Origin: Massilia aquatica
Lineage (GTDB): Bacteria > Pseudomonadota > Gammaproteobacteria > Burkholderiales > Burkholderiaceae_D
Direction: 5' to 3'
DNA length: 64,000 nt
Assembly: GCF_011682045.1 (NCBI RefSeq)
Contig: NZ_VVIW01000003.1
Location: 124,001 to 188,000 of the forward strand
In this document: positions 1 to 64,000 of the stretch, piece after piece
Layout of the letters: each line of letters opens with the position of its first letter
How positions within the stretch are numbered: position 1 is the first letter of the stretch
Position numbers and translations under genes: made by a program
Notes under the pieces: generated by a model
What the model saw: only the letters and a program-made list of their open reading frames with translations
Database searches by the model: none
What the model was told of the DNA's origin: nothing

Positions 1-339
1 GCCGCGCAGTTCCATGATCAGCTTGGACATCGATGGATTCGAGTGGCCCTTGCCGACGATGTCGAACGATTGCAGCAGCGGCACGCCGGCCTTCATCATC
101 GTGGCCAGCTGGCGCGTGAACAGGGAAATATCCTTGTCGGTAATTTTTTTACCGCTGCGATAGCGCTTTTTCTTTACCTTGGTCACCATCACACCCTGGC
201 GCCGCAAGGTCACGTTGACCACGGCTTCGCCCCCGGCGCGCAGTTCGCCGCGCACGGTCTTGCCGGTCTTGTCCTTGCCTTCCCAGGCGTAGACCGACTC
301 CTTGACGGCGGCGGCGGTTTTGGTTTGTGCGAGTGCCAT
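1..339 (-). CDS. pilC: Type IV pilus inner-membrane platform protein PilC, N-terminal part (runs off the window)
   Basis: PilC is the polytopic inner-membrane platform of the type IV pilus machine, working with the PilB ATPase. The 113 codons present begin MALAQTKTAA and contain the family's N-terminal stretch (YAWEGKDKTGKTVRGEL, then ITDKDISLFTRQLATMMKAG), which leads into the first T2SSF domain. The rest lies beyond position 1. The start lies 11 bases after the pilB stop in the same direction, the usual pilB-pilC order. The identification is from motif recognition plus position. Confidence 0.88.
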   Translation of the reverse strand, partial: MALAQTKTAAAVKESVYAWEGKDKTGKTVRGELRAGGEAVVNVTLRRQGVMVTKVKKKRYRSGKKITDKDISLFTRQLATMMKAGVPLLQSFDIVGKGHSNPSMSKLIMELRG

Positions 340-350
340 ACTGTATTTTC

Positions 351-2078
351 CTATTCGTTGGTGCAGCCGAGAACTTCTTCAAGACTGGTCAAGCCTTGCT
401 TTACTTTCATCAGGCCGGAGCGGCGCAGGGACTTGACGCCCTCGAGCTCCGATTGCGCGGCGATTTCCATCGAGTTGCCGTGCGCCAGAATGATTTTTTC
501 GATCGCCGCGGTGATCGGCATGATCTGGTAGATACCGACCCGTCCCTTGTAGCCGCCGCCCAGGCAGCGGTCGCAGCCGACCGGACCGTAAGGCTTCCAT
601 CCGCCTTCCAGCTCGTCCTCCCTGAAGCCGGCCGCGAGCAGGATTTCGCGGCTGGTCTCGACTGGTTTCTTGCAGGTGCACAGGCGCCGCGCCAGGCGCT
701 GCGCCGTGATCATGATCACCGACGAGGCGATGTTAAAGGGCGCCACGCCCATGTTCATCAGGCGCGTCAGGGTCGACGGCGCATCGTTGGTGTGCAGGGT
801 CGAGAACACCATGTGACCGGTTTGCGCCGCCTTGATGGCGATGTCGGCCGTTTCCAGGTCGCGGATCTCGCCGACCATGATGATGTCCGGATCCTGGCGC
901 AGGAAGGACTTGAGCGCCACCGGGAAGGTCAGCCCGGAGCGTTCGTTGATGTTGACCTGGTTCACGCCGGGCAAGTTAATCTCGGCCGGGTCTTCCGCAG
1001 TCGAAATATTGATGCCCGGCTTGTTGATCACGTTCAGGCAGGTGTACAGCGACACCGTCTTGCCGGAACCGGTCGGGCCGGTCACCAGCACCATGCCGTA
1101 CGGACGCTGGATCGCTTCCATCAGCAATTCCTTCTGGTCCGGATCGTAGCCGAGCGCGTCGATGCCCATCTGGGCCTGGGTCGCGTCCAGGATCCGCATC
1201 ACGGTCTTTTCGCCGAACAGGGTGGGGCAGGTGCTGACCCGGAAATCGATGGCCTTGGTGGGCGAGAGGATCAGGCGCATGCGGCCATCCTGCGGCACCC
1301 TTTTTTCGGAGATGTCGAGCTTGGAGAGCACCTTGATGCGCGAGACCAGCTTGTCGCGGATGGTGATCGGCGGCTGCGCATGCTCCTTGAGCATGCCGTC
1401 CACGCGCAGGCGGATGCGGTAGAATTTTTCGAACGGTTCGAAGTGGATATCGGACGCGCCCAGGTTGATCGCGTCGGTCAGGATCTTGTTGAGGAACTTG
1501 ACGATCGGCGCGTCTTCGATGTCGGCCGCGCCCTGGTCGACCACCGGGGCTGGCGCGTCGTCCTCGCCGAACTGGATTTCTTCCTGGTCGCCCACCATGT
1601 CGTTGAGACTGGTTTCGGCGTTGCGGCCCAGGCTGGCCAGCAAGGTCAGCAGCACGTCGTGCAGCACGATCACCGGCTCGACCGACGCTTCGCTCTGGAA
1701 CTTGATCTGGTCGAGCGCCTGGATATTGGTCGGGTCGGAAATGGCCACCGACATCTTGTTGCCGCGCTTGGCCAGGGCGATCACGCGCTGGCTCTGCATC
1801 AGCTTGCCGTCGATGGCGTTGGCCGGCAGGGCGTCGACATTAAAGCTCTGCAAGTCCATCAGCGGGTAGCCGAAGGTTTCCGCGCAAAAGGCGGCCAGGG
1901 TACGCGAGTCGAAGGTGCCCGTCAGCAGCAGCGTATCGATGAAAGGACTCTTGTCCGCCAGCGATTTCTTGTGCAGCGAATCGGCCTGCTGCGCGCTCAG
2001 GCGGCCCGCCTGCAGCAAGGCGCGGGCCAGGCCCGGCATCGGGGTTCCGGGGGTCGTGTTCGGGAGGACTGCAGCCAT
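351..2078 (-). CDS. pilB: Type IV pilus assembly ATPase PilB
   Basis: This hexameric cytoplasmic ATPase powers pilus extension. From the chosen ATG (MAAVLPNTTPG) it is 575 aa. It has an N-terminal T2SSE domain (about residues 15-150), Walker A GPTGSGKT near residue 333, a Walker B region DPDIIMVGEIRD near 396, and the zinc-binding cysteine pairs CTC (about 466) and CDRC (about 502) typical of GspE/PilB. The frame stays open 46 codons further upstream to 2216, but the usual PilB N-terminus matches the chosen start. No strong ribosome site is visible at any candidate start. The retraction ATPases PilT and PilU are not in the window. Confidence 0.93.
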   Translation of the reverse strand: MAAVLPNTTPGTPMPGLARALLQAGRLSAQQADSLHKKSLADKSPFIDTLLLTGTFDSRTLAAFCAETFGYPLMDLQSFNVDALPANAIDGKLMQSQRVIALAKRGNKMSVAISDPTNIQALDQIKFQSEASVEPVIVLHDVLLTLLASLGRNAETSLNDMVGDQEEIQFGEDDAPAPVVDQGAADIEDAPIVKFLNKILTDAINLGASDIHFEPFEKFYRIRLRVDGMLKEHAQPPITIRDKLVSRIKVLSKLDISEKRVPQDGRMRLILSPTKAIDFRVSTCPTLFGEKTVMRILDATQAQMGIDALGYDPDQKELLMEAIQRPYGMVLVTGPTGSGKTVSLYTCLNVINKPGINISTAEDPAEINLPGVNQVNINERSGLTFPVALKSFLRQDPDIIMVGEIRDLETADIAIKAAQTGHMVFSTLHTNDAPSTLTRLMNMGVAPFNIASSVIMITAQRLARRLCTCKKPVETSREILLAAGFREDELEGGWKPYGPVGCDRCLGGGYKGRVGIYQIMPITAAIEKIILAHGNSMEIAAQSELEGVKSLRRSGLMKVKQGLTSLEEVLGCTNE

Positions 2079-2301
2079 ATGCGCGCTTGGTTTAAAGAGG
2101 TCGGGGAACGACAAAGCGCCGTCCAGTAGTGACTGTTGCGGCGAACTGCCTTGGATCATGCCTCCGAGCATCACATTTGTAAAGTGTTTGCTGCATGGGG
2201 GAGGCAACCATACCACGTAGGTAAAATGGAACGTTTCGTTGCGATTTAGAACTTCTGTGGCTGGAGTGGAATTGTTGGTGACAGTCTGATTAGGGACTGT
2301 C

Positions 2302-3582
2302 TCAGCGCGCCGGCGGGCGGGTCAGCTTGACGACCTTGATCGCCTGGTTTTGCACCTGGATGACTTCGATCGCCACGTTACCGATTTTCAGGCTGATCGG
2401 GGCCTCGGGAATTTCCTGCAACTGCTCCAGCATCAGACCGTTGACGGTCTTGGGGCCGTCCAGCGGAAACGCCAGTCCCAGCCGTTTATTGATCTCGCGC
2501 AGGGGCGCCGTGCCTTCCAACAAACATTCGCCGCGCGCATCCCAGCCGAAGTTGTCGCTCGGCGCGGCGCCGGGCGCGGAGCTGGTGAAGTCACCGATCA
2601 TTTCCTCGATGATATCGTCGAGTGTGACCAGGCCCTGCACTTCGCCGTACTCGTCGACGATGATGCCCAGGCGTTCTTTGTTTTCTTGAAAATATTGTAG
2701 CTGAGTAAAGACGCTGGTGTCCTGGGGAATGAAGTACGGTGTTGTAAGCAGCCCACGGAAATGGCCGATGCTCAGCTCGTCGTCCTCGTTGAGCAGGGCG
2801 ACCGCATGGCGCACGTGCAGGATGCCGATGATGTGGTTGATCTCGCCTTCATACACCGGCAGCTTGTTGTGGCGGCACCTGGTCAGCTGGGCCTTGAGTT
2901 CGGCGACCGGCACGGCCAGGTTGAGCGCCTCGATCTGGGCGCGCGGGGTCATGATGTCTTCGATCGAGGTCGTGTCGAGGTCGAACAGGTTGAGCAGGAT
3001 GCTCTTGTGCTTTTGCGGAATGAAATTGCCGCCTTCCAGCACGATGGCGCGCAATTCGTCGGGCGAGACGCGGTTCTGGGCGGCGCTGTCGGCCGGCTTG
3101 ACCCGCAAGATGGTGAGGAACAGGCGCACGAACAGGTTGACGAACCAGATCAGCGGCTTGGCCACCGCCATCAGCGGTTTGAGCAGGGTGCTGGCGACCA
3201 GGGAGATGGTTTCCGGATAGGTGGCGCCGATGAACTTGGGCGCGATTTCGGCGAACACGATCAGCACGAACACCAGTAGCGCGATGGCGATCACGATCAC
3301 GCTCTCTTCATAGCCGAACAGCAAAATCGCAATCGCGGTCGCCAGCACCGTCGCCATGGCGTTGACCAGGGTATTGGCAATCAGGATCAGCGAGAGCAGC
3401 TTGTCGGTACGCTCGAGCAGCCACAAGGTGGTGATGGCGCCGCGGTGGCCGCGCTTGGCCAGGCTGCGCAGGCGGAATTTGTTGGCGGCCATGAGCGCCG
3501 TTTCCGCCATGGCGAAAAAGGCCGAACACAGGATCAGGAAGACCAGCGCGGCGACAAGCACCCAGGGTGACACGGTATCCAA
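2302..3582 (-). CDS. CNNM/CBS-domain membrane protein (HlyC/CorC family)
   Basis: This is a membrane protein of about 426 aa. It has an N-terminal CNNM (DUF21) domain with four hydrophobic segments in residues 5-155, then a CBS pair (about 195-320, beginning IEDIMTPRAQIEAL and containing the EYGEVQGLVTLDDIIEE motif). It ends in a CorC_HlyC domain (about 335-420). Family members are linked to magnesium or cobalt handling; the substrate here is not established. The frame opens with TTG at 3582 (MDTVSPW); GTG at 3573 is an alternative and neither has a clear ribosome site. It shares orientation with pilB but is separated from it by more than 200 bases. Confidence 0.85.
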   Translation of the reverse strand: MDTVSPWVLVAALVFLILCSAFFAMAETALMAANKFRLRSLAKRGHRGAITTLWLLERTDKLLSLILIANTLVNAMATVLATAIAILLFGYEESVIVIAIALLVFVLIVFAEIAPKFIGATYPETISLVASTLLKPLMAVAKPLIWFVNLFVRLFLTILRVKPADSAAQNRVSPDELRAIVLEGGNFIPQKHKSILLNLFDLDTTSIEDIMTPRAQIEALNLAVPVAELKAQLTRCRHNKLPVYEGEINHIIGILHVRHAVALLNEDDELSIGHFRGLLTTPYFIPQDTSVFTQLQYFQENKERLGIIVDEYGEVQGLVTLDDIIEEMIGDFTSSAPGAAPSDNFGWDARGECLLEGTAPLREINKRLGLAFPLDGPKTVNGLMLEQLQEIPEAPISLKIGNVAIEVIQVQNQAIKVVKLTRPPAR

Positions 3583-3758
3583 GGGTCAGCGTGCGGCAGC
3601 GGTAGAAGAACAGGGAAGCATCTTGAGTGGGCCAGGCCCAGAATGGTGCGTCGCCGGAACGGCAACCGCAGAGCTGCTGATTCTAAGTCAAGGTCCGTTT
3701 CCGTGCAAGTTTGACCAGAATTATGTGCAGCAACTTTTAGCAGCGTCTTGTCGCGGCA

Positions 3759-4319
3759 TCAGCCGTTCCACCAGTGCGAGGTTGCCCCCGCGCCCGGCAG
3801 GCGCGCCTGCACCGCCTTGTCGATGATGCCCGCTTCTACCGCTTGCGTGGCGTCGTAGATGCGCGCGTTGCCGAACAGATTGGTACGGATATCGCCCTGC
3901 ACTCCCGCCGCTTTGGTTGCTTCCTCGAAAATACAGGCATAGCGCTCGGCGTCGAAATCGAGGCAGTCGCGCCACTCGCTCACGCGCGAATGGTCGGCCG
4001 CGACCAGGCTGCCGAAGCCCCAGTGCAAGGGGTGGACCAGGAAGCGCGTGCCCGGACAGGCGTAGCGCTTGCTGCCTGCCAGAAAGATCACCACACCGAC
4101 CGACTCGACGCTGCCGATATTGTGGGTGGTCAGGGGCAGGGGCAGCGACTTGAGGAAGAAGTACAGCGCGAAGCCGGCGGTCATGTTGCCGCCTTCGGTC
4201 GACATGTGCAGCTCGATCTCGCTGGCGCCGCTCTGCAGCGCTTGCAGGCACAGGTTGCGGACGGCGCACACCGCGCTGTGATTGATGGGGCCGATAAAGT
4301 GAACGATGTGCAGTGACAT
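3759..4319 (-). CDS. ClpP-like serine protease family protein
   Basis: A 186-aa protein with the ClpP/crotonase fold. It opens HIVHFIGPIN, has the glycine-rich segment STEGGNMTAGFALY, the nucleophile region GSVESVGVVIFLAG (Ser in the ClpP S-x-G position) and a histidine in RFLVHPLHWGFG matching the ClpP MIHQP site. The C-terminal part (ATQAVEAGIIDKAV) also matches ClpP. It is divergent from housekeeping ClpP, with GSVES replacing the usual AAS, and no Clp ATPase gene is adjacent. It is therefore probably an accessory ClpP-like (SDH-fold) protease. A good ribosome site (GGAGAG) precedes the ATG. Confidence 0.75.
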   Translation of the reverse strand: MSLHIVHFIGPINHSAVCAVRNLCLQALQSGASEIELHMSTEGGNMTAGFALYFFLKSLPLPLTTHNIGSVESVGVVIFLAGSKRYACPGTRFLVHPLHWGFGSLVAADHSRVSEWRDCLDFDAERYACIFEEATKAAGVQGDIRTNLFGNARIYDATQAVEAGIIDKAVQARLPGAGATSHWWNG

Positions 4320-4341
4320 TTTCTCTCCTGGACGCAGTTAC

Positions 4342-4504
4342 CTAGGTAAGTGCCCATAAATTCTTGTCATTTCCAGCTTCCATAAGCGGCGCCTTGCTGC
4401 GTTGCCCACCGCTAGCAGTGCTCGCACTGCGTCGCGGCGTGCGCCTTGCCAGGCATCCGCTTCTGTTCGCTATAAATGACAATAATTTCTGCACACTTAC
4501 TTAG
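4342..4504. repeat. MITE-like element with about 31-bp imperfect terminal inverted repeats
   Basis: The left end (4342-4372, beginning CTAGGTAAGTGCCC) and the right end (4474-4504, reverse complement beginning CTAAGTAAGTGTGC) are inverted repeats with a few mismatches. The interior, about 100 bp, is GC-rich and self-complementary and has no reading frame. It sits between the ClpP-like gene and uraH. A shorter related sequence with the two ends nearly fused lies at 24787-24829. Mobility is inferred from structure only. Confidence 0.6.
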
Positions 4505-4559
4505 CGCTATCCGCCCAAGAATAGCAAGTTTTTGCCGCCCGCACAGTTCTGTTTGATCG

Positions 4560-4913
4560 TCAGCTGCCCCGGTAGGTCGAATACGACCACGGCGTCACCA
4601 CCAGCGGCACGTGGTAATTCTGGGCCGGATCGGCAATGCCGAAGGCCAGGGTCACCTGGTCGATGAAGCGCGGTTCCGGCAGCTTCACACCCTGGGCGGC
4701 AAAATAGTCGCCGGCGGCAAACACCAGTTCATAGCGCCCGGCCTGCATGGCGTCGCCTTCAAGCAGGGGCATATCGACCCTGCCGTCGCGGTTGGTGGTG
4801 ACAGTCTTGATCAGGGTGCGCGCGCCAGGCGTGACCGCGTACAGTTCGACTACCACGCCGTTGCCAGGTTTGCCTTGCGTCGTGTCAAGCACGTGCGTAC
4901 TAAGTTTTCCCAT
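4560..4913 (-). CDS. uraH: 5-hydroxyisourate hydrolase (transthyretin-like)
   Basis: It hydrolyses 5-hydroxyisourate, the first product of urate oxidation, to OHCU. The 117-aa product begins MGKLSTHVLDTTQGKPG and ends in the family-diagnostic YRGS. It contains the conserved N-terminal His (STHVLD) and the Arg/Asp segment (TNRDGRVD). The ATG at 4913 follows a good ribosome site (AGGAAGG), so the 10-codon longer frame is rejected. It is divergent from puuE-xdh-guaD across a 34-bp inverted repeat. No urate oxidase gene is seen nearby. Confidence 0.93.
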   Translation of the reverse strand: MGKLSTHVLDTTQGKPGNGVVVELYAVTPGARTLIKTVTTNRDGRVDMPLLEGDAMQAGRYELVFAAGDYFAAQGVKLPEPRFIDQVTLAFGIADPAQNYHVPLVVTPWSYSTYRGS

Positions 4914-4955
4914 AATCCTTCCTATATCATCAAAATGAGGCATGTTATCTGGCTG

Positions 4956-4989
4956 ATCATATACCGGCGTGCGAACGCCACTATATGAT
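4956..4989. promoter_or_regulatory. 34-bp inverted repeat between divergent uraH and puuE (candidate operator)
   Basis: The sequence reads ATCATATA-cc-GGCGT-gcga-ACGCC-ac-TATATGAT. Thirteen of 15 symmetrical positions pair about a single centre between 4972 and 4973. It sits in the 121-bp space between the uraH start (4913) and the puuE start (5035), where a shared regulator of urate/purine catabolism would bind. The regulator is not identified; operator function is inference. Confidence 0.5.
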
Positions 4990-5034
4990 GCGAACTATAC
5001 CCTCCATGCATTCCCTTCCATCCCGAGCCCATTC

Positions 5035-5967
5035 ATGACGACTTACGACAACTATCCACGCGACCTGGCCGGCTACGGGCGCACGCCGCCCCATCCGCAA
5101 TGGCCGGGCCAGGCGCGGGTAGCGCTGCAATTCGTGCTCAACTATGAAGAGGGCGGCGAAAACAATGTGCTGCACGGCGATGCCGCCTCCGAAACCTTTC
5201 TGTCCGAAATCATTGGCGCTGCGGCCTTTCCGATGCGCCACATGAGCATGGAGTCGCTTTACGAATACGGTTCGCGCGCCGGCCTGTGGCGCCTGCTGCG
5301 CATGTTCGAGGAGCGCAAGCTGCCGCTGACCGTGTTCGGCGTGGCCATGGCGCTCAAGCGCAACCCGGAGGCGGTGGCCGCTTTTCAGGAGTTGGGCCAC
5401 GAAATCGCCTGCCACGGCCTGAAGTGGATCTCCTACCAGAACGTGGACGAAGCGACCGAGCGCGCCCACATGATTGAGGCCGTGCAGATCATGCGCGAAC
5501 TGAGCGGGTCCGCGCCGCTGGGCTGGTACACCGGGCGCGACTCGCCCAACACGCGCCGCCTGGTGGTCGAACATGGCGGCTTTGCCTACGACGCCGACCA
5601 TTACGGCGACGATTTGCCATTCTGGCAACAGGTCGCGCACGCCGGCGGCGTCACGCCACATTTGGTGGTGCCATACACGCTCGACACCAACGACATGCGC
5701 TTTTGCGCCATGCAGGGCTTCAATTCGGGCACCCAGTTCTTCGATTATCTGAAAGACGCCTTCGACGTGCTGTACGCCGAAGGCAATCCGGATGGCCTGA
5801 ACCAGCCGAAAATGCTCTCCATCGGCCTGCATTGCCGCATCGTGGGCCGTCCGGGGCGGGCGGCGGCGCTGGCGCGCTTCCTCGACTACGTGCAAAGTCA
5901 TGATCGGGTCTGGATCACGCGCCGCATCGATATTGCCGAGCACTGGAAGGCCGTTCACCCGTACTAG
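5035..5967 (+). CDS. puuE: Allantoinase PuuE, polysaccharide-deacetylase fold
   Basis: It opens allantoin to allantoate. The 310-aa product starts [19 protein letters not shown], a highly characteristic PuuE N-terminus. It continues with [19 protein letters not shown], the ITAYG-like [15 protein letters not shown] segment and [11 protein letters not shown], where His residues replace the usual deacetylase metal site. [15 protein letters not shown] and the Asp-rich [13 protein letters not shown] follow. The frame is open upstream to 4969, but the ATG at 5035 gives the family N-terminus. It leads the xdh-guaD gene run. Confidence 0.92.
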
Positions 5968-6059
5968 TTCGTTTGGCTGATAAGCCACATCTGCAAATAG
6001 ATATAACTGCGGATGCCGTCGGTGTTAACCTTGCACACTGGGATAAAGCCGAGGCAAGA

Positions 6060-7529
6060 ATGTCAACACCGATCCGTTTCTACTATCAGGGCGCCGTGCG
6101 CGAGGTTACACAGGCCGCGCCGACGCAGACCATTCTCCAGCATTTGCGCGAGGACCTGCACTGCACCGGTACCAAGGAAGGCTGCGCCGAAGGCGACTGC
6201 GGCGCCTGCACGGTCGTCATCGGCTCGCTCGGCGTCGGCGGCCAGGTCGAGATGAAGGCGGTGAACTCCTGCATCCAGTTGACGCCCACCCTGGACGGCA
6301 AGGCCCTGTTCACCGTCGAAGATGTGCAGCAGTCGAACGGCCTGCTGCACCCGGTGCAGCAAGCCATGGTCGAATGCCACGGCTCCCAGTGCGGCTTTTG
6401 CACCCCCGGTTTCGTCATGTCCCTGTGGGGCATGTACCTCAAGCAGGAAGGTCGCGAGCCGTCGCGCTGCCAGATCGACGATGCCCTTTCCGGTAATCTG
6501 TGCCGCTGCACCGGCTACCGCCCGATCATCGACGCCGCCAAGCGCATGGGCGAACTGCCGCCCGTGCACTTCGACCGCGCCGCGCTGGCCGCCCGGCTGG
6601 CGCCCCTGCAACGCGGCGTCATGGCCACCTACAGTGCCGCCGGCGCCTGCTTCTACGCTCCACGCACGCTCGATGAACTGGTGCGCATCCGCGCCGACAA
6701 GCCCGGCGCCGTGCTGCTGGCCGGTTCCACCGACATCGGTCTGTGGGTCACCAAGCAGATGCGCGAACTGGGCGACATCATCTACCTCGGCCACGTCGAC
6801 GCCCTCAAACAGGTCACGCAAGATGGCGGCATGATCGACATCGGCGCCGGGGTCACGCTCGAAGAAGCCTACAAGGCGGTCAGCGCGCACTATCCGGCCG
6901 AACTTTCGAGCATGTGGCAGCGTTTCGCCTCGCTCCCGATCCGCAACGCCGGCACCCTGGGCGGCAACGTCGCCAACGGCTCGCCGATCGGCGACTCGAT
7001 GCCGTGGCTGATCGCCCTGGGCGCGCGCGTGGTGCTGCGCGGCGCCGCCGGTGAGCGCGAGCTGGCGCTGGAAGACCTGTACCTCGGCTACCAGAAAAAG
7101 GACCTGCAGCCCGGCGAATTCGTCCAAGCGGTGCGCGTGCCGCTGCCGCGCGCTGGCGTGCAGTTCCGCACCTACAAGCTGGCCAAGCGCTTCGACCAGG
7201 ACATTTCCGCCGTGTGCGCCGCCTTCGCGCTGCGCTTCGAGGGCGACTTGGTGCTTGAGGCACGCATCGCTTTTGGGGGCATGGCCGCCACGCCCAAGCG
7301 CGCCGCCCAGACCGAAGCGCTGCTGCTCGGCCAGCCGTGGAGCGAGGCGACGGTGGACGCCGCCATGGCCATGCTGGCCCAGGATTACGCGCCGCTGTCG
7401 GACATGCGCGCGTCGAGCGAGTACCGCATGAAGACGGCGCAGAATCTGCTGCGCCGCTTCTGGTTCGAGACCCGTCAACACAACCCGCTGGCGGCAGATG
7501 CCGTCAACGCCTTTGCCGTGCGCGCGTAA
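6060..7529 (+). CDS. xdhA: Xanthine dehydrogenase small subunit (FeS/FAD)
   Basis: This subunit passes electrons from the molybdenum subunit to NAD through two 2Fe-2S clusters and FAD. The 489-aa product starts MSTPIRFYY after a GAGG ribosome site, and a 29-codon upstream extension is rejected. Cluster ligands are C42, C47, C50 and C71, then C111, C114, C148 and C150. The FAD domain (about 210-380) includes [15 protein letters not shown] and [20 protein letters not shown], followed by the CO-dehydrogenase flavoprotein C-terminal domain. xdhB follows after 10 bases. Confidence 0.95.
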
Positions 7530-7539
7530 GGAGAACACC

Positions 7540-9876
7540 ATGAACGACGCAGCTATCCCAGCGCTCAAAGCGGCGGCATGGACCGGCGTGGGCGTCTCGC
7601 GCGCGCACGAATCGGCCGCGCTGCACGTGCTCGGCCAGGCCACCTACACCGACGACATCCCGGAAGTGCAGGGCACCCTGCATGCGGCGTTGGGCTTGTC
7701 CAGCAAGGCGCACGCGAACATTTCCGCCATCGACCTTGACGCGGTGCGCGCCAGCGTTGGCGTGGTCGCCGTGCTGACGGTGGCCGACATCCCCGGCACC
7801 AACGACTGCGGCCCGATCATCCACGACGACCCGATCCTGGCCGATGGCCTGGTCATGTACGTCGGCCAGCCGATCTTCATTGTCGTCGCCGACACCCACG
7901 ACCACGCGCGCCGTGCCGCGCGCCTGGGCCAGGTGACGTACGAAGAACTGCCGGCGATCCTCACCCCGCAAGCGGCGCGCGCGGCGCAATCGTATGTGCT
8001 GCCGCCGATGCGCCTGGCGCGCGGCGACTACCAGGCTGCGTTCGACAAGGCGCCGCGCTCGGTCAAGGGCGAGCTGTATGTGGGCGGGCAGGAGCAGTTC
8101 TACCTGGAAGGGCAGATTTCATACGCCATTCCAAAAGAAGACAAGGGCATGCTGGTGCTCTGCTCGACCCAGCACCCGAGCGAAATGCAGCATGTGGTGG
8201 CGCATGCGCTCGGCCTGCACTCGCATAACATCGTGGTCGAATGCCGGCGCATGGGCGGAGGCTTCGGCGGCAAGGAGTCACAATCGGCGCTGTGGGCGGC
8301 CGCGTCGGCCATCGCCGCCTCAAGACTCAAGCGCCCGGTCAAGCTGCGCGCCGACCGCGACGACGACATGCTCGTCACCGGCAAGCGCCACTGCTTCCAT
8401 TACGAATACGAAGTCGGCTACGACGACGACGGCCGCATTGTCGCCGCCAAGGTCGACATGGTCACCCGCGCCGGCTATTCGGCCGACCTGTCTGGGCCCG
8501 TGGCCACGCGCGCGGTCTGCCATTTTGACAACACCTACTATTTGTCGGACGTCGACATCCGCGCCGCCTGCGGCAAGACCAACACGCAATCGAATACCGC
8601 CTTCCGCGGCTTCGGCGGCCCCCAGGGCGCAATCGCCATCGAGTACGTGATCGACGAAATCGCCCGCGAACTCGGACGCGACGCGCTCGATATCCGGCGC
8701 CTCAATTTCTACGGCCGCGAAGAGCGCAACGTCACGCCGTACGGCCAGGTGGTGGTCGACAACGTGATTCACGCGCTGTCCGCCGAGCTGGAAGAAACCA
8801 GCGAATACCGCACCCGCCGCGCCGCGATCAACGCTTTTAACGCCACCAGCCCGGTGCTCAAGAAAGGGCTGGCGCTCACGCCCGTCAAATTCGGCATCGC
8901 CTTCAACGTCACGCACCTGAACCAGGCCGGCGCGCTGGTGCACGTGTATGTGGACGGCTCGATCATCGTCAACCACGGCGGCACCGAAATGGGGCAGGGC
9001 ATCAACACCAAGGTGATGCAGGTGGTCGCGCATGAACTGGGCGTGGACATCGTCAACGTGCGCGCCACCGCCACCGACACCAGCAAGGTCTCGAACACCT
9101 CGGCCACGGCCGCATCGACCGGCGCTGACTTGAACGGCAAGGCGGCCCAGGACGCGGCGCGCCAGATCCGCGAGCGCCTGGCCGATTACGCGGTCAAGCT
9201 GTATGGCGGCGAGGCTGCCGACGTGGTGTTCGCCGGCGACACGGTGTTCGTCAACGGTCACGAAGTCGCCTTCCCGGTACTGGTGCAAAAAGCCTACCTG
9301 GCGCGCGTGCAGCTGTGGTCCGACGGCTTCTACGCCACGCCCGGCCTGCACTGGGACCCGAAAACCATGAACGGCCGCCCGTTCTCGTACTACGCCTACG
9401 GCGCCGCCGTGGCCGAAGTGGTGGTCGATACGCTTACCGGCGAATGGAAGCTGCTGCGCGCCGACGCGCTGTACGACGCCGGCAAGTCGCTCAACCCGGC
9501 CATCGACATCGGCCAGGTCGAGGGCGCCTTCATCCAGGGCATGGGCTGGCTCACCACCGAAGAACTGTGGTGGAACCCGGCCGGCAAACTCATGACGCAT
9601 GCGCCGTCGACCTACAAGATCCCGGGCGTATCGGACTGCCCGGAAGACTTCCGTGTGCGCCTGTTCGACAACCGCAACGTCGAAGACAGCATCCACCGCT
9701 CCAAGGCCGTGGGCGAGCCGCCGCTGCTGCTGCCGTTCTCGGTGTTCTTCGCCATCCGCGATGCCGTTTCCAGCGTCGGCGGGCACAAGGTCCAGCCGCC
9801 GCTCAATGCGCCGGCCACCAGCGAAGAAATCCTCAAATCCATTTGCGCTGTCGAAGCGGCGCTCAAGGCGGCGTGA
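7540..9876 (+). CDS. xdhB: Xanthine dehydrogenase molybdenum-binding subunit
   Basis: It hydroxylates hypoxanthine and xanthine to urate using the molybdopterin cofactor. The 778-aa product starts MNDAAIPALK after a clear GGAG site. The aldehyde oxidase/xanthine dehydrogenase hammerhead domain is N-terminal. The cofactor loop GGGFGGKE lies near residue 238, and FRGFGGPQGA and the Q-loop GTEMGQGINTK are present. The catalytic glutamate sits in GEPPLLLPFS near residue 726. Its stop overlaps the xdhC start (TGATG). Confidence 0.96.
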   Translation: MNDAAIPALKAAAWTGVGVSRAHESAALHVLGQATYTDDIPEVQGTLHAALGLSSKAHANISAIDLDAVRASVGVVAVLTVADIPGTNDCGPIIHDDPILADGLVMYVGQPIFIVVADTHDHARRAARLGQVTYEELPAILTPQAARAAQSYVLPPMRLARGDYQAAFDKAPRSVKGELYVGGQEQFYLEGQISYAIPKEDKGMLVLCSTQHPSEMQHVVAHALGLHSHNIVVECRRMGGGFGGKESQSALWAAASAIAASRLKRPVKLRADRDDDMLVTGKRHCFHYEYEVGYDDDGRIVAAKVDMVTRAGYSADLSGPVATRAVCHFDNTYYLSDVDIRAACGKTNTQSNTAFRGFGGPQGAIAIEYVIDEIARELGRDALDIRRLNFYGREERNVTPYGQVVVDNVIHALSAELEETSEYRTRRAAINAFNATSPVLKKGLALTPVKFGIAFNVTHLNQAGALVHVYVDGSIIVNHGGTEMGQGINTKVMQVVAHELGVDIVNVRATATDTSKVSNTSATAASTGADLNGKAAQDAARQIRERLADYAVKLYGGEAADVVFAGDTVFVNGHEVAFPVLVQKAYLARVQLWSDGFYATPGLHWDPKTMNGRPFSYYAYGAAVAEVVVDTLTGEWKLLRADALYDAGKSLNPAIDIGQVEGAFIQGMGWLTTEELWWNPAGKLMTHAPSTYKIPGVSDCPEDFRVRLFDNRNVEDSIHRSKAVGEPPLLLPFSVFFAIRDAVSSVGGHKVQPPLNAPATSEEILKSICAVEAALKAA

Positions 9877-10889
9877 TGGACGACTGGCTCAGCGCCACCG
9901 CCGCTACCCCTACGCCTGCCATCCTGGTGACCGTGGCCATCGTCGAAGGCTCCGGCCCGCGCGAGTGCGGCGCGAAGATGCTGGTCGACGCCACCCGCGT
10001 GCTTGACACCATTGGCGGCGGCCACCTGGAACACCGCGCCATCGAGACCGCCCGCGCCATGCTGGAAGGCGGCCGCGCGCGCCACTTTGAACGCTACGCG
10101 CTCGGCCCGAGCCTGGGCCAGTGCTGCGGCGGCGTGGTGCACCTGTCGTTCGAATTGTTCGATGCGGCGCAGGCCGCGCTGCTCGGCCAGCGCCGCCAGG
10201 ACGACAGCTGGCGCGTGGTCGCCATCGATGGCGCGCCGGAGAGCGCGCTGTTCGACGGCGACGGCCGCTGGCTCGCCGGCAGCCGTCCACCGGTCTTCGC
10301 GCGCGACCGCGGCGCCTACGTCATGCAGGAGCCGGACGGGCGGCGCTGGCTGGTCGACCCGCTGTTCGCGCCGCGCGCGCACCTGGTGCTGTTCGGCGCC
10401 GGCCACGTGGGCACGGCCATCGTGCGCGCACTGGCGCATTTGCCATGCACGGTCACCTGGGTCGACGAGCGCGACGACATGTTCCCCCCATGGGTCCCGG
10501 CCAACGTCACCGTGGAGGCGACCGACGTGCCGGAAGCGCTGGTGGCTTGCGCCCCGGCCAATGCCAGCTACCTCGTCATGACCCACAGCCACGCGCTCGA
10601 CCAGCGCCTGACCGAGGCGATCATGGCGCGCCCCGGTGTCGGCTGGTTCGGCCTGATCGGATCGAAAACCAAGCGCCGCCAGTTCGAACACCGCCTGCGT
10701 GCGCGTGGCGTGGACGCGGCGCGGATTGATACAATGGTCTGCCCGATCGGGCTGGCCGGCATTACCAACAAGGCGCCGGCGGTCATCGCCGCTTCTGTCT
10801 GCGCGCAATTACTGACCGTCTGGGAAACCATGCAAGGAACGCCCAGCGCGTCCAGGCTGCCCCGGGCCGCAATCACCGAAAGAGTCTGA
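9876..10889 (+). CDS. xdhC: Xanthine dehydrogenase accessory protein XdhC
   Basis: This chaperone binds molybdenum cofactor, promotes its sulfuration and inserts it into XdhB. The 337-aa product has the XdhC/CoxI N-terminal domain (ILVTVAIVEGSGPRECGAKM, then GPSLGQCCGGVVHLSFE with the conserved CCGG) and a C-terminal Rossmann part (VLFGAGHVGTAIVRAL; MTHSHALDQRLTEAI; WFGLIGSKTKR). It overlaps xdhB by one base at the start and guaD by one base at the end, implying translational coupling. Of many in-frame upstream codons only the ATG at 9876 fits the family length. Confidence 0.93.
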   Translation: MDDWLSATAATPTPAILVTVAIVEGSGPRECGAKMLVDATRVLDTIGGGHLEHRAIETARAMLEGGRARHFERYALGPSLGQCCGGVVHLSFELFDAAQAALLGQRRQDDSWRVVAIDGAPESALFDGDGRWLAGSRPPVFARDRGAYVMQEPDGRRWLVDPLFAPRAHLVLFGAGHVGTAIVRALAHLPCTVTWVDERDDMFPPWVPANVTVEATDVPEALVACAPANASYLVMTHSHALDQRLTEAIMARPGVGWFGLIGSKTKRRQFEHRLRARGVDAARIDTMVCPIGLAGITNKAPAVIAASVCAQLLTVWETMQGTPSASRLPRAAITERV

Positions 10890-12214
10890 TGTCTACCGTA
10901 CCACCAAGCACCGTGCAAGCCTACCGAGCCAGCTTGCTGCATTTTCACGCCGACCCGGCCTTCAGCCAGGATGCCTGCCTGTGGCACGAAGATGGCCTGT
11001 TGATCGTTGCCGACGGCAAAGTCCGGGCGGCCGGCGACTACGCGCAGCTGCTGGCGACGCTGCCCCCCGGCGTGCAGGTGGTCGATTATCGCGGCAAGGT
11101 GATCATGCCTGGCTTTATCGACACCCACCTGCACTTCCCGCAGACCGACATGATCGCCTCGCCGGCGCCGGGCCTGTTGCCGTGGCTGGAAACCTATACT
11201 TTCCCGACCGAGCGCCAGTTCGGCGACCCGGCGCATGCGCGCGAAGTGGCCGATTTTTTCCTCGACGAGCTGCTGCGCTGCGGGACCACCACGGCCATGG
11301 TGTACTGCACCGTGCACCGCGAGTCGGTCGACGCGTTCTTTGAGGCCAGCGCGGCGCGCAACCTGCGCATGGCGGCCGGGAAGGTGCTCATGGACCGCAA
11401 CTGCCCCGAGTTTTTGCGCGATAGCGCCGAGGGCGGGGTGCGCGACAGCGAGGACCTGATCAAGAAGTGGCACAACAAGGGCCGCGCCATGTACGCGATC
11501 ACCCCGCGCTTCGCGCCCACGTCCACCGAAGCGCAGTTGCGCCTGACGGGTGAACTGGCGGCGGCGTATCCGGACACGTATATCCAGACCCACGTGTCGG
11601 AAAACGCGGACGAGTGCAGCTGGGTCAAGTCGCTGTTTCCGGATGCGCGCAGCTATCTGGACGTGTACGATCACTATGGGCTGATGCGCGAGCGCGCCAT
11701 GTTCGGCCACTGCATCTGGCTCGACGACGCCGACTTTGCGCGCATGGCCGAGACCGGGTCGGCGGCGGCGGTCTGCCCGACCTCCAACTTCTTCCTCGGC
11801 AGCGGCTTGTTCGATTTCGAAAAGGCCGACGCGGCGCGGGTTTCGCTGTCGCTGGCGACCGACGTGGGAGGGGGGACATCCTTCTCCATGTTGCAAACTA
11901 TGAATGAAGCCTATAAAGTAGCGCGATTGAAAGGCAGCTATCTGCCGGCCGCGCGCATGTTTTACCTGGCGACCCTGGGCGCGGCGCGCAGCATGCAACT
12001 CGAAGGGACCATCGGCAGTTTCGTGGCGGGGGCGGAAGCCGATTTCATCGTGCTCGACCCGAAAGCGACGCCCTTGCTGGCGCGCCGCACGGAGCGTTGT
12101 AACAATCTCGAGGAGCTGCTGTTCGCGCTGGCGCTGCTGGGCGACGACCGCTGCGTGGGTGCGACCTATGCGGCTGGGCGCAAGGTGCATGAGCGCACGG
12201 GGGTGATGTTGTAA
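10889..12214 (+). CDS. guaD: Guanine deaminase
   Basis: It converts guanine to xanthine, feeding XDH. The 441-aa amidohydrolase has the metal motif FIDTHLHFPQTD, the guanine-deaminase segment WLETYTFPTERQF, CGTTTAMVYCTVH, the ligand THVSENADE, GHCIWLDD, CPTSNFFLGSG and ATDVGGGTSFSM. Overlap with the xdhC stop (TGATG) places it last in the puuE-xdhABC-guaD run. The final codons and the stop fall inside a 44-bp tandem repeat (12208-12295), so the repeat begins within coding sequence. Confidence 0.95.
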   Translation: MSTVPPSTVQAYRASLLHFHADPAFSQDACLWHEDGLLIVADGKVRAAGDYAQLLATLPPGVQVVDYRGKVIMPGFIDTHLHFPQTDMIASPAPGLLPWLETYTFPTERQFGDPAHAREVADFFLDELLRCGTTTAMVYCTVHRESVDAFFEASAARNLRMAAGKVLMDRNCPEFLRDSAEGGVRDSEDLIKKWHNKGRAMYAITPRFAPTSTEAQLRLTGELAAAYPDTYIQTHVSENADECSWVKSLFPDARSYLDVYDHYGLMRERAMFGHCIWLDDADFARMAETGSAAAVCPTSNFFLGSGLFDFEKADAARVSLSLATDVGGGTSFSMLQTMNEAYKVARLKGSYLPAARMFYLATLGAARSMQLEGTIGSFVAGAEADFIVLDPKATPLLARRTERCNNLEELLFALALLGDDRCVGATYAAGRKVHERTGVML

Positions 12215-12295
12215 GTACCGCCGCATTTTGAACCGTCGTTCCCCAGCAGGCGTTGTAAGTACCACCGCATTTTGATTCGTCTTCCCCGCGCAGGC
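12208..12295 (+). repeat. Two tandem 44-bp direct repeats overlapping the guaD stop codon
   Basis: Copies 12208-12251 and 12252-12295 both read GTTGTAAGTACC-CCGCATTTTGA-CGTC-TTCCCC-GCAGGC with few differences. The first carries the guaD stop. The second merges into the dispersed triple-hairpin element that follows. It looks like an expansion of the flank of that element. Confidence 0.7.
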
Positions 12296-12350
12296 GGGGA
12301 TCCATGGCACCTCTGAGCATCGGTGCTATGGACCCCCGCCTTCGCGGGGG
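12284..12350. repeat. Dispersed triple-hairpin repeat, copy 1 (guaD-ada gap)
   Basis: The element is CCCCGCG-CAGG-CGGGG, then CCATGGCACC paired with GGTGCTATGG, then CCCCCGCC-TTCG-CGGGGG. The three stem-loops together form an overall inverted repeat. Further full copies lie at 41462-41552, 47551-47629 and 62143-62236, with a single-arm copy at 22095-22120. It resembles REP/BIME elements; no transposase-like gene is nearby. Confidence 0.75.
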
Positions 12351-12387
12351 CGACGGCGTTACTCAACGACTAGAGAAGAAGAAATCC

Positions 12388-13887
12388 ATGATCCGTAAAA
12401 CGAGCAGCCTGTTGATCGCCCTGGCCCTGGCCGCCAGCGCGTATGCCGCGCCACCGACCGCCACGTCCAGGGCCAACGAAGCGGCCACCGCGCGCCACCT
12501 GGCGGGCCTGATCGCCGGCGCCGAACCGAAGCTGTCCGAACTGACCCTGTTCTTCTCGCAGATGCCCAAGGGCGCCGACCTGCATCACCATTACTCCGGT
12601 TCCGTCTACGCCGAACAATACGTCGACTTCCTCGACAAGCAGGGCCTGTGCGTCAACAAGCAGACCTACCGCATCGAAACCGACAAGGCCGTCATCGCCG
12701 CCCAGCGCGCGCTGCCCGCCGCCGAACGCACCTGCCTCTCGTCCGCCGAGGTGCTGGCCGACGACTTCACCTACCGCGAACTGCTGCAGCGCTGGTCGAG
12801 CAAGGACTTCGACAACCACGGCGCGATCCAGCCGCCGCCGGACCGCCAGTTCTTCCAGACCTTCGGCTTCTTCGGCCCGGTCTCGAACGACAACTTCAAC
12901 GAAGGCTTGCTGGAGCTGAAAAAGCGCGCCATCGCCGAAAACGTCGGCTACATCGAAACCATGTTCAAGCTCGCGCCGATGACCGGCAACAGCGACGCCG
13001 ATACGGCCATGTGGAAGGCCCGCGACGACGCCGCGCTCACCGCCGCCATGCGCGGCTGGATGGAAAAGCTCGACAAGGACCCCGCCTTCAACAAGGGCCT
13101 GGACGACTACGTCGAGCGCATCAAGACCAACCACGCCAACATCGACGACGAGCAGTTCACCATGCGCTACCAGGCGTATGTACTGCGTCTTGTGAACCCG
13201 TCGCTGGTGTTCTCGTCGATGCTGGCCGCCTTCAAGGCGTCCAGCCAGAGCGACTTGATCGTCGGCGTCAATATCGTCGGCCAGGAGAGTCTGGCGCCAT
13301 CGATGCGCGACTACGAGCTGCACATGAAGATGTTCCGCTTCCTGAAGACCCAGTACCCGAAAGTGAAGCTGGCGCTGCACGCGGGCGAGCTGGCGCTGGG
13401 CGACGTGCCGCCGGAAGGACTCAAGTTCCACATCGAGCAGGCCCTGAACGTGGCCGGCGCCGACCGCATCGGCCACGGCATCGACCTGGCGCACGAGTCG
13501 AATGCGATCGCCATCATGAAAACCATGCGCGAGAAGGATATTCCGGTCGAGATCAACCTGACCAGCAATGCCTTCATCTCCGGCATCAAGGGCGCCAACC
13601 ACCCGGTGACCCTGTACCGCAAGTTCGGCGTGCCGTATGTGATTTCGACCGACGATGCGGGCGTCACGCGCCACAACCTGTCGCAGGAATACACGCTGTT
13701 CGCCAGCCGCTACCAGCCGTCCTACGCCGAAATCAAGAAGGTTTCGTACAACGGCGTGCGCTACGCCTTTTTGCCGCAGCAGGAAAAACAGCGCCTGACG
13801 CGCCAGCTCGACGAGCGCTTTGCCCGCTTTGAGGCGCAGGTGGCCTCGTGGCCAACCGCCGCCAGCGTCGCGCCGCGCGCCCGCTGA
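12388..13887 (+). CDS. Exported adenosine deaminase family enzyme
   Basis: It deaminates adenosine (or deoxyadenosine) to inosine by family membership. The 499-aa product begins MIRKTSSLLIALALAASAYA, a cleavable signal peptide, so it acts in the periplasm or outside. Metal and catalytic motifs are ADLHHHYSGS (about 64-68), LHAGEL (about 330), DRIGHGIDLAHE and STDDAGV (about 420). It is longer than cytosolic Add and resembles ADGF-type secreted deaminases. A purine-rich AGAGAAGAAG stretch precedes the ATG at 12388. Position after guaD supports extracellular purine-nucleoside salvage. Confidence 0.88.
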   Translation: MIRKTSSLLIALALAASAYAAPPTATSRANEAATARHLAGLIAGAEPKLSELTLFFSQMPKGADLHHHYSGSVYAEQYVDFLDKQGLCVNKQTYRIETDKAVIAAQRALPAAERTCLSSAEVLADDFTYRELLQRWSSKDFDNHGAIQPPPDRQFFQTFGFFGPVSNDNFNEGLLELKKRAIAENVGYIETMFKLAPMTGNSDADTAMWKARDDAALTAAMRGWMEKLDKDPAFNKGLDDYVERIKTNHANIDDEQFTMRYQAYVLRLVNPSLVFSSMLAAFKASSQSDLIVGVNIVGQESLAPSMRDYELHMKMFRFLKTQYPKVKLALHAGELALGDVPPEGLKFHIEQALNVAGADRIGHGIDLAHESNAIAIMKTMREKDIPVEINLTSNAFISGIKGANHPVTLYRKFGVPYVISTDDAGVTRHNLSQEYTLFASRYQPSYAEIKKVSYNGVRYAFLPQQEKQRLTRQLDERFARFEAQVASWPTAASVAPRAR

Positions 13888-13896
13888 CCCGCCCCC

Positions 13897-13922
13897 GCCG
13901 TTCCCGCGCTCGCGGGAACGGC
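13897..13922. repeat. Perfect 12-bp-stem hairpin downstream of the adenosine deaminase gene
   Basis: GCCGTTCCCGCG and CGCGGGAACGGC are separated by two bases, 10 bp after the stop codon. No T-run follows, so it is either a factor-dependent terminator aid or a REP-like unit. From here to 14549 no gene is supported; that space contains only the composite promoter at 14201-14271 and AT-richer flanks. Confidence 0.6.
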
Positions 13923-14200
13923 ACCTTCTGCCGTTCCCCCCTGCCTGCCTCCCAAACTCAGCACAATATCTGCCGTGCCATCTTGAGTTAGCTCCAACTC
14001 TTCCGCTTTAGTTGCAAAAAATGATTTACGTAATGGAAAGTGTGTGGCCGTCCCGCTACACATTTGCGCGTCCGGGCAAACGTTTGTCGAAATTCTGTAT
14101 GAAAGGATTTCACCTCATAACCTAGGATTTATAATCCCGCCAAGGCCACAAGCCCGGAAACACGCCTCAGGAACCCCATCTAGCACTACTTTATGCATGA

Positions 14201-14271
14201 ATTTATATGATCGATATATAAATGCATAAACGAAATGGTATTTGTCAGCGTCGCAGCCACTGCTGCATAGT
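14201..14271 (+). promoter_or_regulatory. Composite operator/promoter, copy A, upstream of TonB receptor 1
   Basis: The operator-like palindrome ATTTATA-N9-TATAAAT (14201-14223) is followed by G, 13 bases, then GTATTTGTCA (14238-14247). The latter includes a -35-like TTGTCA (14242-14247). After 18 bases comes a -10-like CATAGT (14266-14271) preceded by TG. The same architecture with identical spacing occurs at 31824-31894 (minus) and 40415-40485. The receptor ATG lies about 280 bp downstream, leaving a long leader. Promoter function is inferred from conservation and geometry. Confidence 0.65.
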
Positions 14272-14549
14272 GACCTGAGGATGATCCACGAAGCAATCTT
14301 GCCAGTCGCCACTTGGTCATGCTGGTGACATATTCGGCCAGTAGACTTGCGCGCTGCGCAGGGCATTGTCGCGGTCGGGCGCACTCGCTCGACGGACCTG
14401 GAAGGCAAAGAATAACGACGGCCGCGCATGGCGTCGACTGGTTTTTTCGTGGCGGCGCCATCAGCGCCGCCAGCGCAGATTTGCAGCAAAGTACAGAGGA
14501 AAGGCTTCGCCGCCTTTCACCATAACATGTCTTTTTTTGGGGTTACACA

Positions 14550-17500
14550 ATGATCAAACATAATCGGATGCAGGTCACCAAGCTGGCGCTGGCGCTGTCA
14601 ATCGCGCTGGCGACCTTGCCGGCCATGGCGCAGAACACCACGTCGGCTATCGGCGGGCGTATTTCCGCCGCCGACGGCAAGCCAGCCGGCGGCGCAACCG
14701 TATCCATCGTCCACGCCGAATCCGGTTCCGTCAGCAATGTCGTCACCGATGGCGAAGGGCGCTATGTGGCACGCGGCCTGCGTTCGGGCGGTCCGTACAC
14801 GATCATCATTACCAAAGACGGCATCACCGAAAAACGCGAAGGCGTGTTCATCCAGCTGGCCGAGACCGCTTCCGTCGACGCCACCCTGGGCGCGCCGATG
14901 CAGACCGTGACCATCGCCGGTTCGGCTGCCCGTTCGGAAAAATTCTCGAAATCGAACATGGGTTCCGGCACCAGCCTGAGCTCGAACGAAATCGCCACCC
15001 AGGCATCGATCCAGCGCAACCTGCAAGATTACGCCCGTGCCGACCCGCGCGTGGCCCAGACCGACAAGGAACGCGGCGAAATCTCCGTGGCCGGCCAGAA
15101 CTCGCGCTACAACTCGCTGACCATCGACGGCGTGGCCGTGAACGACACCTTCGGCCTGGAATCGAACGGCAGCCCGACCGCCAAGCAGCCGATCTCGATC
15201 GAAGCGATCCAGACCGTGCAGGTCAACGTCGCCAACTACGACGTGACGCAAAAGGGCTACACCGGCGGCAACATCAACGCCGTCACCAAGTCCGGCACCA
15301 ACACGCTCAAGGGCAGTGTTTACTATGTGTTCCGTAACGACAAGCTGTCGGGCGACCGCTACAACAACGCCAACGACACCTACTACGCGCCACCGTCGAC
15401 CAAGGACACCACCGCCGGCTTCACCCTGGGCGGCCCGCTGATCCAGGATAAGCTGTTCATTTTCGCTAACTACGAGAAGCTCGAATCGAGCCGCGCCGCG
15501 CCAGCCTTCGGCCCGCTGGGCAGCTCGCTGACCAACGTCGGCCTCACGCCAGCGTTCATTTCCAACGCGCAGACCATCGCCAAGGACAAGTTCGGCATCA
15601 ACGCCGGCACCACCGACGTGCCGGCTGGCGCCAAGCTGAACGTGGAAGACGCGCTGGTCAAGGTCGACTGGAACATCAACGACGACCACCGCGCCATGTT
15701 CCGCTACTCGAAGACCTCGCAGTCCGAGCCGCAATTTGCCGGCATTTCCGCCACCGGCCTGTCGCTCAACTCGCAGTGGTACGCGCAAGACAAGTCGATC
15801 GAAACCTTCGTCGCCCAGCTGACGTCCGACTGGACCCCTAACTTCTCGACCGAATTCAAGGTATCGCAGCGCGACTACGACAGCGTGCCGACCCTGAATT
15901 CGCGCCTGCCTGCGATCAGCCTGTCGATGTCAGGAGCGAACCCGGCCGGTACGCCGGCATCCGTGCCGACCACCAACCGCTCGCTCAACTTCGGTACCGA
16001 GAACAGCCGTCACCGCAACATTCTCGGCACCAAGACCGACGACATCTACCTGGGCGCCAACTGGGCCCTGGGTGACCACGAAGTCAAGTTCGGCACCGAC
16101 TACAGCAACAACAAGGTCTACAACGCCTTCCAGCAAAACATTTTCGGCAATTACAGCTTCAGCTGCCAGAATCCAAGCAACACCTGGACCTACAGCTTCG
16201 CGTTTGCCACCTGCGCCAATGCCACCCCGGCCCAGGTTGAGCAAGCCATCCTGGAAAACTTCAGCAAAGGCCGTCCAAGCTCGTACCAGTTGCAGGTTGC
16301 CGCCAAGGGCGTGAACCTGAACGACGCCGTTGCCGACTTCGCCCTGAAAAACTACGGCGCGTTTGTACAGGATACCTGGACCATCAGCCCGCGCCTGACC
16401 GTGACCGCCGGCGTGCGTCTCGATGCAGCGCGCATCAGCGACCGTCCACGCCGCAACAGCGCGATCGCCGCAGCGAAGATCGAAGGCGACTTCGCCAAGG
16501 GCATCCGCGAAAAAGGCGGTTATGGCCTGGACAACACCAACACCTTCGACGGCCAGAACCTGATACAGCCGCGTTTCGGCATCAACTACAACCTCGACAC
16601 CACCCGCAAGATGCAAATCCGCGGTGGCGCCGGCCTGTTCCAGGGTAACGCTGCCGCTGTCTGGCTGTCGAACCCGTTCTCCAACCCTGGCGTGGCAACC
16701 ACCACCGTCGGTTGCGGCACCGGTAACTTCGCTGCCTGCAATGGCGCAACCCTGTTCAGCGCCAATCCGGACCAGCAGCCAACCACCATTGGCGGCAACG
16801 CCTCGGCGCCGGCGGCCAACGTCGACATCCTGGCGCAGGGCTTGCGCCAGCCGTCGGTCTGGAAAGCCAACGTCGCCTTCGACATGGAACTGCCATGGTA
16901 CGGCCTGGTCTTTTCTGCGGAATACCTGCACGTGAAGTCCAAGGACGCGATCTACTACCAGAACCTGAACCTCGGCGCCGCCACCCGCAAGGGCAGCGAC
17001 GGCCGCGACCTGTTCTACACCGCGCAGGGTTACAACCCGTTGTGCTGGAGCGCGACCGGCAACTCGATCGCCAGCGGCACCGCTTGCACCGGCTTGCGTA
17101 ACAAGGCACTGAGCAACGAATCGTTCGCCAACGTGCTGCTGGCGCAGAAGACCGACAAGGGCGGCAGCGGCATGGCCACCATGTCGATCAGCCGTCCATT
17201 GACCTCGGGCCTGGGCTGGTCGGTAGCGTACACCTACACCGATGCCAAGGAAGTCTCGCCACTGACCTCGTCGACCTCGAACTCGAACTTCACCGGCCGT
17301 TCGGTGTTCAATCCGAACGAAGAAGTCAACGCCAATTCGAGCTACCTGGTCAAGAACCGCGTGAACGCCATCGTCAACTTCCAGAAGAACTTCTTCGGCG
17401 CTTACAAGACGCGTTTCGGCATGTTCTACGAAGGCCGTTCGGGTAAACCTTACAGCTGGACCATCAACAACGACTTGAACGGCGACGGTTCCGCTGGTAA

Positions 17501-17972
17501 CGACCTGATGTACATCCCGTCGGCGCCAGGTTCGGGCGAAGTGGTGTTCGCGGGCGACAAGCCAGGCAGCACTGTCAACGAAGACAAGTTCTGGAGCGTG
17601 GTCAACAGCAACAGCGTGCTGAAGAAAGCCGCTGGCGGCGTGGTTGGCCGTAACACGGACTTCTCGCCTTGGAGCAACAGCTTCGACATGCGCGTCTCGC
17701 AGGAATTGCCAGGCCTGTTCGCCAAGAACAAGGCTGTCTTCAGCCTCGACTTCTTCAACGTCGGCAACCTGCTGAACAAGAAATGGGGCCGTATCAATGA
17801 AGTCGGCTTCCAGGGCGCCGGCGCCCAGGCACGCAGCTTCGTCGACTACGTTGGTATGGAAAACGGCAAGTACATCTACAAAGTACGCGACAACGTCGAA
17901 TCGCTCGACGTTCGCCAGACCAAGGGCGAATCGCAGTGGGCCATCCAGGCGACCGTCAAGTACGAATTCTGA
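14550..17972 (+). CDS. Oar-like TonB-dependent receptor with N-terminal carboxypeptidase-regulatory-like domain
   Basis: This 1140-aa outer-membrane protein has a signal peptide ending LATLPAMAQ and a beta-sandwich carboxypeptidase-regulatory-like domain (about 33-120, GRISAADGKPAGGATVSIV). A plug (about 130-250, with NSRYNSLTIDGVAVNDTFG and GYTGGNINAVTKSGTN) and a long barrel ending in aromatic YEF follow. Family members import large or scarce substrates using TonB energy. Its location next to exported nucleases and the shared promoter suggest nucleic acid or nucleoside uptake; the substrate is inference. A second ATG six codons in (14568) is possible. Confidence 0.88.
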   Translation: MIKHNRMQVTKLALALSIALATLPAMAQNTTSAIGGRISAADGKPAGGATVSIVHAESGSVSNVVTDGEGRYVARGLRSGGPYTIIITKDGITEKREGVFIQLAETASVDATLGAPMQTVTIAGSAARSEKFSKSNMGSGTSLSSNEIATQASIQRNLQDYARADPRVAQTDKERGEISVAGQNSRYNSLTIDGVAVNDTFGLESNGSPTAKQPISIEAIQTVQVNVANYDVTQKGYTGGNINAVTKSGTNTLKGSVYYVFRNDKLSGDRYNNANDTYYAPPSTKDTTAGFTLGGPLIQDKLFIFANYEKLESSRAAPAFGPLGSSLTNVGLTPAFISNAQTIAKDKFGINAGTTDVPAGAKLNVEDALVKVDWNINDDHRAMFRYSKTSQSEPQFAGISATGLSLNSQWYAQDKSIETFVAQLTSDWTPNFSTEFKVSQRDYDSVPTLNSRLPAISLSMSGANPAGTPASVPTTNRSLNFGTENSRHRNILGTKTDDIYLGANWALGDHEVKFGTDYSNNKVYNAFQQNIFGNYSFSCQNPSNTWTYSFAFATCANATPAQVEQAILENFSKGRPSSYQLQVAAKGVNLNDAVADFALKNYGAFVQDTWTISPRLTVTAGVRLDAARISDRPRRNSAIAAAKIEGDFAKGIREKGGYGLDNTNTFDGQNLIQPRFGINYNLDTTRKMQIRGGAGLFQGNAAAVWLSNPFSNPGVATTTVGCGTGNFAACNGATLFSANPDQQPTTIGGNASAPAANVDILAQGLRQPSVWKANVAFDMELPWYGLVFSAEYLHVKSKDAIYYQNLNLGAATRKGSDGRDLFYTAQGYNPLCWSATGNSIASGTACTGLRNKALSNESFANVLLAQKTDKGGSGMATMSISRPLTSGLGWSVAYTYTDAKEVSPLTSSTSNSNFTGRSVFNPNEEVNANSSYLVKNRVNAIVNFQKNFFGAYKTRFGMFYEGRSGKPYSWTINNDLNGDGSAGNDLMYIPSAPGSGEVVFAGDKPGSTVNEDKFWSVVNSNSVLKKAAGGVVGRNTDFSPWSNSFDMRVSQELPGLFAKNKAVFSLDFFNVGNLLNKKWGRINEVGFQGAGAQARSFVDYVGMENGKYIYKVRDNVESLDVRQTKGESQWAIQATVKYEF

Positions 17973-17994
17973 TGCATAGCTGAGTAATTCAAGG

Positions 17995-18026
17995 AACGGC
18001 CGGTGGCGACACTGGCCGTTTTTTTT
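17995..18026 (+). terminator. Rho-independent terminator after TonB receptor 1
   Basis: Stem AACGGCC (17995-18001) pairs with GGCCGTT (18014-18020), and a run of eight T follows (18019-18026). It lies 22 bases after the stop codon. Confidence 0.85.
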
Positions 18027-18108
18027 CGTCCCGCCCGATACATTTCCGATACATATTAGAGGGCGTAGCATCCGCTGCGGCCTGCGCTCTTCGGTTATCC
18101 TACTACCT

Positions 18109-19797
18109 ATGAATCTATACTCAAGGCCCCTTTGCGCCGCGCTCGCCGCGGCCTTCCTGTCGGCGGGCTGCGCCACGCGCCCGACGGCCCCGATCGAGAT
18201 CAACCTGGTCGCCCTGAACGACTTCCACGGCCACCTCGACGCCACCAAATTCCAGTACACCAGCATCCACGCCAGCGGCCAGCAAACCGCGCAGGCGGGC
18301 GGCGTGGATACCATCGCCGCCGCCGTCCAGGCCTGGCGCCGCGAAGACAAGGACCTGCTGTTCGTCGGCGCCGGCGACCTGATTGGCGCCTCGCCGGCCA
18401 TGTCGTCGATGTGGGCCGACGAACCGGCGCTGGAAGCCTTGACCATGGCCGGCATGCGCATCTCCTCGGTCGGCAATCACGAATTCGACAACGGCCGCGC
18501 CGAACTGCTGCGCCAGCAGCGCGGCGGCTGCGAGTCGGTGCGTCCCGAAAAGGCCTGCCAGTTCAGCAAGGACTTCCGTGGCGCGGGCTTTACTTACCTG
18601 GCCGCCAACGTGATCGACGACGCCACCGGTAAACCCTTCCTGCCGGCCTACCGGATCGAAGACGTCAAGGGCGTCAAGGTCGGCCTGATCGGCGCCGTGC
18701 TGCGCAACACCGCTTCGGTGGTGCTGGCCTCGGGCATCGTCGGATTGACATTCGAAGATGAAGCGACCGCGATCAACCGCGTCATCCCCGCCATGCGCGC
18801 CGAAGGTGCGCAGGTGTTCGTGGTGCTGATCCACGAAGGCGGCACCACTCCGGAACCGTTCGACAAGCCCGATTGCAGCGCCCTCAAAGGCCCGGTGGTC
18901 GACATCGTCAAGAAGCTCGATCCTGCCATTCGCGTGATCGTCAGCGGCCACTCGCACACGGGCTTTCAGTGCAAGGTGGACGGGCGCGTGGTAACCCAGG
19001 GCGAGATGGGCGGCCACGTCCTGTCGCGCATCAAGATGATGGTCGATCCGGCCAGCGGCGCGGTGGCCGACATCGCGGTGCGTAACGTGATCATGAAGCC
19101 GGGCGAATATCCACCCGATGCGCGCGTGTCGGCGTTTCTCAGGCAAGCCAAGGAACGCAGCGAAGCGGCCTTGGGGCGGCCGGTAGCGCGCGTGGCCGTG
19201 CGTTCGATCCACCGCAAGGAAAGCGCCGGCGGCGAAACCGTGCTCGGTGGCCTGATCGCCGACGCCGTGCTGGCCGCCACCAAAGCGCAGGGCGTGCAGA
19301 TCGGCTTCATGAACATGGGCGGCATGCGCCAGGACCTCGACGTCGAAGCGAACCTCACCGCCACCTACGGCGACGTGCAGATCGTGCTCCCGTTCGGGAA
19401 TACCATCGTGGTCATGGACATGAGCGGCGCCCAGATCCGCGCGCTGCTCGAACAGCAGTGGGCGCGCCCGGGCGCGAGCAGCGTCTCGGTGCTGCAGGTC
19501 TCCGACGGCTTCAGCTACCGCTGGAACAAGAACGCGCCGAAGGGCCAGCGCGTGGTGCGCGACAGCGTCACCCTGAACGGCAAGGCGCTCGACGACGCCG
19601 CCATGTATCGCGTGGCCGGCAACAACTTCCTGGCCGAAGGCGGCGACAGCTTCCCCGCCTTTGCCGCCGCCGCCAACAAGCGCGACACGCAGATCCGCGA
19701 TATCGACGCCGTGGTGCAGTTCCTGGTCCAGCAGGACAAGGCGGGCAAACCGGCCGGCAGCGACACGCCGCCGGGCCGCATCGGGACGGTCCAATGA
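18109..19797 (+). CDS. Exported 5'-nucleotidase/metallophosphatase lipoprotein
   Basis: It dephosphorylates nucleotides to nucleosides outside the cytoplasm (UshA-type reaction by family). The 562-aa product has a lipobox LSAGC at residues 17-21 and no other leader. Metallophosphatase motifs are LNDFHGHL (about 37-43), GAGDLIGASP, VGNHEFDNG (about 121) and GHSHTG. A C-terminal 5'-nucleotidase domain (MGGMRQDL, AGNNFLAEGGDSF) follows. Its stop overlaps the PLD-family gene by four bases (ATGA), so the pair is probably translationally coupled. Confidence 0.92.
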   Translation: MNLYSRPLCAALAAAFLSAGCATRPTAPIEINLVALNDFHGHLDATKFQYTSIHASGQQTAQAGGVDTIAAAVQAWRREDKDLLFVGAGDLIGASPAMSSMWADEPALEALTMAGMRISSVGNHEFDNGRAELLRQQRGGCESVRPEKACQFSKDFRGAGFTYLAANVIDDATGKPFLPAYRIEDVKGVKVGLIGAVLRNTASVVLASGIVGLTFEDEATAINRVIPAMRAEGAQVFVVLIHEGGTTPEPFDKPDCSALKGPVVDIVKKLDPAIRVIVSGHSHTGFQCKVDGRVVTQGEMGGHVLSRIKMMVDPASGAVADIAVRNVIMKPGEYPPDARVSAFLRQAKERSEAALGRPVARVAVRSIHRKESAGGETVLGGLIADAVLAATKAQGVQIGFMNMGGMRQDLDVEANLTATYGDVQIVLPFGNTIVVMDMSGAQIRALLEQQWARPGASSVSVLQVSDGFSYRWNKNAPKGQRVVRDSVTLNGKALDDAAMYRVAGNNFLAEGGDSFPAFAAAANKRDTQIRDIDAVVQFLVQQDKAGKPAGSDTPPGRIGTVQ

Positions 19798-21008
19798 CGC
19801 CGCTTCGGCGCGGCCTCGCCGCACTGCTTGCGCTGGTCCTGGGACCGCAGGCGCAGGCCGGCTTTTCCATTCCCGGCTATGAATTGGTGCAGACCGCGCC
19901 GGTGGAAACCACGCTGGTCAACCCGGACCTGCGCAGCAGTACGGCCGTGTGGACGCAGCTGTTCGACGAGGCGCGCAGCGAGATCGTGATCGGCCAGTTC
20001 TACGCCATCAGCAAGGCCGGCACGCCGTTCGACAAGGTGGTCGAGCGCCTGGAAGCGGCCGGCAAGCGCGGTGTGAAGATCCGCTTCTTGCTCGATAAAA
20101 AAGGCGTCGGCCTGTCCGACCCCGGCACCCTGGAGCGGCTGCGCAAGATCCCCAATCTGGAGCTGCGCGTGCTCGATTACGCGCAGCTGACCGGCACCGG
20201 CATCATCCACGCCAAGTACCTCGCGGTGGATAAAAAGGCGGCCTTTATCGGCAGCCAGAATTTCGACTGGCGCGCGTTTACCCATATCCACGAAACCGGC
20301 CTGTTGATCAGCGACGCGGCCATGGTGGCGCAGGTGCAGGCCGTGTTCGAGCGTGACTGGCAGGCGCAGTCGCTGCTGGCGTCAAAGCTGGCGGTGCCGC
20401 GCGCGGTGCCGGCGAACGTGCTTGCGCAGGCCGCGCAACTGGTCGCCAGCCCGGCGGCCTACAATCCGCCCGGCGTGGCCGATTCCGAAGTGGTGCTGCC
20501 GGCCTTGCTGGCCGATGCGAAGAACGAAGTGCGCATCCAGCTGCTCGACTACGCGCCGCTCGGTTACGGGCCTGACAACACGCGGCCGTACTACGGCGTG
20601 ATCGACAACGCGGTGCGCGCAGCCGCTGCGCGCGGCGTGAAAATCAAGCTCATGGTCTCGAACTGGAACACCGACCAACCCGGCATCGCCTACCTCAAAA
20701 GCCTGGCGCTGCTGCCGAACGTCGAGGTGCGCATCGTCACCTTGCCGGTGGCGTCGAGCGGGCCGATTCCGTTCGCGCGCGTCATCCACAGCAAGACCAT
20801 GACGATCGACGGCAAGCTGGCCTGGGTCGGCACCAGCAACTGGGCCGGCGGGTACTTCGACAAGTCGCGCAATCTCGAAGTCGTGCTGCGCAACGAGAAG
20901 ATGGCGCAGCGCCTGGGCGCACTGCACGAGCAGACCTGGAGCTCGTCGTACGCGGCGCCGATCGAGATTGGCAAAGACTATCCAAAACCGAACAAGGGAA
21001 CTGAATGA
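19794..21008 (+). CDS. Exported phospholipase D-fold phosphodiesterase
   Basis: This 404-aa protein has a signal peptide (LAALLALVLGPQAQA) and two HKD motifs, HAKYLAVDKKAAFIGSQN near residue 138 and HSKTMTIDGKLAWVGTSN near residue 331. This gives the two-lobed PLD catalytic site. PLD-fold enzymes cleave phospholipids or nucleic acids. The flanking nucleotidase and S1/P1 nuclease, each joined by a four-base overlap, favour a nuclease or exonuclease role; this is inference. The overlap-defined ATG at 19794 excludes the longer upstream frame. Confidence 0.85.
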   Translation: MTPLRRGLAALLALVLGPQAQAGFSIPGYELVQTAPVETTLVNPDLRSSTAVWTQLFDEARSEIVIGQFYAISKAGTPFDKVVERLEAAGKRGVKIRFLLDKKGVGLSDPGTLERLRKIPNLELRVLDYAQLTGTGIIHAKYLAVDKKAAFIGSQNFDWRAFTHIHETGLLISDAAMVAQVQAVFERDWQAQSLLASKLAVPRAVPANVLAQAAQLVASPAAYNPPGVADSEVVLPALLADAKNEVRIQLLDYAPLGYGPDNTRPYYGVIDNAVRAAAARGVKIKLMVSNWNTDQPGIAYLKSLALLPNVEVRIVTLPVASSGPIPFARVIHSKTMTIDGKLAWVGTSNWAGGYFDKSRNLEVVLRNEKMAQRLGALHEQTWSSSYAAPIEIGKDYPKPNKGTE

Positions 21009-22060
21009 TGAAGAAACTGGCTTGTGTACTGGCGCTCGCGGGCGCCTTCGTGTCGGCGGAAGCGCTGGCCTGGGGCGCCGAAGGGCACCGCGCGGTCGGC
21101 GCCATCGCCGAAAAACTGATCAAGGGCAGCAACGCCGAGAAGCAGGTGGCGGCCTTGCTGCTGCCCGGCGAAAGCCTCGAATCGATTACCGTCTGGGCCG
21201 ACAGCGCCAAGGGTGGCGCCGGCTATACGCCGCCGACCGCCGAGATGAACGCCTACACGGCGGTCAACCCGCGCCACAATGAGTATCACTACACCGACAT
21301 CCCGTTCCAGAACGAGCACTATCATGACGGCGCGGTCGGCACGGCCGACGTGGACATCGTGCAAACGCTCAAGCAGGCCATCGCCGTCTTGCAGGGCAAG
21401 ACCGACCCGGCGCTTAATCCCAACAAGCTGACCCGCCGCCAGGCCTTGCTGCTGGTGGCGCACATGACCGGCGACATCCACCAGCCGCTGCACGTGGGCG
21501 CGGCGTTCGTCGGCAAGGATGGCAAGTTCGCGGTGCCGAAAAAGCACGAGGATGTCGACAGCCTGAATATCTACGATTCGCGCGGCGGCAACAGCCTGCT
21601 GCTCGACGACGACAAGCTTACGACGCTGAGCGCGAAGCTGATCGAGGGCGAAGCCAGGCCGCTGCCGCCGGGTGCGCAGAAGTGGACCACCCGGCCGTTC
21701 CACTCGTACTGGGACAGCACCGTGGTCGACTACGCGATGCGCCGCATCAGCACCAAGACCCCGGAGCAGTTCGCGCAGAAGGTCATCGACGGCAAACCGG
21801 TGGTGGCGAAGAACACGGGCGAGGCTACCAGCTGGCCGTACCAGTGGGCCGACGATGCGCTGGCTGCATCCAAGCTGGCGTATTCGGACGTCACGCCCGG
21901 TGCGATCGGCAAGCAAACCAACCGCAAGGGCGAAACCTACTACACCTTCGGGCTGGAGATGGGATCGAACTATCCGGTGCCAAGTTCCGCGCTGGCCAAG
22001 ACGCAGCTGATCAAGGGTGGGTACAACCTGGCGTCGCTGCTGCAAACCATCTGGCCGTAA
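21005..22060 (+). CDS. Secreted S1/P1-type nuclease
   Basis: This zinc-dependent nuclease digests single-stranded DNA and RNA and removes 3'-phosphates in known family members. The 351-aa precursor has a signal peptide ending VSAEALA, so the mature protein begins WGAEGHR. The free N-terminal Trp plus His is the hallmark trinuclear-zinc ligand of S1/P1. Further ligands fit VWADSAK, EYHYTDIPF, HMTGDIHQPLHVG and the WDSTVVDY helix. It overlaps the PLD gene (ATGATGA), completing an exported nucleic-acid degradation trio. Confidence 0.92.
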   Translation: MMKKLACVLALAGAFVSAEALAWGAEGHRAVGAIAEKLIKGSNAEKQVAALLLPGESLESITVWADSAKGGAGYTPPTAEMNAYTAVNPRHNEYHYTDIPFQNEHYHDGAVGTADVDIVQTLKQAIAVLQGKTDPALNPNKLTRRQALLLVAHMTGDIHQPLHVGAAFVGKDGKFAVPKKHEDVDSLNIYDSRGGNSLLLDDDKLTTLSAKLIEGEARPLPPGAQKWTTRPFHSYWDSTVVDYAMRRISTKTPEQFAQKVIDGKPVVAKNTGEATSWPYQWADDALAASKLAYSDVTPGAIGKQTNRKGETYYTFGLEMGSNYPVPSSALAKTQLIKGGYNLASLLQTIWP

Positions 22061-22094
22061 GCGCCATAGTTCAGTCATTCCCAGCCCCTTACCA

Positions 22095-22120
22095 CGTCGT
22101 CCCCGCGCAAGCGGGGACCC
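22095..22120. repeat. Single-arm copy of the dispersed GC hairpin repeat
   Basis: CGTCGTCCCCGCG-CAAG-CGGGGACCC matches the first hairpin of the repeats at 12284, 41462, 47551 and 62143; the other two hairpins are absent. It sits between the nuclease stop and the MipA-like gene. Confidence 0.6.
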
Positions 22121-22150
22121 AAGTTCGCTGATCCACCCGTGAGCATCCGA

Positions 22151-22981
22151 ATGAAGCCAGCCGCAAAATTCGCCGCCATCGTTTTGGCTATCCCCATCGC
22201 CGCCTGCGCCGCACCGGCCGACAGCAAGCCGCTCCCGCTGTGGGAGGCCGGCGTCCTCGGCGGCGTCGCCTCCACGCCGGCCTATCCCGGCTCTGCCGAC
22301 CGCTCATCGCGCGGCTTGCTGCTGCCATTCCTGATCTACCGGGGCAAGGTGTTCCGCGCCGACCAATCCGGCATCGGCGCGCGCCTGGTCAAGCGCGAGG
22401 CGGTCGAACTCGATGTCGGCCTGGCCGCCTCGCTGCCGGCCCGCTCCGACGACGTGGCGGCGCGTTCCGGCATGCCCAACCTGGGCACATTGCTCGAATT
22501 CGGTCCACGCCTGAAGGTGCGCATCGCCGAGCCGAGTGCGTCGAGCCGCATCCGCCTCGACATCCCGCTGCGCGCCGTGATCGAAGCGCGCGCCGGCGTG
22601 CGCACGCAGGGCTTCACGTTCGAGCCGAAGGTGGTGGTCGAAATGCGCAGCGCCGACGGCCTGTGGACGTTTGACGCCAACGCGGGCGTGGTCATCGGCG
22701 ACAAGAAAGTGAACCGCTACTTCTACGAGGTGCAGCCGCAATACGCCACGGCCACGCGGCCCGGCTATCAGGCCGACGCGGGGTTGATGCTCACAAGGGT
22801 GGGCGCAAGCGCCTCGCGCATGATCAATGAAGACGTGCGCGTGTTCGGCTTTGTGCGTCTGGAGAGTTATGCGGGCGCCGCCAACGAAGACAGTCCGCTG
22901 ATGAAGAAGAAGTCCGGCGCCTCGGCCGGCGTGGCGTTTGCCTGGACGCTGGGCCGTTCAACGCGTTTTGCCGGCGACTGA
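22151..22981 (+). CDS. MipA/OmpV-family outer-membrane protein
   Basis: This 276-aa protein starts MKPAAKFAAIVLAIPIAACA, a signal peptide. It carries the MipA/OmpV pattern: WEAGVLGGVASTPAYPGSAD near the mature N-terminus, LLPFLIYRGKVFRAD, LGTLLEFGPRLKVRI and a barrel-like C-terminus (GVAFAWTLGRSTRFAGD). MipA of E. coli scaffolds murein enzymes, but most homologues are of unknown role. A GTG four codons upstream (22139) is an alternative start. It follows the nuclease after 90 bp containing a hairpin, so co-transcription is uncertain. Confidence 0.78.
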   Translation: MKPAAKFAAIVLAIPIAACAAPADSKPLPLWEAGVLGGVASTPAYPGSADRSSRGLLLPFLIYRGKVFRADQSGIGARLVKREAVELDVGLAASLPARSDDVAARSGMPNLGTLLEFGPRLKVRIAEPSASSRIRLDIPLRAVIEARAGVRTQGFTFEPKVVVEMRSADGLWTFDANAGVVIGDKKVNRYFYEVQPQYATATRPGYQADAGLMLTRVGASASRMINEDVRVFGFVRLESYAGAANEDSPLMKKKSGASAGVAFAWTLGRSTRFAGD

Positions 22982-23551
22982 AGCCCGCCAAAGCACTGCT
23001 TACTCTCGGGTTCAGCGTCGTGCAATTTAACGCCGCGTTCGTTTGCTGTCTCCCGTCCAGGCGGGCATTTATCAAATCAAATGTCAAGGATGCTTACGCT
23101 AGCTCATTCCGACAGTAGAAATGGCAGAGGAGATCGAGTTGCGTCGCGCTACCTTCATCGCGCGACGCAATAGGGGCGGTTCGACATCTACCAGCAATTA
23201 CGACGACCTTGGGCGTTGGTCTAGCAATACCCACTTGGGATTTTGTCGTATATGGCTCAAGGCATGTCCTTGTAATATTGCCGAATAGAATCTCCTCCGG
23301 ATTAGGCAATAGGAATCGTGTTACGTTTCTTAACTGCACTATGCAGGGTGATCAAGCTTGAGCCTCTGCGATATTTCGCCTAAACGAGAAGTAATAGTCA
23401 ATAAAGTTGTCATTGCGCAAAATGGATATGTAATTTGCATTTAGAGTACTATTTCGTAATCCGATTTGACGAGGGTATTGATGGCCGGTTTGCGGACTAT
23501 GCCGATCCTGATCATGCAATACGGTGTGATTAACTTCTCTTAGGAGTAAAC
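22982..23551. other. 570-bp AT-richer intergenic stretch, boundary of an atypical islet
   Basis: Base composition drops visibly from about 23000 to 24760. A 10-bp-stem hairpin (TTGCGTCGCG 23139-23148 with CGCGACGCAA 23161-23170) has no T-run. An 81-codon minus frame (23094-23339) and a 55-codon plus frame starting near 23121 overlap each other, and neither is convincing. Otherwise I see only the putative promoter at 23407-23436. Confidence 0.5.
23407..23436 (+). promoter_or_regulatory. Possible promoter of the double-glycine peptide gene
   Basis: TTGTCA (23407-23412), 18 bases, then TAATTT (23431-23436), about 115 bp before the peptide start. It lies in AT-rich DNA where chance matches are common. 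Confidence 0.3.
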
Positions 23552-23773
23552 ATGCAAGTTATCGACAATGATGCATTTCTTGACGCAGTTAATGGCGGTG
23601 GTGGTAGTCGTAGCGAGGGAAGTGACATCCAGATCAGTTGTACAATATCTACTAAAGAGGCTAGCTGCACCGGGGCGATAGGCGAATGGGGGAAATTGGC
23701 TTCGAGAGGGTTTAGAGAACTTCAGCGGCTGGGCGGTGATCTGGGATGTTGGATTTACGATGTCACTCACTAG
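23552..23773 (+). CDS. Small bacteriocin-like/RiPP-like peptide with a double-glycine leader
   Basis: This 73-aa peptide begins MQVIDNDAFLDAVNGG, matching the double-glycine leader pattern with hydrophobic residues at -4 and -7 before GG. The predicted core is about 57 aa, opens GGSRSEGSD, is glycine- and serine-rich, has three cysteines and ends LGCWIYDVTH. An excellent ribosome site (TAGGAGTAAAC) precedes the ATG. No core homologue is recognised. It is followed 117 bp later by a CPBP-family membrane protease gene in the same direction. No peptidase-ABC exporter is present, so export would need one elsewhere. Confidence 0.65.
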   Translation: MQVIDNDAFLDAVNGGGGSRSEGSDIQISCTISTKEASCTGAIGEWGKLASRGFRELQRLGGDLGCWIYDVTH

Positions 23774-23890
23774 ACACCTGCGTTAGTACTTTATCGCGCT
23801 GGAATGTCGTGAACATGCGCGGATCGGCAAAGCGCTCCCTGACGCGCTTTGCCAGTCAGCTAAATTGTATCGTCGTGTATAAATGAAATC

Positions 23891-24754
23891 ATGTCAACTA
23901 TACGTCTTTTTCCCATTAAATTTCAGCGTCCTCCTGTTCCGGTTAGAGTTTATCAGGTCATATTTATTTGGGTGGCAGCTACGCTCGCGTGGCATAGTGC
24001 GTTGACATATCTGGGTGGCGACATTCCCAATGTAATATATTTGGAGTGGGGCGGGATTGCAATCACGATGGTTATTTGGACTAAATTTTTCGTCCGCTTG
24101 GAGAATCTTACGTTCGCGAAATTTTTAGGGAGCAAGCTTCCTGTTTCTTCAATTGGTGAGTTATCGTTCGCACTTGCCACAAGCGTATTGCTGGGCATAG
24201 CCTGCTGGGCGCTGTTGGTGATGTTGAGCGCGAAAGTCGATATTGATTGGACGTATAAGCACTGGGGCTTGCTAACTATAGATGAATTTCAAGCAGTGAC
24301 GTGGCGCCCTAGCTGGCTGGTGCTGGATTTTTTGTGCGGTGTAATTCTTGTTCCGATTACCGAGGAAATCGTATTCCGAGGCTTCGTTCTTCGCCGTTTG
24401 AGTGAGAAATATAGACTAAGCAAGGCGATCGTTATCTCATCTCTATTGTTCGCTGTGTTCCATATTGATCAATCATTCTTGGGCAGCTTCATACATGGCG
24501 TATTTTTCGCGCTACTTGCCTTAAGGTTCGGCTCACTCTATGCCCCAATGATTGTACACGGAGGCTATAATGCGATCGTAAGTATGCTTCAGCGAGGAAT
24601 TGGAATATCGATGGTCGTCGACAGAACGCGTGTTGACTCAATTGATTACTGGCTTCCAGAGATGCTCCTTCTCATAATGTGCATTATCGCGTTGCTCGGG
24701 TACTTTCGCTTTTGCCTGCGCAAAATCAGGATCGCAACAACAAAGCCTGAATAG
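23891..24754 (+). CDS. CPBP-family (Abi) intramembrane metalloprotease
   Basis: This 287-aa protein has about seven or eight hydrophobic segments and all CPBP signature sites: EEIVFRGFVLRRL (EExxxR near residues 158-163), FAVFH (about 186-190) and HGGYN (about 223). Bacterial relatives include bacteriocin self-immunity proteins and peptide-maturation proteases. Being next to a double-glycine peptide suggests immunity or processing of that peptide; this is inference. Codon use is AT-richer than the surroundings, in keeping with horizontal transfer. Confidence 0.85.
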   Translation: MSTIRLFPIKFQRPPVPVRVYQVIFIWVAATLAWHSALTYLGGDIPNVIYLEWGGIAITMVIWTKFFVRLENLTFAKFLGSKLPVSSIGELSFALATSVLLGIACWALLVMLSAKVDIDWTYKHWGLLTIDEFQAVTWRPSWLVLDFLCGVILVPITEEIVFRGFVLRRLSEKYRLSKAIVISSLLFAVFHIDQSFLGSFIHGVFFALLALRFGSLYAPMIVHGGYNAIVSMLQRGIGISMVVDRTRVDSIDYWLPEMLLLIMCIIALLGYFRFCLRKIRIATTKPE

Positions 24755-24786
24755 TATTTTTTTCGTACTTAATACCCCCACTCTCT

Positions 24787-24829
24787 CAGTAAGTGTGCAG
24801 AAATTACAAGAATTATGCTCACTGACTTA
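24787..24829. repeat. Short relic related to the inverted-repeat element at 4342-4504
   Basis: AGTAAGTGTGCAGAAATTA matches one end of the larger element, and CAAGAATTATGCTCACTGACTTA resembles the reverse complement of its other end. The GC-rich interior is missing. It sits between the CPBP gene and the convergent hydrolase gene. Confidence 0.5.
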
Positions 24830-24904
24830 ATGCCAAGCGTTGAGGTAGTGTTAGGGCAGCCAAGCCGATTAGGCGCCGCCGCCGTTCCAACAACCCGTCA
24901 TTGC

Positions 24905-25783
24905 TCAACGGCGTCCAATTCGGAGTTGCAGGGCTAAGAACTGCCCGATGCGCGTTTCATACTCGTGCTTCTCGAATCCATGAAAATCGGTATGTTCGGC
25001 CCCGGGCACAACCCACAGTTGTTTCGGTTCCGGCACGGCAGCGTAAATGCGGCGCGTTTCAAGCTCGCTGGTATGGCGGTCGAATTCTCCGCCCACCACC
25101 AGGGTAGGGCAGGCCAGGGCACCCACCGCGTCGATTGGCCGCAGCTGGTCCAAGGTCAGGTCAAGCCGCAACGGCACCTGCCATAGCAACAGCGGCGCCA
25201 GCCTGCCGCCCGCGTTTCCCAAATACAGGCGCAGGCGGTTCTCGATCGCTTCTTCAATCGTCGGGTACATCGCCTCGATCACCAGCGCGTCGATCGCGCG
25301 ACCGGGTTTCGACAGCACCAGCGCGGCGGCGCCAAGCGACATGCCGATCACGCCGATCCGTTCGCCGGGCTGTTCGCGCTTGAGGAACGCCAGTGCGGCA
25401 CGCACGCCATCGGCCTCGCGCACGCCGAAGCTGATGCGCTCACCGGCGCTTTCGCCATGCGCCTGCTGGTCGATCAGCAAAACACCATAGCCGAGGCGCG
25501 ACAGAAAACGCGCGCGTCCCAGCATCTGCAGGCGGTTGCCGCGCACGCCGTGCAGCAGCAGGACCGCACCGGCGCCCTGCGCGCCGCGCATCATCCAGCC
25601 CTGAATCGGACCGGCTGCGGTGGGTATGGTAACGGAAGAAGCGGGAAAGCCGGGTGGCGCGGCACCGATCTGGCGCCGCGCAGGAGAGCTGAGAAGTTCG
25701 CCGGCGCCGAACAGCGCCGCCAATCCCAGTAACAGAAGACAGGCGAAGGCGGCCAAGCCGCGCTTCGCCCTGCGGCTTGTCAC
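24905..25783 (-). CDS. Alpha/beta-hydrolase with N-terminal membrane anchor
   Basis: This 292-aa protein has a single hydrophobic N-terminal segment (FACLLLLGLAALFGAG) that should tether it outside the cytoplasm. The hydrolase core has LLLHGVRGNR (oxyanion region), nucleophile elbow GMSLGAA, VGGEFDRHT (acid) and GAEHTDFH (catalytic His). The substrate is unknown. It starts with GTG only 4 bases after the ABC permease stop, so it is the last gene of the nucleoside transporter run. An esterase or peptidase acting on imported material is one possibility. Confidence 0.75.
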   Translation of the reverse strand: MTSRRAKRGLAAFACLLLLGLAALFGAGELLSSPARRQIGAAPPGFPASSVTIPTAAGPIQGWMMRGAQGAGAVLLLHGVRGNRLQMLGRARFLSRLGYGVLLIDQQAHGESAGERISFGVREADGVRAALAFLKREQPGERIGVIGMSLGAAALVLSKPGRAIDALVIEAMYPTIEEAIENRLRLYLGNAGGRLAPLLLWQVPLRLDLTLDQLRPIDAVGALACPTLVVGGEFDRHTSELETRRIYAAVPEPKQLWVVPGAEHTDFHGFEKHEYETRIGQFLALQLRIGRR

Positions 25784-25787
25784 CGCC

Positions 25788-26756
25788 TTAACGCGATTTG
25801 ACGAACGGTTTGCCGATCGCTTTCGGCGCCACCGACTTGGCCATCAGGCCCGCCAGCACGATCACGGTGACCACGTACGGCACCATCTGGATCAGCGAGC
25901 CCGGAATGCGTCCGATGCCCGGCAAGTCCACGCCTTCGATCTGGATCTGCACCGCGCTGAAAAAACCGAACATCATGCAGCCGAGCGCCGTGTACATCGG
26001 ACGCCAGTTACCGAATACCAGTGCGGTCAGCGCCAGGTAGCCTGCCCCTGCCGACATATCGCGCAGGAAGAAGCCGCTCTGCACGATCGCCAGGTAAGCG
26101 CCCGAGAACGAGCACAGGATGCCGGCCACCAGCATCGCCATGTAGCGCGTGGTGGCGACACTGACGCCGGCCGCGTCGGCCGCGTGCGGGTTTTCGCCGC
26201 AGGCGCGCAGGCGCAGGCCGAAGCGGCTGTGGTAGATCACCCAGTGCACCAGCGGGATCAGCGCGAAGGCCAGGTAGACCAGCGCCGAATGGCCGCCGAT
26301 CACGTGGCCGTAGAACCAGCCGATGAAGGGAATGCCTTCCAGCGCCTGGGTGCCCGGCAGGACGATGTCGAACAGGCGCGCCTGGCCCAGGTCCGGCGTG
26401 CGGCCGCCCTGCTGGTAAAAGAACTGCGCCAGCACGAAGGTCAGGCCGCTCATGGCGATGTTGATCGCAATGCCGCCCACCAGCTGGTTGCCCTTCTGGG
26501 TGATGCTCACGTAACCCTGCAGCAGCGCCAGTGCGGCCGATACGGCCACGCCGGCCGCCACGCCGTACCAAGCGTTCTGCGTGGTGAAGGCGACAGCGGC
26601 CGAGACGAACGCGCTGGCGAGGATCTTGCCTTCCAGGGCGATGTCGACCACGCCGCTGCGTTCGGCGAACAGGCCGGCCATCGCGGCGAAAATCAGGACC
26701 GGCGCATTGCGGATGGTGGAGACGACAATGCTGGATAAATGGAGGTCTTCGAACAT
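25788..26756 (-). CDS. Nucleoside ABC transporter permease (second, BPD_transp_2 family)
   Basis: This 322-aa polytopic protein is of the branched-chain-type permease family used by BMP/nucleoside importers. It has about eight to ten hydrophobic segments; landmarks are GLFAERSGVVDIALEGKIL near the N-terminus and RACGENPHAADAAGVSV, the ATPase-contacting EAA-like loop. It follows the first permease after 3 bases. With its partner it forms the membrane pore. Confidence 0.9.
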   Translation of the reverse strand: MFEDLHLSSIVVSTIRNAPVLIFAAMAGLFAERSGVVDIALEGKILASAFVSAAVAFTTQNAWYGVAAGVAVSAALALLQGYVSITQKGNQLVGGIAINIAMSGLTFVLAQFFYQQGGRTPDLGQARLFDIVLPGTQALEGIPFIGWFYGHVIGGHSALVYLAFALIPLVHWVIYHSRFGLRLRACGENPHAADAAGVSVATTRYMAMLVAGILCSFSGAYLAIVQSGFFLRDMSAGAGYLALTALVFGNWRPMYTALGCMMFGFFSAVQIQIEGVDLPGIGRIPGSLIQMVPYVVTVIVLAGLMAKSVAPKAIGKPFVKSR

Positions 26757-26759
26757 GGC

Positions 26760-27838
26760 TTATCCTTTGCGAATGTTAAGCAGCTTCAGGACAGCGGGCG
26801 CATACAGGTTTTCCATCGCGCCGCAGAACAAAATGATCAGCCCCTGGATGAAGATGAAGGTCTCTTGCGGGATGTTCGGTTTTTCCAGCGACAGGTCGAA
26901 ACCGCCCTGTATCAGTGCACCGAACAAGACGCTCGACAGGAAAATGCCGACCGGGTGCTGGCGTCCCATCAGCGCAATCGCAATGCCGATAAAACCGGCG
27001 CCGGCCGGGAAGTTCAGGCTCAGGTAATGGGTCGAGCCCATCACCGAATTGACCGCGGCCAGGCCGGCCAGCGCGCCCGAAATGAGCATCGCCACGATGA
27101 TCATGCGGCTGATCGACACGCCCGCATAATGCGCGGCGTTTTGATTGAGGCCGGTGGCGCGCAGCTGGTAGCCCCACGAGGAACGCCATACCATCATGCC
27201 GTAGATGACCAGGGCGGCGATGGCGATCAGGAAGCTGACGTTCAGTGGCGTGTCGCCCAGCACCGGGAACCATTCGTTCAGGCGCGGCATGGCGCCGGCT
27301 TCCGAAAACACGCGGCTGGCCGGGTTTTGCTGGCCTTCCGGGATCAGGTACTTGACGATGATGAAGTTCATCAGGCTGGCCGCGATGAAGTTGAACATGA
27401 TGGTCGTGACCACCACGTGGCTGCCGCGCCTGGCCTGCAGGTAGCCGGGCAGGAATGCCCAGGCCGCGCCGAACAGCGCGCTGCCGATCATCGCCGCTGG
27501 AATGAGCAGCCAGGCCGGCAGGGAGTGGTCGAGCGTGAGCATGACCACGGTCAGCCCCAGGCCGCCGAGGTACATCTGGCCTTCGCTGCCGATGTTGAAC
27601 AGGCCGGCCTTCATGGCGATCGACACCGACAGGCCGGTGAAGATGAAGGTACTGGCGTAGAACAGCGTGTAGCTCAGGCCCTCGGGGTTGATGACGGCCG
27701 AATCGATCAAGATGCCGAGCGATTCGGTCGGGCTTTCGCCGAGCAGGTGGATCACCAGCGCGGCCACCAGCAAGGCCGACAGCAGGTTCAGTACAGGCAG
27801 CACAAACGCGCTTGCCCAGCGTGGGAGTTCGGTCGTTT

Positions 27839-27842
<4 letters not shown>
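26760..27842 (-). CDS. Nucleoside ABC transporter permease (first, BPD_transp_2 family)
   Basis: This 360-aa polytopic permease has the family landmarks GLFNIGSEGQMYLGGLG and RATGLNQNAAHYAGVSIS (ATPase coupling loop) and a C-terminal segment ALIQGGFDLSLEKPNIP. The start overlaps the ATPase stop by four bases (ATGA). Together with the ATPase, second permease and BMP binding protein this is a complete nucleoside importer of the NupNOPQ/BmpDEFG type. Confidence 0.9.
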
Positions 27843-29368
<1,526 letters not shown>

Positions 29369-29404
29369 AGCGGTCAGTGGTAAGAGATAAAGGTAAATGA
29401 GTTC

Positions 29405-29446
29405 AAAAGCGCGCCGGGCTGGTTCTCACCAGCGCGGCGCGCTTTT
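29405..29446 (-). terminator. Hairpin between binding-protein and ATPase genes (partial terminator)
   Basis: AAAAGCGCGCCG and CGGCGCGCTTTT pair almost perfectly around an inner stem (GCTGG with CCAGC). The run of T after the outer stem exists on both strands, so it can work bidirectionally. Inside an otherwise contiguous operon it would attenuate the downstream transporter genes relative to the binding protein. Confidence 0.75.
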
Positions 29447-29463
29447 CTGGAGTGCAGGGAAAA

Positions 29464-30459
29464 TCAGACCGGGCAGCTGCTTCCAACGCGGTAGTCGACG
29501 ACCTTGACTTTGCCGCTGATGATATTGGCCTTGGCTTCATTGACGCGTTTTTCGATTTCCGGCGTGACGACCGCGCGGTTATCCTTGTCCAGCGCCCAAT
29601 CGACGCCGCCTTCTTTCAGGCCTTTGTAGGTAACGCCGGCTTTCCAGGTGTTGTTCTTCATCTGCATGAAGGACTCGTAGATCGCCAGGTCGACGCGCTT
29701 GACCATGGAGGTGAGCATGGTACCCGGATGCAGGTAGTTCTGGTTCGAGTCGACGCCGATGGCCAGCTTGCCTTTTTCCTTGGCCGTCTGCAGGGTGCCC
29801 ATGCCGCTGCCGCCGGCAACGGCGAACACCACGTCCACGCCGCGGTCGAACTGCGCACGCGCCAGCTCACCGCCCTTGGCCGGATCGTTCCAGGCTGCGG
29901 CGGTGGTGCCGACCATGTTCTGCATGATCTCGATTTTCGGGTTGGTCGCTTTGGCGCCCTGGCTGTAGCCGCAGGCGAACGTGCGGATCAGCGGAATATC
30001 CATGCCGCCCACAAAGCCGATTTTTTTCGACTTCGATGCGATGGCGCCAGCCACGCCGGCCAGGTACGAGCCTTCTTCTTCCTTGAACAGGATCGAGTTG
30101 ATGTTGTTACCCTTGGCCACAGCGTCGATCAGCACGAAGCGCACGTTCGGGAACTCCTGCGCGACCTTTTGCACGGCCTGGGTCTGCGAGAAGCCAACCG
30201 CCGCGATCAGGTCCATCTTCTTGCGCGCCAGGCCGCGCAGCACTTGCTCGGCCTGGGTATCGCTGCTGGCCTGCGCCTCGATGTATTTGATATTGGTCTC
30301 TTTTTTAAAGCGCTCGGCGCCTTCAAAAGCGGACTGGTTGAACGACTTGTCGAACTTGCCGCCGGCGTCGTACACGATGCCCAGTTTTGGGTCGGCAGCC
30401 GTGGCGCTGGCCGCGACGCACAGCGCCGCGATCGTGATACTAAGTTGCTTTAATTTCAT
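29464..30459 (-). CDS. BMP-family nucleoside-binding periplasmic protein
   Basis: This 331-aa solute-binding protein has a signal peptide (MKLKQLSITIAALCVAASATA) without a lipobox cysteine, so it is soluble rather than lipid-anchored, unlike PnrA/Med lipoproteins. BMP landmarks are GGKFDKSFNQSAFEGAERF, IAAVGFSQTQAV, GFVGGMDIPLIR, FACGYSQGAK and VFAVAGGSGMGTL. These proteins bind purine nucleosides in known cases. A strong ribosome site (CCAGGAG) precedes the ATG, and tal lies 79 bp upstream in the same direction. Confidence 0.92.
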   Translation of the reverse strand: MKLKQLSITIAALCVAASATAADPKLGIVYDAGGKFDKSFNQSAFEGAERFKKETNIKYIEAQASSDTQAEQVLRGLARKKMDLIAAVGFSQTQAVQKVAQEFPNVRFVLIDAVAKGNNINSILFKEEEGSYLAGVAGAIASKSKKIGFVGGMDIPLIRTFACGYSQGAKATNPKIEIMQNMVGTTAAAWNDPAKGGELARAQFDRGVDVVFAVAGGSGMGTLQTAKEKGKLAIGVDSNQNYLHPGTMLTSMVKRVDLAIYESFMQMKNNTWKAGVTYKGLKEGGVDWALDKDNRAVVTPEIEKRVNEAKANIISGKVKVVDYRVGSSCPV

Positions 30460-30538
30460 GACTTAACTCCTGGAAAGCGATATTGTACCCGGCACACCGG
30501 CTGCGATGGGGCGAAAGGAATGCGTAAGCTTAACGACA

Positions 30539-31618
30539 CTAAGCAAGCAAAGCCAGCAAATTGGCGTGTGCTTGCTCGAATTGTGTCAGGCCGGCGCGCA
30601 AGAGGTCGTTACCAATTGTATCGAGTGCGATGCCGTGGCGGGTCAATTGCGTCAGTACGGCGCGCGCGCCATCGACATCGTCAATGAGCGACAGGCGCGC
30701 TTCGCCATGGTCGCGAAACGCCGCCAGGGTCGCATCGGGCACGGTATTGACGGTCTCCGCACCGATCAATTCTTCAACGTAGGTCACGTCGCGCATGTCC
30801 GGATTCTTTACGCCGGTGCTGGCCCACAGCAGCCATTGCGGGGTGGCGCCGAACGCGCTGAAAATCGCAAAGCTGCCGTCGTTGCGGAACTCGTGATACG
30901 CCACGCGCGCGGCGGCAATGGCCGCCTTGCCGCGCAGGCTAGATGCGGCCGGCGGCAGCAGCGCGTCGACGGCGGCGTCGACCCGGCTGATAAAGACACT
31001 GGCCACGCTGGCGATGCGCTGCACCGAGAGCTTGGCTTCGAGGCGGCGCGCCAGGCCGCGCCGGTGCGCGGCGCGCACGGCGGCCAGCTGGGCGGCGCTG
31101 AAAACCAAGGTGACGTTGACGTTGATGCCGGCGTAGATCACTTCTTCCAGCGCCGCGATGCCCGCTTCGGTGGCGGGAATCTTGATCATCGCATTCGGCC
31201 GGCCGATGGCGGCCCACAGGCGCTGTGCATCGGCCACGGTGCCGGCGGCATCGTGCGCCAGGCGCGGCGCGACCTCGAAGCTGACAAAGCCCGCATGGCC
31301 GTCGCTGTCAAGGTACAAGGGCGCGAACAGGTCGCACGCGGCCTGCACGTCGGGCAGCACCAGTGCTTCGAAACGCGCTTCGGGGTCGACGTGGGCGGCG
31401 CGAAAAGCCGGCAGCGCGGCCTGGTAGGCGGCATCGCTGCGGATCGCGTTGTAGAAAATCGAGGGATTCGAGGTCACGCCACAAATGCCGTCGTCGGCGA
31501 TCCAGCGCGCCAGCTGGCCCGAGGAGATCAGTTCGCGGCTGAGCTTATCGAGCCAGATTTGCTGGCCCAGCCCGGCCACGGCCTTGAGGCGGCTGGCGGA
31601 TGCACTAAGTTGGTTCAT
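30539..31618 (-). CDS. tal: Transaldolase (type 2, long bacterial form)
   Basis: It moves a dihydroxyacetone unit between sugar phosphates in the non-oxidative pentose phosphate pathway. The 359-aa product has the type-2 opening IWLDKLSRELISSGQL, GVTSNPSIF, the Schiff-base Lys in NAMIKIPATEAG and NVNVTLVFS. Its placement ahead of the nucleoside importer, behind a promoter shared with punA-deo, suggests a role in using ribose phosphate released from nucleosides. This operon assignment (tal-bmp-ABC) is inference from same-strand spacing. Confidence 0.93.
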   Translation of the reverse strand: MNQLSASASRLKAVAGLGQQIWLDKLSRELISSGQLARWIADDGICGVTSNPSIFYNAIRSDAAYQAALPAFRAAHVDPEARFEALVLPDVQAACDLFAPLYLDSDGHAGFVSFEVAPRLAHDAAGTVADAQRLWAAIGRPNAMIKIPATEAGIAALEEVIYAGINVNVTLVFSAAQLAAVRAAHRRGLARRLEAKLSVQRIASVASVFISRVDAAVDALLPPAASSLRGKAAIAAARVAYHEFRNDGSFAIFSAFGATPQWLLWASTGVKNPDMRDVTYVEELIGAETVNTVPDATLAAFRDHGEARLSLIDDVDGARAVLTQLTRHGIALDTIGNDLLRAGLTQFEQAHANLLALLA

Positions 31619-31823
31619 GGCAATCTTCCTGGCGAACTATGTCGTATTGTTGCAACAACTCATGTGGCGAAAATGACGCGCCGCATAGCGCGTCTTTTGG
31701 TGCGGAGCCTGCTCGTCCGGTACCTGTGGCGGGGCCGGTTTTGTCGCCATGTTCGCCACGCCCGGGAGTACATACGGCTAGGGAATATTGCGCTGCGCCA
31801 AATCGCACAGGCACAGCTTCAGA

Positions 31824-31894
31824 ACTATGCATCAGCCCTAATATGTATGACAAATACGATTTTGCTTCGGCATTTATATGATCGAAATATAAAT
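31824..31894 (-). promoter_or_regulatory. Composite operator/promoter, copy C, for tal and the nucleoside ABC genes
   Basis: Read on the minus strand: palindrome ATTTATA-N9-TATAAAT (31894-31872), G, 13 bases, GTATTTGTCA (31857-31848) with -35-like TTGTCA (31853-31848), 18 bases, then CATAGT (31829-31824). The tal ATG is about 205 bp downstream. On the other side a TonB receptor gene starts at 32102, and a weak extended -10 (TGC-TACGAT ending 31942) could be its promoter. The remaining 31619-32101 space holds no gene that I can support. Confidence 0.65.
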
Positions 31895-32101
31895 GAAAAC
31901 GCAATTGCCATGATTTCGGGTCAATTCTTTTCATGCTACGATGCCCAGGCAACAACAAAATACGGACGGAAACGCAGTCGCAGCAGGGTGATCGGGGCCA
32001 TTTTGTGCGCTGCAAAGCGCTGAGCGCCGAGGTTGTCATGCCGATGCGAACCGGGACGCAGGTTTCATCAAAATGGTTCATCGACCTAAGGAAATACCTT
32101 C

Positions 32102-34393
32102 ATGACAATCAAGAGCAAGCAGTTCGCCACCCGTTCGCTGATCGCCCTGGCCGTCGCCAGCGCCTTTCCGCTGCACGCTGCGATGGCACAGGACAAGCCA
32201 GCCGCAGAAGCCAGGCCGCAAGCCGGCCAGCTGGAAACCGTCATCGTGACCGCGCAGCGCCGTTCCGAGAACATCAAGGACGTGCCGATGGCGATCACCA
32301 CGCTCAAAGGTGAAAAGCTCGACGTGCTCACCTCGGGCGGGCAGGACATCCGCTTCCTGTCGGGCCGCTCGCCAAGCCTGAACATCGAATCCGACTACGG
32401 CCGTTCGTTCCCGCGTTTTTACATCCGTGGCCAGGGTAATACCGATTTCGACCTGAACGCATCGCAGCCGGTCGGCCTGGTGGTGGACGACATCGTGCAG
32501 GAAAGCCCGATGTTGAAGGGCTTCCCGGTGTTCGACGTCGACCAGGTCGAAGTGCTGCGCGGCCCCCAGGGTACCCTGTTCGGCCGTAACTCGCCGGCCG
32601 GCGTGATCAAGTTCGACTCGGCCAAGCCGGTCATCGGCAAGCAGGAAGGCTACGCCACCGTCGGCATCGGCAACTACCGCGCGCGCAACCTGGAAGGCGC
32701 GATCAACCTGCCGATCAGCGACACCGTCGCCGCGCGCGTTTCGGTGCAGTCGCAGAACCGCGACGACCGCGTTCACAGCGGCCGTCCGGGCAACGGCACC
32801 AAGAGTTTCGAGGGCTACCACGACGACGCGCTGCGCCTGCAAGTGCTGGTCAAGCCGACCAGCGCCTTCAGCGCCCTGTTCAACGTGCACGCGCGCGACA
32901 TGGATGGCAGCGCCACCCTGTTCCGCTCGAACATCCTCAAAAAGGGCAGCAATGAACTGGTCGACGGCTTCGAATACAGCCGTTACGACACCGATGGCGT
33001 CAACGAACAGCGCCTCAAGACCGAAGGCGCCAGCATGCGCCTGCGCCTCGACCTCTCCAGCGTGACGCTGCACTCGATCACCGGCTACGAGTCGGCCGAT
33101 TTCTACAGCCGCGCCGACGTCGACGGCGGCTACGGCGCCGTGTACGCGCAGCCGATGGGCCCGAGCTACGCCAACCAGGCCGCGTTCATCCCGTTCGTGG
33201 TCGAAACCGCGGACGTGCTGCCGAAGCACCGCCAGTTCACCCAGGAGTTCCGCGCGGAGTCGGTCAACAGCGGCCCGCTGCAGTGGATCGCCGGCCTGTT
33301 CTACTTCAACGAAGACATCCAGATCGACAGCATCAGCTTCGATTCGCTCGCACCGGGCAATCCGCTCAACCCGTTCTACGCGACCCAATTCCAGGACACC
33401 AAATCGTGGGCGGCCTTCGGTTCGCTGAACTACACCGTGTCCGACAAGTTCAAGCTGCGCGGCGGCCTGCGCTACACCAACGACAAGAAGAACTTCGCCG
33501 CCAAGCGGGTTGAGTTGACCACTGCCGGTCCGTTCGGGATCAGCAACGAGTCGACCAACGTGAGCTGGGATATGTCCGGCACCTACGCGCTCAGCGCCGA
33601 TTCGAACCTGTTCGCCCGCGTCGCCACCGGCTACCGCGCGCCGAGCATGCAGGGTCGCCTGAACGGCCTGGCCGATCGTCCATCGTTCGCCGAAGCCGAA
33701 AAAGTGCTGTCGTACGAAGCCGGCATCAAGCAGGACCTGTTCAACCGCCGCGCGCGTCTGTCGGCCAGCGTGTTCCAGTACCGCGTCAAGGACAAGCAGC
33801 TGACCGCCGGTTCGGGCCAGATCAACATGAACCAGTTGATCAACGCCGACCGCGTGACCGGCCAGGGCGTGGAACTGGACTTCCAGGCCAACCTGTCGGA
33901 CGCACTGCGCATGACCCTCGGCGGCAGCTACAACAACACCGAGATCAAGGATTCCGACCTGTTCGTGCAAACCTGCGGCAATGAGCCGAACACCAAAGGC
34001 GTGAACGGTTGCACCCCGACCGGCGTGGCAGGCCCGTTCGCGTACACGCAAAAACTGAACGGCAACCCGCTGCCGCGCGCACCGAAGTGGCAGGGTAACT
34101 TCACCCTGCGCTACAGCGTGCCGGTGGCCGATGGCGAATTCTTTGCCTACACCGACTGGGCATATCGCAGCACCTACAATATGTTCCTGTACGAAGCCAA
34201 GGAATACAAGGCCAAGTCGCTGGTCGAAGGCGGCCTGCGCATGGGCTACAAGTGGGATAACTACGAAGTGGCGGCATTCGCGCGTAACATCACCGACAAG
34301 GTGCAGTCGGTCGGCGCGATCGACTTCGACAACCTGACCGGTATCGTCAACGAGCCGCGCACCTTGGGCGTGCAGATGAAAGCGACGTTCTGA
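32102..34393 (+). CDS. TonB-dependent receptor (candidate nucleoside/nucleotide receptor)
   Basis: This 763-aa outer-membrane receptor has a signal peptide (LIALAVASAFPLHAAMA) and a TonB-box/plug start ETVIVTAQRRSENIKDVP. The plug continues with FYIRGQGNTDFDL and VEVLRGPQGTLFGRNSPAG, and the barrel ends TLGVQMKATF. It lacks the N-terminal sandwich domain of receptor 1. Its divergence from tal plus the nucleoside ABC genes across the shared operator implies nucleoside-type cargo (inference). AAGGA precedes the ATG. Confidence 0.9.
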   Translation: MTIKSKQFATRSLIALAVASAFPLHAAMAQDKPAAEARPQAGQLETVIVTAQRRSENIKDVPMAITTLKGEKLDVLTSGGQDIRFLSGRSPSLNIESDYGRSFPRFYIRGQGNTDFDLNASQPVGLVVDDIVQESPMLKGFPVFDVDQVEVLRGPQGTLFGRNSPAGVIKFDSAKPVIGKQEGYATVGIGNYRARNLEGAINLPISDTVAARVSVQSQNRDDRVHSGRPGNGTKSFEGYHDDALRLQVLVKPTSAFSALFNVHARDMDGSATLFRSNILKKGSNELVDGFEYSRYDTDGVNEQRLKTEGASMRLRLDLSSVTLHSITGYESADFYSRADVDGGYGAVYAQPMGPSYANQAAFIPFVVETADVLPKHRQFTQEFRAESVNSGPLQWIAGLFYFNEDIQIDSISFDSLAPGNPLNPFYATQFQDTKSWAAFGSLNYTVSDKFKLRGGLRYTNDKKNFAAKRVELTTAGPFGISNESTNVSWDMSGTYALSADSNLFARVATGYRAPSMQGRLNGLADRPSFAEAEKVLSYEAGIKQDLFNRRARLSASVFQYRVKDKQLTAGSGQINMNQLINADRVTGQGVELDFQANLSDALRMTLGGSYNNTEIKDSDLFVQTCGNEPNTKGVNGCTPTGVAGPFAYTQKLNGNPLPRAPKWQGNFTLRYSVPVADGEFFAYTDWAYRSTYNMFLYEAKEYKAKSLVEGGLRMGYKWDNYEVAAFARNITDKVQSVGAIDFDNLTGIVNEPRTLGVQMKATF

Positions 34394-34416
34394 GCATCGC
34401 TCTGACGTAGTCACCG

Positions 34417-34454
34417 GCCCCGCGTGTCGCAAGATGTGCGGGGCTGTTTTTTTT
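34417..34454 (+). terminator. Rho-independent terminator after TonB receptor 2
   Basis: GCCCCGC (34417-34423) pairs with GCGGGGC (34438-34444), followed by TG and eight T. It lies 24 bases past the stop and overlaps the upstream edge of the next small gene. Confidence 0.85.
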
Positions 34455-34463
34455 GGGAAGAAC

Positions 34464-34940
34464 ATGAAATCAATCCATGCCCTGGTCGGCGGCGCGGCGC
34501 TGTGCGGCGTATGCTCGCTCGCCGTGGCGCAGGCCAAGCCAGACGGGATGTGCGCGGTGATCGACAGCTTTGCCGAAGGCATCGCGGTCGGCGAAAAGCG
34601 CTCGCTGGAACTGGAGACCAAATACGCCGCCGGCAGTATCGTGCCGTCGAAGAGCTGCAAGCCATCCGCCATGGATGCGAAAGGCCGGGCGGTCTGCGAG
34701 TGGATGGCCATGCACACCTCGGCGGAATTCATGGGGCATAACATTTCGCGGGTGATTGCGTGCGTGACCAAAGGCACGCAGTTGATTCGCAAGGACGTCA
34801 GCGTCAATTCGATGTCCGGCGACTTTGCCGTCCATGGGCAGCAGGCCGACATTCAGGTCGAGTACCAGTTCAATTCGCGCTACGACAAGCGCCATTTCGT
34901 CGCTATCCGCATCACCGGTGCGGAGCCCGAAGAAGAATAG
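34464..34940 (+). CDS. Secreted protein of unknown function
   Basis: This 158-aa protein has a signal peptide (MKSIHALVGGAALCGVCSLAVAQ). The mature part has several cysteines (DGMCAVID, KSCKPS, AVCEW, IACVTKG), suggesting disulfides, and ends in an acidic tail EPEEE. No family is recognised. The ATG at 34464 has a GGGAAG ribosome site right behind the TonB receptor terminator, so it may rely on its own promoter or on readthrough. Confidence 0.6.
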   Translation: MKSIHALVGGAALCGVCSLAVAQAKPDGMCAVIDSFAEGIAVGEKRSLELETKYAAGSIVPSKSCKPSAMDAKGRAVCEWMAMHTSAEFMGHNISRVIACVTKGTQLIRKDVSVNSMSGDFAVHGQQADIQVEYQFNSRYDKRHFVAIRITGAEPEEE

Positions 34941-35000
34941 GGCGCCGCCCTGGTATCGGGTAAGATTCCCCGGCCCCCTGACGGGTCTACCGGAGAAACC

Positions 35001-35693
35001 ATGCAAACAGCTGTCAACCTGTGGCCGCTCATCGGCGTCGCCGTCATCATCGCCGGCTTCGTGCTGCGCGTGCATCCCGTGCTGGTGGTGGTCGCCGCGT
35101 GCGGGGCCACCGGCCTGGCCGTGGCGATGCCAATCGACGCGCTGCTTGCCTCGCTCGGCACCGCCTTCATCAAAACCCGCAACCTGCCGATGATTTTGCT
35201 GCTGCCGCTGGCCGCCATCGGCCTGCTCGAACGCTTCGGCCTCAAGGAACATGCGCAAGCGAGCATCGCCAAAATCAAATCGGCCACCACCGGCCGCCTG
35301 CTGATCGTCTACCTGTTCGTGCGCGAAGTCTCGGCCGCCTTCGGGCTGACCAGCCTTGGCGGCCACCCGTCGATGGTGCGTCCGCTGGTGGCGCCCATGG
35401 CCGAAGCGGCCGCCGAAACGCGCAAGGGCACAATCAGCGACCAGCTGCGCTACCGCATCCGCGCCATGTCGGCCGCCACCGACAACGTCGGCCTGTTCTT
35501 CGGCGAAGACGTGTTTGTCGCTTTCGGGGCCATCGTCCTGATGCAAACCATTCTCGCGGCCGAAGGCATCCTGGTCAATCCGCTGCACATGGCGATGTGG
35601 GGCATTCCCACCGCGATCACCGCCTTCATCATTCACGCCTGGCGCCTGCACCGGTTCGACGCCGAAATCGCGCGCGACGGAGGAGCGAAATGA
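35001..35693 (+). CDS. DUF969 family membrane protein
   Basis: This 230-aa integral membrane protein has about five or six hydrophobic segments. The family match is recognised from the sequence character and its invariable partner, the DUF979 gene, which overlaps it by four bases. Landmarks are LPMILLLPLAAIGLLERFGL, VREVSAAFGLTSLGGHPSMVRPL (broken here) and ATDNVGLFFGEDVFVA. A GGAGAAACC ribosome site precedes the ATG. With DUF979 it probably forms a two-component transporter. Confidence 0.8.
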   Translation: MQTAVNLWPLIGVAVIIAGFVLRVHPVLVVVAACGATGLAVAMPIDALLASLGTAFIKTRNLPMILLLPLAAIGLLERFGLKEHAQASIAKIKSATTGRLLIVYLFVREVSAAFGLTSLGGHPSMVRPLVAPMAEAAAETRKGTISDQLRYRIRAMSAATDNVGLFFGEDVFVAFGAIVLMQTILAAEGILVNPLHMAMWGIPTAITAFIIHAWRLHRFDAEIARDGGAK

Positions 35694-36649
35694 TCATCCT
35701 GCTCGACTATTTTTATCTGGCGCTGGGCGCCATGCTGGCCGCTTCCGCCGTCATGTCGCTGCGCGACAAGGACAATCCGCGCCGCTATTCGAGCGCCTTG
35801 TTCTGGGGGCTGTACGCGGTGGTCTACCTGGTCGGCGAACGAATTCCACCGGCGCTGGTGGGCGTGATCATGATCGTGATGGCCCTCATTGCCGGTTGCG
35901 GCGGCGTCACCCTCGGCAAATACGGCGTGCGGTCAGCGGAAGAAAAAACCACCAGCGCGCGCCGCCTCGGCCACCTGCTGTTCATTCCCGCGCTGATCAT
36001 CCCGGTCGTGACCATGATCGGCTCGACCCTGCTCAAAGATGTCCAGATCGGCGGCCTGCTGCTGCTCGAAACCAAGCACATCACCCTGGTCAGCCTGGGC
36101 TGCGCGTCGGTGCTGGCGGTCGGCGCGGCCTGCTGGCTGACCCGTTCCACGCCGCTGCAAGGCATGCGCGAATGGCGCCGCCTGACCGATGCCGTCGGCT
36201 GGGCGGTGGTGCTGCCGCACATGCTGGCCGTGCTCGGCCTGCTGTTTGCCGAAGCGGGCGTGGGCAAGGCGGTCGCGCACATCACCACCTCCTACATCAA
36301 CATGGATTCGCGCTTCGTGGCGGTGGTGGTGTTCTGCGTCGGCATGGCGCTGTTTACGATCATCATGGGCAATGGCTTCGCGGCCTTTCCGGTCATGGCG
36401 GGCGGCGTCGGCATTCCCGTCCTGGTCCAGCAGTACGGCGCCAACCCGGCGGTGATGGCCGCCATCGGCGTGTTCAGCGCCTACTGCGGCACCCTGATGA
36501 CGCCCATGGCCGCCAACTTCAACGTGGTGCCGGTGGTGCTGCTTGAACTGCCGGACAAGCACGCGGTGATCAAGGCGCAGATACCGACCGCGCTGCCGCT
36601 GCTGGTGGCGAACATCTTCCTGCTGTATTTTTTGATGGGCCAGAAATGA
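35690..36649 (+). CDS. DUF979 family membrane protein
   Basis: This 319-aa protein has about nine or ten hydrophobic segments, opens [19 protein letters not shown] and contains [15 protein letters not shown] and [18 protein letters not shown]. The ATG overlaps the DUF969 stop, and its own stop overlaps the pcp start by four bases, so all three are likely translated as a unit. Function is uncharacterised. Linkage to pyroglutamyl peptidase suggests transport of pyroglutamate or small peptides (inference). Confidence 0.8.
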
Positions 36650-37290
36650 ACAAGACAGTGCTGCTGACGGGCTTCGAGCCGTTCAACAAAGAGACCATCA
36701 ACCCGGCGTGGGAGGCGGTGCGCGCGCTGGCCGGGCATGAGGGTGACGGCTACCGGATCGAGGTGCGCCAGTTGCCCTGCGTGTTCGGCGCCGCCGGCGA
36801 GGTGCTGCGCGCCGCGATCGATGAGTTGCGCCCCGACGTGGTGATCGCGGTCGGCCAGGCCGGGGGCAGGGTGGACCTGTCGGTCGAACGCATCGCCATC
36901 AATATCGACGACGCGCCCATTCCCGACAATGCGCAGTGCCAGCCGATCGACCAGCCGGTGGTTGAAGGCGGACCGGCGGCCTACTTTTCGACCCTGCCGA
37001 TCAAGGCCATCGTGGCCGCCCTGCGCGAGGGCGGTTTACCGGCGTCGGTGTCGCAGAGTGCCGGCACCTTCGTGTGCAATCACGTTTTCTACAGCCTGAT
37101 GCAGCGGACGGCGGGCATGGATATCCGGGCGGGCTTCATCCACATTCCCTACCTGCCGCAGCAGGCCGCCGCCCACCCGGGGGCGCCCAGCATGGCGCTG
37201 GCCGAGGTGGTGCGCGGATTGATTATTGCGCTGGAAGTGGCGCTGGCCGCCGGCCTTGATGTGTGCGAAGCCGGCGGCGCAGTTTCCTAA
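36646..37290 (+). CDS. pcp: Pyrrolidone-carboxylate peptidase (pyroglutamyl peptidase I)
   Basis: It removes N-terminal pyroglutamate from peptides. The 214-aa cysteine peptidase (C15) has [18 protein letters not shown], the catalytic Glu region [18 protein letters not shown], catalytic Cys in [11 protein letters not shown] and catalytic His in [10 protein letters not shown]. It overlaps DUF979 by four bases upstream and converges on the LysR gene with a four-base overlap at its end. Confidence 0.94.
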
Positions 37291-38186
37291 GCAGTCGGAT
37301 TGAGGATGTTCAGGAATGCCCGCACCACCGGCGCGTCGTCCTGGGTGGTGTAGGTGATGTACAGATTGGCCGAGGGCGCGTTGGTCTTGATCGGCAAGAA
37401 GATCACGCCCGGCCAGCCGATGCGGCTGGTCGTCTCGGGCATCAAGGCCACGCCCAGGCCCGCACCCACCATCGCCAGCAAGGTTTGCGGCTCGGACGCT
37501 TCCTGGAAGATCGTCGGCTGGAAGCCGGCCTTGATGCAGCACTGGATCAGGTAGCGCGGGAAGGCCGACTTGTCCAGCGCCAGCGTGAGCATCGGCTGGT
37601 CGGCAATGTCGGCCAGTTCGATCCATGGCTGCGTGGCCAGCCGGTGGTGCTCGTTGACCGCCACGCAGACATTCTCGCGGAAGCACAATTCCTGGCGCAG
37701 GTTGTCGTGTTTGAGTTCATCTTCATCGAGCTTGGGCTCGCGCCAGAAACCGACGTCGATCTGCTTGGCGCGCAGCGCCTCGTACTGCACGTTCGGTCCC
37801 GACTCGTGCAAAGTCCAGGTCACGCGCGGGAACTTGGTCTGGAATTCTTCGAGCAGGCTGGGAATCGGTCCCCACATGGCCGAACCGACGATGCCGACCC
37901 GCAGGCGGCCCACTTCACCGCGGTCGATCTGGCGGATGGTGTCGATCGTCATGCGCATCTTGGCCAGCAGGTCCGATGCTTCCCCCATCAGCGCCTTGCC
38001 CGCCACCGTCAGCTCGAAGGTGCGGGTGGTGCGCGCGAACAGGCGCACGCCCAACTCGCTCTCGAGCTTCATGATCTGCTGGCTCAAGGGCGGCTGCGAG
38101 ATGTGCAGCCGTTCGGCGGCGCGGCTGAAGCTTTTTTCTTCAGCTACCGCGAGGAAGTACTTGAGCTGTTTCAGGTCGATGGACAT
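37287..38186 (-). CDS. LysR-family transcriptional regulator
   Basis: This 299-aa protein has an N-terminal winged helix ([36 protein letters not shown]) and a LysR substrate domain from about residue 90 ([20 protein letters not shown]). It is closest in style to BenM/CatM-type regulators. It converges with pcp rather than diverging from a target, and it reads toward pcp from a start near psuG, so its target is unclear. Confidence 0.9.
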
Positions 38187-38207
38187 GGGGGCGGATAGGT
38201 GAGTGGG

Positions 38208-39137
38208 TCAGATCGGCTGCAGGCCTGGCAGGTCGCGCATGGCCACGGCCAGCTCGGCGCCAATCTGGGCGTTGTGCTTGACCAGTGCAATGTTGGTCAT
38301 CAGGCTGCGCCCTTCGGTCAGGGTCTTGATGCGCGCCAGCAGGAACGGGGTAACGAGCTTGCCGGTCACGCCGCCATCGCGCGCTTCGCGCAATGCCTGT
38401 TCGGTGATGCTGTCGATTTCATCCTTTTGCATCGCAAACGCTTCCGGCACCGGGTTGCTGACGACGATGCCGCCATGCAGGCCTAGCTGCCATTTGGTCT
38501 GGATGAAGGCGGCTTGCTCCAGCGCCGAATCGAGCTGGAAGTCGGCCTTGAAGCCGCTGTCGCGCGTGAAGAAGGCCGGAAAACCCGGCTGCCCGACGCT
38601 GATCACCGGTACGCCATGCGTTTCCAGGTATTCGAGCGTGAGGCCGATGTCGAGGATCGACTTGACGCCGGCGCAGACCACCGCCACGTTGGTGCGCGCC
38701 AGTTCCTGCAGGTCGGCCGAGATGTCGAAGCTCGTTTCCGCGCCGCGGTGCACGCCGCCGATGCCGCCCGTTACAAAAACGTGGATGCCGGCCAGCTGCG
38801 CGCAGATCATGGTCGCGGCCACGGTGGTGGCGCCCAGACGGCCTTGCGAGAGCACGTACGGCAGGTCGCGCTGCGAGACCTTCATGGCGTCGGGCGAGGT
38901 GGCCAGCAGTTCGAGCTGCTCGGCCACCAGGCCAATGCAGATCTTGCCTTCGATGATGGCGATGGTGGCCGGTACCGCGCCGGCGGCGCGGATAACGTGT
39001 TCGACTTCCTGCGCCATCGTCACGTTTTGCGGGTACGGCATGCCGTGCGAGATGATGGTCGACTCCAGGGCGACGATGGGTTTGCCGGCGGTGCGGGCGG
39101 CGGCGACTTCGGGCGAGAACAAGAGATATTGGTGCAT
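38208..39137 (-). CDS. psuG: Pseudouridine-5'-phosphate glycosidase
   Basis: It splits pseudouridine 5'-phosphate to uracil and ribose 5-phosphate. The 309-aa product has PIVALESTIISHGMPYPQN, the Lys/Asp active-site region (RDLPYVLSQGRLGATTVAAT), VFVTGGIGGVHRGAE and VVCAGVKSILDIGLTLEYLE. The ATG at 39137 comes 2 bases after the psuK stop. The longer upstream frame is the shadow of psuK. Confidence 0.95.
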   Translation of the reverse strand: MHQYLLFSPEVAAARTAGKPIVALESTIISHGMPYPQNVTMAQEVEHVIRAAGAVPATIAIIEGKICIGLVAEQLELLATSPDAMKVSQRDLPYVLSQGRLGATTVAATMICAQLAGIHVFVTGGIGGVHRGAETSFDISADLQELARTNVAVVCAGVKSILDIGLTLEYLETHGVPVISVGQPGFPAFFTRDSGFKADFQLDSALEQAAFIQTKWQLGLHGGIVVSNPVPEAFAMQKDEIDSITEQALREARDGGVTGKLVTPFLLARIKTLTEGRSLMTNIALVKHNAQIGAELAVAMRDLPGLQPI

Positions 39138-39139
39138 GG

Positions 39140-40285
39140 TCAGTCCTGGTAAAGAGCGTTGAACGGTTGCTGGGCGCCGGGGAGGGCGTCGGGATTCGGA
39201 ATCTCGGCGAGCACTTCCGCCGTCAGGTAAGGGCACACGGTTTCTTCGCAGGCGAGCGTCATGGCTGACAACTGCAGGCCGCGCCGGCAGGCCAGCGTCA
39301 TGTCGTCGCTGCCCTGGAACAGGGACCAGCATACCGCAGCGGCAAAGGCGTCGCCCGCACCGGTGACGTCGACAATCCGCGCCGCTTGCGCGTCGAGCTG
39401 CGCGATGCCGCCGGCGGTGGTGTAGACCACGCCGGTGGCGCCGCGCGTGACGATGACGTCCTGCGCGCCTTGCGCCTGGATGGCGCGGCAGGCGGCCAGG
39501 AAGTCGGCGTCGGTCAAGAGCTTCGCGCCGATGCGCGTTTCGAGTTCGCCCTGGTTCAGGATCAGCAGGCGCAGGCCGCGCAGGTCGTCCGGCAGGTGCG
39601 CCATTTTCGGCTGCGATACGGCGACGACCACCAGCGGCACCGCGCCGCGCGCGGCGTCGTCGAGCAGGACGCGCAAGGTCTCGCGCGGCAGGTTCAGGTC
39701 GGCCACGATCAGGGCGCCGCCGGCGCGCTGCGGCTGGCGCGTGTCCAGGAAGGCGGGGGTGAGGGCGTCGTACAGGGCCATGTCGGCCAGCGCCAGCAGC
39801 ATTTCGCCATGGTCGTCCAGCACCGCGGTGTAGGTGCCGCTGCAAACCCCGGTCAGGTGCAGGGTGGCGCGGGTGTCGATGCCGGCCGCCTCGGCGTGCG
39901 CAAGCAGCGCCTTGCCGGACGAATCGTCGCCGATGGCGGTGATCAGCGCAACGGGGGCCGACAGGCGCGCCAGGTTCTCGGCGATATTGCGCGCCACGCC
40001 GCCGAACGATTCGTCCTGGCGCGCGGGATTCGAGGTGCCCATCTTCAGGGTGGCGATGGAACGCAGTTTGCGGTCGAGGTTGGCGGCGCCGAGGCAGACG
40101 ATGGGACGGTTATCGGGCAGCACATAGGCGCGGCCGAGCACGCGCCGGTCGCGGATCAGGCCGGCGATGTAGCCGGCCACGGCGGAACGCGACAAGCCCA
40201 GCACGCTTGCCAGATCTTGCTGCGAAATGAAGGGATTGGCGCGGATCAGTTCGTACAACTGGTCTTTTTTGGAGAGTTCGGTCAC
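39140..40285 (-). CDS. psuK: Pseudouridine kinase fused to an N-terminal DNA-binding domain
   Basis: This PfkB-family kinase phosphorylates pseudouridine for PsuG. The first ~55 residues form a winged helix (QDLASVLGLSRSAVAGYIAGL), followed by the PfkB domain from about residue 60 (CLGAANLDRKLRS, FGGVARNIAENLARL) ending in the ATP/anion-hole motif DVTGAGDAFAAAVCW. The fused HTH suggests self-regulation through the palindromes in its promoter. The start is uncertain: GTG at 40285 gives MTELSKKDQ and TTG at 40294 is the alternative; neither has a good ribosome site. Confidence 0.88.
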   Translation of the reverse strand: MTELSKKDQLYELIRANPFISQQDLASVLGLSRSAVAGYIAGLIRDRRVLGRAYVLPDNRPIVCLGAANLDRKLRSIATLKMGTSNPARQDESFGGVARNIAENLARLSAPVALITAIGDDSSGKALLAHAEAAGIDTRATLHLTGVCSGTYTAVLDDHGEMLLALADMALYDALTPAFLDTRQPQRAGGALIVADLNLPRETLRVLLDDAARGAVPLVVVAVSQPKMAHLPDDLRGLRLLILNQGELETRIGAKLLTDADFLAACRAIQAQGAQDVIVTRGATGVVYTTAGGIAQLDAQAARIVDVTGAGDAFAAAVCWSLFQGSDDMTLACRRGLQLSAMTLACEETVCPYLTAEVLAEIPNPDALPGAQQPFNALYQD

Positions 40286-40299
40286 AATAAGCAATCATT

Positions 40300-40343
40300 A
40301 AACAATTGTTTGCGATGTTAGACAAATGTCTTAGTGCTGTCAA
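40300..40343 (-). promoter_or_regulatory. psuKG promoter with two palindromes
   Basis: On the minus strand TTGACA (40343-40338), 17 bases, then TAACAT (40320-40315), a near-consensus promoter. The spacer contains AGACA-TT-TGTCT and the initial transcribed region contains AAACAATTGTTT (40311-40300). Both are natural operator sites for the kinase's own winged helix or another repressor. Promoter geometry is seen directly; regulation is inferred. Confidence 0.65.
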
Positions 40344-40414
40344 TCAATGATTGTGTCCTGCTCTCCTATAGTGTGCCTGAATCAAACTGAGTGGGCCAAC
40401 TGATTCTAGCGTGG

Positions 40415-40485
40415 ATTTATATCTTGCGCGTATAAATGAAGAAGAAAAATGGTATTTGCCATACATATCCTTGATCCTGCATAGT
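40415..40485 (+). promoter_or_regulatory. Composite operator/promoter, copy B, for punA and the deo genes
   Basis: ATTTATA-N9-TATAAAT (40415-40437), G, 13 bases, GTATTTGCCA (40452-40461) with -35-like TTGCCA (40456-40461), 18 bases, then CATAGT (40480-40485). It has exactly the spacing seen at 14201 and 31894. The punA ATG is 89 bp downstream. Confidence 0.7.
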
Positions 40486-40573
40486 TATAATAGCTAGCGA
40501 ACTCATTCTCCGCGCCGCCCGCACCATGCGCGCCGCGCGGCAGCGCCCTCTCCGAAACAGATAAGGAATCCAC

Positions 40574-41416
40574 ATGTCGAACAACACCCCCTTCGAAGCC
40601 GCCGATATCATCCGCGCCCGCAAACCTGGTTTTGAGCCGCGCGTGGCGATGATCCTCGGTTCCGGCCTTGGCGTGCTGGCCGAGCAGATGACCGACGCGG
40701 TCTCGATCGGCTTCGACGAACTGCCAGGTTTTCCGATCAGCACCGTGCACGGTCACGCCGGTGAACTGGTGCTGGGCACCCTGGCGGGCGTGAACGTGGT
40801 GTGCATGAAGGGCCGCGGCCACTTCTACGAAGGCTACGGCATGGGCGTGATGACCAGCGCCGTGCGCACCATGAAGCTGCTCGGCTGCGAGATGCTGTTC
40901 GTGACCAACGCCGCCGGTTCGCTGCGCACTGAAGTCGACGCGGGCAGCCTGGTGGCCCTGACCGACCATATCAACTGGCTGCCTGGCACGCCGATGGTCG
41001 GCCCGAATGACGACCGTTTCGGCCCGCGCTTCTTCAGCATGGCCAATGCCTACGATAGCGATATCCGCAACGTGGTCAAGGAGACCGCTGCGGCCAAGGG
41101 CATCACCTTGCATGAAGGCGTGTTCATTGCGTATCCGGGGCCGAACTTCGAGACCGCCGCCGAAATCCGCATGATGGCCAAGCTGGGTGCGGACGTGGTG
41201 GGCATGTCGGTGGTGCCGGAAGTGGTCTCGGCGCGCCATTGCGGTTTGAAGGTGGTTGGCGTGTCGGTGATTACCAACCTGGCCGAAGGGATGTCGCCGT
41301 TCCCGCTGTCGCACGAGCAGACCTTGAAGTACGCCGCCATCGGCGCCAAGGATCTGGTTGAGTTGATCCCGGCGTTCCTGGAGCGCGTTGCGCAACAACC
41401 GCGCGCCGCTGCCTGA
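40574..41416 (+). CDS. punA: Purine-nucleoside phosphorylase (trimeric class)
   Basis: It cleaves purine (deoxy)nucleosides with phosphate to base plus (deoxy)ribose 1-phosphate. The 280-aa product has the phosphate-site ILGSGLG, GRGHFYEGYG, FVTNAAGSLRTEV, the diagnostic GVFIAYPGPNFETAAEIRM, VGMSVVPEVVSARHCG and VITNLAEG, where Asn supports 6-oxopurine preference. It heads the punA-deoB-deoC-ALDH-deoA-cdd run. Xanthosine phosphorylase XapA is a related alternative. Confidence 0.92.
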   Translation: MSNNTPFEAADIIRARKPGFEPRVAMILGSGLGVLAEQMTDAVSIGFDELPGFPISTVHGHAGELVLGTLAGVNVVCMKGRGHFYEGYGMGVMTSAVRTMKLLGCEMLFVTNAAGSLRTEVDAGSLVALTDHINWLPGTPMVGPNDDRFGPRFFSMANAYDSDIRNVVKETAAAKGITLHEGVFIAYPGPNFETAAEIRMMAKLGADVVGMSVVPEVVSARHCGLKVVGVSVITNLAEGMSPFPLSHEQTLKYAAIGAKDLVELIPAFLERVAQQPRAAA

Positions 41417-41461
41417 CTCGATTTGTCGCTGTCGCTGTCCCGATGCCACTAGCCCCAAGGC

Positions 41462-41552
41462 CGTCGTCCCCGGCCTGGGCGGCCCCCTTGGCGGGGATCC
41501 ATAGCACCTGTAAGCATCGGTGCTATGGACCCCCGCCTTCGCGGGGGAGACG
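41462..41552. repeat. Dispersed triple-hairpin repeat, copy 2 (punA-deoB gap)
   Basis: The central stem CCATAGCACC pairs with GGTGCTATGG, flanked by GC-rich hairpins (last arm CCCCCGCC-TTCG-CGGGGG). The first arm is expanded and degenerate. It lies inside the presumed punA-deo operon, where it could modulate mRNA stability. Confidence 0.75.
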
Positions 41553-41618
41553 GAGGCAAACGGTAGCGGGCTTGTATTACATCTACCATACCTGAACCTT
41601 TCTGAAGCGAGCGATCCC

Positions 41619-42812
41619 ATGTCACGCGCATTTATCCTCCTGCTTGATTCCTTCGGCCTTGGCGCCACGCCCGACGCCGACAAATTCGGCGACGTTGGCG
41701 CCAACACCTTCGGCCATATCGCCGCCTGGGCTGCCCAACAAGGTAAACCCATGCAGCTCCCGAACCTCGAACGCCTCGGCCTCGCCGCAGCCGCCCACCT
41801 GGCCAGTGGCGAGTGGGCTGCGGGCTTCAACCAGCGCGACGGCTTCACCGGCGCCTACGGCGCGGCGCGCGAGCGTTCCACCGGCAAGGACACCCAAAGC
41901 GGCCATTGGGAAATCGCCGGCGTCCCGGTCGAATTCGACTGGGGCTACTTCCCGCGCACTGTGCCTTCCTTCCCGGCCGAACTGACCGGCAAGCTGCAAG
42001 AACTGACCGGCGTGGCCGGCTACCTTGGCAACTGCCATGCGTCCGGCACCGACATCATTAACAAGCACGGCGACGAACATGTCGCCACCGGCAAAATCAT
42101 CGTCTACACCTCGGGCGACTCGGTCATGCAGATCGCCGCGCACGAAGAACACTTCGGCCTCGAACGTCTGTATGCCGTGTGCGAAGCCGCGTTCGAACTG
42201 GTCAAGCCGTACAACATCGGCCGCGTGATCGCGCGTCCGTTCCTCGGCGAGAATGGCAACTACCGCCGCACCAGCAACCGCCACGACTACGCCGTGCCGC
42301 CTCCAAGCGCAACGCTGCTCGACCACGTGAAAAACGAAGGCGGAGAAGTCATTGGCCTCGGCAAGATCAGCGATATTTTTGCGACCCAGGGCATCTCGCG
42401 CGTGGTCAAGGGCGTGGACAACATGGCCCTGTTCGACGCGCTGCTCAAGGTGGCCGACGAAGCCGGCGACAAGTCGCTGACTTTTGTGAACTTCGTCGAC
42501 TTCGACCAGGCCTTCGGCCACCGCCGCGACGTGGCCGGCTACTCGAATGCGCTGCACGAGATGGATGCGCGCCTGCCGGAATTCATGGCCAAGCTCAAAG
42601 AGGGCGACCTGGTGGTCATCACCGCCGATCATGGCTGCGACCCAAGCTGGCCTGGTTCGGACCACACGCGCGAACACATTCCGATGATCTTCTTCGGGCC
42701 GGGCGTTAGCGCGCGCGCGCTGCCGGTATCGAACACCTTCTCCGACATCGGCGCTACCCTGGCCAAGCATCTCGGCGTCACACCACTTTCCAACGGAACC
42801 GCTCTGCTATGA
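41619..42812 (+). CDS. deoB: Phosphopentomutase
   Basis: It interconverts (deoxy)ribose 1- and 5-phosphate. The 397-aa product has ILLLDSFGLGATPDADKFGD (Mn ligand Asp), the phosphorylated-Thr region GKDTQSGHWEI, FVDFDQAFGHRRD and ADHGCDPSW metal ligands and a TSNRHDYAVPP substrate segment. The ATG at 41619 gives the standard N-terminus; the 33 extra upstream codons run into the hairpin repeat and are rejected. The stop overlaps deoC by four bases. Confidence 0.95.
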   Translation: MSRAFILLLDSFGLGATPDADKFGDVGANTFGHIAAWAAQQGKPMQLPNLERLGLAAAAHLASGEWAAGFNQRDGFTGAYGAARERSTGKDTQSGHWEIAGVPVEFDWGYFPRTVPSFPAELTGKLQELTGVAGYLGNCHASGTDIINKHGDEHVATGKIIVYTSGDSVMQIAAHEEHFGLERLYAVCEAAFELVKPYNIGRVIARPFLGENGNYRRTSNRHDYAVPPPSATLLDHVKNEGGEVIGLGKISDIFATQGISRVVKGVDNMALFDALLKVADEAGDKSLTFVNFVDFDQAFGHRRDVAGYSNALHEMDARLPEFMAKLKEGDLVVITADHGCDPSWPGSDHTREHIPMIFFGPGVSARALPVSNTFSDIGATLAKHLGVTPLSNGTALL

Positions 42813-43765
42813 CTCACAATCCCGCATTCAAACGCAACGAGGTGGTTGGCCTCGATCTCGGCTGGGTCAACCAGATCAAAGTCAATCGCAACGCGTCGGA
42901 CCGCCGCGCCGCCAGCCTGGCCAATCGCCGCACCGTCAAGAAAGAATATCAGGCCGCGTGGCTGATCAAGGCGCTGCAATGCATCGACCTGACCACCCTG
43001 GGCGGCGACGACACGCCGGGCCGCGTCGAGCGCCTGTGCATGAAAGCCATGCGCCCGCTGCGCACGGACCTGATGGCCGCGCTGGGCGTGTCGAACCTGA
43101 CCACCGGCGCAGTATGCGTGTACCACGAGATGATCACCCCAGCCGCCAAAATCCTGCAAGGCCGCTTGCCGATCGCCGCCGTGTCCACCGCCTTCCCGGC
43201 CGGCCTGGCCAGCATGGAAACCAAGGTGCGCGAGATCGAACTGTCGGTTGCCGCCGGCGCCACCGAAATCGACATCGTCATCACCCGCCAGCACGTCCTG
43301 ATGGGTAACTGGCAGGCCCTGTACGACGAAATGGTCGCCTACCGCAAAGCCTGCGGCGAAGCGCACGTCAAGGCCATTCTCGCCACCGGCGACCTGCTCA
43401 CGCTGGAGAACGTGGCCAAGGCTTCGTGGGTGTGCATGATGGCCGGTTCGGACTTCATCAAGACCTCCACCGGCAAGGAAGGCGTCAACGCCACCATTCC
43501 CGTTGCCCTGACGATGGTGCGCACGATTCGCGAATACCACGAGCAGACAGGTTTCCGGGTCGGCTTCAAGCCGGCCGGCGGCGTGTCGTCGGCCAAGAGC
43601 GCGCTGCAGTACCTGACCCTGATGAAGGAAGAACTGGGACGCGAGTGGCTGGAGCCGCATCTGTTCCGCATCGGCGCATCGAGCCTGCTGACCGACATCG
43701 AGCGCCAGCTCGAACACTACGTCACCGGGAACTATTCGGCCAACCATCGCCACGCGCAACCATAA
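42809..43765 (+). CDS. deoC: Deoxyribose-phosphate aldolase
   Basis: It splits deoxyribose 5-phosphate into glyceraldehyde 3-phosphate and acetaldehyde. The 318-aa product is longer than E. coli DeoC and belongs to the form with a ~60-aa N-terminal extension. The Schiff-base Lys is in SDFIKTSTGKEG, the helper Lys in VGFKPAGGVSS and the Asp in TEIDIVI. It overlaps deoB by four bases, and the next gene handles the acetaldehyde produced. Confidence 0.95.
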   Translation: MTHNPAFKRNEVVGLDLGWVNQIKVNRNASDRRAASLANRRTVKKEYQAAWLIKALQCIDLTTLGGDDTPGRVERLCMKAMRPLRTDLMAALGVSNLTTGAVCVYHEMITPAAKILQGRLPIAAVSTAFPAGLASMETKVREIELSVAAGATEIDIVITRQHVLMGNWQALYDEMVAYRKACGEAHVKAILATGDLLTLENVAKASWVCMMAGSDFIKTSTGKEGVNATIPVALTMVRTIREYHEQTGFRVGFKPAGGVSSAKSALQYLTLMKEELGREWLEPHLFRIGASSLLTDIERQLEHYVTGNYSANHRHAQP

Positions 43766-43782
43766 ACACCTACGGATTCGTC

Positions 43783-46161
43783 ATGCCCACAATTAACGAG
43801 ATTCTTCAAACTATGGACTACGGCCCTGCACCCGAGAGCACCAAAGAAGCGCAAGCATGGCTGGACCAGCATGAGCGCCGCTTCGGGCTGTTCATCGATA
43901 ACGCCTGGACCGATTCTGCCGATACCTTCGCCTCGACCAATCCGGCCGACGGCAAGGAACTGGCGCAAGTCAGCCAGGCCAGCGGCGACGATGTCGACCG
44001 CGCAGTGGCAGCGGCGCGCCGCGCCCAGCCGGGTTGGGTGGCGCTGGGCGGCCATGGCCGCGCGCGCGTACTGTATGCGCTGGCGCGGCTGCTGCAAAAG
44101 CATGCGCGTCTGTTCGCGGTCCTCGAAACGCTCGACAACGGCAAGACGATCCGCGAAACGCGCGACGCCGACCTGCCTTTGGCCGCGCGCCACTTCTACC
44201 ATCACGCCGGCTGGGCGCAGTTGCAGTCGGAAGAATTTGCCGACTACCGCGCCGTGGGCGTGGTGGGCCAGATCGTTCCCTGGAACTTCCCGCTGCTGAT
44301 GCTGGCCTGGAAAATCGCACCGGCGCTGGCCGCCGGTAACACGGTGGTCTTCAAGCCGGCTGAATTCACGTCCTTGTCGGCGCTGCTGTTCGCTGAGATC
44401 TGCCAGCAGGCCGGCGTGCCGGCCGGCGTAGTCAACATCGTCACCGGCGACGGCCGCGTGGGCGAGGCCATCGTCAACCATGCGGGCATCGACAAGATCG
44501 CCTTTACCGGTTCCACCGAAGTTGGCCGCATTATCCGCAAGGCCACCGCCGGTAGCGGCAAGAAGCTCTCGCTCGAATTGGGCGGCAAGTCGCCGTTCAT
44601 CGTATTTGAAGATGCCGATCTGGATGCCGCCGTCGAAGGCGTGGTCGATTCGATCTTCTTCAACCAGGGCCAGGTCTGCTGCGCCGGTTCGCGCCTGCTG
44701 GTGCAGGAATCGATTGAAGAACGCTTCCTGGCCAAGCTGCGTGCACGCATGGACAACCTGCGTCTCGGTTCGCCGATTGAAAAATCGGTCGATATCGGCG
44801 CGCTGGTCGATCCGATCCAGCGCCAACGCATCGAAGGGCTGGTCGACGCGGCCCGCGCCGAAGGCTGCACCATTTACCAGCCAGCGTGCGACATCCCGGC
44901 CACCGGCTCGTGGTTCCCGCCGACCCTGATTACCGGCGCTTCCACCTCGGCCGGCATCGCCCAGACCGAAGTCTTCGGGCCGGTGCTCGTTGCGATGAGC
45001 TTCCGCACGCCGGTTGAAGCGGTCCAGCTGGCGAACAACACCGTCTATGGCTTAGCTGCCAGCTTGTGGTCCGAGTCGATCAGCCTCGCGCTCGACGTGG
45101 CGCCGCAGATCAAGGCCGGCGTGGTGTGGATTAACACCGCCAACCAGTTCGACGCCGCCTGCGGCTTCGGCGGCTACCGCGAGTCCGGCTTCGGCCGCGA
45201 AGGCGGCAAGGAAGGCATGTATGAGTACATGACGGCGCTGTCGGAAGACGCGCGTCCTGCTTTGCCAGTCATTGAAGCGAAGGGCAAGGCCAAGCCGGCC
45301 GAGGCACCGGGTCCGTTCGCCATCGACCGTACCGCCAAGATGTACATCGGCGGCAAGCAGGCGCGCCCTGACGGCGCCTACACTCGCGCCATCGTCGGCG
45401 CCAGCGGCGCATTCGTTGGCGACGTGGGCGAGGGCGGCCGCAAGGATATCCGCAACGCCGTGGAAGCGGCGCACAAGGCGTCCGGCTGGGCCAAGGCCAC
45501 CTCGCACAACCGCGCGCAGGTCTTGTATTACATCGCCGAGAACCTGGCGATCCGCGCCGACGAATTCGCGGCGCGCCTGGCGGCCATGACCGGCGCCAAA
45601 AATCCCGAGAAGGAAGTGCAGGCCTCGATCGAACGCCTGTTCTACTACGCCGCCTGGGCCGACAAGTACGACGGCCTGGCGCACCAGCCGCCGATGCACG
45701 GCATCACCGTGGCGCTGAACGAGCCGGTTGGCGTGATCGGCATCATCTGCCCGAACGAGTCGCCGCTGCTCGGCTTCATCTCGCTGGTGGCGCCTGCGCT
45801 GGCGCTGGGTAACCGCGTGATCGCGGTGCCGTCGGAAGCGTATCCGCTGGCGGCGACCGACCTGTATCAGGTACTCGATACCTCGGACCTGCCGGGCGGT
45901 GCACTGAACATTATCACCGGCAGCGCCGATGAACTGGCCAAGACCCTGGCGACGCACTCCGATGTGGACGCCGTGTGGCGTCACGACGGTTCGCTTGACG
46001 GCTGCGCCGAAGTCGAACGCCTGTCGGCCGAATCGCTCAAGCGCACCTGGGTGGGCGGCGGCAAAGGGCGCGACTGGTACGACACCAAACAGGCCGGCGG
46101 ACGCGCAGTGCTGGCGCACGCGAGCCAGGTCAAGAATGTCTGGATTCCGTACGGCGTGTAA
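43783..46161 (+). CDS. Bimodular aldehyde dehydrogenase (complete domain plus truncated second domain)
   Basis: This 792-aa protein has a full ALDH in residues 1-490: FTGSTEVGR, LSLELGGKSPF with the general-base Glu and the catalytic Cys in NQGQVCCAGS near residue 299. A second ALDH-like module from about residue 525 (MYIGGKQARPDGAYTRAIVG) keeps the Rossmann part (GVIGIICPNESPLLGF, GALNIITGSADEL) but ends before any catalytic Cys. Directly after deoC it probably oxidises acetaldehyde from deoxyribose. The long form is known in deo operons; the second module's role is unknown. The ATG at 43783 lies 17 bases after deoC. Confidence 0.85.
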   Translation: MPTINEILQTMDYGPAPESTKEAQAWLDQHERRFGLFIDNAWTDSADTFASTNPADGKELAQVSQASGDDVDRAVAAARRAQPGWVALGGHGRARVLYALARLLQKHARLFAVLETLDNGKTIRETRDADLPLAARHFYHHAGWAQLQSEEFADYRAVGVVGQIVPWNFPLLMLAWKIAPALAAGNTVVFKPAEFTSLSALLFAEICQQAGVPAGVVNIVTGDGRVGEAIVNHAGIDKIAFTGSTEVGRIIRKATAGSGKKLSLELGGKSPFIVFEDADLDAAVEGVVDSIFFNQGQVCCAGSRLLVQESIEERFLAKLRARMDNLRLGSPIEKSVDIGALVDPIQRQRIEGLVDAARAEGCTIYQPACDIPATGSWFPPTLITGASTSAGIAQTEVFGPVLVAMSFRTPVEAVQLANNTVYGLAASLWSESISLALDVAPQIKAGVVWINTANQFDAACGFGGYRESGFGREGGKEGMYEYMTALSEDARPALPVIEAKGKAKPAEAPGPFAIDRTAKMYIGGKQARPDGAYTRAIVGASGAFVGDVGEGGRKDIRNAVEAAHKASGWAKATSHNRAQVLYYIAENLAIRADEFAARLAAMTGAKNPEKEVQASIERLFYYAAWADKYDGLAHQPPMHGITVALNEPVGVIGIICPNESPLLGFISLVAPALALGNRVIAVPSEAYPLAATDLYQVLDTSDLPGGALNIITGSADELAKTLATHSDVDAVWRHDGSLDGCAEVERLSAESLKRTWVGGGKGRDWYDTKQAGGRAVLAHASQVKNVWIPYGV

Positions 46162-46212
46162 GCCGGCGGCCAGTGACGACAATATCAAGCAATTAGCAAA
46201 TAAAGGCTTCAC

Positions 46213-47535
46213 ATGTTCTTAAACCAGGAAATCATCCGCAAAAAACGCGATGGCGGGGCTCTCTCTGCTGAAGAGATCCAGTTCTTCGTACGCGGCATCA
46301 CCGACGGCAGCGTCACCGAAGGCCAGATCGCGGCACTCGCGATGGCCGTCTTCTTCAACGACATGAACATGGACGAGCGCGTGGCTTTCACCCTGGCCAT
46401 GCGCGACTCCGGCCAGGTCATGGAATGGCGCTCGATGAACCTGCCGGGTCCCGTGGTCGACAAGCACTCGACCGGCGGCGTGGGCGACGTGGTCTCGCTG
46501 ATGCTGGGACCGATGATCGCAGCCTGCGGCGGCTTCGTGCCGATGATCTCGGGCCGTGGCCTGGGCCACACCGGCGGCACGCTCGACAAGTTCGATTCGA
46601 TTCCCGGCTACTGCACCGTGCCCGATCCGGAACTGTTCCGCAAGGTCGTCAAGGACGTGGGCGTGGCCATCATCGGCCAGACCGCGCAACTGGCGCCGTC
46701 GGACAAGCGTTTCTACAGCATCCGCGACACCACCGCGACGGTGGAATCGGTGGCGATGATCACCGGTTCGATTTTGTCGAAGAAGCTCTCCGCTGGCCTC
46801 GATGCGCTGGTGATGGATGTGAAGGTCGGCACCGGCGCCTTCATGCCGAGTTACGACAAGTCGGTCGAACTGGCCGAGAGCATCGTCGCTGTCGGTAACG
46901 GCGCGGGCACGCGCACCTCGGCGCTGCTGACCGAGATGAACGAGTCGCTCGGTCCGGTGGCCGGCAATGCGCTGGAAGTGCGCCTGGCGATGGATTACCT
47001 GACCGGCCGTTCGCGTCCGGCGCGCCTGCACGAAGTGACCATGGCGCTGTGCGCCGAGATGCTGGTGCTGGGCAAACTGGCCGCCAATGAAACCGATGCG
47101 CGCGCCAAGCTGCAGGCGGGCCTGGACTCGGGCGAAGCGGCCGAGCGCTTTTCGCGCATGGTGGCGGCATTGGGTGGCCCGGCTGACCTGGTCGAGCGTC
47201 CGGATGCGTATCTGGAAAAGGCGCCGATCATCGTGCCGGTACCGGCGCTGCAAGCCGGCTTTGCGACGGCGACCGATTGCCGTGGCCTTGGCCTGGCGGT
47301 GGTCAGCCTGGGCGGCGGTCGTCGTCGTCCGGAAGACGCGATCGACTTTGCGGTCGGGTTGACGGACCTGGTGGAACTGGGCGACGCAATTGCGGTCGGC
47401 CAGCCGCTGGCGATGGTACACGCGCGCACGCAGGCTGCGGCTGAACAGGCGGTGCGCGAGGTGCAGGCTGCGTACAAGGTTGGCGATACCAAGCCGGCTG
47501 CGAACCCGATCATCTACCGCACGATCCGCCCTTAA
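46213..47535 (+). CDS. deoA: Thymidine phosphorylase
   Basis: It cleaves thymidine and deoxyuridine to base plus deoxyribose 1-phosphate. The 440-aa product opens [21 protein letters not shown], then has the phosphate site [29 protein letters not shown] (family signature) and [21 protein letters not shown]. This is the standard length for DeoA. It sits 51 bp after the aldehyde dehydrogenase. Confidence 0.96.
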
Positions 47536-47550
47536 ACGTCGCTTTACCCC

Positions 47551-47629
47551 CGTCTCCCCCGCGCAGGCGGGGGGCCATGGCACCTATGAGCAGCGGTGCT
47601 ATGGATCCCCGCCTGCGCGGGGACGACGG
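47551..47629. repeat. Dispersed triple-hairpin repeat, copy 3 (deoA-cdd gap)
   Basis: CCCCCGCG-CAGG-CGGGGG, then CCATGGCACC paired with GGTGCTATGG, then CCCCGCC-TGCG-CGGGG. It is the cleanest copy of the family and again sits between two genes of one catabolic run. Confidence 0.78.
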
Positions 47630-47699
47630 TCTTGAGGGAGACGGTCCCAGTGGGGCCTGAACCCGGCGTGATAGTTAAACTGCCTTGTCAGGACCACTT

Positions 47700-48104
47700 A
47701 TGAAATACGAAAAACTCATCACCGAAGCCACCGCAGCCCGTCTGCTGGCCTACACCCCGTACTCGAACTTCCAGGTCGGCGCCGCCCTCGAATGCAAGGA
47801 CGGCCGCATCTTCCGTGGCTGTAACGTCGAAAACGCGGCCTACGGCTTGTGCAACTGCGCCGAGCGCACTGCCTTTTTCAGCGCCATCGCACACGGCTAC
47901 AAACCCGGCGACTTCGCCGCGCTGGCCGTGATCGGCCAGACCGACGGCCCGATCGCTCCATGCGGCGCCTGCCGCCAGGTGATCCTGGAATTGGGCGGCA
48001 ACGACCTGCCAATCGTGCTGACCAACCTGAATGGCGACATTCTTGAAACGACGGCAGCCGGCCAGCTGCCGAACGCGTTCGGCAGCTGGGACCTGAAGAA
48101 GTAA
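47700..48104 (+). CDS. cdd: Cytidine deaminase
   Basis: It deaminates cytidine and deoxycytidine to (deoxy)uridine, substrates for DeoA/uridine phosphorylase. The 134-aa homotetramer-type enzyme has zinc ligands C53 (in NCAERTA, with catalytic E55), C88 and C91 (PCGACRQV) and the substrate motif GCNVENAAYGL. The ATG at 47700 follows CAGGA; an in-frame TTG at 47685 is less likely. The following deaminase gene starts 3 bases after the stop. Confidence 0.95.
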   Translation: MKYEKLITEATAARLLAYTPYSNFQVGAALECKDGRIFRGCNVENAAYGLCNCAERTAFFSAIAHGYKPGDFAALAVIGQTDGPIAPCGACRQVILELGGNDLPIVLTNLNGDILETTAAGQLPNAFGSWDLKK

Positions 48105-49725
<1,621 letters not shown>

Positions 49726-49773
49726 GGTGTGCTCCTCGATGGCTGCCTTGGTTGGCTCAATGAGTTGGCGGAA

Positions 49774-50205
49774 TTATTCGAAGGGGTCGTAGGTGCCGAA
49801 GGTCCAGACGTGACCCTCCAGGTCGCGGCAGGTAAAACTGCGCCCGCCATAGTCTTCGTCCTTGAGCTCCATGACGATCTGCGCGCGCGCCGCCAGCACG
49901 CGCTCGTAGACGGCGTCGGCATCGGCGACCACCACGCAGATGGTCTGGGTCTGCGCGCCGCCGATCTCGTCTGGCTGCTTCATCAGTTTGCTGTATTCGG
50001 AATCGATGGCCGAGGTCGAGCCGAGCATGATCATGCCGTTGCCAAAAGTTAATTGGGCATGCAGGATCATGTTGTTGTCGCCGGGGACGACGAGTTGCTT
50101 TTGGAAACCGAAATTATTGCAGAGCCATTCGATGGCGGCCGGCGCGTCGCGGTAGCGCAGGCATGGAATGACGTTGGCGCGGGTTTGTTTCGGGCTTGCT
50201 GACAT
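49774..50205 (-). CDS. VOC-family protein (PhnB/glyoxalase-like)
   Basis: This 143-aa protein opens MSASPKQTRANVIPCLRYRD (leader included), then APAAIEWLCNNFGFQKQ, a GNGMIMLGS strand and a C-terminal DLEGHVWTFGTYDPF, the pattern of VOC proteins often annotated as bleomycin-resistance-like. A strong AGGAGAAGG ribosome site precedes the ATG at 50205. It is in tandem with the previous VOC gene but not closely related to it. Confidence 0.82.
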   Translation of the reverse strand: MSASPKQTRANVIPCLRYRDAPAAIEWLCNNFGFQKQLVVPGDNNMILHAQLTFGNGMIMLGSTSAIDSEYSKLMKQPDEIGGAQTQTICVVVADADAVYERVLAARAQIVMELKDEDYGGRSFTCRDLEGHVWTFGTYDPFE

Positions 50206-50285
50206 GTTCCTTCTCCTGGGTAGGTGATCGGAAAAGCAGGGTTTTTCAAGGTCCCTATGGTACTGGATTATTGAAGCCGTGGCGC

Positions 50286-51044
50286 TTACATTTGCTGGAA
50301 CAGATGCGCGTGATTGCGGCTCACTTCGAGCAGCGTGGGGTGGTTGCGCACCCTGAGCATCTGCCGTCCGCGCTCGTCGCGCGTGACCTCGGCGATGGCG
50401 TCGACCCGCACCAGGGTGGAGCGGTGGATGCGCCAGAATTCGTCGGGATCGAGTTCGTCGGCCAGCTCCTTGAGCGTCTTGCGGATCAGCAGTTCGGCCT
50501 GCGCCGTCCGCACCAGCGTGTACTTGTCGTCGGACTGGAAAAACAGGATTTCGCGGGTGCTGATCATGCGCAGGTTGCTGCCCACCTGGGCCTGGATCCA
50601 GCGCAGGTAAGCGGGCTTTTTGGCGTCGCCCTGCTGCAGGATCCGGGTCAGCTGGCGCAATTGCTCGCCGATGTTTTCGGGCGCTTTTGTCAAACGCGTG
50701 CGCAGCCGTTCGCACGTGACAAGCAGGCGTTCGGCTACCACGGGCTTGAGCAGGTAATCCATGGCGCCCTGTTCGAAGGCGTCCAGCGCGTACTGGTCGT
50801 AGGCCGTTACGAACACGATGTGGCAGCGGTTGTACAACTGGCGCGCCGCTTCGATGCCGCCCTGGCCGGGCATGCGGATGTCGAGGAAGACGATGTCGGG
50901 CTGGTGCTGGTCGGCCATGCTGACGGCATCAAACCCGTTCGCCGCTTCGCCTACGATGAGCAGGTCGGGCCACACCTCGGCCAGGCGCGCGCGCAGCTGG
51001 TCGCGCATGGGTGATTCGTCGTCGACAATGAGGGCGCTGGTCAT
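50286..51044 (-). CDS. LytTR-family response regulator
   Basis: This 252-aa regulator has a receiver domain (phospho-acceptor D55 in IVFLDIRMPG, Lys in YLLKPVV) and a C-terminal LytTR DNA-binding domain (about 150-250, ILFFQSDDKYTLVRT, EFWRIHRSTLVRVDAI). It starts 1 base after the partner kinase stop. It is the cognate output of the LytS-type kinase; the target genes are unknown. Confidence 0.93.
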   Translation of the reverse strand: MTSALIVDDESPMRDQLRARLAEVWPDLLIVGEAANGFDAVSMADQHQPDIVFLDIRMPGQGGIEAARQLYNRCHIVFVTAYDQYALDAFEQGAMDYLLKPVVAERLLVTCERLRTRLTKAPENIGEQLRQLTRILQQGDAKKPAYLRWIQAQVGSNLRMISTREILFFQSDDKYTLVRTAQAELLIRKTLKELADELDPDEFWRIHRSTLVRVDAIAEVTRDERGRQMLRVRNHPTLLEVSRNHAHLFQQM

Positions 51045-51045
51045 G

Positions 51046-51936
51046 TTAGTTACTCTCCCGGGCAGCATAGGGTACGCGCAGCGAGGCCAGCGCGCCGCCT
51101 TCAAGCGGCATTTCGATCACCAGCTCGGCGCGCGCGCCGAACAGCAGGAACAGGCGCTCGCGGATATTCGCCAGGCCCACGCCGTCGCCCGCATGCATGT
51201 TAAAACCCACGCCATTATCGCGCACGTCGACGTGCATGGAATCGCCCACCAGGCGGGCGCCGATGTCGATGCGGCCGCCCTCGATTTTCGGTTCGAGGCC
51301 GTGCTTGATGGCGTTTTCGATCAGGGTTTGCAGCATCATCGGCGGGAACGGCGTGTGCTCCAGGTGCGCGGGCACGTCGAAGCTGACCGCCAGCCGCTCC
51401 TTCATGCGCGCCTGCATGATCGACAGGTAGGCGCGCGAGAGCTGCACCTGGCGCCCCAGCGTGCCGCCGCCGGCCGCGCGCATCTGCGGCAGGGTGGAAC
51501 GCAGGTATTCGATCAGGTGCATGTGGATGCGCGCCGCCTGCGGCGGATCGGTTTCGATCAGCTGGCCGATCAGGGCAAGGGTGTTGAACAAGAAGTGCGG
51601 CTCGACCTGCGCCTGCAGGGTCGCCATCTGTGCTTCGAGCAGGCGCCGTTCGAGCACGGCGACGTTGGCTTCGGCGGTCGCTTCCCTGGCCACCAGTTCA
51701 GCGCGGCGCTTGCCGCCGGCCAGCACTTTGACGCCGTACGAGATGATGATGTACCAGACCGCCGGTTCGGGCAGGGTCAGGATCAGGCCGAACGCCAGGC
51801 CCAGGAACCAGGTGATGAACAGTTGCCGCCATTCCACCAGAGCAAGCCAGTCGAAGAAGTTCCACCATAGCACCGTGGCTTGCGCGAGGGAATCGCGCAG
51901 GAAATCCATCACCTTGTTCAGCTGGCTTGCTTTCAC
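51046..51936 (-). CDS. LytS-type sensor histidine kinase
   Basis: This 296-aa protein has two N-terminal hydrophobic segments (about 35-70), a coiled linker and a His_kinase domain with phospho-acceptor H114 in QVEPHFLFNTLALIG. A HATPase part (TLIENAIKHGLEP, VRDNGVGF, GVGLANIRERL) follows. A GTG start at 51936 lies 4 bases after the preceding gene's stop; an ATG nine codons in is the alternative. There is no large periplasmic sensor, so the signal is probably membrane-borne. Confidence 0.92.
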   Translation of the reverse strand: MKASQLNKVMDFLRDSLAQATVLWWNFFDWLALVEWRQLFITWFLGLAFGLILTLPEPAVWYIIISYGVKVLAGGKRRAELVAREATAEANVAVLERRLLEAQMATLQAQVEPHFLFNTLALIGQLIETDPPQAARIHMHLIEYLRSTLPQMRAAGGGTLGRQVQLSRAYLSIMQARMKERLAVSFDVPAHLEHTPFPPMMLQTLIENAIKHGLEPKIEGGRIDIGARLVGDSMHVDVRDNGVGFNMHAGDGVGLANIRERLFLLFGARAELVIEMPLEGGALASLRVPYAARESN

Positions 51937-51940
51937 GCTG

Positions 51941-52237
51941 TTACTGGCCTTCGGTCTTCACCGGCGTGTAGGGCGTGGCCGGGCCGCGCGTGGCGCGGCC
52001 TTGCGCGGCCCGGTCGGTCACGTAGCCGTTGACCAGTTTAATGACCATGAACAACACGAACAAGGTGAGCACCAGCGGTACGATGGTCAGCAGCAAGGCC
52101 AGGCCGACGGCGCTGAGCATCAGAGTCGGCCACGACATGGTGGAAATGGCGCCGACGGCGTATTTTGCTGCCTTGACCAGGGTGCGGCTCAGGTCTTGCA
52201 GGCTGGCATACAGGGACGTAAAGGCAGGGTTGCTCAT
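51941..52237 (-). CDS. Small membrane protein in the LytS/LytR operon
   Basis: This 98-aa protein has one long hydrophobic region (TLMLSAVGLALLLTIVPLVL onwards to about residue 70), probably two membrane passes or a hairpin, and a polar, basic C-terminus (TDRAAQGRATRGPAT). A CTGGAG ribosome site precedes the ATG. It is 4 bases upstream of the kinase gene and so probably co-transcribed. It could be a signal-sensing partner of the kinase; no family is recognised. Confidence 0.7.
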   Translation of the reverse strand: MSNPAFTSLYASLQDLSRTLVKAAKYAVGAISTMSWPTLMLSAVGLALLLTIVPLVLTLFVLFMVIKLVNGYVTDRAAQGRATRGPATPYTPVKTEGQ

Positions 52238-52367
52238 TTGCTTCTCCAGGGGAGGGTTGTCGATGGAGAGACTGTAGCAAGTGCGCGGCGAATGCTCTAC
52301 GGTTGTCCGACGAAGTGCATAAAATGGGGGGCGACCGGTATGCATGGGCGATAAGCGGGCCGCCAGC

Positions 52368-53108
52368 TCAGGCCAGCGCCACCACCTTGCCGCCAAGGTC
52401 GTCCGCGATCACCAGCAGCTCGCCCGGCCCCGGCGCGGCCACGATCAGTGCACCGCCGGCGGCCCAGATCGCGCTGCGGCCGGCGCTCTGGTAGCCACCC
52501 GAGGCGCGCGCGTGATTGGCCATCAGTACACCCATGCCGAACAACTTGGCGTAGCCAGCCAGCTGGCCCGTATCCTTGTCGTACCCGCCCACCGAGATCA
52601 GCGAGCCGGCCGCATACAGTTCGGCCCCGGCCACCGCGGCGGCGTGCGCGTGCTGCTGCTGGCCGGTGTCGGCGCAAATCGCCAGCGCCACCCTGGTGCC
52701 GCGCACATCGTGCAGCTGGCTGATGGCGCTGCCGGCCGCGACGTGCTGTTCTTCTCCCGCGTGCAGGAAGTGCTTGCGGTAGCAAGATGTGCGGCCATCC
52801 GGATGGAAGGTAATCGCGCCGATGCCTGGCAGCGCACCAGCGTTGGCCAGCGGCGCGCCGGCCACGATGGTCATGCCGGCGCTGGCGGCGCGCTCGCGCA
52901 GCGGCGCCAGCACGGCGTCGTCGGCCTTGAGGGCGCAGGCGGCCAGGCCGGCCAGCTCGTAGCCGCACAAGGACAGTTCGGGGAACACCAGCAGCTGCAC
53001 GCCTGCCTCGCGGGCGGCGTCGATGACGGCCAGATGGCGCGCGACGTTGGCTTCGATATCGAGCGGCACGCTGGCATACTGCGCGGCGGCGTAGCGCAGG
53101 CCGGCCAT
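52368..53108 (-). CDS. Nitrilase-superfamily carbon-nitrogen hydrolase
   Basis: This 246-aa amidase-type hydrolase carries the catalytic triad E44 (FPELSLCGYE), K112 (YRKHFL) and C145 (LAICADTG). Its length and motifs fit omega-amidase or N-carbamoyl-type members. N-carbamoyl-beta-alanine hydrolysis would fit the nearby pyrimidine genes but cannot be assigned from sequence alone. Its ATG overlaps the GNAT gene's stop (TGATG). Confidence 0.85.
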   Translation of the reverse strand: MAGLRYAAAQYASVPLDIEANVARHLAVIDAAREAGVQLLVFPELSLCGYELAGLAACALKADDAVLAPLRERAASAGMTIVAGAPLANAGALPGIGAITFHPDGRTSCYRKHFLHAGEEQHVAAGSAISQLHDVRGTRVALAICADTGQQQHAHAAAVAGAELYAAGSLISVGGYDKDTGQLAGYAKLFGMGVLMANHARASGGYQSAGRSAIWAAGGALIVAAPGPGELLVIADDLGGKVVALA

Positions 53109-53662
53109 CAGATGCTCTCCCAGCCGCGCCGCAGCAGGCCGTAAAAGACGGTGTCGCAGATTTCGCCGTTGACGATCCAGCGTTCCGGCATGTAGCCCTC
53201 TTTTTGAAAGCCCATGCGTTCGAGCAGCTTGGCCGAGGCCAGGTTGCGCGGGTCGATATCGGCTTCGATGCGGTTCATGTTCATTTCCTTGAACAGGTAG
53301 TCGAGCGTGACCCGCATCGCTTCGCTCAGGTAGCCCTGGCCCCAGTGGGCGCTGGCCAGCGCATAGCCGATTTCGCAGCGCCGGTTCTGCGCATGGAAGG
53401 CGTGCGGCTTCATGGTGCCTATCAGCTTGCCTGTCTCGCGCAGGACCAGCGCCAGCTCCATGCTGCTGCCATCGCTGTAGCCGTCCAGCGCGCGCGCGAT
53501 GACAGCGTCGCCCTGCGCCGGGTCGGTCCAGGCGGTGCCGCTGAAGTAGCGCATCACGGCCGGGTCGGAGTGGATGGTGTAGAGCGCCTGCGTGTCGCTG
53601 GCGTGCAGGAAGCGCAGGGTCAGGCGTTCGGTCTGCAGGGTGACTGGAGCAATTTCTGGCAT
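53108..53662 (-). CDS. RimJ/RimL-type GNAT acetyltransferase
   Basis: This ~184-aa GNAT protein has LQTERLTLRFLHASDTQALY, the acetyl-CoA loop region ALASAHWGQGYLSEAMR, and IEADIDPRNLASAKLLERMGF with EGYMPERW. These are standard for ribosomal-protein or small-molecule N-acetyltransferases. ATG at 53662 is chosen; the frame also allows TTG at 53677. It is coupled to the nitrilase gene by a TGATG overlap. Confidence 0.87.
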   Translation of the reverse strand: MPEIAPVTLQTERLTLRFLHASDTQALYTIHSDPAVMRYFSGTAWTDPAQGDAVIARALDGYSDGSSMELALVLRETGKLIGTMKPHAFHAQNRRCEIGYALASAHWGQGYLSEAMRVTLDYLFKEMNMNRIEADIDPRNLASAKLLERMGFQKEGYMPERWIVNGEICDTVFYGLLRRGWESI

Positions 53663-53867
53663 GGGACGGTCCGGCAAATTAGTAGGTTAATAAGAATACA
53701 CGAATGCCGCTTCAGGCGCGCGCAGCCGTCGTCCCGCCGGCATTGTTTCTTTCCTGACGACAAAAACAGCACGACCTGATCCCACGCGCACCCGGGGCAT
53801 GCTCCTACTCGCATGGGTCGCTTGCAATGTAAGAATGTCTGTTCGATATCTTCATCAGGAGACAGGC

Positions 53868-54371
53868 ATGAAAACCAGGATCGCAATCACTCTCGTCGCA
53901 CTCATGGTCGGCGGCGCCGCCATGGCGCAAACCCAGGGCGGCACCAGCGGCAACGCTACCACAGGATCGACCGCCACCAATACCGGGACGGCCGCACGCG
54001 GGGATGCGACAAGGGCCAGTCCGAACCGGCAGGATCGTAACCGCAACAAGGCGCCGCAAAACCGCGACAAGGCACCGGAAGAGCGCGACGTGGCGAACGA
54101 CCCGCGCGATAGCACCACCAACACGGGCACCGGCACCGCGACGAACAATACGGCCGCGCGCGACGCCGACCGCTCGTCCACCAGCGGCGGGGCCGAGATG
54201 CGCGGCTCGTCGGGCACCACGGGCGCCAGCGGAACCGGCAGCATGAATAACAATGGCACGACCAGCACCAATGAACCGGCGCGCAATGGCGATATTCCTG
54301 CGCCGCGCACGGGCGGCATGAACAGCACCGGAACCACCGGCGACAAGTCGGCCGTGCCGCCAGTGCGCTGA
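53868..54371 (+). CDS. Secreted low-complexity Thr/Asn/Gly/Ser-rich protein
   Basis: This 167-aa protein has a signal peptide MKTRIAITLVALMVGGAAMA. The mature part is almost entirely T, N, G, S, A with a charged centre (NRQDRNRNKAPQNRDKAPEE), so it is probably disordered. No domain is recognised. A clear ribosome site (CAGGAGACAGGC) makes the ATG at 53868 firm. It stands alone between opposite-strand genes. Confidence 0.7.
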   Translation: MKTRIAITLVALMVGGAAMAQTQGGTSGNATTGSTATNTGTAARGDATRASPNRQDRNRNKAPQNRDKAPEERDVANDPRDSTTNTGTGTATNNTAARDADRSSTSGGAEMRGSSGTTGASGTGSMNNNGTTSTNEPARNGDIPAPRTGGMNSTGTTGDKSAVPPVR

Positions 54372-54386
54372 TGCCATTGGGCGCTT

Positions 54387-54414
54387 CCGGGAATGCCACA
54401 GATGGTGTTCCCGG
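54387..54414 (+). terminator. Hairpin after the low-complexity protein gene
   Basis: CCGGGAA-TGCCA pairs with TGGTG-TTCCCGG around CAGA, 16 bases past the stop. No T-run follows, so termination may be factor-dependent. Confidence 0.4.
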
Positions 54415-54441
54415 CGGTGGCGCGTCGGGCATCAGGCGTGA

Positions 54442-54660
54442 TCAGTCAGGGTGGGTGATATACCAACGCTTGATTTTTTCGCCGAGCGCCGGACGCAGTG
54501 CCTCAAGGTGAACCTGGATGATCGTCTCGGGAAGTGCCTTCTGTATCGCGATGAGTCGGGACCCACCTGCCCGTCAAGATAGTGTAGCCAGATGCTGCCC
54601 ACATCGGGCGCGTCGTCGCGCACGACGTCGCTCACTAACTGGCTCGCCGGCGCGAGGGGA
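54442..54660 (-). pseudogene. Frameshifted C-terminal remnant of the membrane-protein family at 55454 and 56277
   Basis: Reading minus, one frame gives APDVGSIWLHYLDGQVG. A one-base shift then gives RLIAIQKALPETI, IQVHLEALRPALGEK and ends WYITHPD-stop at 54442. This parallels VLPESLAEAHMTALRPALG in the 55454 gene and MQAHADALRSALG in the 56277 gene. The N-terminal membrane part is gone. It lies directly behind the SIMPL gene, where a third paralogue would be expected. Confidence 0.7.
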
Positions 54661-54666
54661 GTGCGA

Positions 54667-55359
54667 TCATGCGCCACCTGAAGATGGCGCCGCCGCAATC
54701 CCAAAACGCACCCGATAGCGCAGCGTGCTGACCCGCCTCGCGGCGTCGAGTTCGAGGTACGCCGGTTCGCTATCGTCGCCCGATCCTCCCATCCCGCGCA
54801 TCAGGCCGGCCCTGCCCCAGCCCTGGTCGCCGAAGGCGCCGGAATGCTCGATCTGCGCTCCCATAGCCTCTACCTGGCAGACGAACGTCAGCTGCAGGCC
54901 CGCTTCGTCCGCGATGATCTGCGCCACGCTGCGCGCGTTGGCGATCGCCGCTGCATGGGCGGCGGCGCGCTTGGCCTCGGAGGCGTCGAATTGCGGCGGC
55001 AGCATCGACACGTTCAGGGTGTAGCGCTGGTGTTCAAAGATCGGCTGTAGCGCGTCGAGCGCGCTGTACAGGCGCTTCGCTTCCGGGCAGGCCAGCAAAA
55101 TCTTGAAGCTGCGCTCCTGTCCTGGCTTGTTTTTCTTCCAGAACCACGGCTGCCAGATGGCGTTGCCGCCCTCGCTCATTTCATCAGGCGCGATGCCCGA
55201 ACTTTTGAGAACACGGATGCAGTCGTCGCGCAGCGCGCCTGCTTCGGTGATGGCGTGCTCGGTTGTGGTGGCGCGCACCGATATCGACAGGTCGGCGCGG
55301 TAGATGGCAACCTGTTCGACCAGTGACGACTCGCCGGTTACTTCGATATACGAATCCAT
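54667..55359 (-). CDS. SIMPL (DUF541) domain protein
   Basis: This 230-aa protein consists almost wholly of one SIMPL/DUF541 domain (ITVTGES-like start YIEVTGESSLVEQ; SGIAPDEMSE; STLRYRVRFGI near the end). Most relatives are exported; this one has no signal peptide, so it is probably cytoplasmic. Function is unknown. A 13-codon relic of the same N-terminus occurs at 56131-56172, showing local duplication. The upstream region (55360-55453) is a near copy of 56173-56276. Confidence 0.8.
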   Translation of the reverse strand: MDSYIEVTGESSLVEQVAIYRADLSISVRATTTEHAITEAGALRDDCIRVLKSSGIAPDEMSEGGNAIWQPWFWKKNKPGQERSFKILLACPEAKRLYSALDALQPIFEHQRYTLNVSMLPPQFDASEAKRAAAHAAAIANARSVAQIIADEAGLQLTFVCQVEAMGAQIEHSGAFGDQGWGRAGLMRGMGGSGDDSEPAYLELDAARRVSTLRYRVRFGIAAAPSSGGA

Positions 55360-55453
55360 GGTGGTTTCTTTATGCGGGTTGGGTTCAGGGTGGTGATCCA
55401 GTGGCCGATCATACTATGCGGCCGGCGCGGGCTGCGGCGGCATGGCGGCACGG
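55360..55453. repeat. Duplicated intergenic segment, copy 1 (partner at 56173-56276)
   Basis: Both copies share, in order, the ribosome-site region ending ACCACC before an ATG, CAACCCGC, TGAAC and GGC-GCATAGTATGATC; similarity continues into the stop-codon context of the upstream membrane-protein genes (TCA-NNN-GTCGTA on plus). TATGAT in the shared block is a -10 candidate. It marks the boundary of a tandem duplication. Confidence 0.7.
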
Positions 55454-56134
55454 TCAGTTGTCGTAGGTGAGCGATTCTTCGACTTTGAGGCCCAGTGCCG
55501 GGCGCAGCGCAGTCATGTGCGCCTCGGCCAGGCTTTCAGGCAGCACGTCGGGTACCTGCAGTTTCCGCAGCTTGAGCCGCTCGTCGAGATAGCCGATGTC
55601 GATGCCGCAGGTGGTGGAATAGCTATAGTATTTGAATGCGCGGATCGATGTGATCGAGTAAAACGACAGCCTCATGATCCGGATGCCCCTGGCGGCGCCG
55701 CGAAGATGCAGCAAGAGCTGCTCCGACTCCAGGTCGATCTGGTAAAACACCACGGCCGCGCTGGATGTGCCCAGCGACGCCATCGACCATACCGTGGCCA
55801 CGCAGGTCAGCCACAGCACGACCGCAAACATGTTACTGGCGACCAGGTGATAGATCTTTTCGTTGGTCAGTATTAGCACGAAAAAGAGCACATGGATCAG
55901 CAGGAAGCTCGTCATGAAGGGCTGCTCTTCAATGAAGGACAGGACCGAAAACCTAGGCGGCGTTTCCTCCGGCGTGTTCTTGTCGTGGAAATCGGAGCAC
56001 CATTCGAGTTCGACAGGGGCGGCTGGAAGCGCGGGCGCGGCGGCCATGCGGGCGGCGTTGGAAGCTTCCGGCGCCAGCGTGTTGCGCGCCTGCGAGCGTT
56101 TCAGGTTCAGCCGGCGCGACCGGTAGACGGTCAT
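55454..56134 (-). CDS. Paralogous membrane protein A, unknown function
   Basis: This 226-aa protein has a basic N-terminus, two hydrophobic segments (about 76-120), then a soluble C-terminal domain beginning YQIDLESEQLLLHLRG. It is similar along its C-terminal half to the 56277 gene (YEIDLRTGQLTLHQSQ): both share Y-IDL-QL-LH, an SIxSI core and an ALR-ALG tail. The pattern resembles a PH-like domain behind membrane helices. Its start overlaps the stop of a 13-codon SIMPL relic (ATGA). Confidence 0.65.
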   Translation of the reverse strand: MTVYRSRRLNLKRSQARNTLAPEASNAARMAAAPALPAAPVELEWCSDFHDKNTPEETPPRFSVLSFIEEQPFMTSFLLIHVLFFVLILTNEKIYHLVASNMFAVVLWLTCVATVWSMASLGTSSAAVVFYQIDLESEQLLLHLRGAARGIRIMRLSFYSITSIRAFKYYSYSTTCGIDIGYLDERLKLRKLQVPDVLPESLAEAHMTALRPALGLKVEESLTYDN

Positions 56135-56172
56135 GCGGCACCCGCTTCGGTGACGTCGATAGTCGAATGCAT
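56131..56172 (-). pseudogene. 13-codon relic of a SIMPL gene start
   Basis: ATG at 56172 encodes MHSTIDVTEAGAA-stop, aligned with MDSYIEVTGESSL of the intact SIMPL gene, and it is preceded by the same duplicated leader ending ACCACC. The stop overlaps the ATG of membrane protein A. It is either pure debris or now acts as a leader peptide coupling translation of protein A. Confidence 0.6.
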
Positions 56173-56276
56173 GGTGGTGTCTGTGCGCGGGTTGTGTTCA
56201 GCGTGGCGGTCCCACCGCGTGATCATACTATGCCGCCAAGGTGCGGGCACTGCCGGCAGTGGAATTGCGATACAGT
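56173..56276. repeat. Duplicated intergenic segment, copy 2 (partner at 55360-55453)
   Basis: See copy 1: shared blocks in the same order, including GCATAGTATGATC and ACCACC-ATG. It separates membrane protein B from the SIMPL relic plus membrane protein A. Confidence 0.7.
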
Positions 56277-56924
56277 TCACCTGTCGTAGCAGATCTGATC
56301 GCGTACACGGGAGCCCAGTGCTGATCGCAGCGCGTCAGCGTGAGCTTGCATGGTCTTTTTCGACATGCTGTCACGTGTTTCCCAGTACACCGCCTCGGTC
56401 CCGTTGGCGTAGTAACTAAAACAGAAACCACCGGTGTCGGCATAGATGGTCGGCAGGTAAGGAGTAATGGAGACGATTGCCGAAAACGGGATCGTGACGA
56501 CGTCGACGCGATTGTGAGACTGTGACTGGTGCAAGGTAAGCTGCCCGGTTCGCAGGTCGATCTCATAGGCGCTGACATTACTGACTTCGGTGTACTTGCC
56601 CGTCATCGAGTAGAACATGACGCCCATCACCACAATGCACAGCGCTGCGCTCCACAGCATGTCATCGTCCGGCAGGCGCCAGTGCGGCGATTCGCCTCTG
56701 ATCAGCGAAACGAAAAACATCGCCATATTTACTAGCAAAAAAAGTCCGGCGACGGGCGCAACGACGCCGTAGCCGAACAACAAAGTAGCGGTGCTGCGCG
56801 CGTGATCGTTGTTGTCATGATAGTCCGCAGCGTACCAGACGAGGACCTGGCCGCCGTCGGCTGCGGACGGTGCATGCCGCTTGCCTCCTTTTGGCCGCTT
56901 TGGCTTTGGCGCCGCCTGTTTCAT
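56277..56924 (-). CDS. Paralogous membrane protein B, unknown function
   Basis: This 215-aa protein has a basic N-terminus (KPKRPKGGKRH), two hydrophobic segments (about 48-75 and 88-108) and a C-terminal domain YEIDLRTGQLTLHQSQ...ALRSALGSR related to protein A and to the remnant at 54442. It starts 7 bases after the TetR gene's stop, so it may be transcribed with it. No function is recognised. Confidence 0.62.
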   Translation of the reverse strand: MKQAAPKPKRPKGGKRHAPSAADGGQVLVWYAADYHDNNDHARSTATLLFGYGVVAPVAGLFLLVNMAMFFVSLIRGESPHWRLPDDDMLWSAALCIVVMGVMFYSMTGKYTEVSNVSAYEIDLRTGQLTLHQSQSHNRVDVVTIPFSAIVSITPYLPTIYADTGGFCFSYYANGTEAVYWETRDSMSKKTMQAHADALRSALGSRVRDQICYDR

Positions 56925-56931
56925 TGAGCGC

Positions 56932-57618
56932 TCATGCGTGACCGGCGCGGTCGGCCGTGCCGCTCATCGACACCGCCGCCAGCACCATGTGGGTGATCAT
57001 TTCCTCGGCGTCGTCGAAGTCCTTGCGCGAGAGCTGTTTGCGGTTCAGCACCAGTGCCATCTGCGCCGAGAAATCGGCGTACGACTGCGTCATGGCCCAG
57101 ATGGCGAACAGCAGGTGGGTGGCGTTGATCGGGCCGATGCGGCCTTCGCCGATCCAGCCTTCGAACACCTCGATATCCTTGCGCAGCAGCGGCACCACCC
57201 GGCTCTGGATCTGCTGGCCGTACAGCTGCGCGCCGCTGATCACTTCCATCGCATACACGCGCGACGCCCACGGCTGTTCGCGTGAAAAGCGCAGCTTGGC
57301 CTGGATGTACGCGCGCAGCATGTCGCGCGGTTCCTGGCCAGGATCGGCCAGGGTGGCCATGCGCGCCAGCCAGTCATCGAGCACGCCATCGAGCACCCTC
57401 TCGTACAGCGCCTGCTTGGTCGGAAAATAGTACATCAGGTTCTGCTTCGACAGGCCGGCCTGCTCGGCGATGGTGGCGATCGAAGTGCCTTCGTAGCCGC
57501 ATTCGGCGAACACGCGCACGGCCACGTTGGCGATGTCGGCTTCGAGCTTGTCGCGATTGAGAATGCGGCGCTTGACGGCGGGCGTGCGCGCAACTGCGGC
57601 GGTCTTGGTGGCGGCCAT
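56932..57618 (-). CDS. RutR-like TetR-family regulator
   Basis: This 228-aa regulator has an N-terminal HTH (GTSIATIAEQAGLSKQNLMYYF), then the YcdC/RutR-type C-terminal domain (WASRVYAMEVISGAQLYG, RKDIEVFEGWIGEGRI). E. coli RutR responds to uracil. Location in front of pyrimidine-degradation genes makes a pyrimidine-linked role likely (inference). The start ATG at 57618 is 8 bases after the MocR gene's stop, implying co-transcription. Confidence 0.87.
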   Translation of the reverse strand: MAATKTAAVARTPAVKRRILNRDKLEADIANVAVRVFAECGYEGTSIATIAEQAGLSKQNLMYYFPTKQALYERVLDGVLDDWLARMATLADPGQEPRDMLRAYIQAKLRFSREQPWASRVYAMEVISGAQLYGQQIQSRVVPLLRKDIEVFEGWIGEGRIGPINATHLLFAIWAMTQSYADFSAQMALVLNRKQLSRKDFDDAEEMITHMVLAAVSMSGTADRAGHA

Positions 57619-57626
57619 GGTGACTT

Positions 57627-59093
57627 TCAGCGTAGCGATTGCAGGAAGCCGATCAGCTCGGGCGCGTCGGCGGCATACGCCACGTTGAAGCGGAACCAGA
57701 TGCTCGGGGACGGGCGCAGCATGAAAAACTCGTGAGGCGAGAGCAAAATGCCGGCGCGCAGCGCGCGGTCGGCGATCACCTTGCCGTTGAACTCCGCCGT
57801 CGGGGTGATGGGCCAGCCGGCGCTGACGAACATGCCGCCGCGCGGCCGGGCCAGCGGCTCCATGCCCGCCTCCTGCAAGCGCTCGATGGTGCGTTCGCGC
57901 CCCGAGCGCAGTTGATCGACCAGGCGTTCCACCATGCGTTTGTAGGGCCGCGCCGAGAGGGCGTGGTACACCGCGCGCTCGTTGATTTCGGAGGTGGTCA
58001 GCCCGGTCAGCATCTTCACGCGCAGCAGTTCGGGAATCAGCGAATTCGAGGCGCAGATCGAGCCGACCCGCAGCACCGGCGACAAGGTCTTGGAAAAGCT
58101 GCCGACGCGGATCACGCGCCGCAAGCCGTCCATGGCCGCCAGCGAGGCGTCGCCGCCGGCTGCCAGTTCGCGGTAGATGTCGTCTTCCACCAGCCAGAAG
58201 TCGAACTGCTCGGCCGCCAGCAGCAGCCGGTGCGCCTGCGCCTGCGTGAGCGAGGTGCCGAGCGGATTTTGCAGCACGGTGTTGACGAACATGAGCTTGG
58301 GCTGGGTGCTGGCCGCCTGCGCCATCAAGGCATCCATATCCAGCCCGTCCGGCCCGCGTGGAATGCCGACCGCAATGCAGCCGTGGTGGCGGATCAGCGA
58401 GAGCAGGTTGCTGTAGCCCGGATCTTCGACAAAGACCGTGTCGCCCGGCTTGGTCAGCGTGCGCAAAATCAGGTCGAAGGCGTGGGTGGCGCCGTTGGTG
58501 AGCAGGATCTGGTCGGGCGTGACGGCAAACAGTTCGTCGGCCAGCGTCGCGGCCAGGTGCTGGCGCAGGGTGGGAAAGCCGAGCGGATGGCCGTAGCCGC
58601 GCAGGCGGCTGGCGGGAATCTTCATCGCGTGGCGCACCGCGTCGAGCACCGTGTCGTCGCCATACCACTCGGGCGGCAGCCAGCCCGCGCCCACCGGCAG
58701 CGCATCCGACACGCCGGAATACAGGTCGGGGGTGAGGGCGTCGATGGCGGCCGGCGTGGGCTGCAGCGCCAGTTGCTGCGGCGCGCTGGCCGCTTCGCTG
58801 CGCGCCACGAAAAAGCCGGAACCGCGGCGCGAACTCAATAAGCCCAGGGTGAGCAGGCGGTCATACGACTCCACCACCGTGAAGGTGCTCACCCCGTTAC
58901 ACTTTGCGAAACGTCGAACCGAGGGCATCTTTGTGCCCACGCGCAATTCGCGCCGGTTTACCATCAGCGCGATGGCCGCCACGATCTGGTCGACCAGGCC
59001 GCCGCGCTTGCTGCGCTCGATTGCCAGCACCGGCCAGCCATCCCCGCAATTGCCAGGAGGAATTTCCTCACGCAGAACGTCGCTCTCATCCAT
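57627..59093 (-). CDS. MocR-family (GntR-aminotransferase) regulator
   Basis: This 488-aa regulator has an N-terminal GntR winged helix (LRVGTKMPSVRRFAKCNGVS, TVVESYDRLLTLGLL) and a class I aminotransferase-like domain with the PLP Lys in VGSFSKTLSPVLRVG and aspartate in WLVEDDIYRE. It is divergent from the omega-aminotransferase gene, the usual arrangement when a MocR protein controls an aminotransferase. The ATG at 59093 follows AAAGGA; TTG at 59099 is less likely. Confidence 0.9.
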   Translation of the reverse strand: MDESDVLREEIPPGNCGDGWPVLAIERSKRGGLVDQIVAAIALMVNRRELRVGTKMPSVRRFAKCNGVSTFTVVESYDRLLTLGLLSSRRGSGFFVARSEAASAPQQLALQPTPAAIDALTPDLYSGVSDALPVGAGWLPPEWYGDDTVLDAVRHAMKIPASRLRGYGHPLGFPTLRQHLAATLADELFAVTPDQILLTNGATHAFDLILRTLTKPGDTVFVEDPGYSNLLSLIRHHGCIAVGIPRGPDGLDMDALMAQAASTQPKLMFVNTVLQNPLGTSLTQAQAHRLLLAAEQFDFWLVEDDIYRELAAGGDASLAAMDGLRRVIRVGSFSKTLSPVLRVGSICASNSLIPELLRVKMLTGLTTSEINERAVYHALSARPYKRMVERLVDQLRSGRERTIERLQEAGMEPLARPRGGMFVSAGWPITPTAEFNGKVIADRALRAGILLSPHEFFMLRPSPSIWFRFNVAYAADAPELIGFLQSLR

Positions 59094-59266
59094 CCACAAG
59101 TCCTTTGCTGCGGCGCCGCAAACTGTATTGTTTGCGCTACCGATACGGTTGGCGGGTTTTGCGATTTGTGTATATGTGCCATAGTTGATCTGCTGACTAT
59201 TATTGCATCATCATTTTGCCAACTGGTAAATTATTTTTTTAGTTGTAAAAACTATTGGAGAGTCGC

Positions 59267-60583
59267 ATGAACGAGTCCAGACCAGCATCGATGTCGTCGT
59301 TTTGGATGCCATTTACCAATAATCGCGATTTCAAAGCCAACCCGCGCCTGCTGGTATCGGCTGAGGGGATGTATTACAAGGATGTCGACGGCAACACCGT
59401 GCTCGACGGCACAGCGGGCCTGTGGTGCGTGCCTTGCGGGCACAACCAGCAGAAGATCGTCGCCGCCGTGCGCGAGATGGTCGGCCAGCTCGACTTCGCG
59501 CCCACCTTCCAGATGGGCCACCCGGCCGCCTTCGACCTGGCCGAAAAACTGATGGACTACACCGGCCACCGTTTTGGCCACGTCTTCTACACCAACTCCG
59601 GTTCGGAAGCGGTCGACACGGCGCTGAAGATGGCGCTGGCCTACCACCGCGCGCGCGGCGAAGCGGGGCGCACGCGCCTGATCGGGCGCGAACGCGGCTA
59701 CCACGGCGTCGGTTTCGGCGGCATTTCGGTCGGCGGCATCGGCGGCAACCGCCGCACTTTCGGGCCGCTGCTGCCGGGTGTCGACCACCTGCCGCACACG
59801 CACAACCTGGAAAAGAACGCCTACTCGCGCGGCGAGCCGGAACACGGCGCCAACCTGGCCGATGAACTGGAACGCATCGTCGCGCTGCACGACGCATCGA
59901 CCATCGCGGCGGTCATCGTGGAACCGGTGGCCGGGTCCACCGGCGTGCTGATTCCGCCGAAAGGATATCTGAAACGCTTGCGCGAACTGTGCACCAAGCA
60001 CGGCATCCTGCTTATCTTCGATGAAGTCATTACCGGTTTCGGGCGCTTGACCACGCCGTTCGCGTTCGATTACTTTGACGTCATTCCGGACATGGTCACC
60101 TGCGCCAAGGGCCTGACCAACGGCATGGTGCCGATGGGCGCGGTGTTTACCCAACAGCATATCCACGACGCCTTCATGGACGGCCCGGCCGGCATTGAAC
60201 TGTTCCATGGCTATACCTATTCGGGCCATCCGCTCGCCTGCGCCGCTGCGCTGGCCACGCTGGAGGTATTCGAAGAGCAGAAGATCCTCGACAACGCCAA
60301 AGCCGTGCAGGAATACTGGACCGACGCGGTGCATTCGCTCAAGGGCCTGCCGCACGTGATCGACATCCGCACCATCGGGCTGGTGGCGGGCATCGAACTG
60401 GCGCCCATCGACGGCAAGCCGGGTGCGCGCGCGTTTGGGGCCTTCAAGAAGGCGTTTGCCGATGGCGTGCTGATTCGCACCACCGGCGACATCATCGCCC
60501 TGTCGCCACCGCTGGTACTCGAGAAGAAGCACATCGACGAGTTGTTCGGCAAGCTGGCAACCATTCTCAAAAACCTGGACTGA
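59267..60583 (+). CDS. Omega-amino acid:pyruvate aminotransferase (beta-alanine type)
   Basis: This 438-aa class III aminotransferase has [13 protein letters not shown] at the N-terminus (BauA/beta-alanine-pyruvate hallmark), [42 protein letters not shown] and PLP Lys in CAKGLTNG near residue 282. It would turn beta-alanine (from uracil) into malonate semialdehyde, which mmsA, 4 bp downstream, oxidises. A GGAGAG ribosome site supports the ATG at 59267. Confidence 0.92.
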
Positions 60584-60587
60584 CCCC

Positions 60588-62102
60588 ATGAGCAATCTCG
60601 ACACGCAGTTGGATACAATCACTCACTTCATCAACGGCGCCAAGGTCGATACGGCCAGCGGCCGCTACGCCGACGTCTTCAATCCCGCCATGGGCGAGCC
60701 ATGCGCGCGCGTGGCGCTGGGCACGGCCGACGATGTGGATGCCGCCGTCGCCGCGGCCGCCGCGGCGTTTCCGGCATGGTCGGCGACGCCGCCGCTCACG
60801 CGCGCGCGGGTCCTGTTCAAGTATCTGCAGCTATGCCAGGCGCATACCGACGAATTTGCGGCCATGCTCACGCGCGAACACGGCAAGACGTTTTCGGACG
60901 CGCAGGGTGAAGTGGCGCGCGGCATCGAGATGGTGGAATTCGCGGTCGGGATTCCGCAACTGCTCAAGGGCGAATTCACCGACCAGATTTCGCGCGGCAT
61001 CGATGCCTGGTCGATGCGCCAGGCGCTCGGTGTGGTGGCGGGGATCACGCCGTTTAACTTCCCGGTGATGGTGCCGATGTGGATGTTCCCGGTCGCGATC
61101 GCCTGCGGGAATACCTTTGTTTTGAAGCCGTCCGAACGCGACCCGTCGGCGTCCCTGCTGCACGCGCTGCTGCTCAAGGAAGCCGGGCTGCCGGACGGCG
61201 TGTTCAACGTGGTCCAGGGCGACAAGGTCACCGTCGACGCGCTGCTCGATCATCCGGAAGTGCAGGCGGTCAGTTTTGTGGGCTCGACCCCGATCGCGGA
61301 ATATATTTACGCGCGCGGCAGCGCCAGCGGCAAGCGGGTGCAGGCGCTGGGCGGGGCCAAGAACCACATGGTGGTCATGCCCGACGCCGACATGGACATG
61401 GCGATCGATGCCCTGATCGGCGCCGCCTTCGGGTCGGCCGGGGAGCGCTGCATGGCCATTTCGGTGGTGGTGGCGGTGGGCGACGCCGGCGACAAGCTCA
61501 TTGGCGCGCTGGGCCAGCGCACCGCCGCGCTCAAGATCCGCGACGGCATGGCGCATGACGCCGAAATGGGGCCGGTGGTCAGTGCCGCAGCCAGGGAACG
61601 CATCGAGCGCTTGATCGGCGAAGGCGTGGAGCAGGGCGCGACGCTGGTGGTCGATGGGCGCAACTGCAAGGTGCCCGAACGCGAGAACGGCTTTTTTGTC
61701 GGCGGCACCTTGTTCGATCACGTGACGCCCGATATGACGATCTACAAGGAAGAGATTTTCGGACCGGTGCTGTGCGTGCTGCGCGCGCCGGACGTGGCCA
61801 CGGCGGTCAAGCTGATCAACGCCAACGAGTACGGCAACGGCGTGGCGATCTACACGCGCGACGGCGGCACGGCGCGTGAGTTCGTGCGCCAGATCCAGGT
61901 CGGCATGGTGGGAGTGAACGTGCCGCTGCCGGTGCCGATGGCGTTCAACAGTTTCGGCGGCTGGAAGCGCAGCATGTTCGGCGACCACCACGCCTACGGT
62001 CCGGAAGGCGTGCGCTTTTATACGCGGCACAAGGCGGTGATGCAGCGCTGGCCGAACACCGCGAGTGCTGGCGTGGAATTTGCTTTTCCACAGATGAAGT
62101 AG
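60588..62102 (+). CDS. mmsA: Methylmalonate/malonate-semialdehyde dehydrogenase (CoA-acylating)
   Basis: It oxidises malonate or methylmalonate semialdehyde to acetyl- or propionyl-CoA. The 504-aa ALDH has the MmsA features [52 protein letters not shown] (replacing the general-base Glu motif) and catalytic Cys in [11 protein letters not shown] near residue 290. It follows the aminotransferase after 4 bases, forming the downstream half of uracil/thymine breakdown. Confidence 0.94.
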
Positions 62103-62142
62103 AAGACCCTGAATGCGGGATGCGTACGGTTGGCTGATGATG

Positions 62143-62236
62143 CGTCGTTCCCGCGCAGGGCTAGGCGCCCCCGCGGGAATCCATAGCACCTGTGATCAAA
62201 GGTGCTATGGACCCCCGCCTGCGCGGGGGAGACGAG
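62143..62236. repeat. Dispersed triple-hairpin repeat, copy 4 (mmsA-preT gap)
   Basis: The first arm is GTTCCCGCG with CGCGGGAA (interrupted), then CCATAGCACC paired with GGTGCTATGG around TGTGATCAAA, then CCCCCGCC-TGCG-CGGGGG. Confidence 0.75.
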
Positions 62237-62300
62237 GGTTCAGCTAATAATGTGTCCACGGGGGTAGGTGAACCTAATTAGAAAAACAGGGATGTAAAAC

Positions 62301-63674
62301 ATGATCGAGTCTCTCAAGCACCTGCCGCACGCGGCCAGTTCCAGCAGCGCGCTGGCCGAACAGTTCACCGACCTCGCACCGGCATTGACCCGCCGCCAGG
62401 CCGCCATCGAAAGCGCGCGCTGCCTGTACTGCTACGACGCGCCGTGCACGCGCAGCTGTCCGTCCGAAATCGACGTGGCCAGCTTTATCCGCAACATCCA
62501 CGACCAGAACATCAACGGCGCGGCGGCGGGCATCCTCAAGCAGAACATCCTGGGCGGCAGCTGCGCGCGCGTGTGCCCGACCGAGATCTTGTGCGAAGAC
62601 GCTTGCGTGCGCAATCACGATGAAGAAGGCCAGCCCGTCAAGATCGGCCTGCTGCAACGGCACGCGCTCGATCATGCCTCGTTTACCTCCTATCCGTTCC
62701 AGCGCGCCGAGCGCACCGGCAAAAGAATCGCCGTGGTCGGCGCCGGCCCGGCCGGCCTGTCGTGCGCGCATCGCCTGGCCATGCTGGGCAACGATGTCGT
62801 CATCTTTGAAGCCCGCTCCAAGTCCGGCGGCCTGAATGAATACGGCATCGCCAAGTACAAGCTGACCGGCGACTTCGCCCAGCGCGAGGTGGAGTTCTTG
62901 CTCAGTATCGGCGGCATCGACGTGCAGCACGGCCGCATCCTCGGCGTGAACCTGCACCTGCACGAACTGCACACCCAGTACGACGCCGTGTTCCTCGGCC
63001 TGGGCCTGAACGCCAGCCGCCAGCTCGGGCTGACCGGCGAAGACGCCCCCGGCCTGATGGCGGCGGTGGACTACATCGCCGACCTGCGCCAGGCTACCGA
63101 CCTGGCCAGCTTGCCGGTGCCGAAGCGCGCCATTGTCATCGGCGCCGGCAACACGGCGATCGACATGGCGGTGCAGATCAAGCGCCTCGGCGCCGAAGAC
63201 GTGACCCTGGTGTACCGGCGCGGTGCGGAGTCGATGAGCGCGACGCACCACGAACAGGATATCGCGAAGGCCAATATGGTGCGTATCCGCACCTGGGCGG
63301 CGCCGCTGGAAGTGCTGCTCGACGATGCGGGCCGCGTGCGCGGCATGCGCTTTGAAGAGACGCGCCTCGATGGCGCCCGCCTGATCGGTACCGGCGCCTT
63401 TATCGAGATCGCCGCCGATGCGGTGTTCAAGGCCATCGGCCAGTGCATGGACCCGGTGGGTTTGTCGGACCAGATGGCGCAGCAGCTCACGCGCGAGGGC
63501 GACAAGATCCACGTCGACGCGCAGTTCCGCACGGCGCTGGCGGGTATTTACGCGGGCGGCGATTGCGTCGCGCCGGGGCAGGACTTGACGGTACAGGCGG
63601 TCCAGCATGGCAAGCTGGCGGCGATGGCCATTCACAATGACATCCAATTCAAGGTGGAGGCTTCCCATGGCTGA
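62301..63674 (+). CDS. preT: NAD-dependent dihydropyrimidine dehydrogenase subunit PreT
   Basis: This is the electron-input subunit for reduction of uracil and thymine. The 457-aa product has N-terminal 4Fe-4S cysteines (C41, C44, C49, C53 in CLYCYDAPCTRSCP, then CARVCPTEILCEDAC), an FAD site VVGAGPAGLSCAH, an NAD site VIGAGNTAIDMAV and a C-terminal FAD motif YAGGDCVAPG. It overlaps preA by eight bases. The hydantoinase step would be expected just beyond the window. Confidence 0.94.
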   Translation: MIESLKHLPHAASSSSALAEQFTDLAPALTRRQAAIESARCLYCYDAPCTRSCPSEIDVASFIRNIHDQNINGAAAGILKQNILGGSCARVCPTEILCEDACVRNHDEEGQPVKIGLLQRHALDHASFTSYPFQRAERTGKRIAVVGAGPAGLSCAHRLAMLGNDVVIFEARSKSGGLNEYGIAKYKLTGDFAQREVEFLLSIGGIDVQHGRILGVNLHLHELHTQYDAVFLGLGLNASRQLGLTGEDAPGLMAAVDYIADLRQATDLASLPVPKRAIVIGAGNTAIDMAVQIKRLGAEDVTLVYRRGAESMSATHHEQDIAKANMVRIRTWAAPLEVLLDDAGRVRGMRFEETRLDGARLIGTGAFIEIAADAVFKAIGQCMDPVGLSDQMAQQLTREGDKIHVDAQFRTALAGIYAGGDCVAPGQDLTVQAVQHGKLAAMAIHNDIQFKVEASHG

Positions 63675-64000
63675 CCTGAGCATCGAATTTTGCGGCATCA
63701 AGTCCCCCAATCCGTTCTGGCTGGCCTCCGCGCCACCGACCGACAAGGCCTACAACGTGGTGCGCGCCTTCGAGGCGGGGTGGGGCGGGGTGGTCTGGAA
63801 GACGCTCGGCGAAGACCCGGCCGCCGTCAACGTGTCGTCGCGCTACTCGGCCCTGTACGGCAAGAACCGCGAGGTGATCGGGTTTAACAACATCGAACTC
63901 ATTACCGACCGCTCGCTCGAGATCAACCTGCGCGAGATCACGCAGGTGAAAAAGGACTGGCCGGACCGCGCCATGATCGTCTCGCTCATGCTGCCGTGCG
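63667..64000 (+). CDS. preA: Dihydropyrimidine dehydrogenase catalytic subunit PreA, N-terminal part
   Basis: The 111 codons present begin MADLSIEFCGIKSPNPFWLAS, then PPTDKAYNVVRAFEAGWGG and VVWKTLGED, the dihydroorotate-dehydrogenase-like FMN domain start of PreA. GFNNIELITDR and MIVSLMLPC follow. The rest lies beyond 64000. The start overlaps the preT stop. Confidence 0.93.
   Translation, partial: MADLSIEFCGIKSPNPFWLASAPPTDKAYNVVRAFEAGWGGVVWKTLGEDPAAVNVSSRYSALYGKNREVIGFNNIELITDRSLEINLREITQVKKDWPDRAMIVSLMLPC

Follow-up and report, generated by a model that had tools for sequence, protein, structure and literature searches.

The systems described so far that come closest to the locus considered here are promoters controlled by LysR-type regulators. 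In E. coli, XapR is described as a xanthosine-induced activator that has two sites, one of them partly overlapping the -35 element (available parts of PMC7205307), and these two XapR sites of xapAB are rated as low-evidence in the portion of PMC7567609 that was accessible. At the BenM/CatM promoters, Site 1 carries a T-N11-A motif within ATAC-N7-GTAT, and Site 2, which has an A-run, overlaps the -35 element; the same source, in its available parts, describes BenM and CatM as able to repress in the absence of effector (PMC6628147). An extended LysR-type consensus, CTATA-n9-TATAG, is given in the accessible portion of PMC5002191. Among the open papers searched, none was found that joins XapR with Massilia or Janthinobacterium, subscription journals being mostly outside the scope of this search.

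The stretch of Massilia aquatica DNA analysed here, 64,000 nucleotides in length, is referred to as the window. It had been claimed to contain three 71-bp copies of a composite operator/promoter, and their strands and spacer lengths were confirmed at 14201-14271 (plus), 31894-31824 (minus) and 40415-40485 (plus). The composite has the form ATTTATA-N9-TATAAAT-G-N13-GTATTTGYCA-N18-CATAGT, with spacers that are equal in length in all three copies and differ in their letters. A search of the window for ATTTATA-N9-TATAAAT with up to three mismatches gave three sites, all of them exact, against an expectation of 0.08, and none of 100 shuffles of the window reached three sites. In the whole 7.47-Mb genome, this palindrome has three exact matches, all of them within the window; no site differs from it by one base, and six differ by two. 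The palindrome read backwards, which served as a control, reaches 12 sites when two mismatches are allowed, so that the six are no more than chance would give. A scan of the complete genome had also been proposed in the original prediction, and in it the full composite (up to three mismatches) occurs three times, all of these being the window copies, with no unrelated matches. Based upon a 71-position sequence-only model, which was built from 44 family sites including the three from the window, the three copies score 67.6, 64.1, and 44.6 bits in a genome scan, and the next match listed, the palindrome of copy 2 on the opposite strand, scores 16.3 bits (150 of the 1143 first-look candidates were scored). 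The three-copy pattern is real and stands far above chance. The elements within the copies are as follows.

14201..14223, plus strand: Site 1 (recognition) palindrome of copy 1, ATA-N9-TAT with T-N11-A
14227..14241, plus strand: putative Site 2 (activation) of copy 1, an A-run and a GTAT half-site, from sequence and column conservation
14242..14247, plus strand: putative -35 element of copy 1, TTGTCA
14266..14271, plus strand: putative -10 element of copy 1, CATAGT
31872..31894, minus strand: Site 1 palindrome of copy 2, by pattern match
31854..31868, minus strand: putative Site 2 (activation) region of copy 2
31848..31853, minus strand: putative -35 element of copy 2, TTGTCA
31824..31829, minus strand: putative -10 element of copy 2, CATAGT
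40415..40437, plus strand: Site 1 palindrome of copy 3, by pattern match
40441..40455, plus strand: putative Site 2 (activation) region of copy 3
40456..40461, plus strand: putative -35 element of copy 3, TTGCCA
40480..40485, plus strand: putative -10 element of copy 3, CATAGT

The palindrome had originally been matched to no published operator. However, it holds the T-N11-A box of LysR-type regulators and shares its geometry with the xapA promoters of enterobacteria (see below); it also agrees with the extended consensus CTATA-n9-TATAG, as given in the accessible portion of PMC5002191, save for the outermost base pair. The T-N11-A dyad is present in all three window sites and in 41 of 44 aligned family sites. 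In this alignment, which was hand-picked from 90 rows (omitting near-duplicates and part of the sites in which the -10 spacer differs, but keeping three with a 17-bp spacer) and whose column counts therefore describe that choice, ATA at columns 5–7 and TAT at columns 17–19 are each found in 37 of the 44 sites, GTAT at columns 38–41 in 42, TTGCCA or TTGTCA in 35, CATAGT in fixed register in 38, and an ATAC half-site at columns 47–50, overlapping the end of the -35 element, in 31. Columns 27–41 mostly read xAAG-N7-GTAT with an A-run. The aligned sites come from several genera, across which the boxes and the spacer lengths are held and the spacer sequences vary. The centres of Site 1 and Site 2 are 22 bp apart, compared with 21 bp in the case of BenM. 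The Massilia copies thus resemble the BenM/CatM promoters in having a T-N11-A Site 1 and a second, A-run site at the -35 element (available parts of PMC6628147), but they differ in that BenM and CatM serve another pathway and respond to another effector, and no clear Site 3 is seen in the Massilia copies. Judged from its letters, the putative -10 element CATAGT matches the consensus poorly and is probably weak, whereas the putative -35 element TTGYCA is close to the consensus. The reading of GTATTTGYCA as a -35-like element is kept for its TTGYCA part, and the GTAT part probably serves the regulator besides RNA polymerase. The activator-like geometry proposed for the composite operator/promoter is supported, with Site 1 lying at an activator position.

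All three copies face genes that can be connected with the uptake or use of nucleosides, as was originally suggested, the nucleoside specificity of the importer and of the receptor being presumed. The next ORF begins 278 bp after copy 1 (an Oar-like TonB receptor, at 14550), 205 bp after copy 2 (tal, followed by a Bmp-type ABC importer), and 88 bp after copy 3 (a xapA/punA-type gene heading a deo-type run). Based upon gene order and strand, from which the operon structure is deduced, the target genes are:

14550..17972, plus strand: target 1, Oar-like TonB-dependent receptor (CarboxypepD_reg, OMP_b-brl_4, and weak Plug matches)
18109..19797, plus strand: 5'-nucleotidase-family protein downstream of target 1
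21005..22060, plus strand: S1/P1 nuclease-family protein downstream of target 1
30539..31618, minus strand: target 2, transaldolase (tal), which lies between the site and bmp in 2 of 20 loci of relatives
29464..30459, minus strand: target 2, Bmp/PnrA-like substrate-binding protein of an ABC importer
25788..29368, minus strand: target 2, ABC ATPase and two permeases
40574..41416, plus strand: target 3, XapA/PunA-type purine nucleoside phosphorylase (TIGR01699, 411.6 bits against a cut-off of 370.9)
41520..48104, plus strand: target 3 continued, deoB, deoC, aldehyde dehydrogenase, pyrimidine-phosphorylase-type (deoA-like), and cytidine-deaminase-type genes

The gene order after copy 1 is Oar-like receptor, 5'-nucleotidase-family, PLD-like, S1/P1 nuclease-family and MipA-family, and the phosphorylase behind copy 3 shows 66.5% identity to E. 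coli XapA over 275 aa. Target 1 is adjoined by xanthine dehydrogenase-type genes, XdhC, guanine deaminase, and an adenosine-deaminase-like gene (5973-13887), which have no composite of their own. A LytTR-type response regulator and a histidine kinase (50286-51936, minus strand) are also found close to the nucleoside genes.

The window had been thought to contain no obvious cognate regulator. This view is not upheld, as two regulator-like genes are present in a row of three that is divergent from copy 3 and in which a winged-helix/PfkB gene is followed by a PsuG-like gene and then by a gene of the LysR type, the distribution of which follows that of the composite:

37287..38186, minus strand: XapR-type LysR-family protein of 299 aa, the proposed cognate regulator based upon domains, homology, and distribution
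38208..39164, minus strand: PsuG-like protein (PF04227), between the regulator and kinase genes, exact start uncertain
39140..40294, minus strand: PsuK-like winged-helix/PfkB fusion whose gene is divergent from target 3; of the two regulator candidates, the less probable

The LysR-type protein contains a LysR helix-turn-helix domain (PF00126, 3.7e-26) and a substrate-binding domain (PF03466, 1e-37), and it is 99% identical in the nearest named loci, which are those of Massilia atriviolacea, M. mucilaginosa, and M. frigida (the record of the window itself is possibly absent from this comparison). It passes the cut-off of the NCBIfam model NF007439 (PRK09986), with 322.3 against 290 bits; this model is listed as LysR family and we take it to stand for XapR. 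Its identity to E. coli XapR is 40% over 296 aa. E. coli PunR, which by annotation is likewise a LysR-type regulator of purine nucleoside genes, was considered as an identity for this protein and rejected, because the likeness between the two is confined to the DNA-binding part (38% over 87 aa). The winged-helix/PfkB protein was the initial regulator candidate, and it was set aside when family-wide searches separated its gene from the composite.

Sites upstream of the orthologous genes are also present in relatives, in agreement with the original prediction. Forty loci of about 20 kb each were fetched, and 26 of them contain the 50 sites that score 15 or more. These precede punA (26 sites), bmp (18), the Oar-like receptor (3), and tal followed by bmp (2), and the remaining one lies at the edge of its locus, where the following gene is truncated. 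The Oar gene lies within three of these 26 loci, and a site is found before it in each of the three. No sites were found in the other 14 loci, all of which are from genomes that lack the window-type LysR gene (10 that have the winged-helix/PfkB gene only, and four that were fetched for chance palindromes). Of 19 target ORFs behind further composites in relatives and in the genome G019, six match the Oar-like receptor at 58–72% identity, one matches tal at 42%, and two from G019 match bmp and the ABC ATPase gene at 56% and 55%, respectively. In the g40 genomes (L113, L114, L115, and L117) a composite is present 22–32 bp before four ORFs, which from their translations we presume to encode an OmpR-type response regulator and which count against the explanation proposed below; the remaining further target ORFs presumably encode a second type of TonB receptor, LuxR-like regulators, and a PHP-like protein.

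Upstream of xapA, E. coli has ATCGATA-N9-TATTGAA-N14-GTATTGG-N21-TATAAA, the elements of which keep the register of the Massilia copies, and a composite of matching register precedes xapA in 13 enterobacterial xapR loci, that of E. coli included. In the other twelve of these loci the site lies from about 44 to 71 bp before the xapA match and aligns without gaps, which is partly so by construction as the 71-bp enterobacterial windows were chosen by the Massilia matrix; at the Entomohabitans xapA site, the -10 element is one base nearer. When the spacer x in ATA-N9-TAT-Nx-GTATT[TG]G was allowed any length from 8 to 30, 12 matches were obtained at x=18 (in 11 of the 13 loci), one at x=17, and none elsewhere; both loci not found by this pattern depart from it in a single base, which has the same position in each. 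The Massilia position matrix places the xapA site first in eight loci, second in four, and third in E. coli, with a negative score in all 13, and the 71-position model finds a match at E<1 in two of the 13 loci, one of the two being a site of E. coli that faces yfeN and not xapA. In view of this weak overall similarity at the xapA sites, the link to XapR rests on protein homology and on the exact spacing. The Massilia locus and E. coli xapR/xapAB are alike in the LysR-type protein and in XapA, and also in ATA-N9-TAT, the 18-bp spacer, GTATTkG, and the 21 bp that lead to the -10 element. However, the Massilia arms are ATTTATA/TATAAAT in contrast to the mostly ATYRATA/TATYRAT-like arms of the enterobacterial xapA sites, there are three promoter units instead of one, transport is represented by an ABC importer and a TonB receptor, and the regulator gene comes after psuK-psuG-like genes. 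Searches of the window with E. coli XapB (tblastn) and YfeN gave no match at E<=1e-3, and the lack of a XapB-type symporter weakens the claim of a full xapABR system but not that of a XapR-type regulator.

The geometry is also found outside of xapR loci. In 26 loci of other LysR-type genes, which came from the same search as the xapR loci and were meant as negative controls, the strict pattern had five matches (three at spacer 18, two at 17, and none at any other length), and a looser pattern allowing spacers of 16–19 had 11 matches in 10 loci, all of them at 17 or 18. In eight of the 26 loci (L177, L182, L188, L197, L202, L203, L209, and L210) the composite, with ATA-N9-TAT, 17 or 18 bp, and RTATTRG, sits at the start of the LysR-type gene and faces away from it; the hosts are a cyanobacterium, an actinobacterium, a myxobacterium, and proteobacteria. 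The 71-position model, which was run on 11 of the 26 loci, gave no match at E<1. The presence of similar composites in these loci indicates that the geometry is common to a wider LysR-type group, and hence that it is neither specific for XapR nor diagnostic alone; what is particular to the Massilia system is the sequence of the arms and the set of targets.

Based upon these observations, the three copies are very probably sigma70-type promoters under activation by a single LysR-family regulator of the XapR type, the gene of which is located between them, at 37287-38186 on the minus strand. The conserved regulon is real and a good candidate for its regulator can now be named; the kind of switch is one already known, and the target set appears to be new, as an enlarged regulon. 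We infer that a dimer of the regulator would bind Site 1 (ATTTATA-N9-TATAAAT), with its centre at about -66 from the likely transcription start, and that the second dimer of a tetramer would touch Site 2 (xAAG-N7-GTAT), the centre of which is 22 bp downstream and which has the A-run and abuts the -35 element TTGYCA. By analogy with XapR, xanthosine or a related purine nucleoside is proposed as the inducer, and the induced complex would bring RNA polymerase to the weak -10 element CATAGT. The genes predicted to be induced together would then provide outer-membrane uptake and breakdown of nucleotides and nucleic acids (Oar-like receptor, nucleotidase, and S1/P1 nuclease), import across the inner membrane (Bmp-type ABC importer), and catabolism (XapA, DeoB, DeoC, pyrimidine phosphorylase, and cytidine deaminase).

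An alternative is that the palindrome is bound by the winged-helix/PfkB (PsuK-like) protein encoded beside copy 3, a kinase doubling as a regulator. Its N-terminal part has a helix-turn-helix match, its gene is divergent from target 3, and in a survey of 245 family genomes it was found in 75 of the 76 that bear the composite, namely the 75 in which the composite and the LysR-type gene occur together. In this survey the composite, searched for as 25 fixed bases with up to three mismatches, was detected in 76 genomes and its reversed control in none, the LysR-type protein (E<=1e-60) in 77, and the winged-helix/PfkB protein (E<=1e-50) in 85; as the family genomes are related, Fisher values for such co-occurrence do not represent independent probabilities. 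The genomes that decide between the two proteins are few, 11 in all, from three genera. Ten of them (nine of one genus and one of another) have the winged-helix/PfkB gene but lack both the LysR-type gene and the composite, and no site was found in about 20 kb around the winged-helix/PfkB gene in any of the ten. G019 presents the reverse case: it has a LysR-type protein of 69% identity and two composites that lack one base in the spacer before the -10 element, one of them between lysR and a divergent ABC ATPase gene, but no winged-helix/PfkB match at E<=1e-50. The LysR-type gene thus tracks the composite better in both directions. In the survey counts, the LysR-type protein stands without the composite in G019 and in G112, the latter having only a paralogue of 39% identity. 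The composite is found alone in G184, a genome without a LysR match, close to one extremity of a 7.7-kb contig on which none of 34 window proteins gave a match at E<=1e-8 (one weak match has 5e-6). As the box is of the LysR type and the geometry recurs at the xapA promoters of xapR loci, we consider binding by the winged-helix/PfkB protein to be very unlikely.

It may also be asked whether the LysR-type protein acts mainly as a repressor, or as a dual regulator, of promoters that are active by default. The closeness of TTGYCA to the -35 consensus and the ATAC half-site over the end of this element (31 of 44 aligned sites) would suit such a role, of which BenM and CatM provide an example (PMC6628147, available parts). 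However, CATAGT is a poor -10 element, Site 1 is at the position of an activator, and E. coli XapR is itself described as an activator in the available parts of PMC7205307, so that repression is an improbable account, if slightly less so than binding by the kinase-like protein. The least credible explanation, to which we give almost no weight, is that the repeats arose by recent duplication, or belong to mobile DNA that carried a promoter along, with no shared regulation. The three copies do lie within about 26 kb, but their spacer sequences differ, and the spacer lengths and the boxes are maintained throughout the 44 aligned sites from several genera, which disfavours a recent origin by copying.

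If activation by the XapR-type protein is correct, it would provide a precise operator definition for XapR-type regulators, and it supplies the outer-membrane receptor/nuclease operon, which belongs to bacteria of soil and water, with a proposed regulator and regulon. It also leads to a testable prediction in E. coli K-12, where XapR may control yfeN, the product of which is a Tsx-family channel (PF03502). In the 8-kb stretch examined from this strain, a second composite is present between xapA and yfeN (L110:5990-6060), facing yfeN; it scores 14.7 bits over columns 1–50 of the 71-position model (E=0.002 in 72 kb and 0.008 in 285 kb), and AACAAT, a poor match, is found at its -10 position. The broader proposal, that in Massilia, Duganella, Janthinobacterium, and their relatives a XapR-type regulator has become the master switch for feeding upon extracellular nucleic acids and uses a single fixed 71-bp promoter to tie together an outer-membrane receptor, nucleases, an importer, and catabolism, and that E. 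coli XapR controls yfeN by the same geometry, hitherto unnoticed, is put forward tentatively, as a possibility that falls somewhat short of an even chance. Of the open papers searched, one names both yfeN and XapR, and its available parts report that another regulator, HusR, has a site within the xapA-yfeN region. A pattern search found no composite on the yfeN side in Phytobacter (L176) and C. sedlakii (L180), where yfeN is beside xapA. A composite with a spacer of 17 faces yfeN in Entomohabitans (L183), and one with the same spacer is present upstream of yfeN in Limnobaculum (L179), in which yfeN is located away from xapA.
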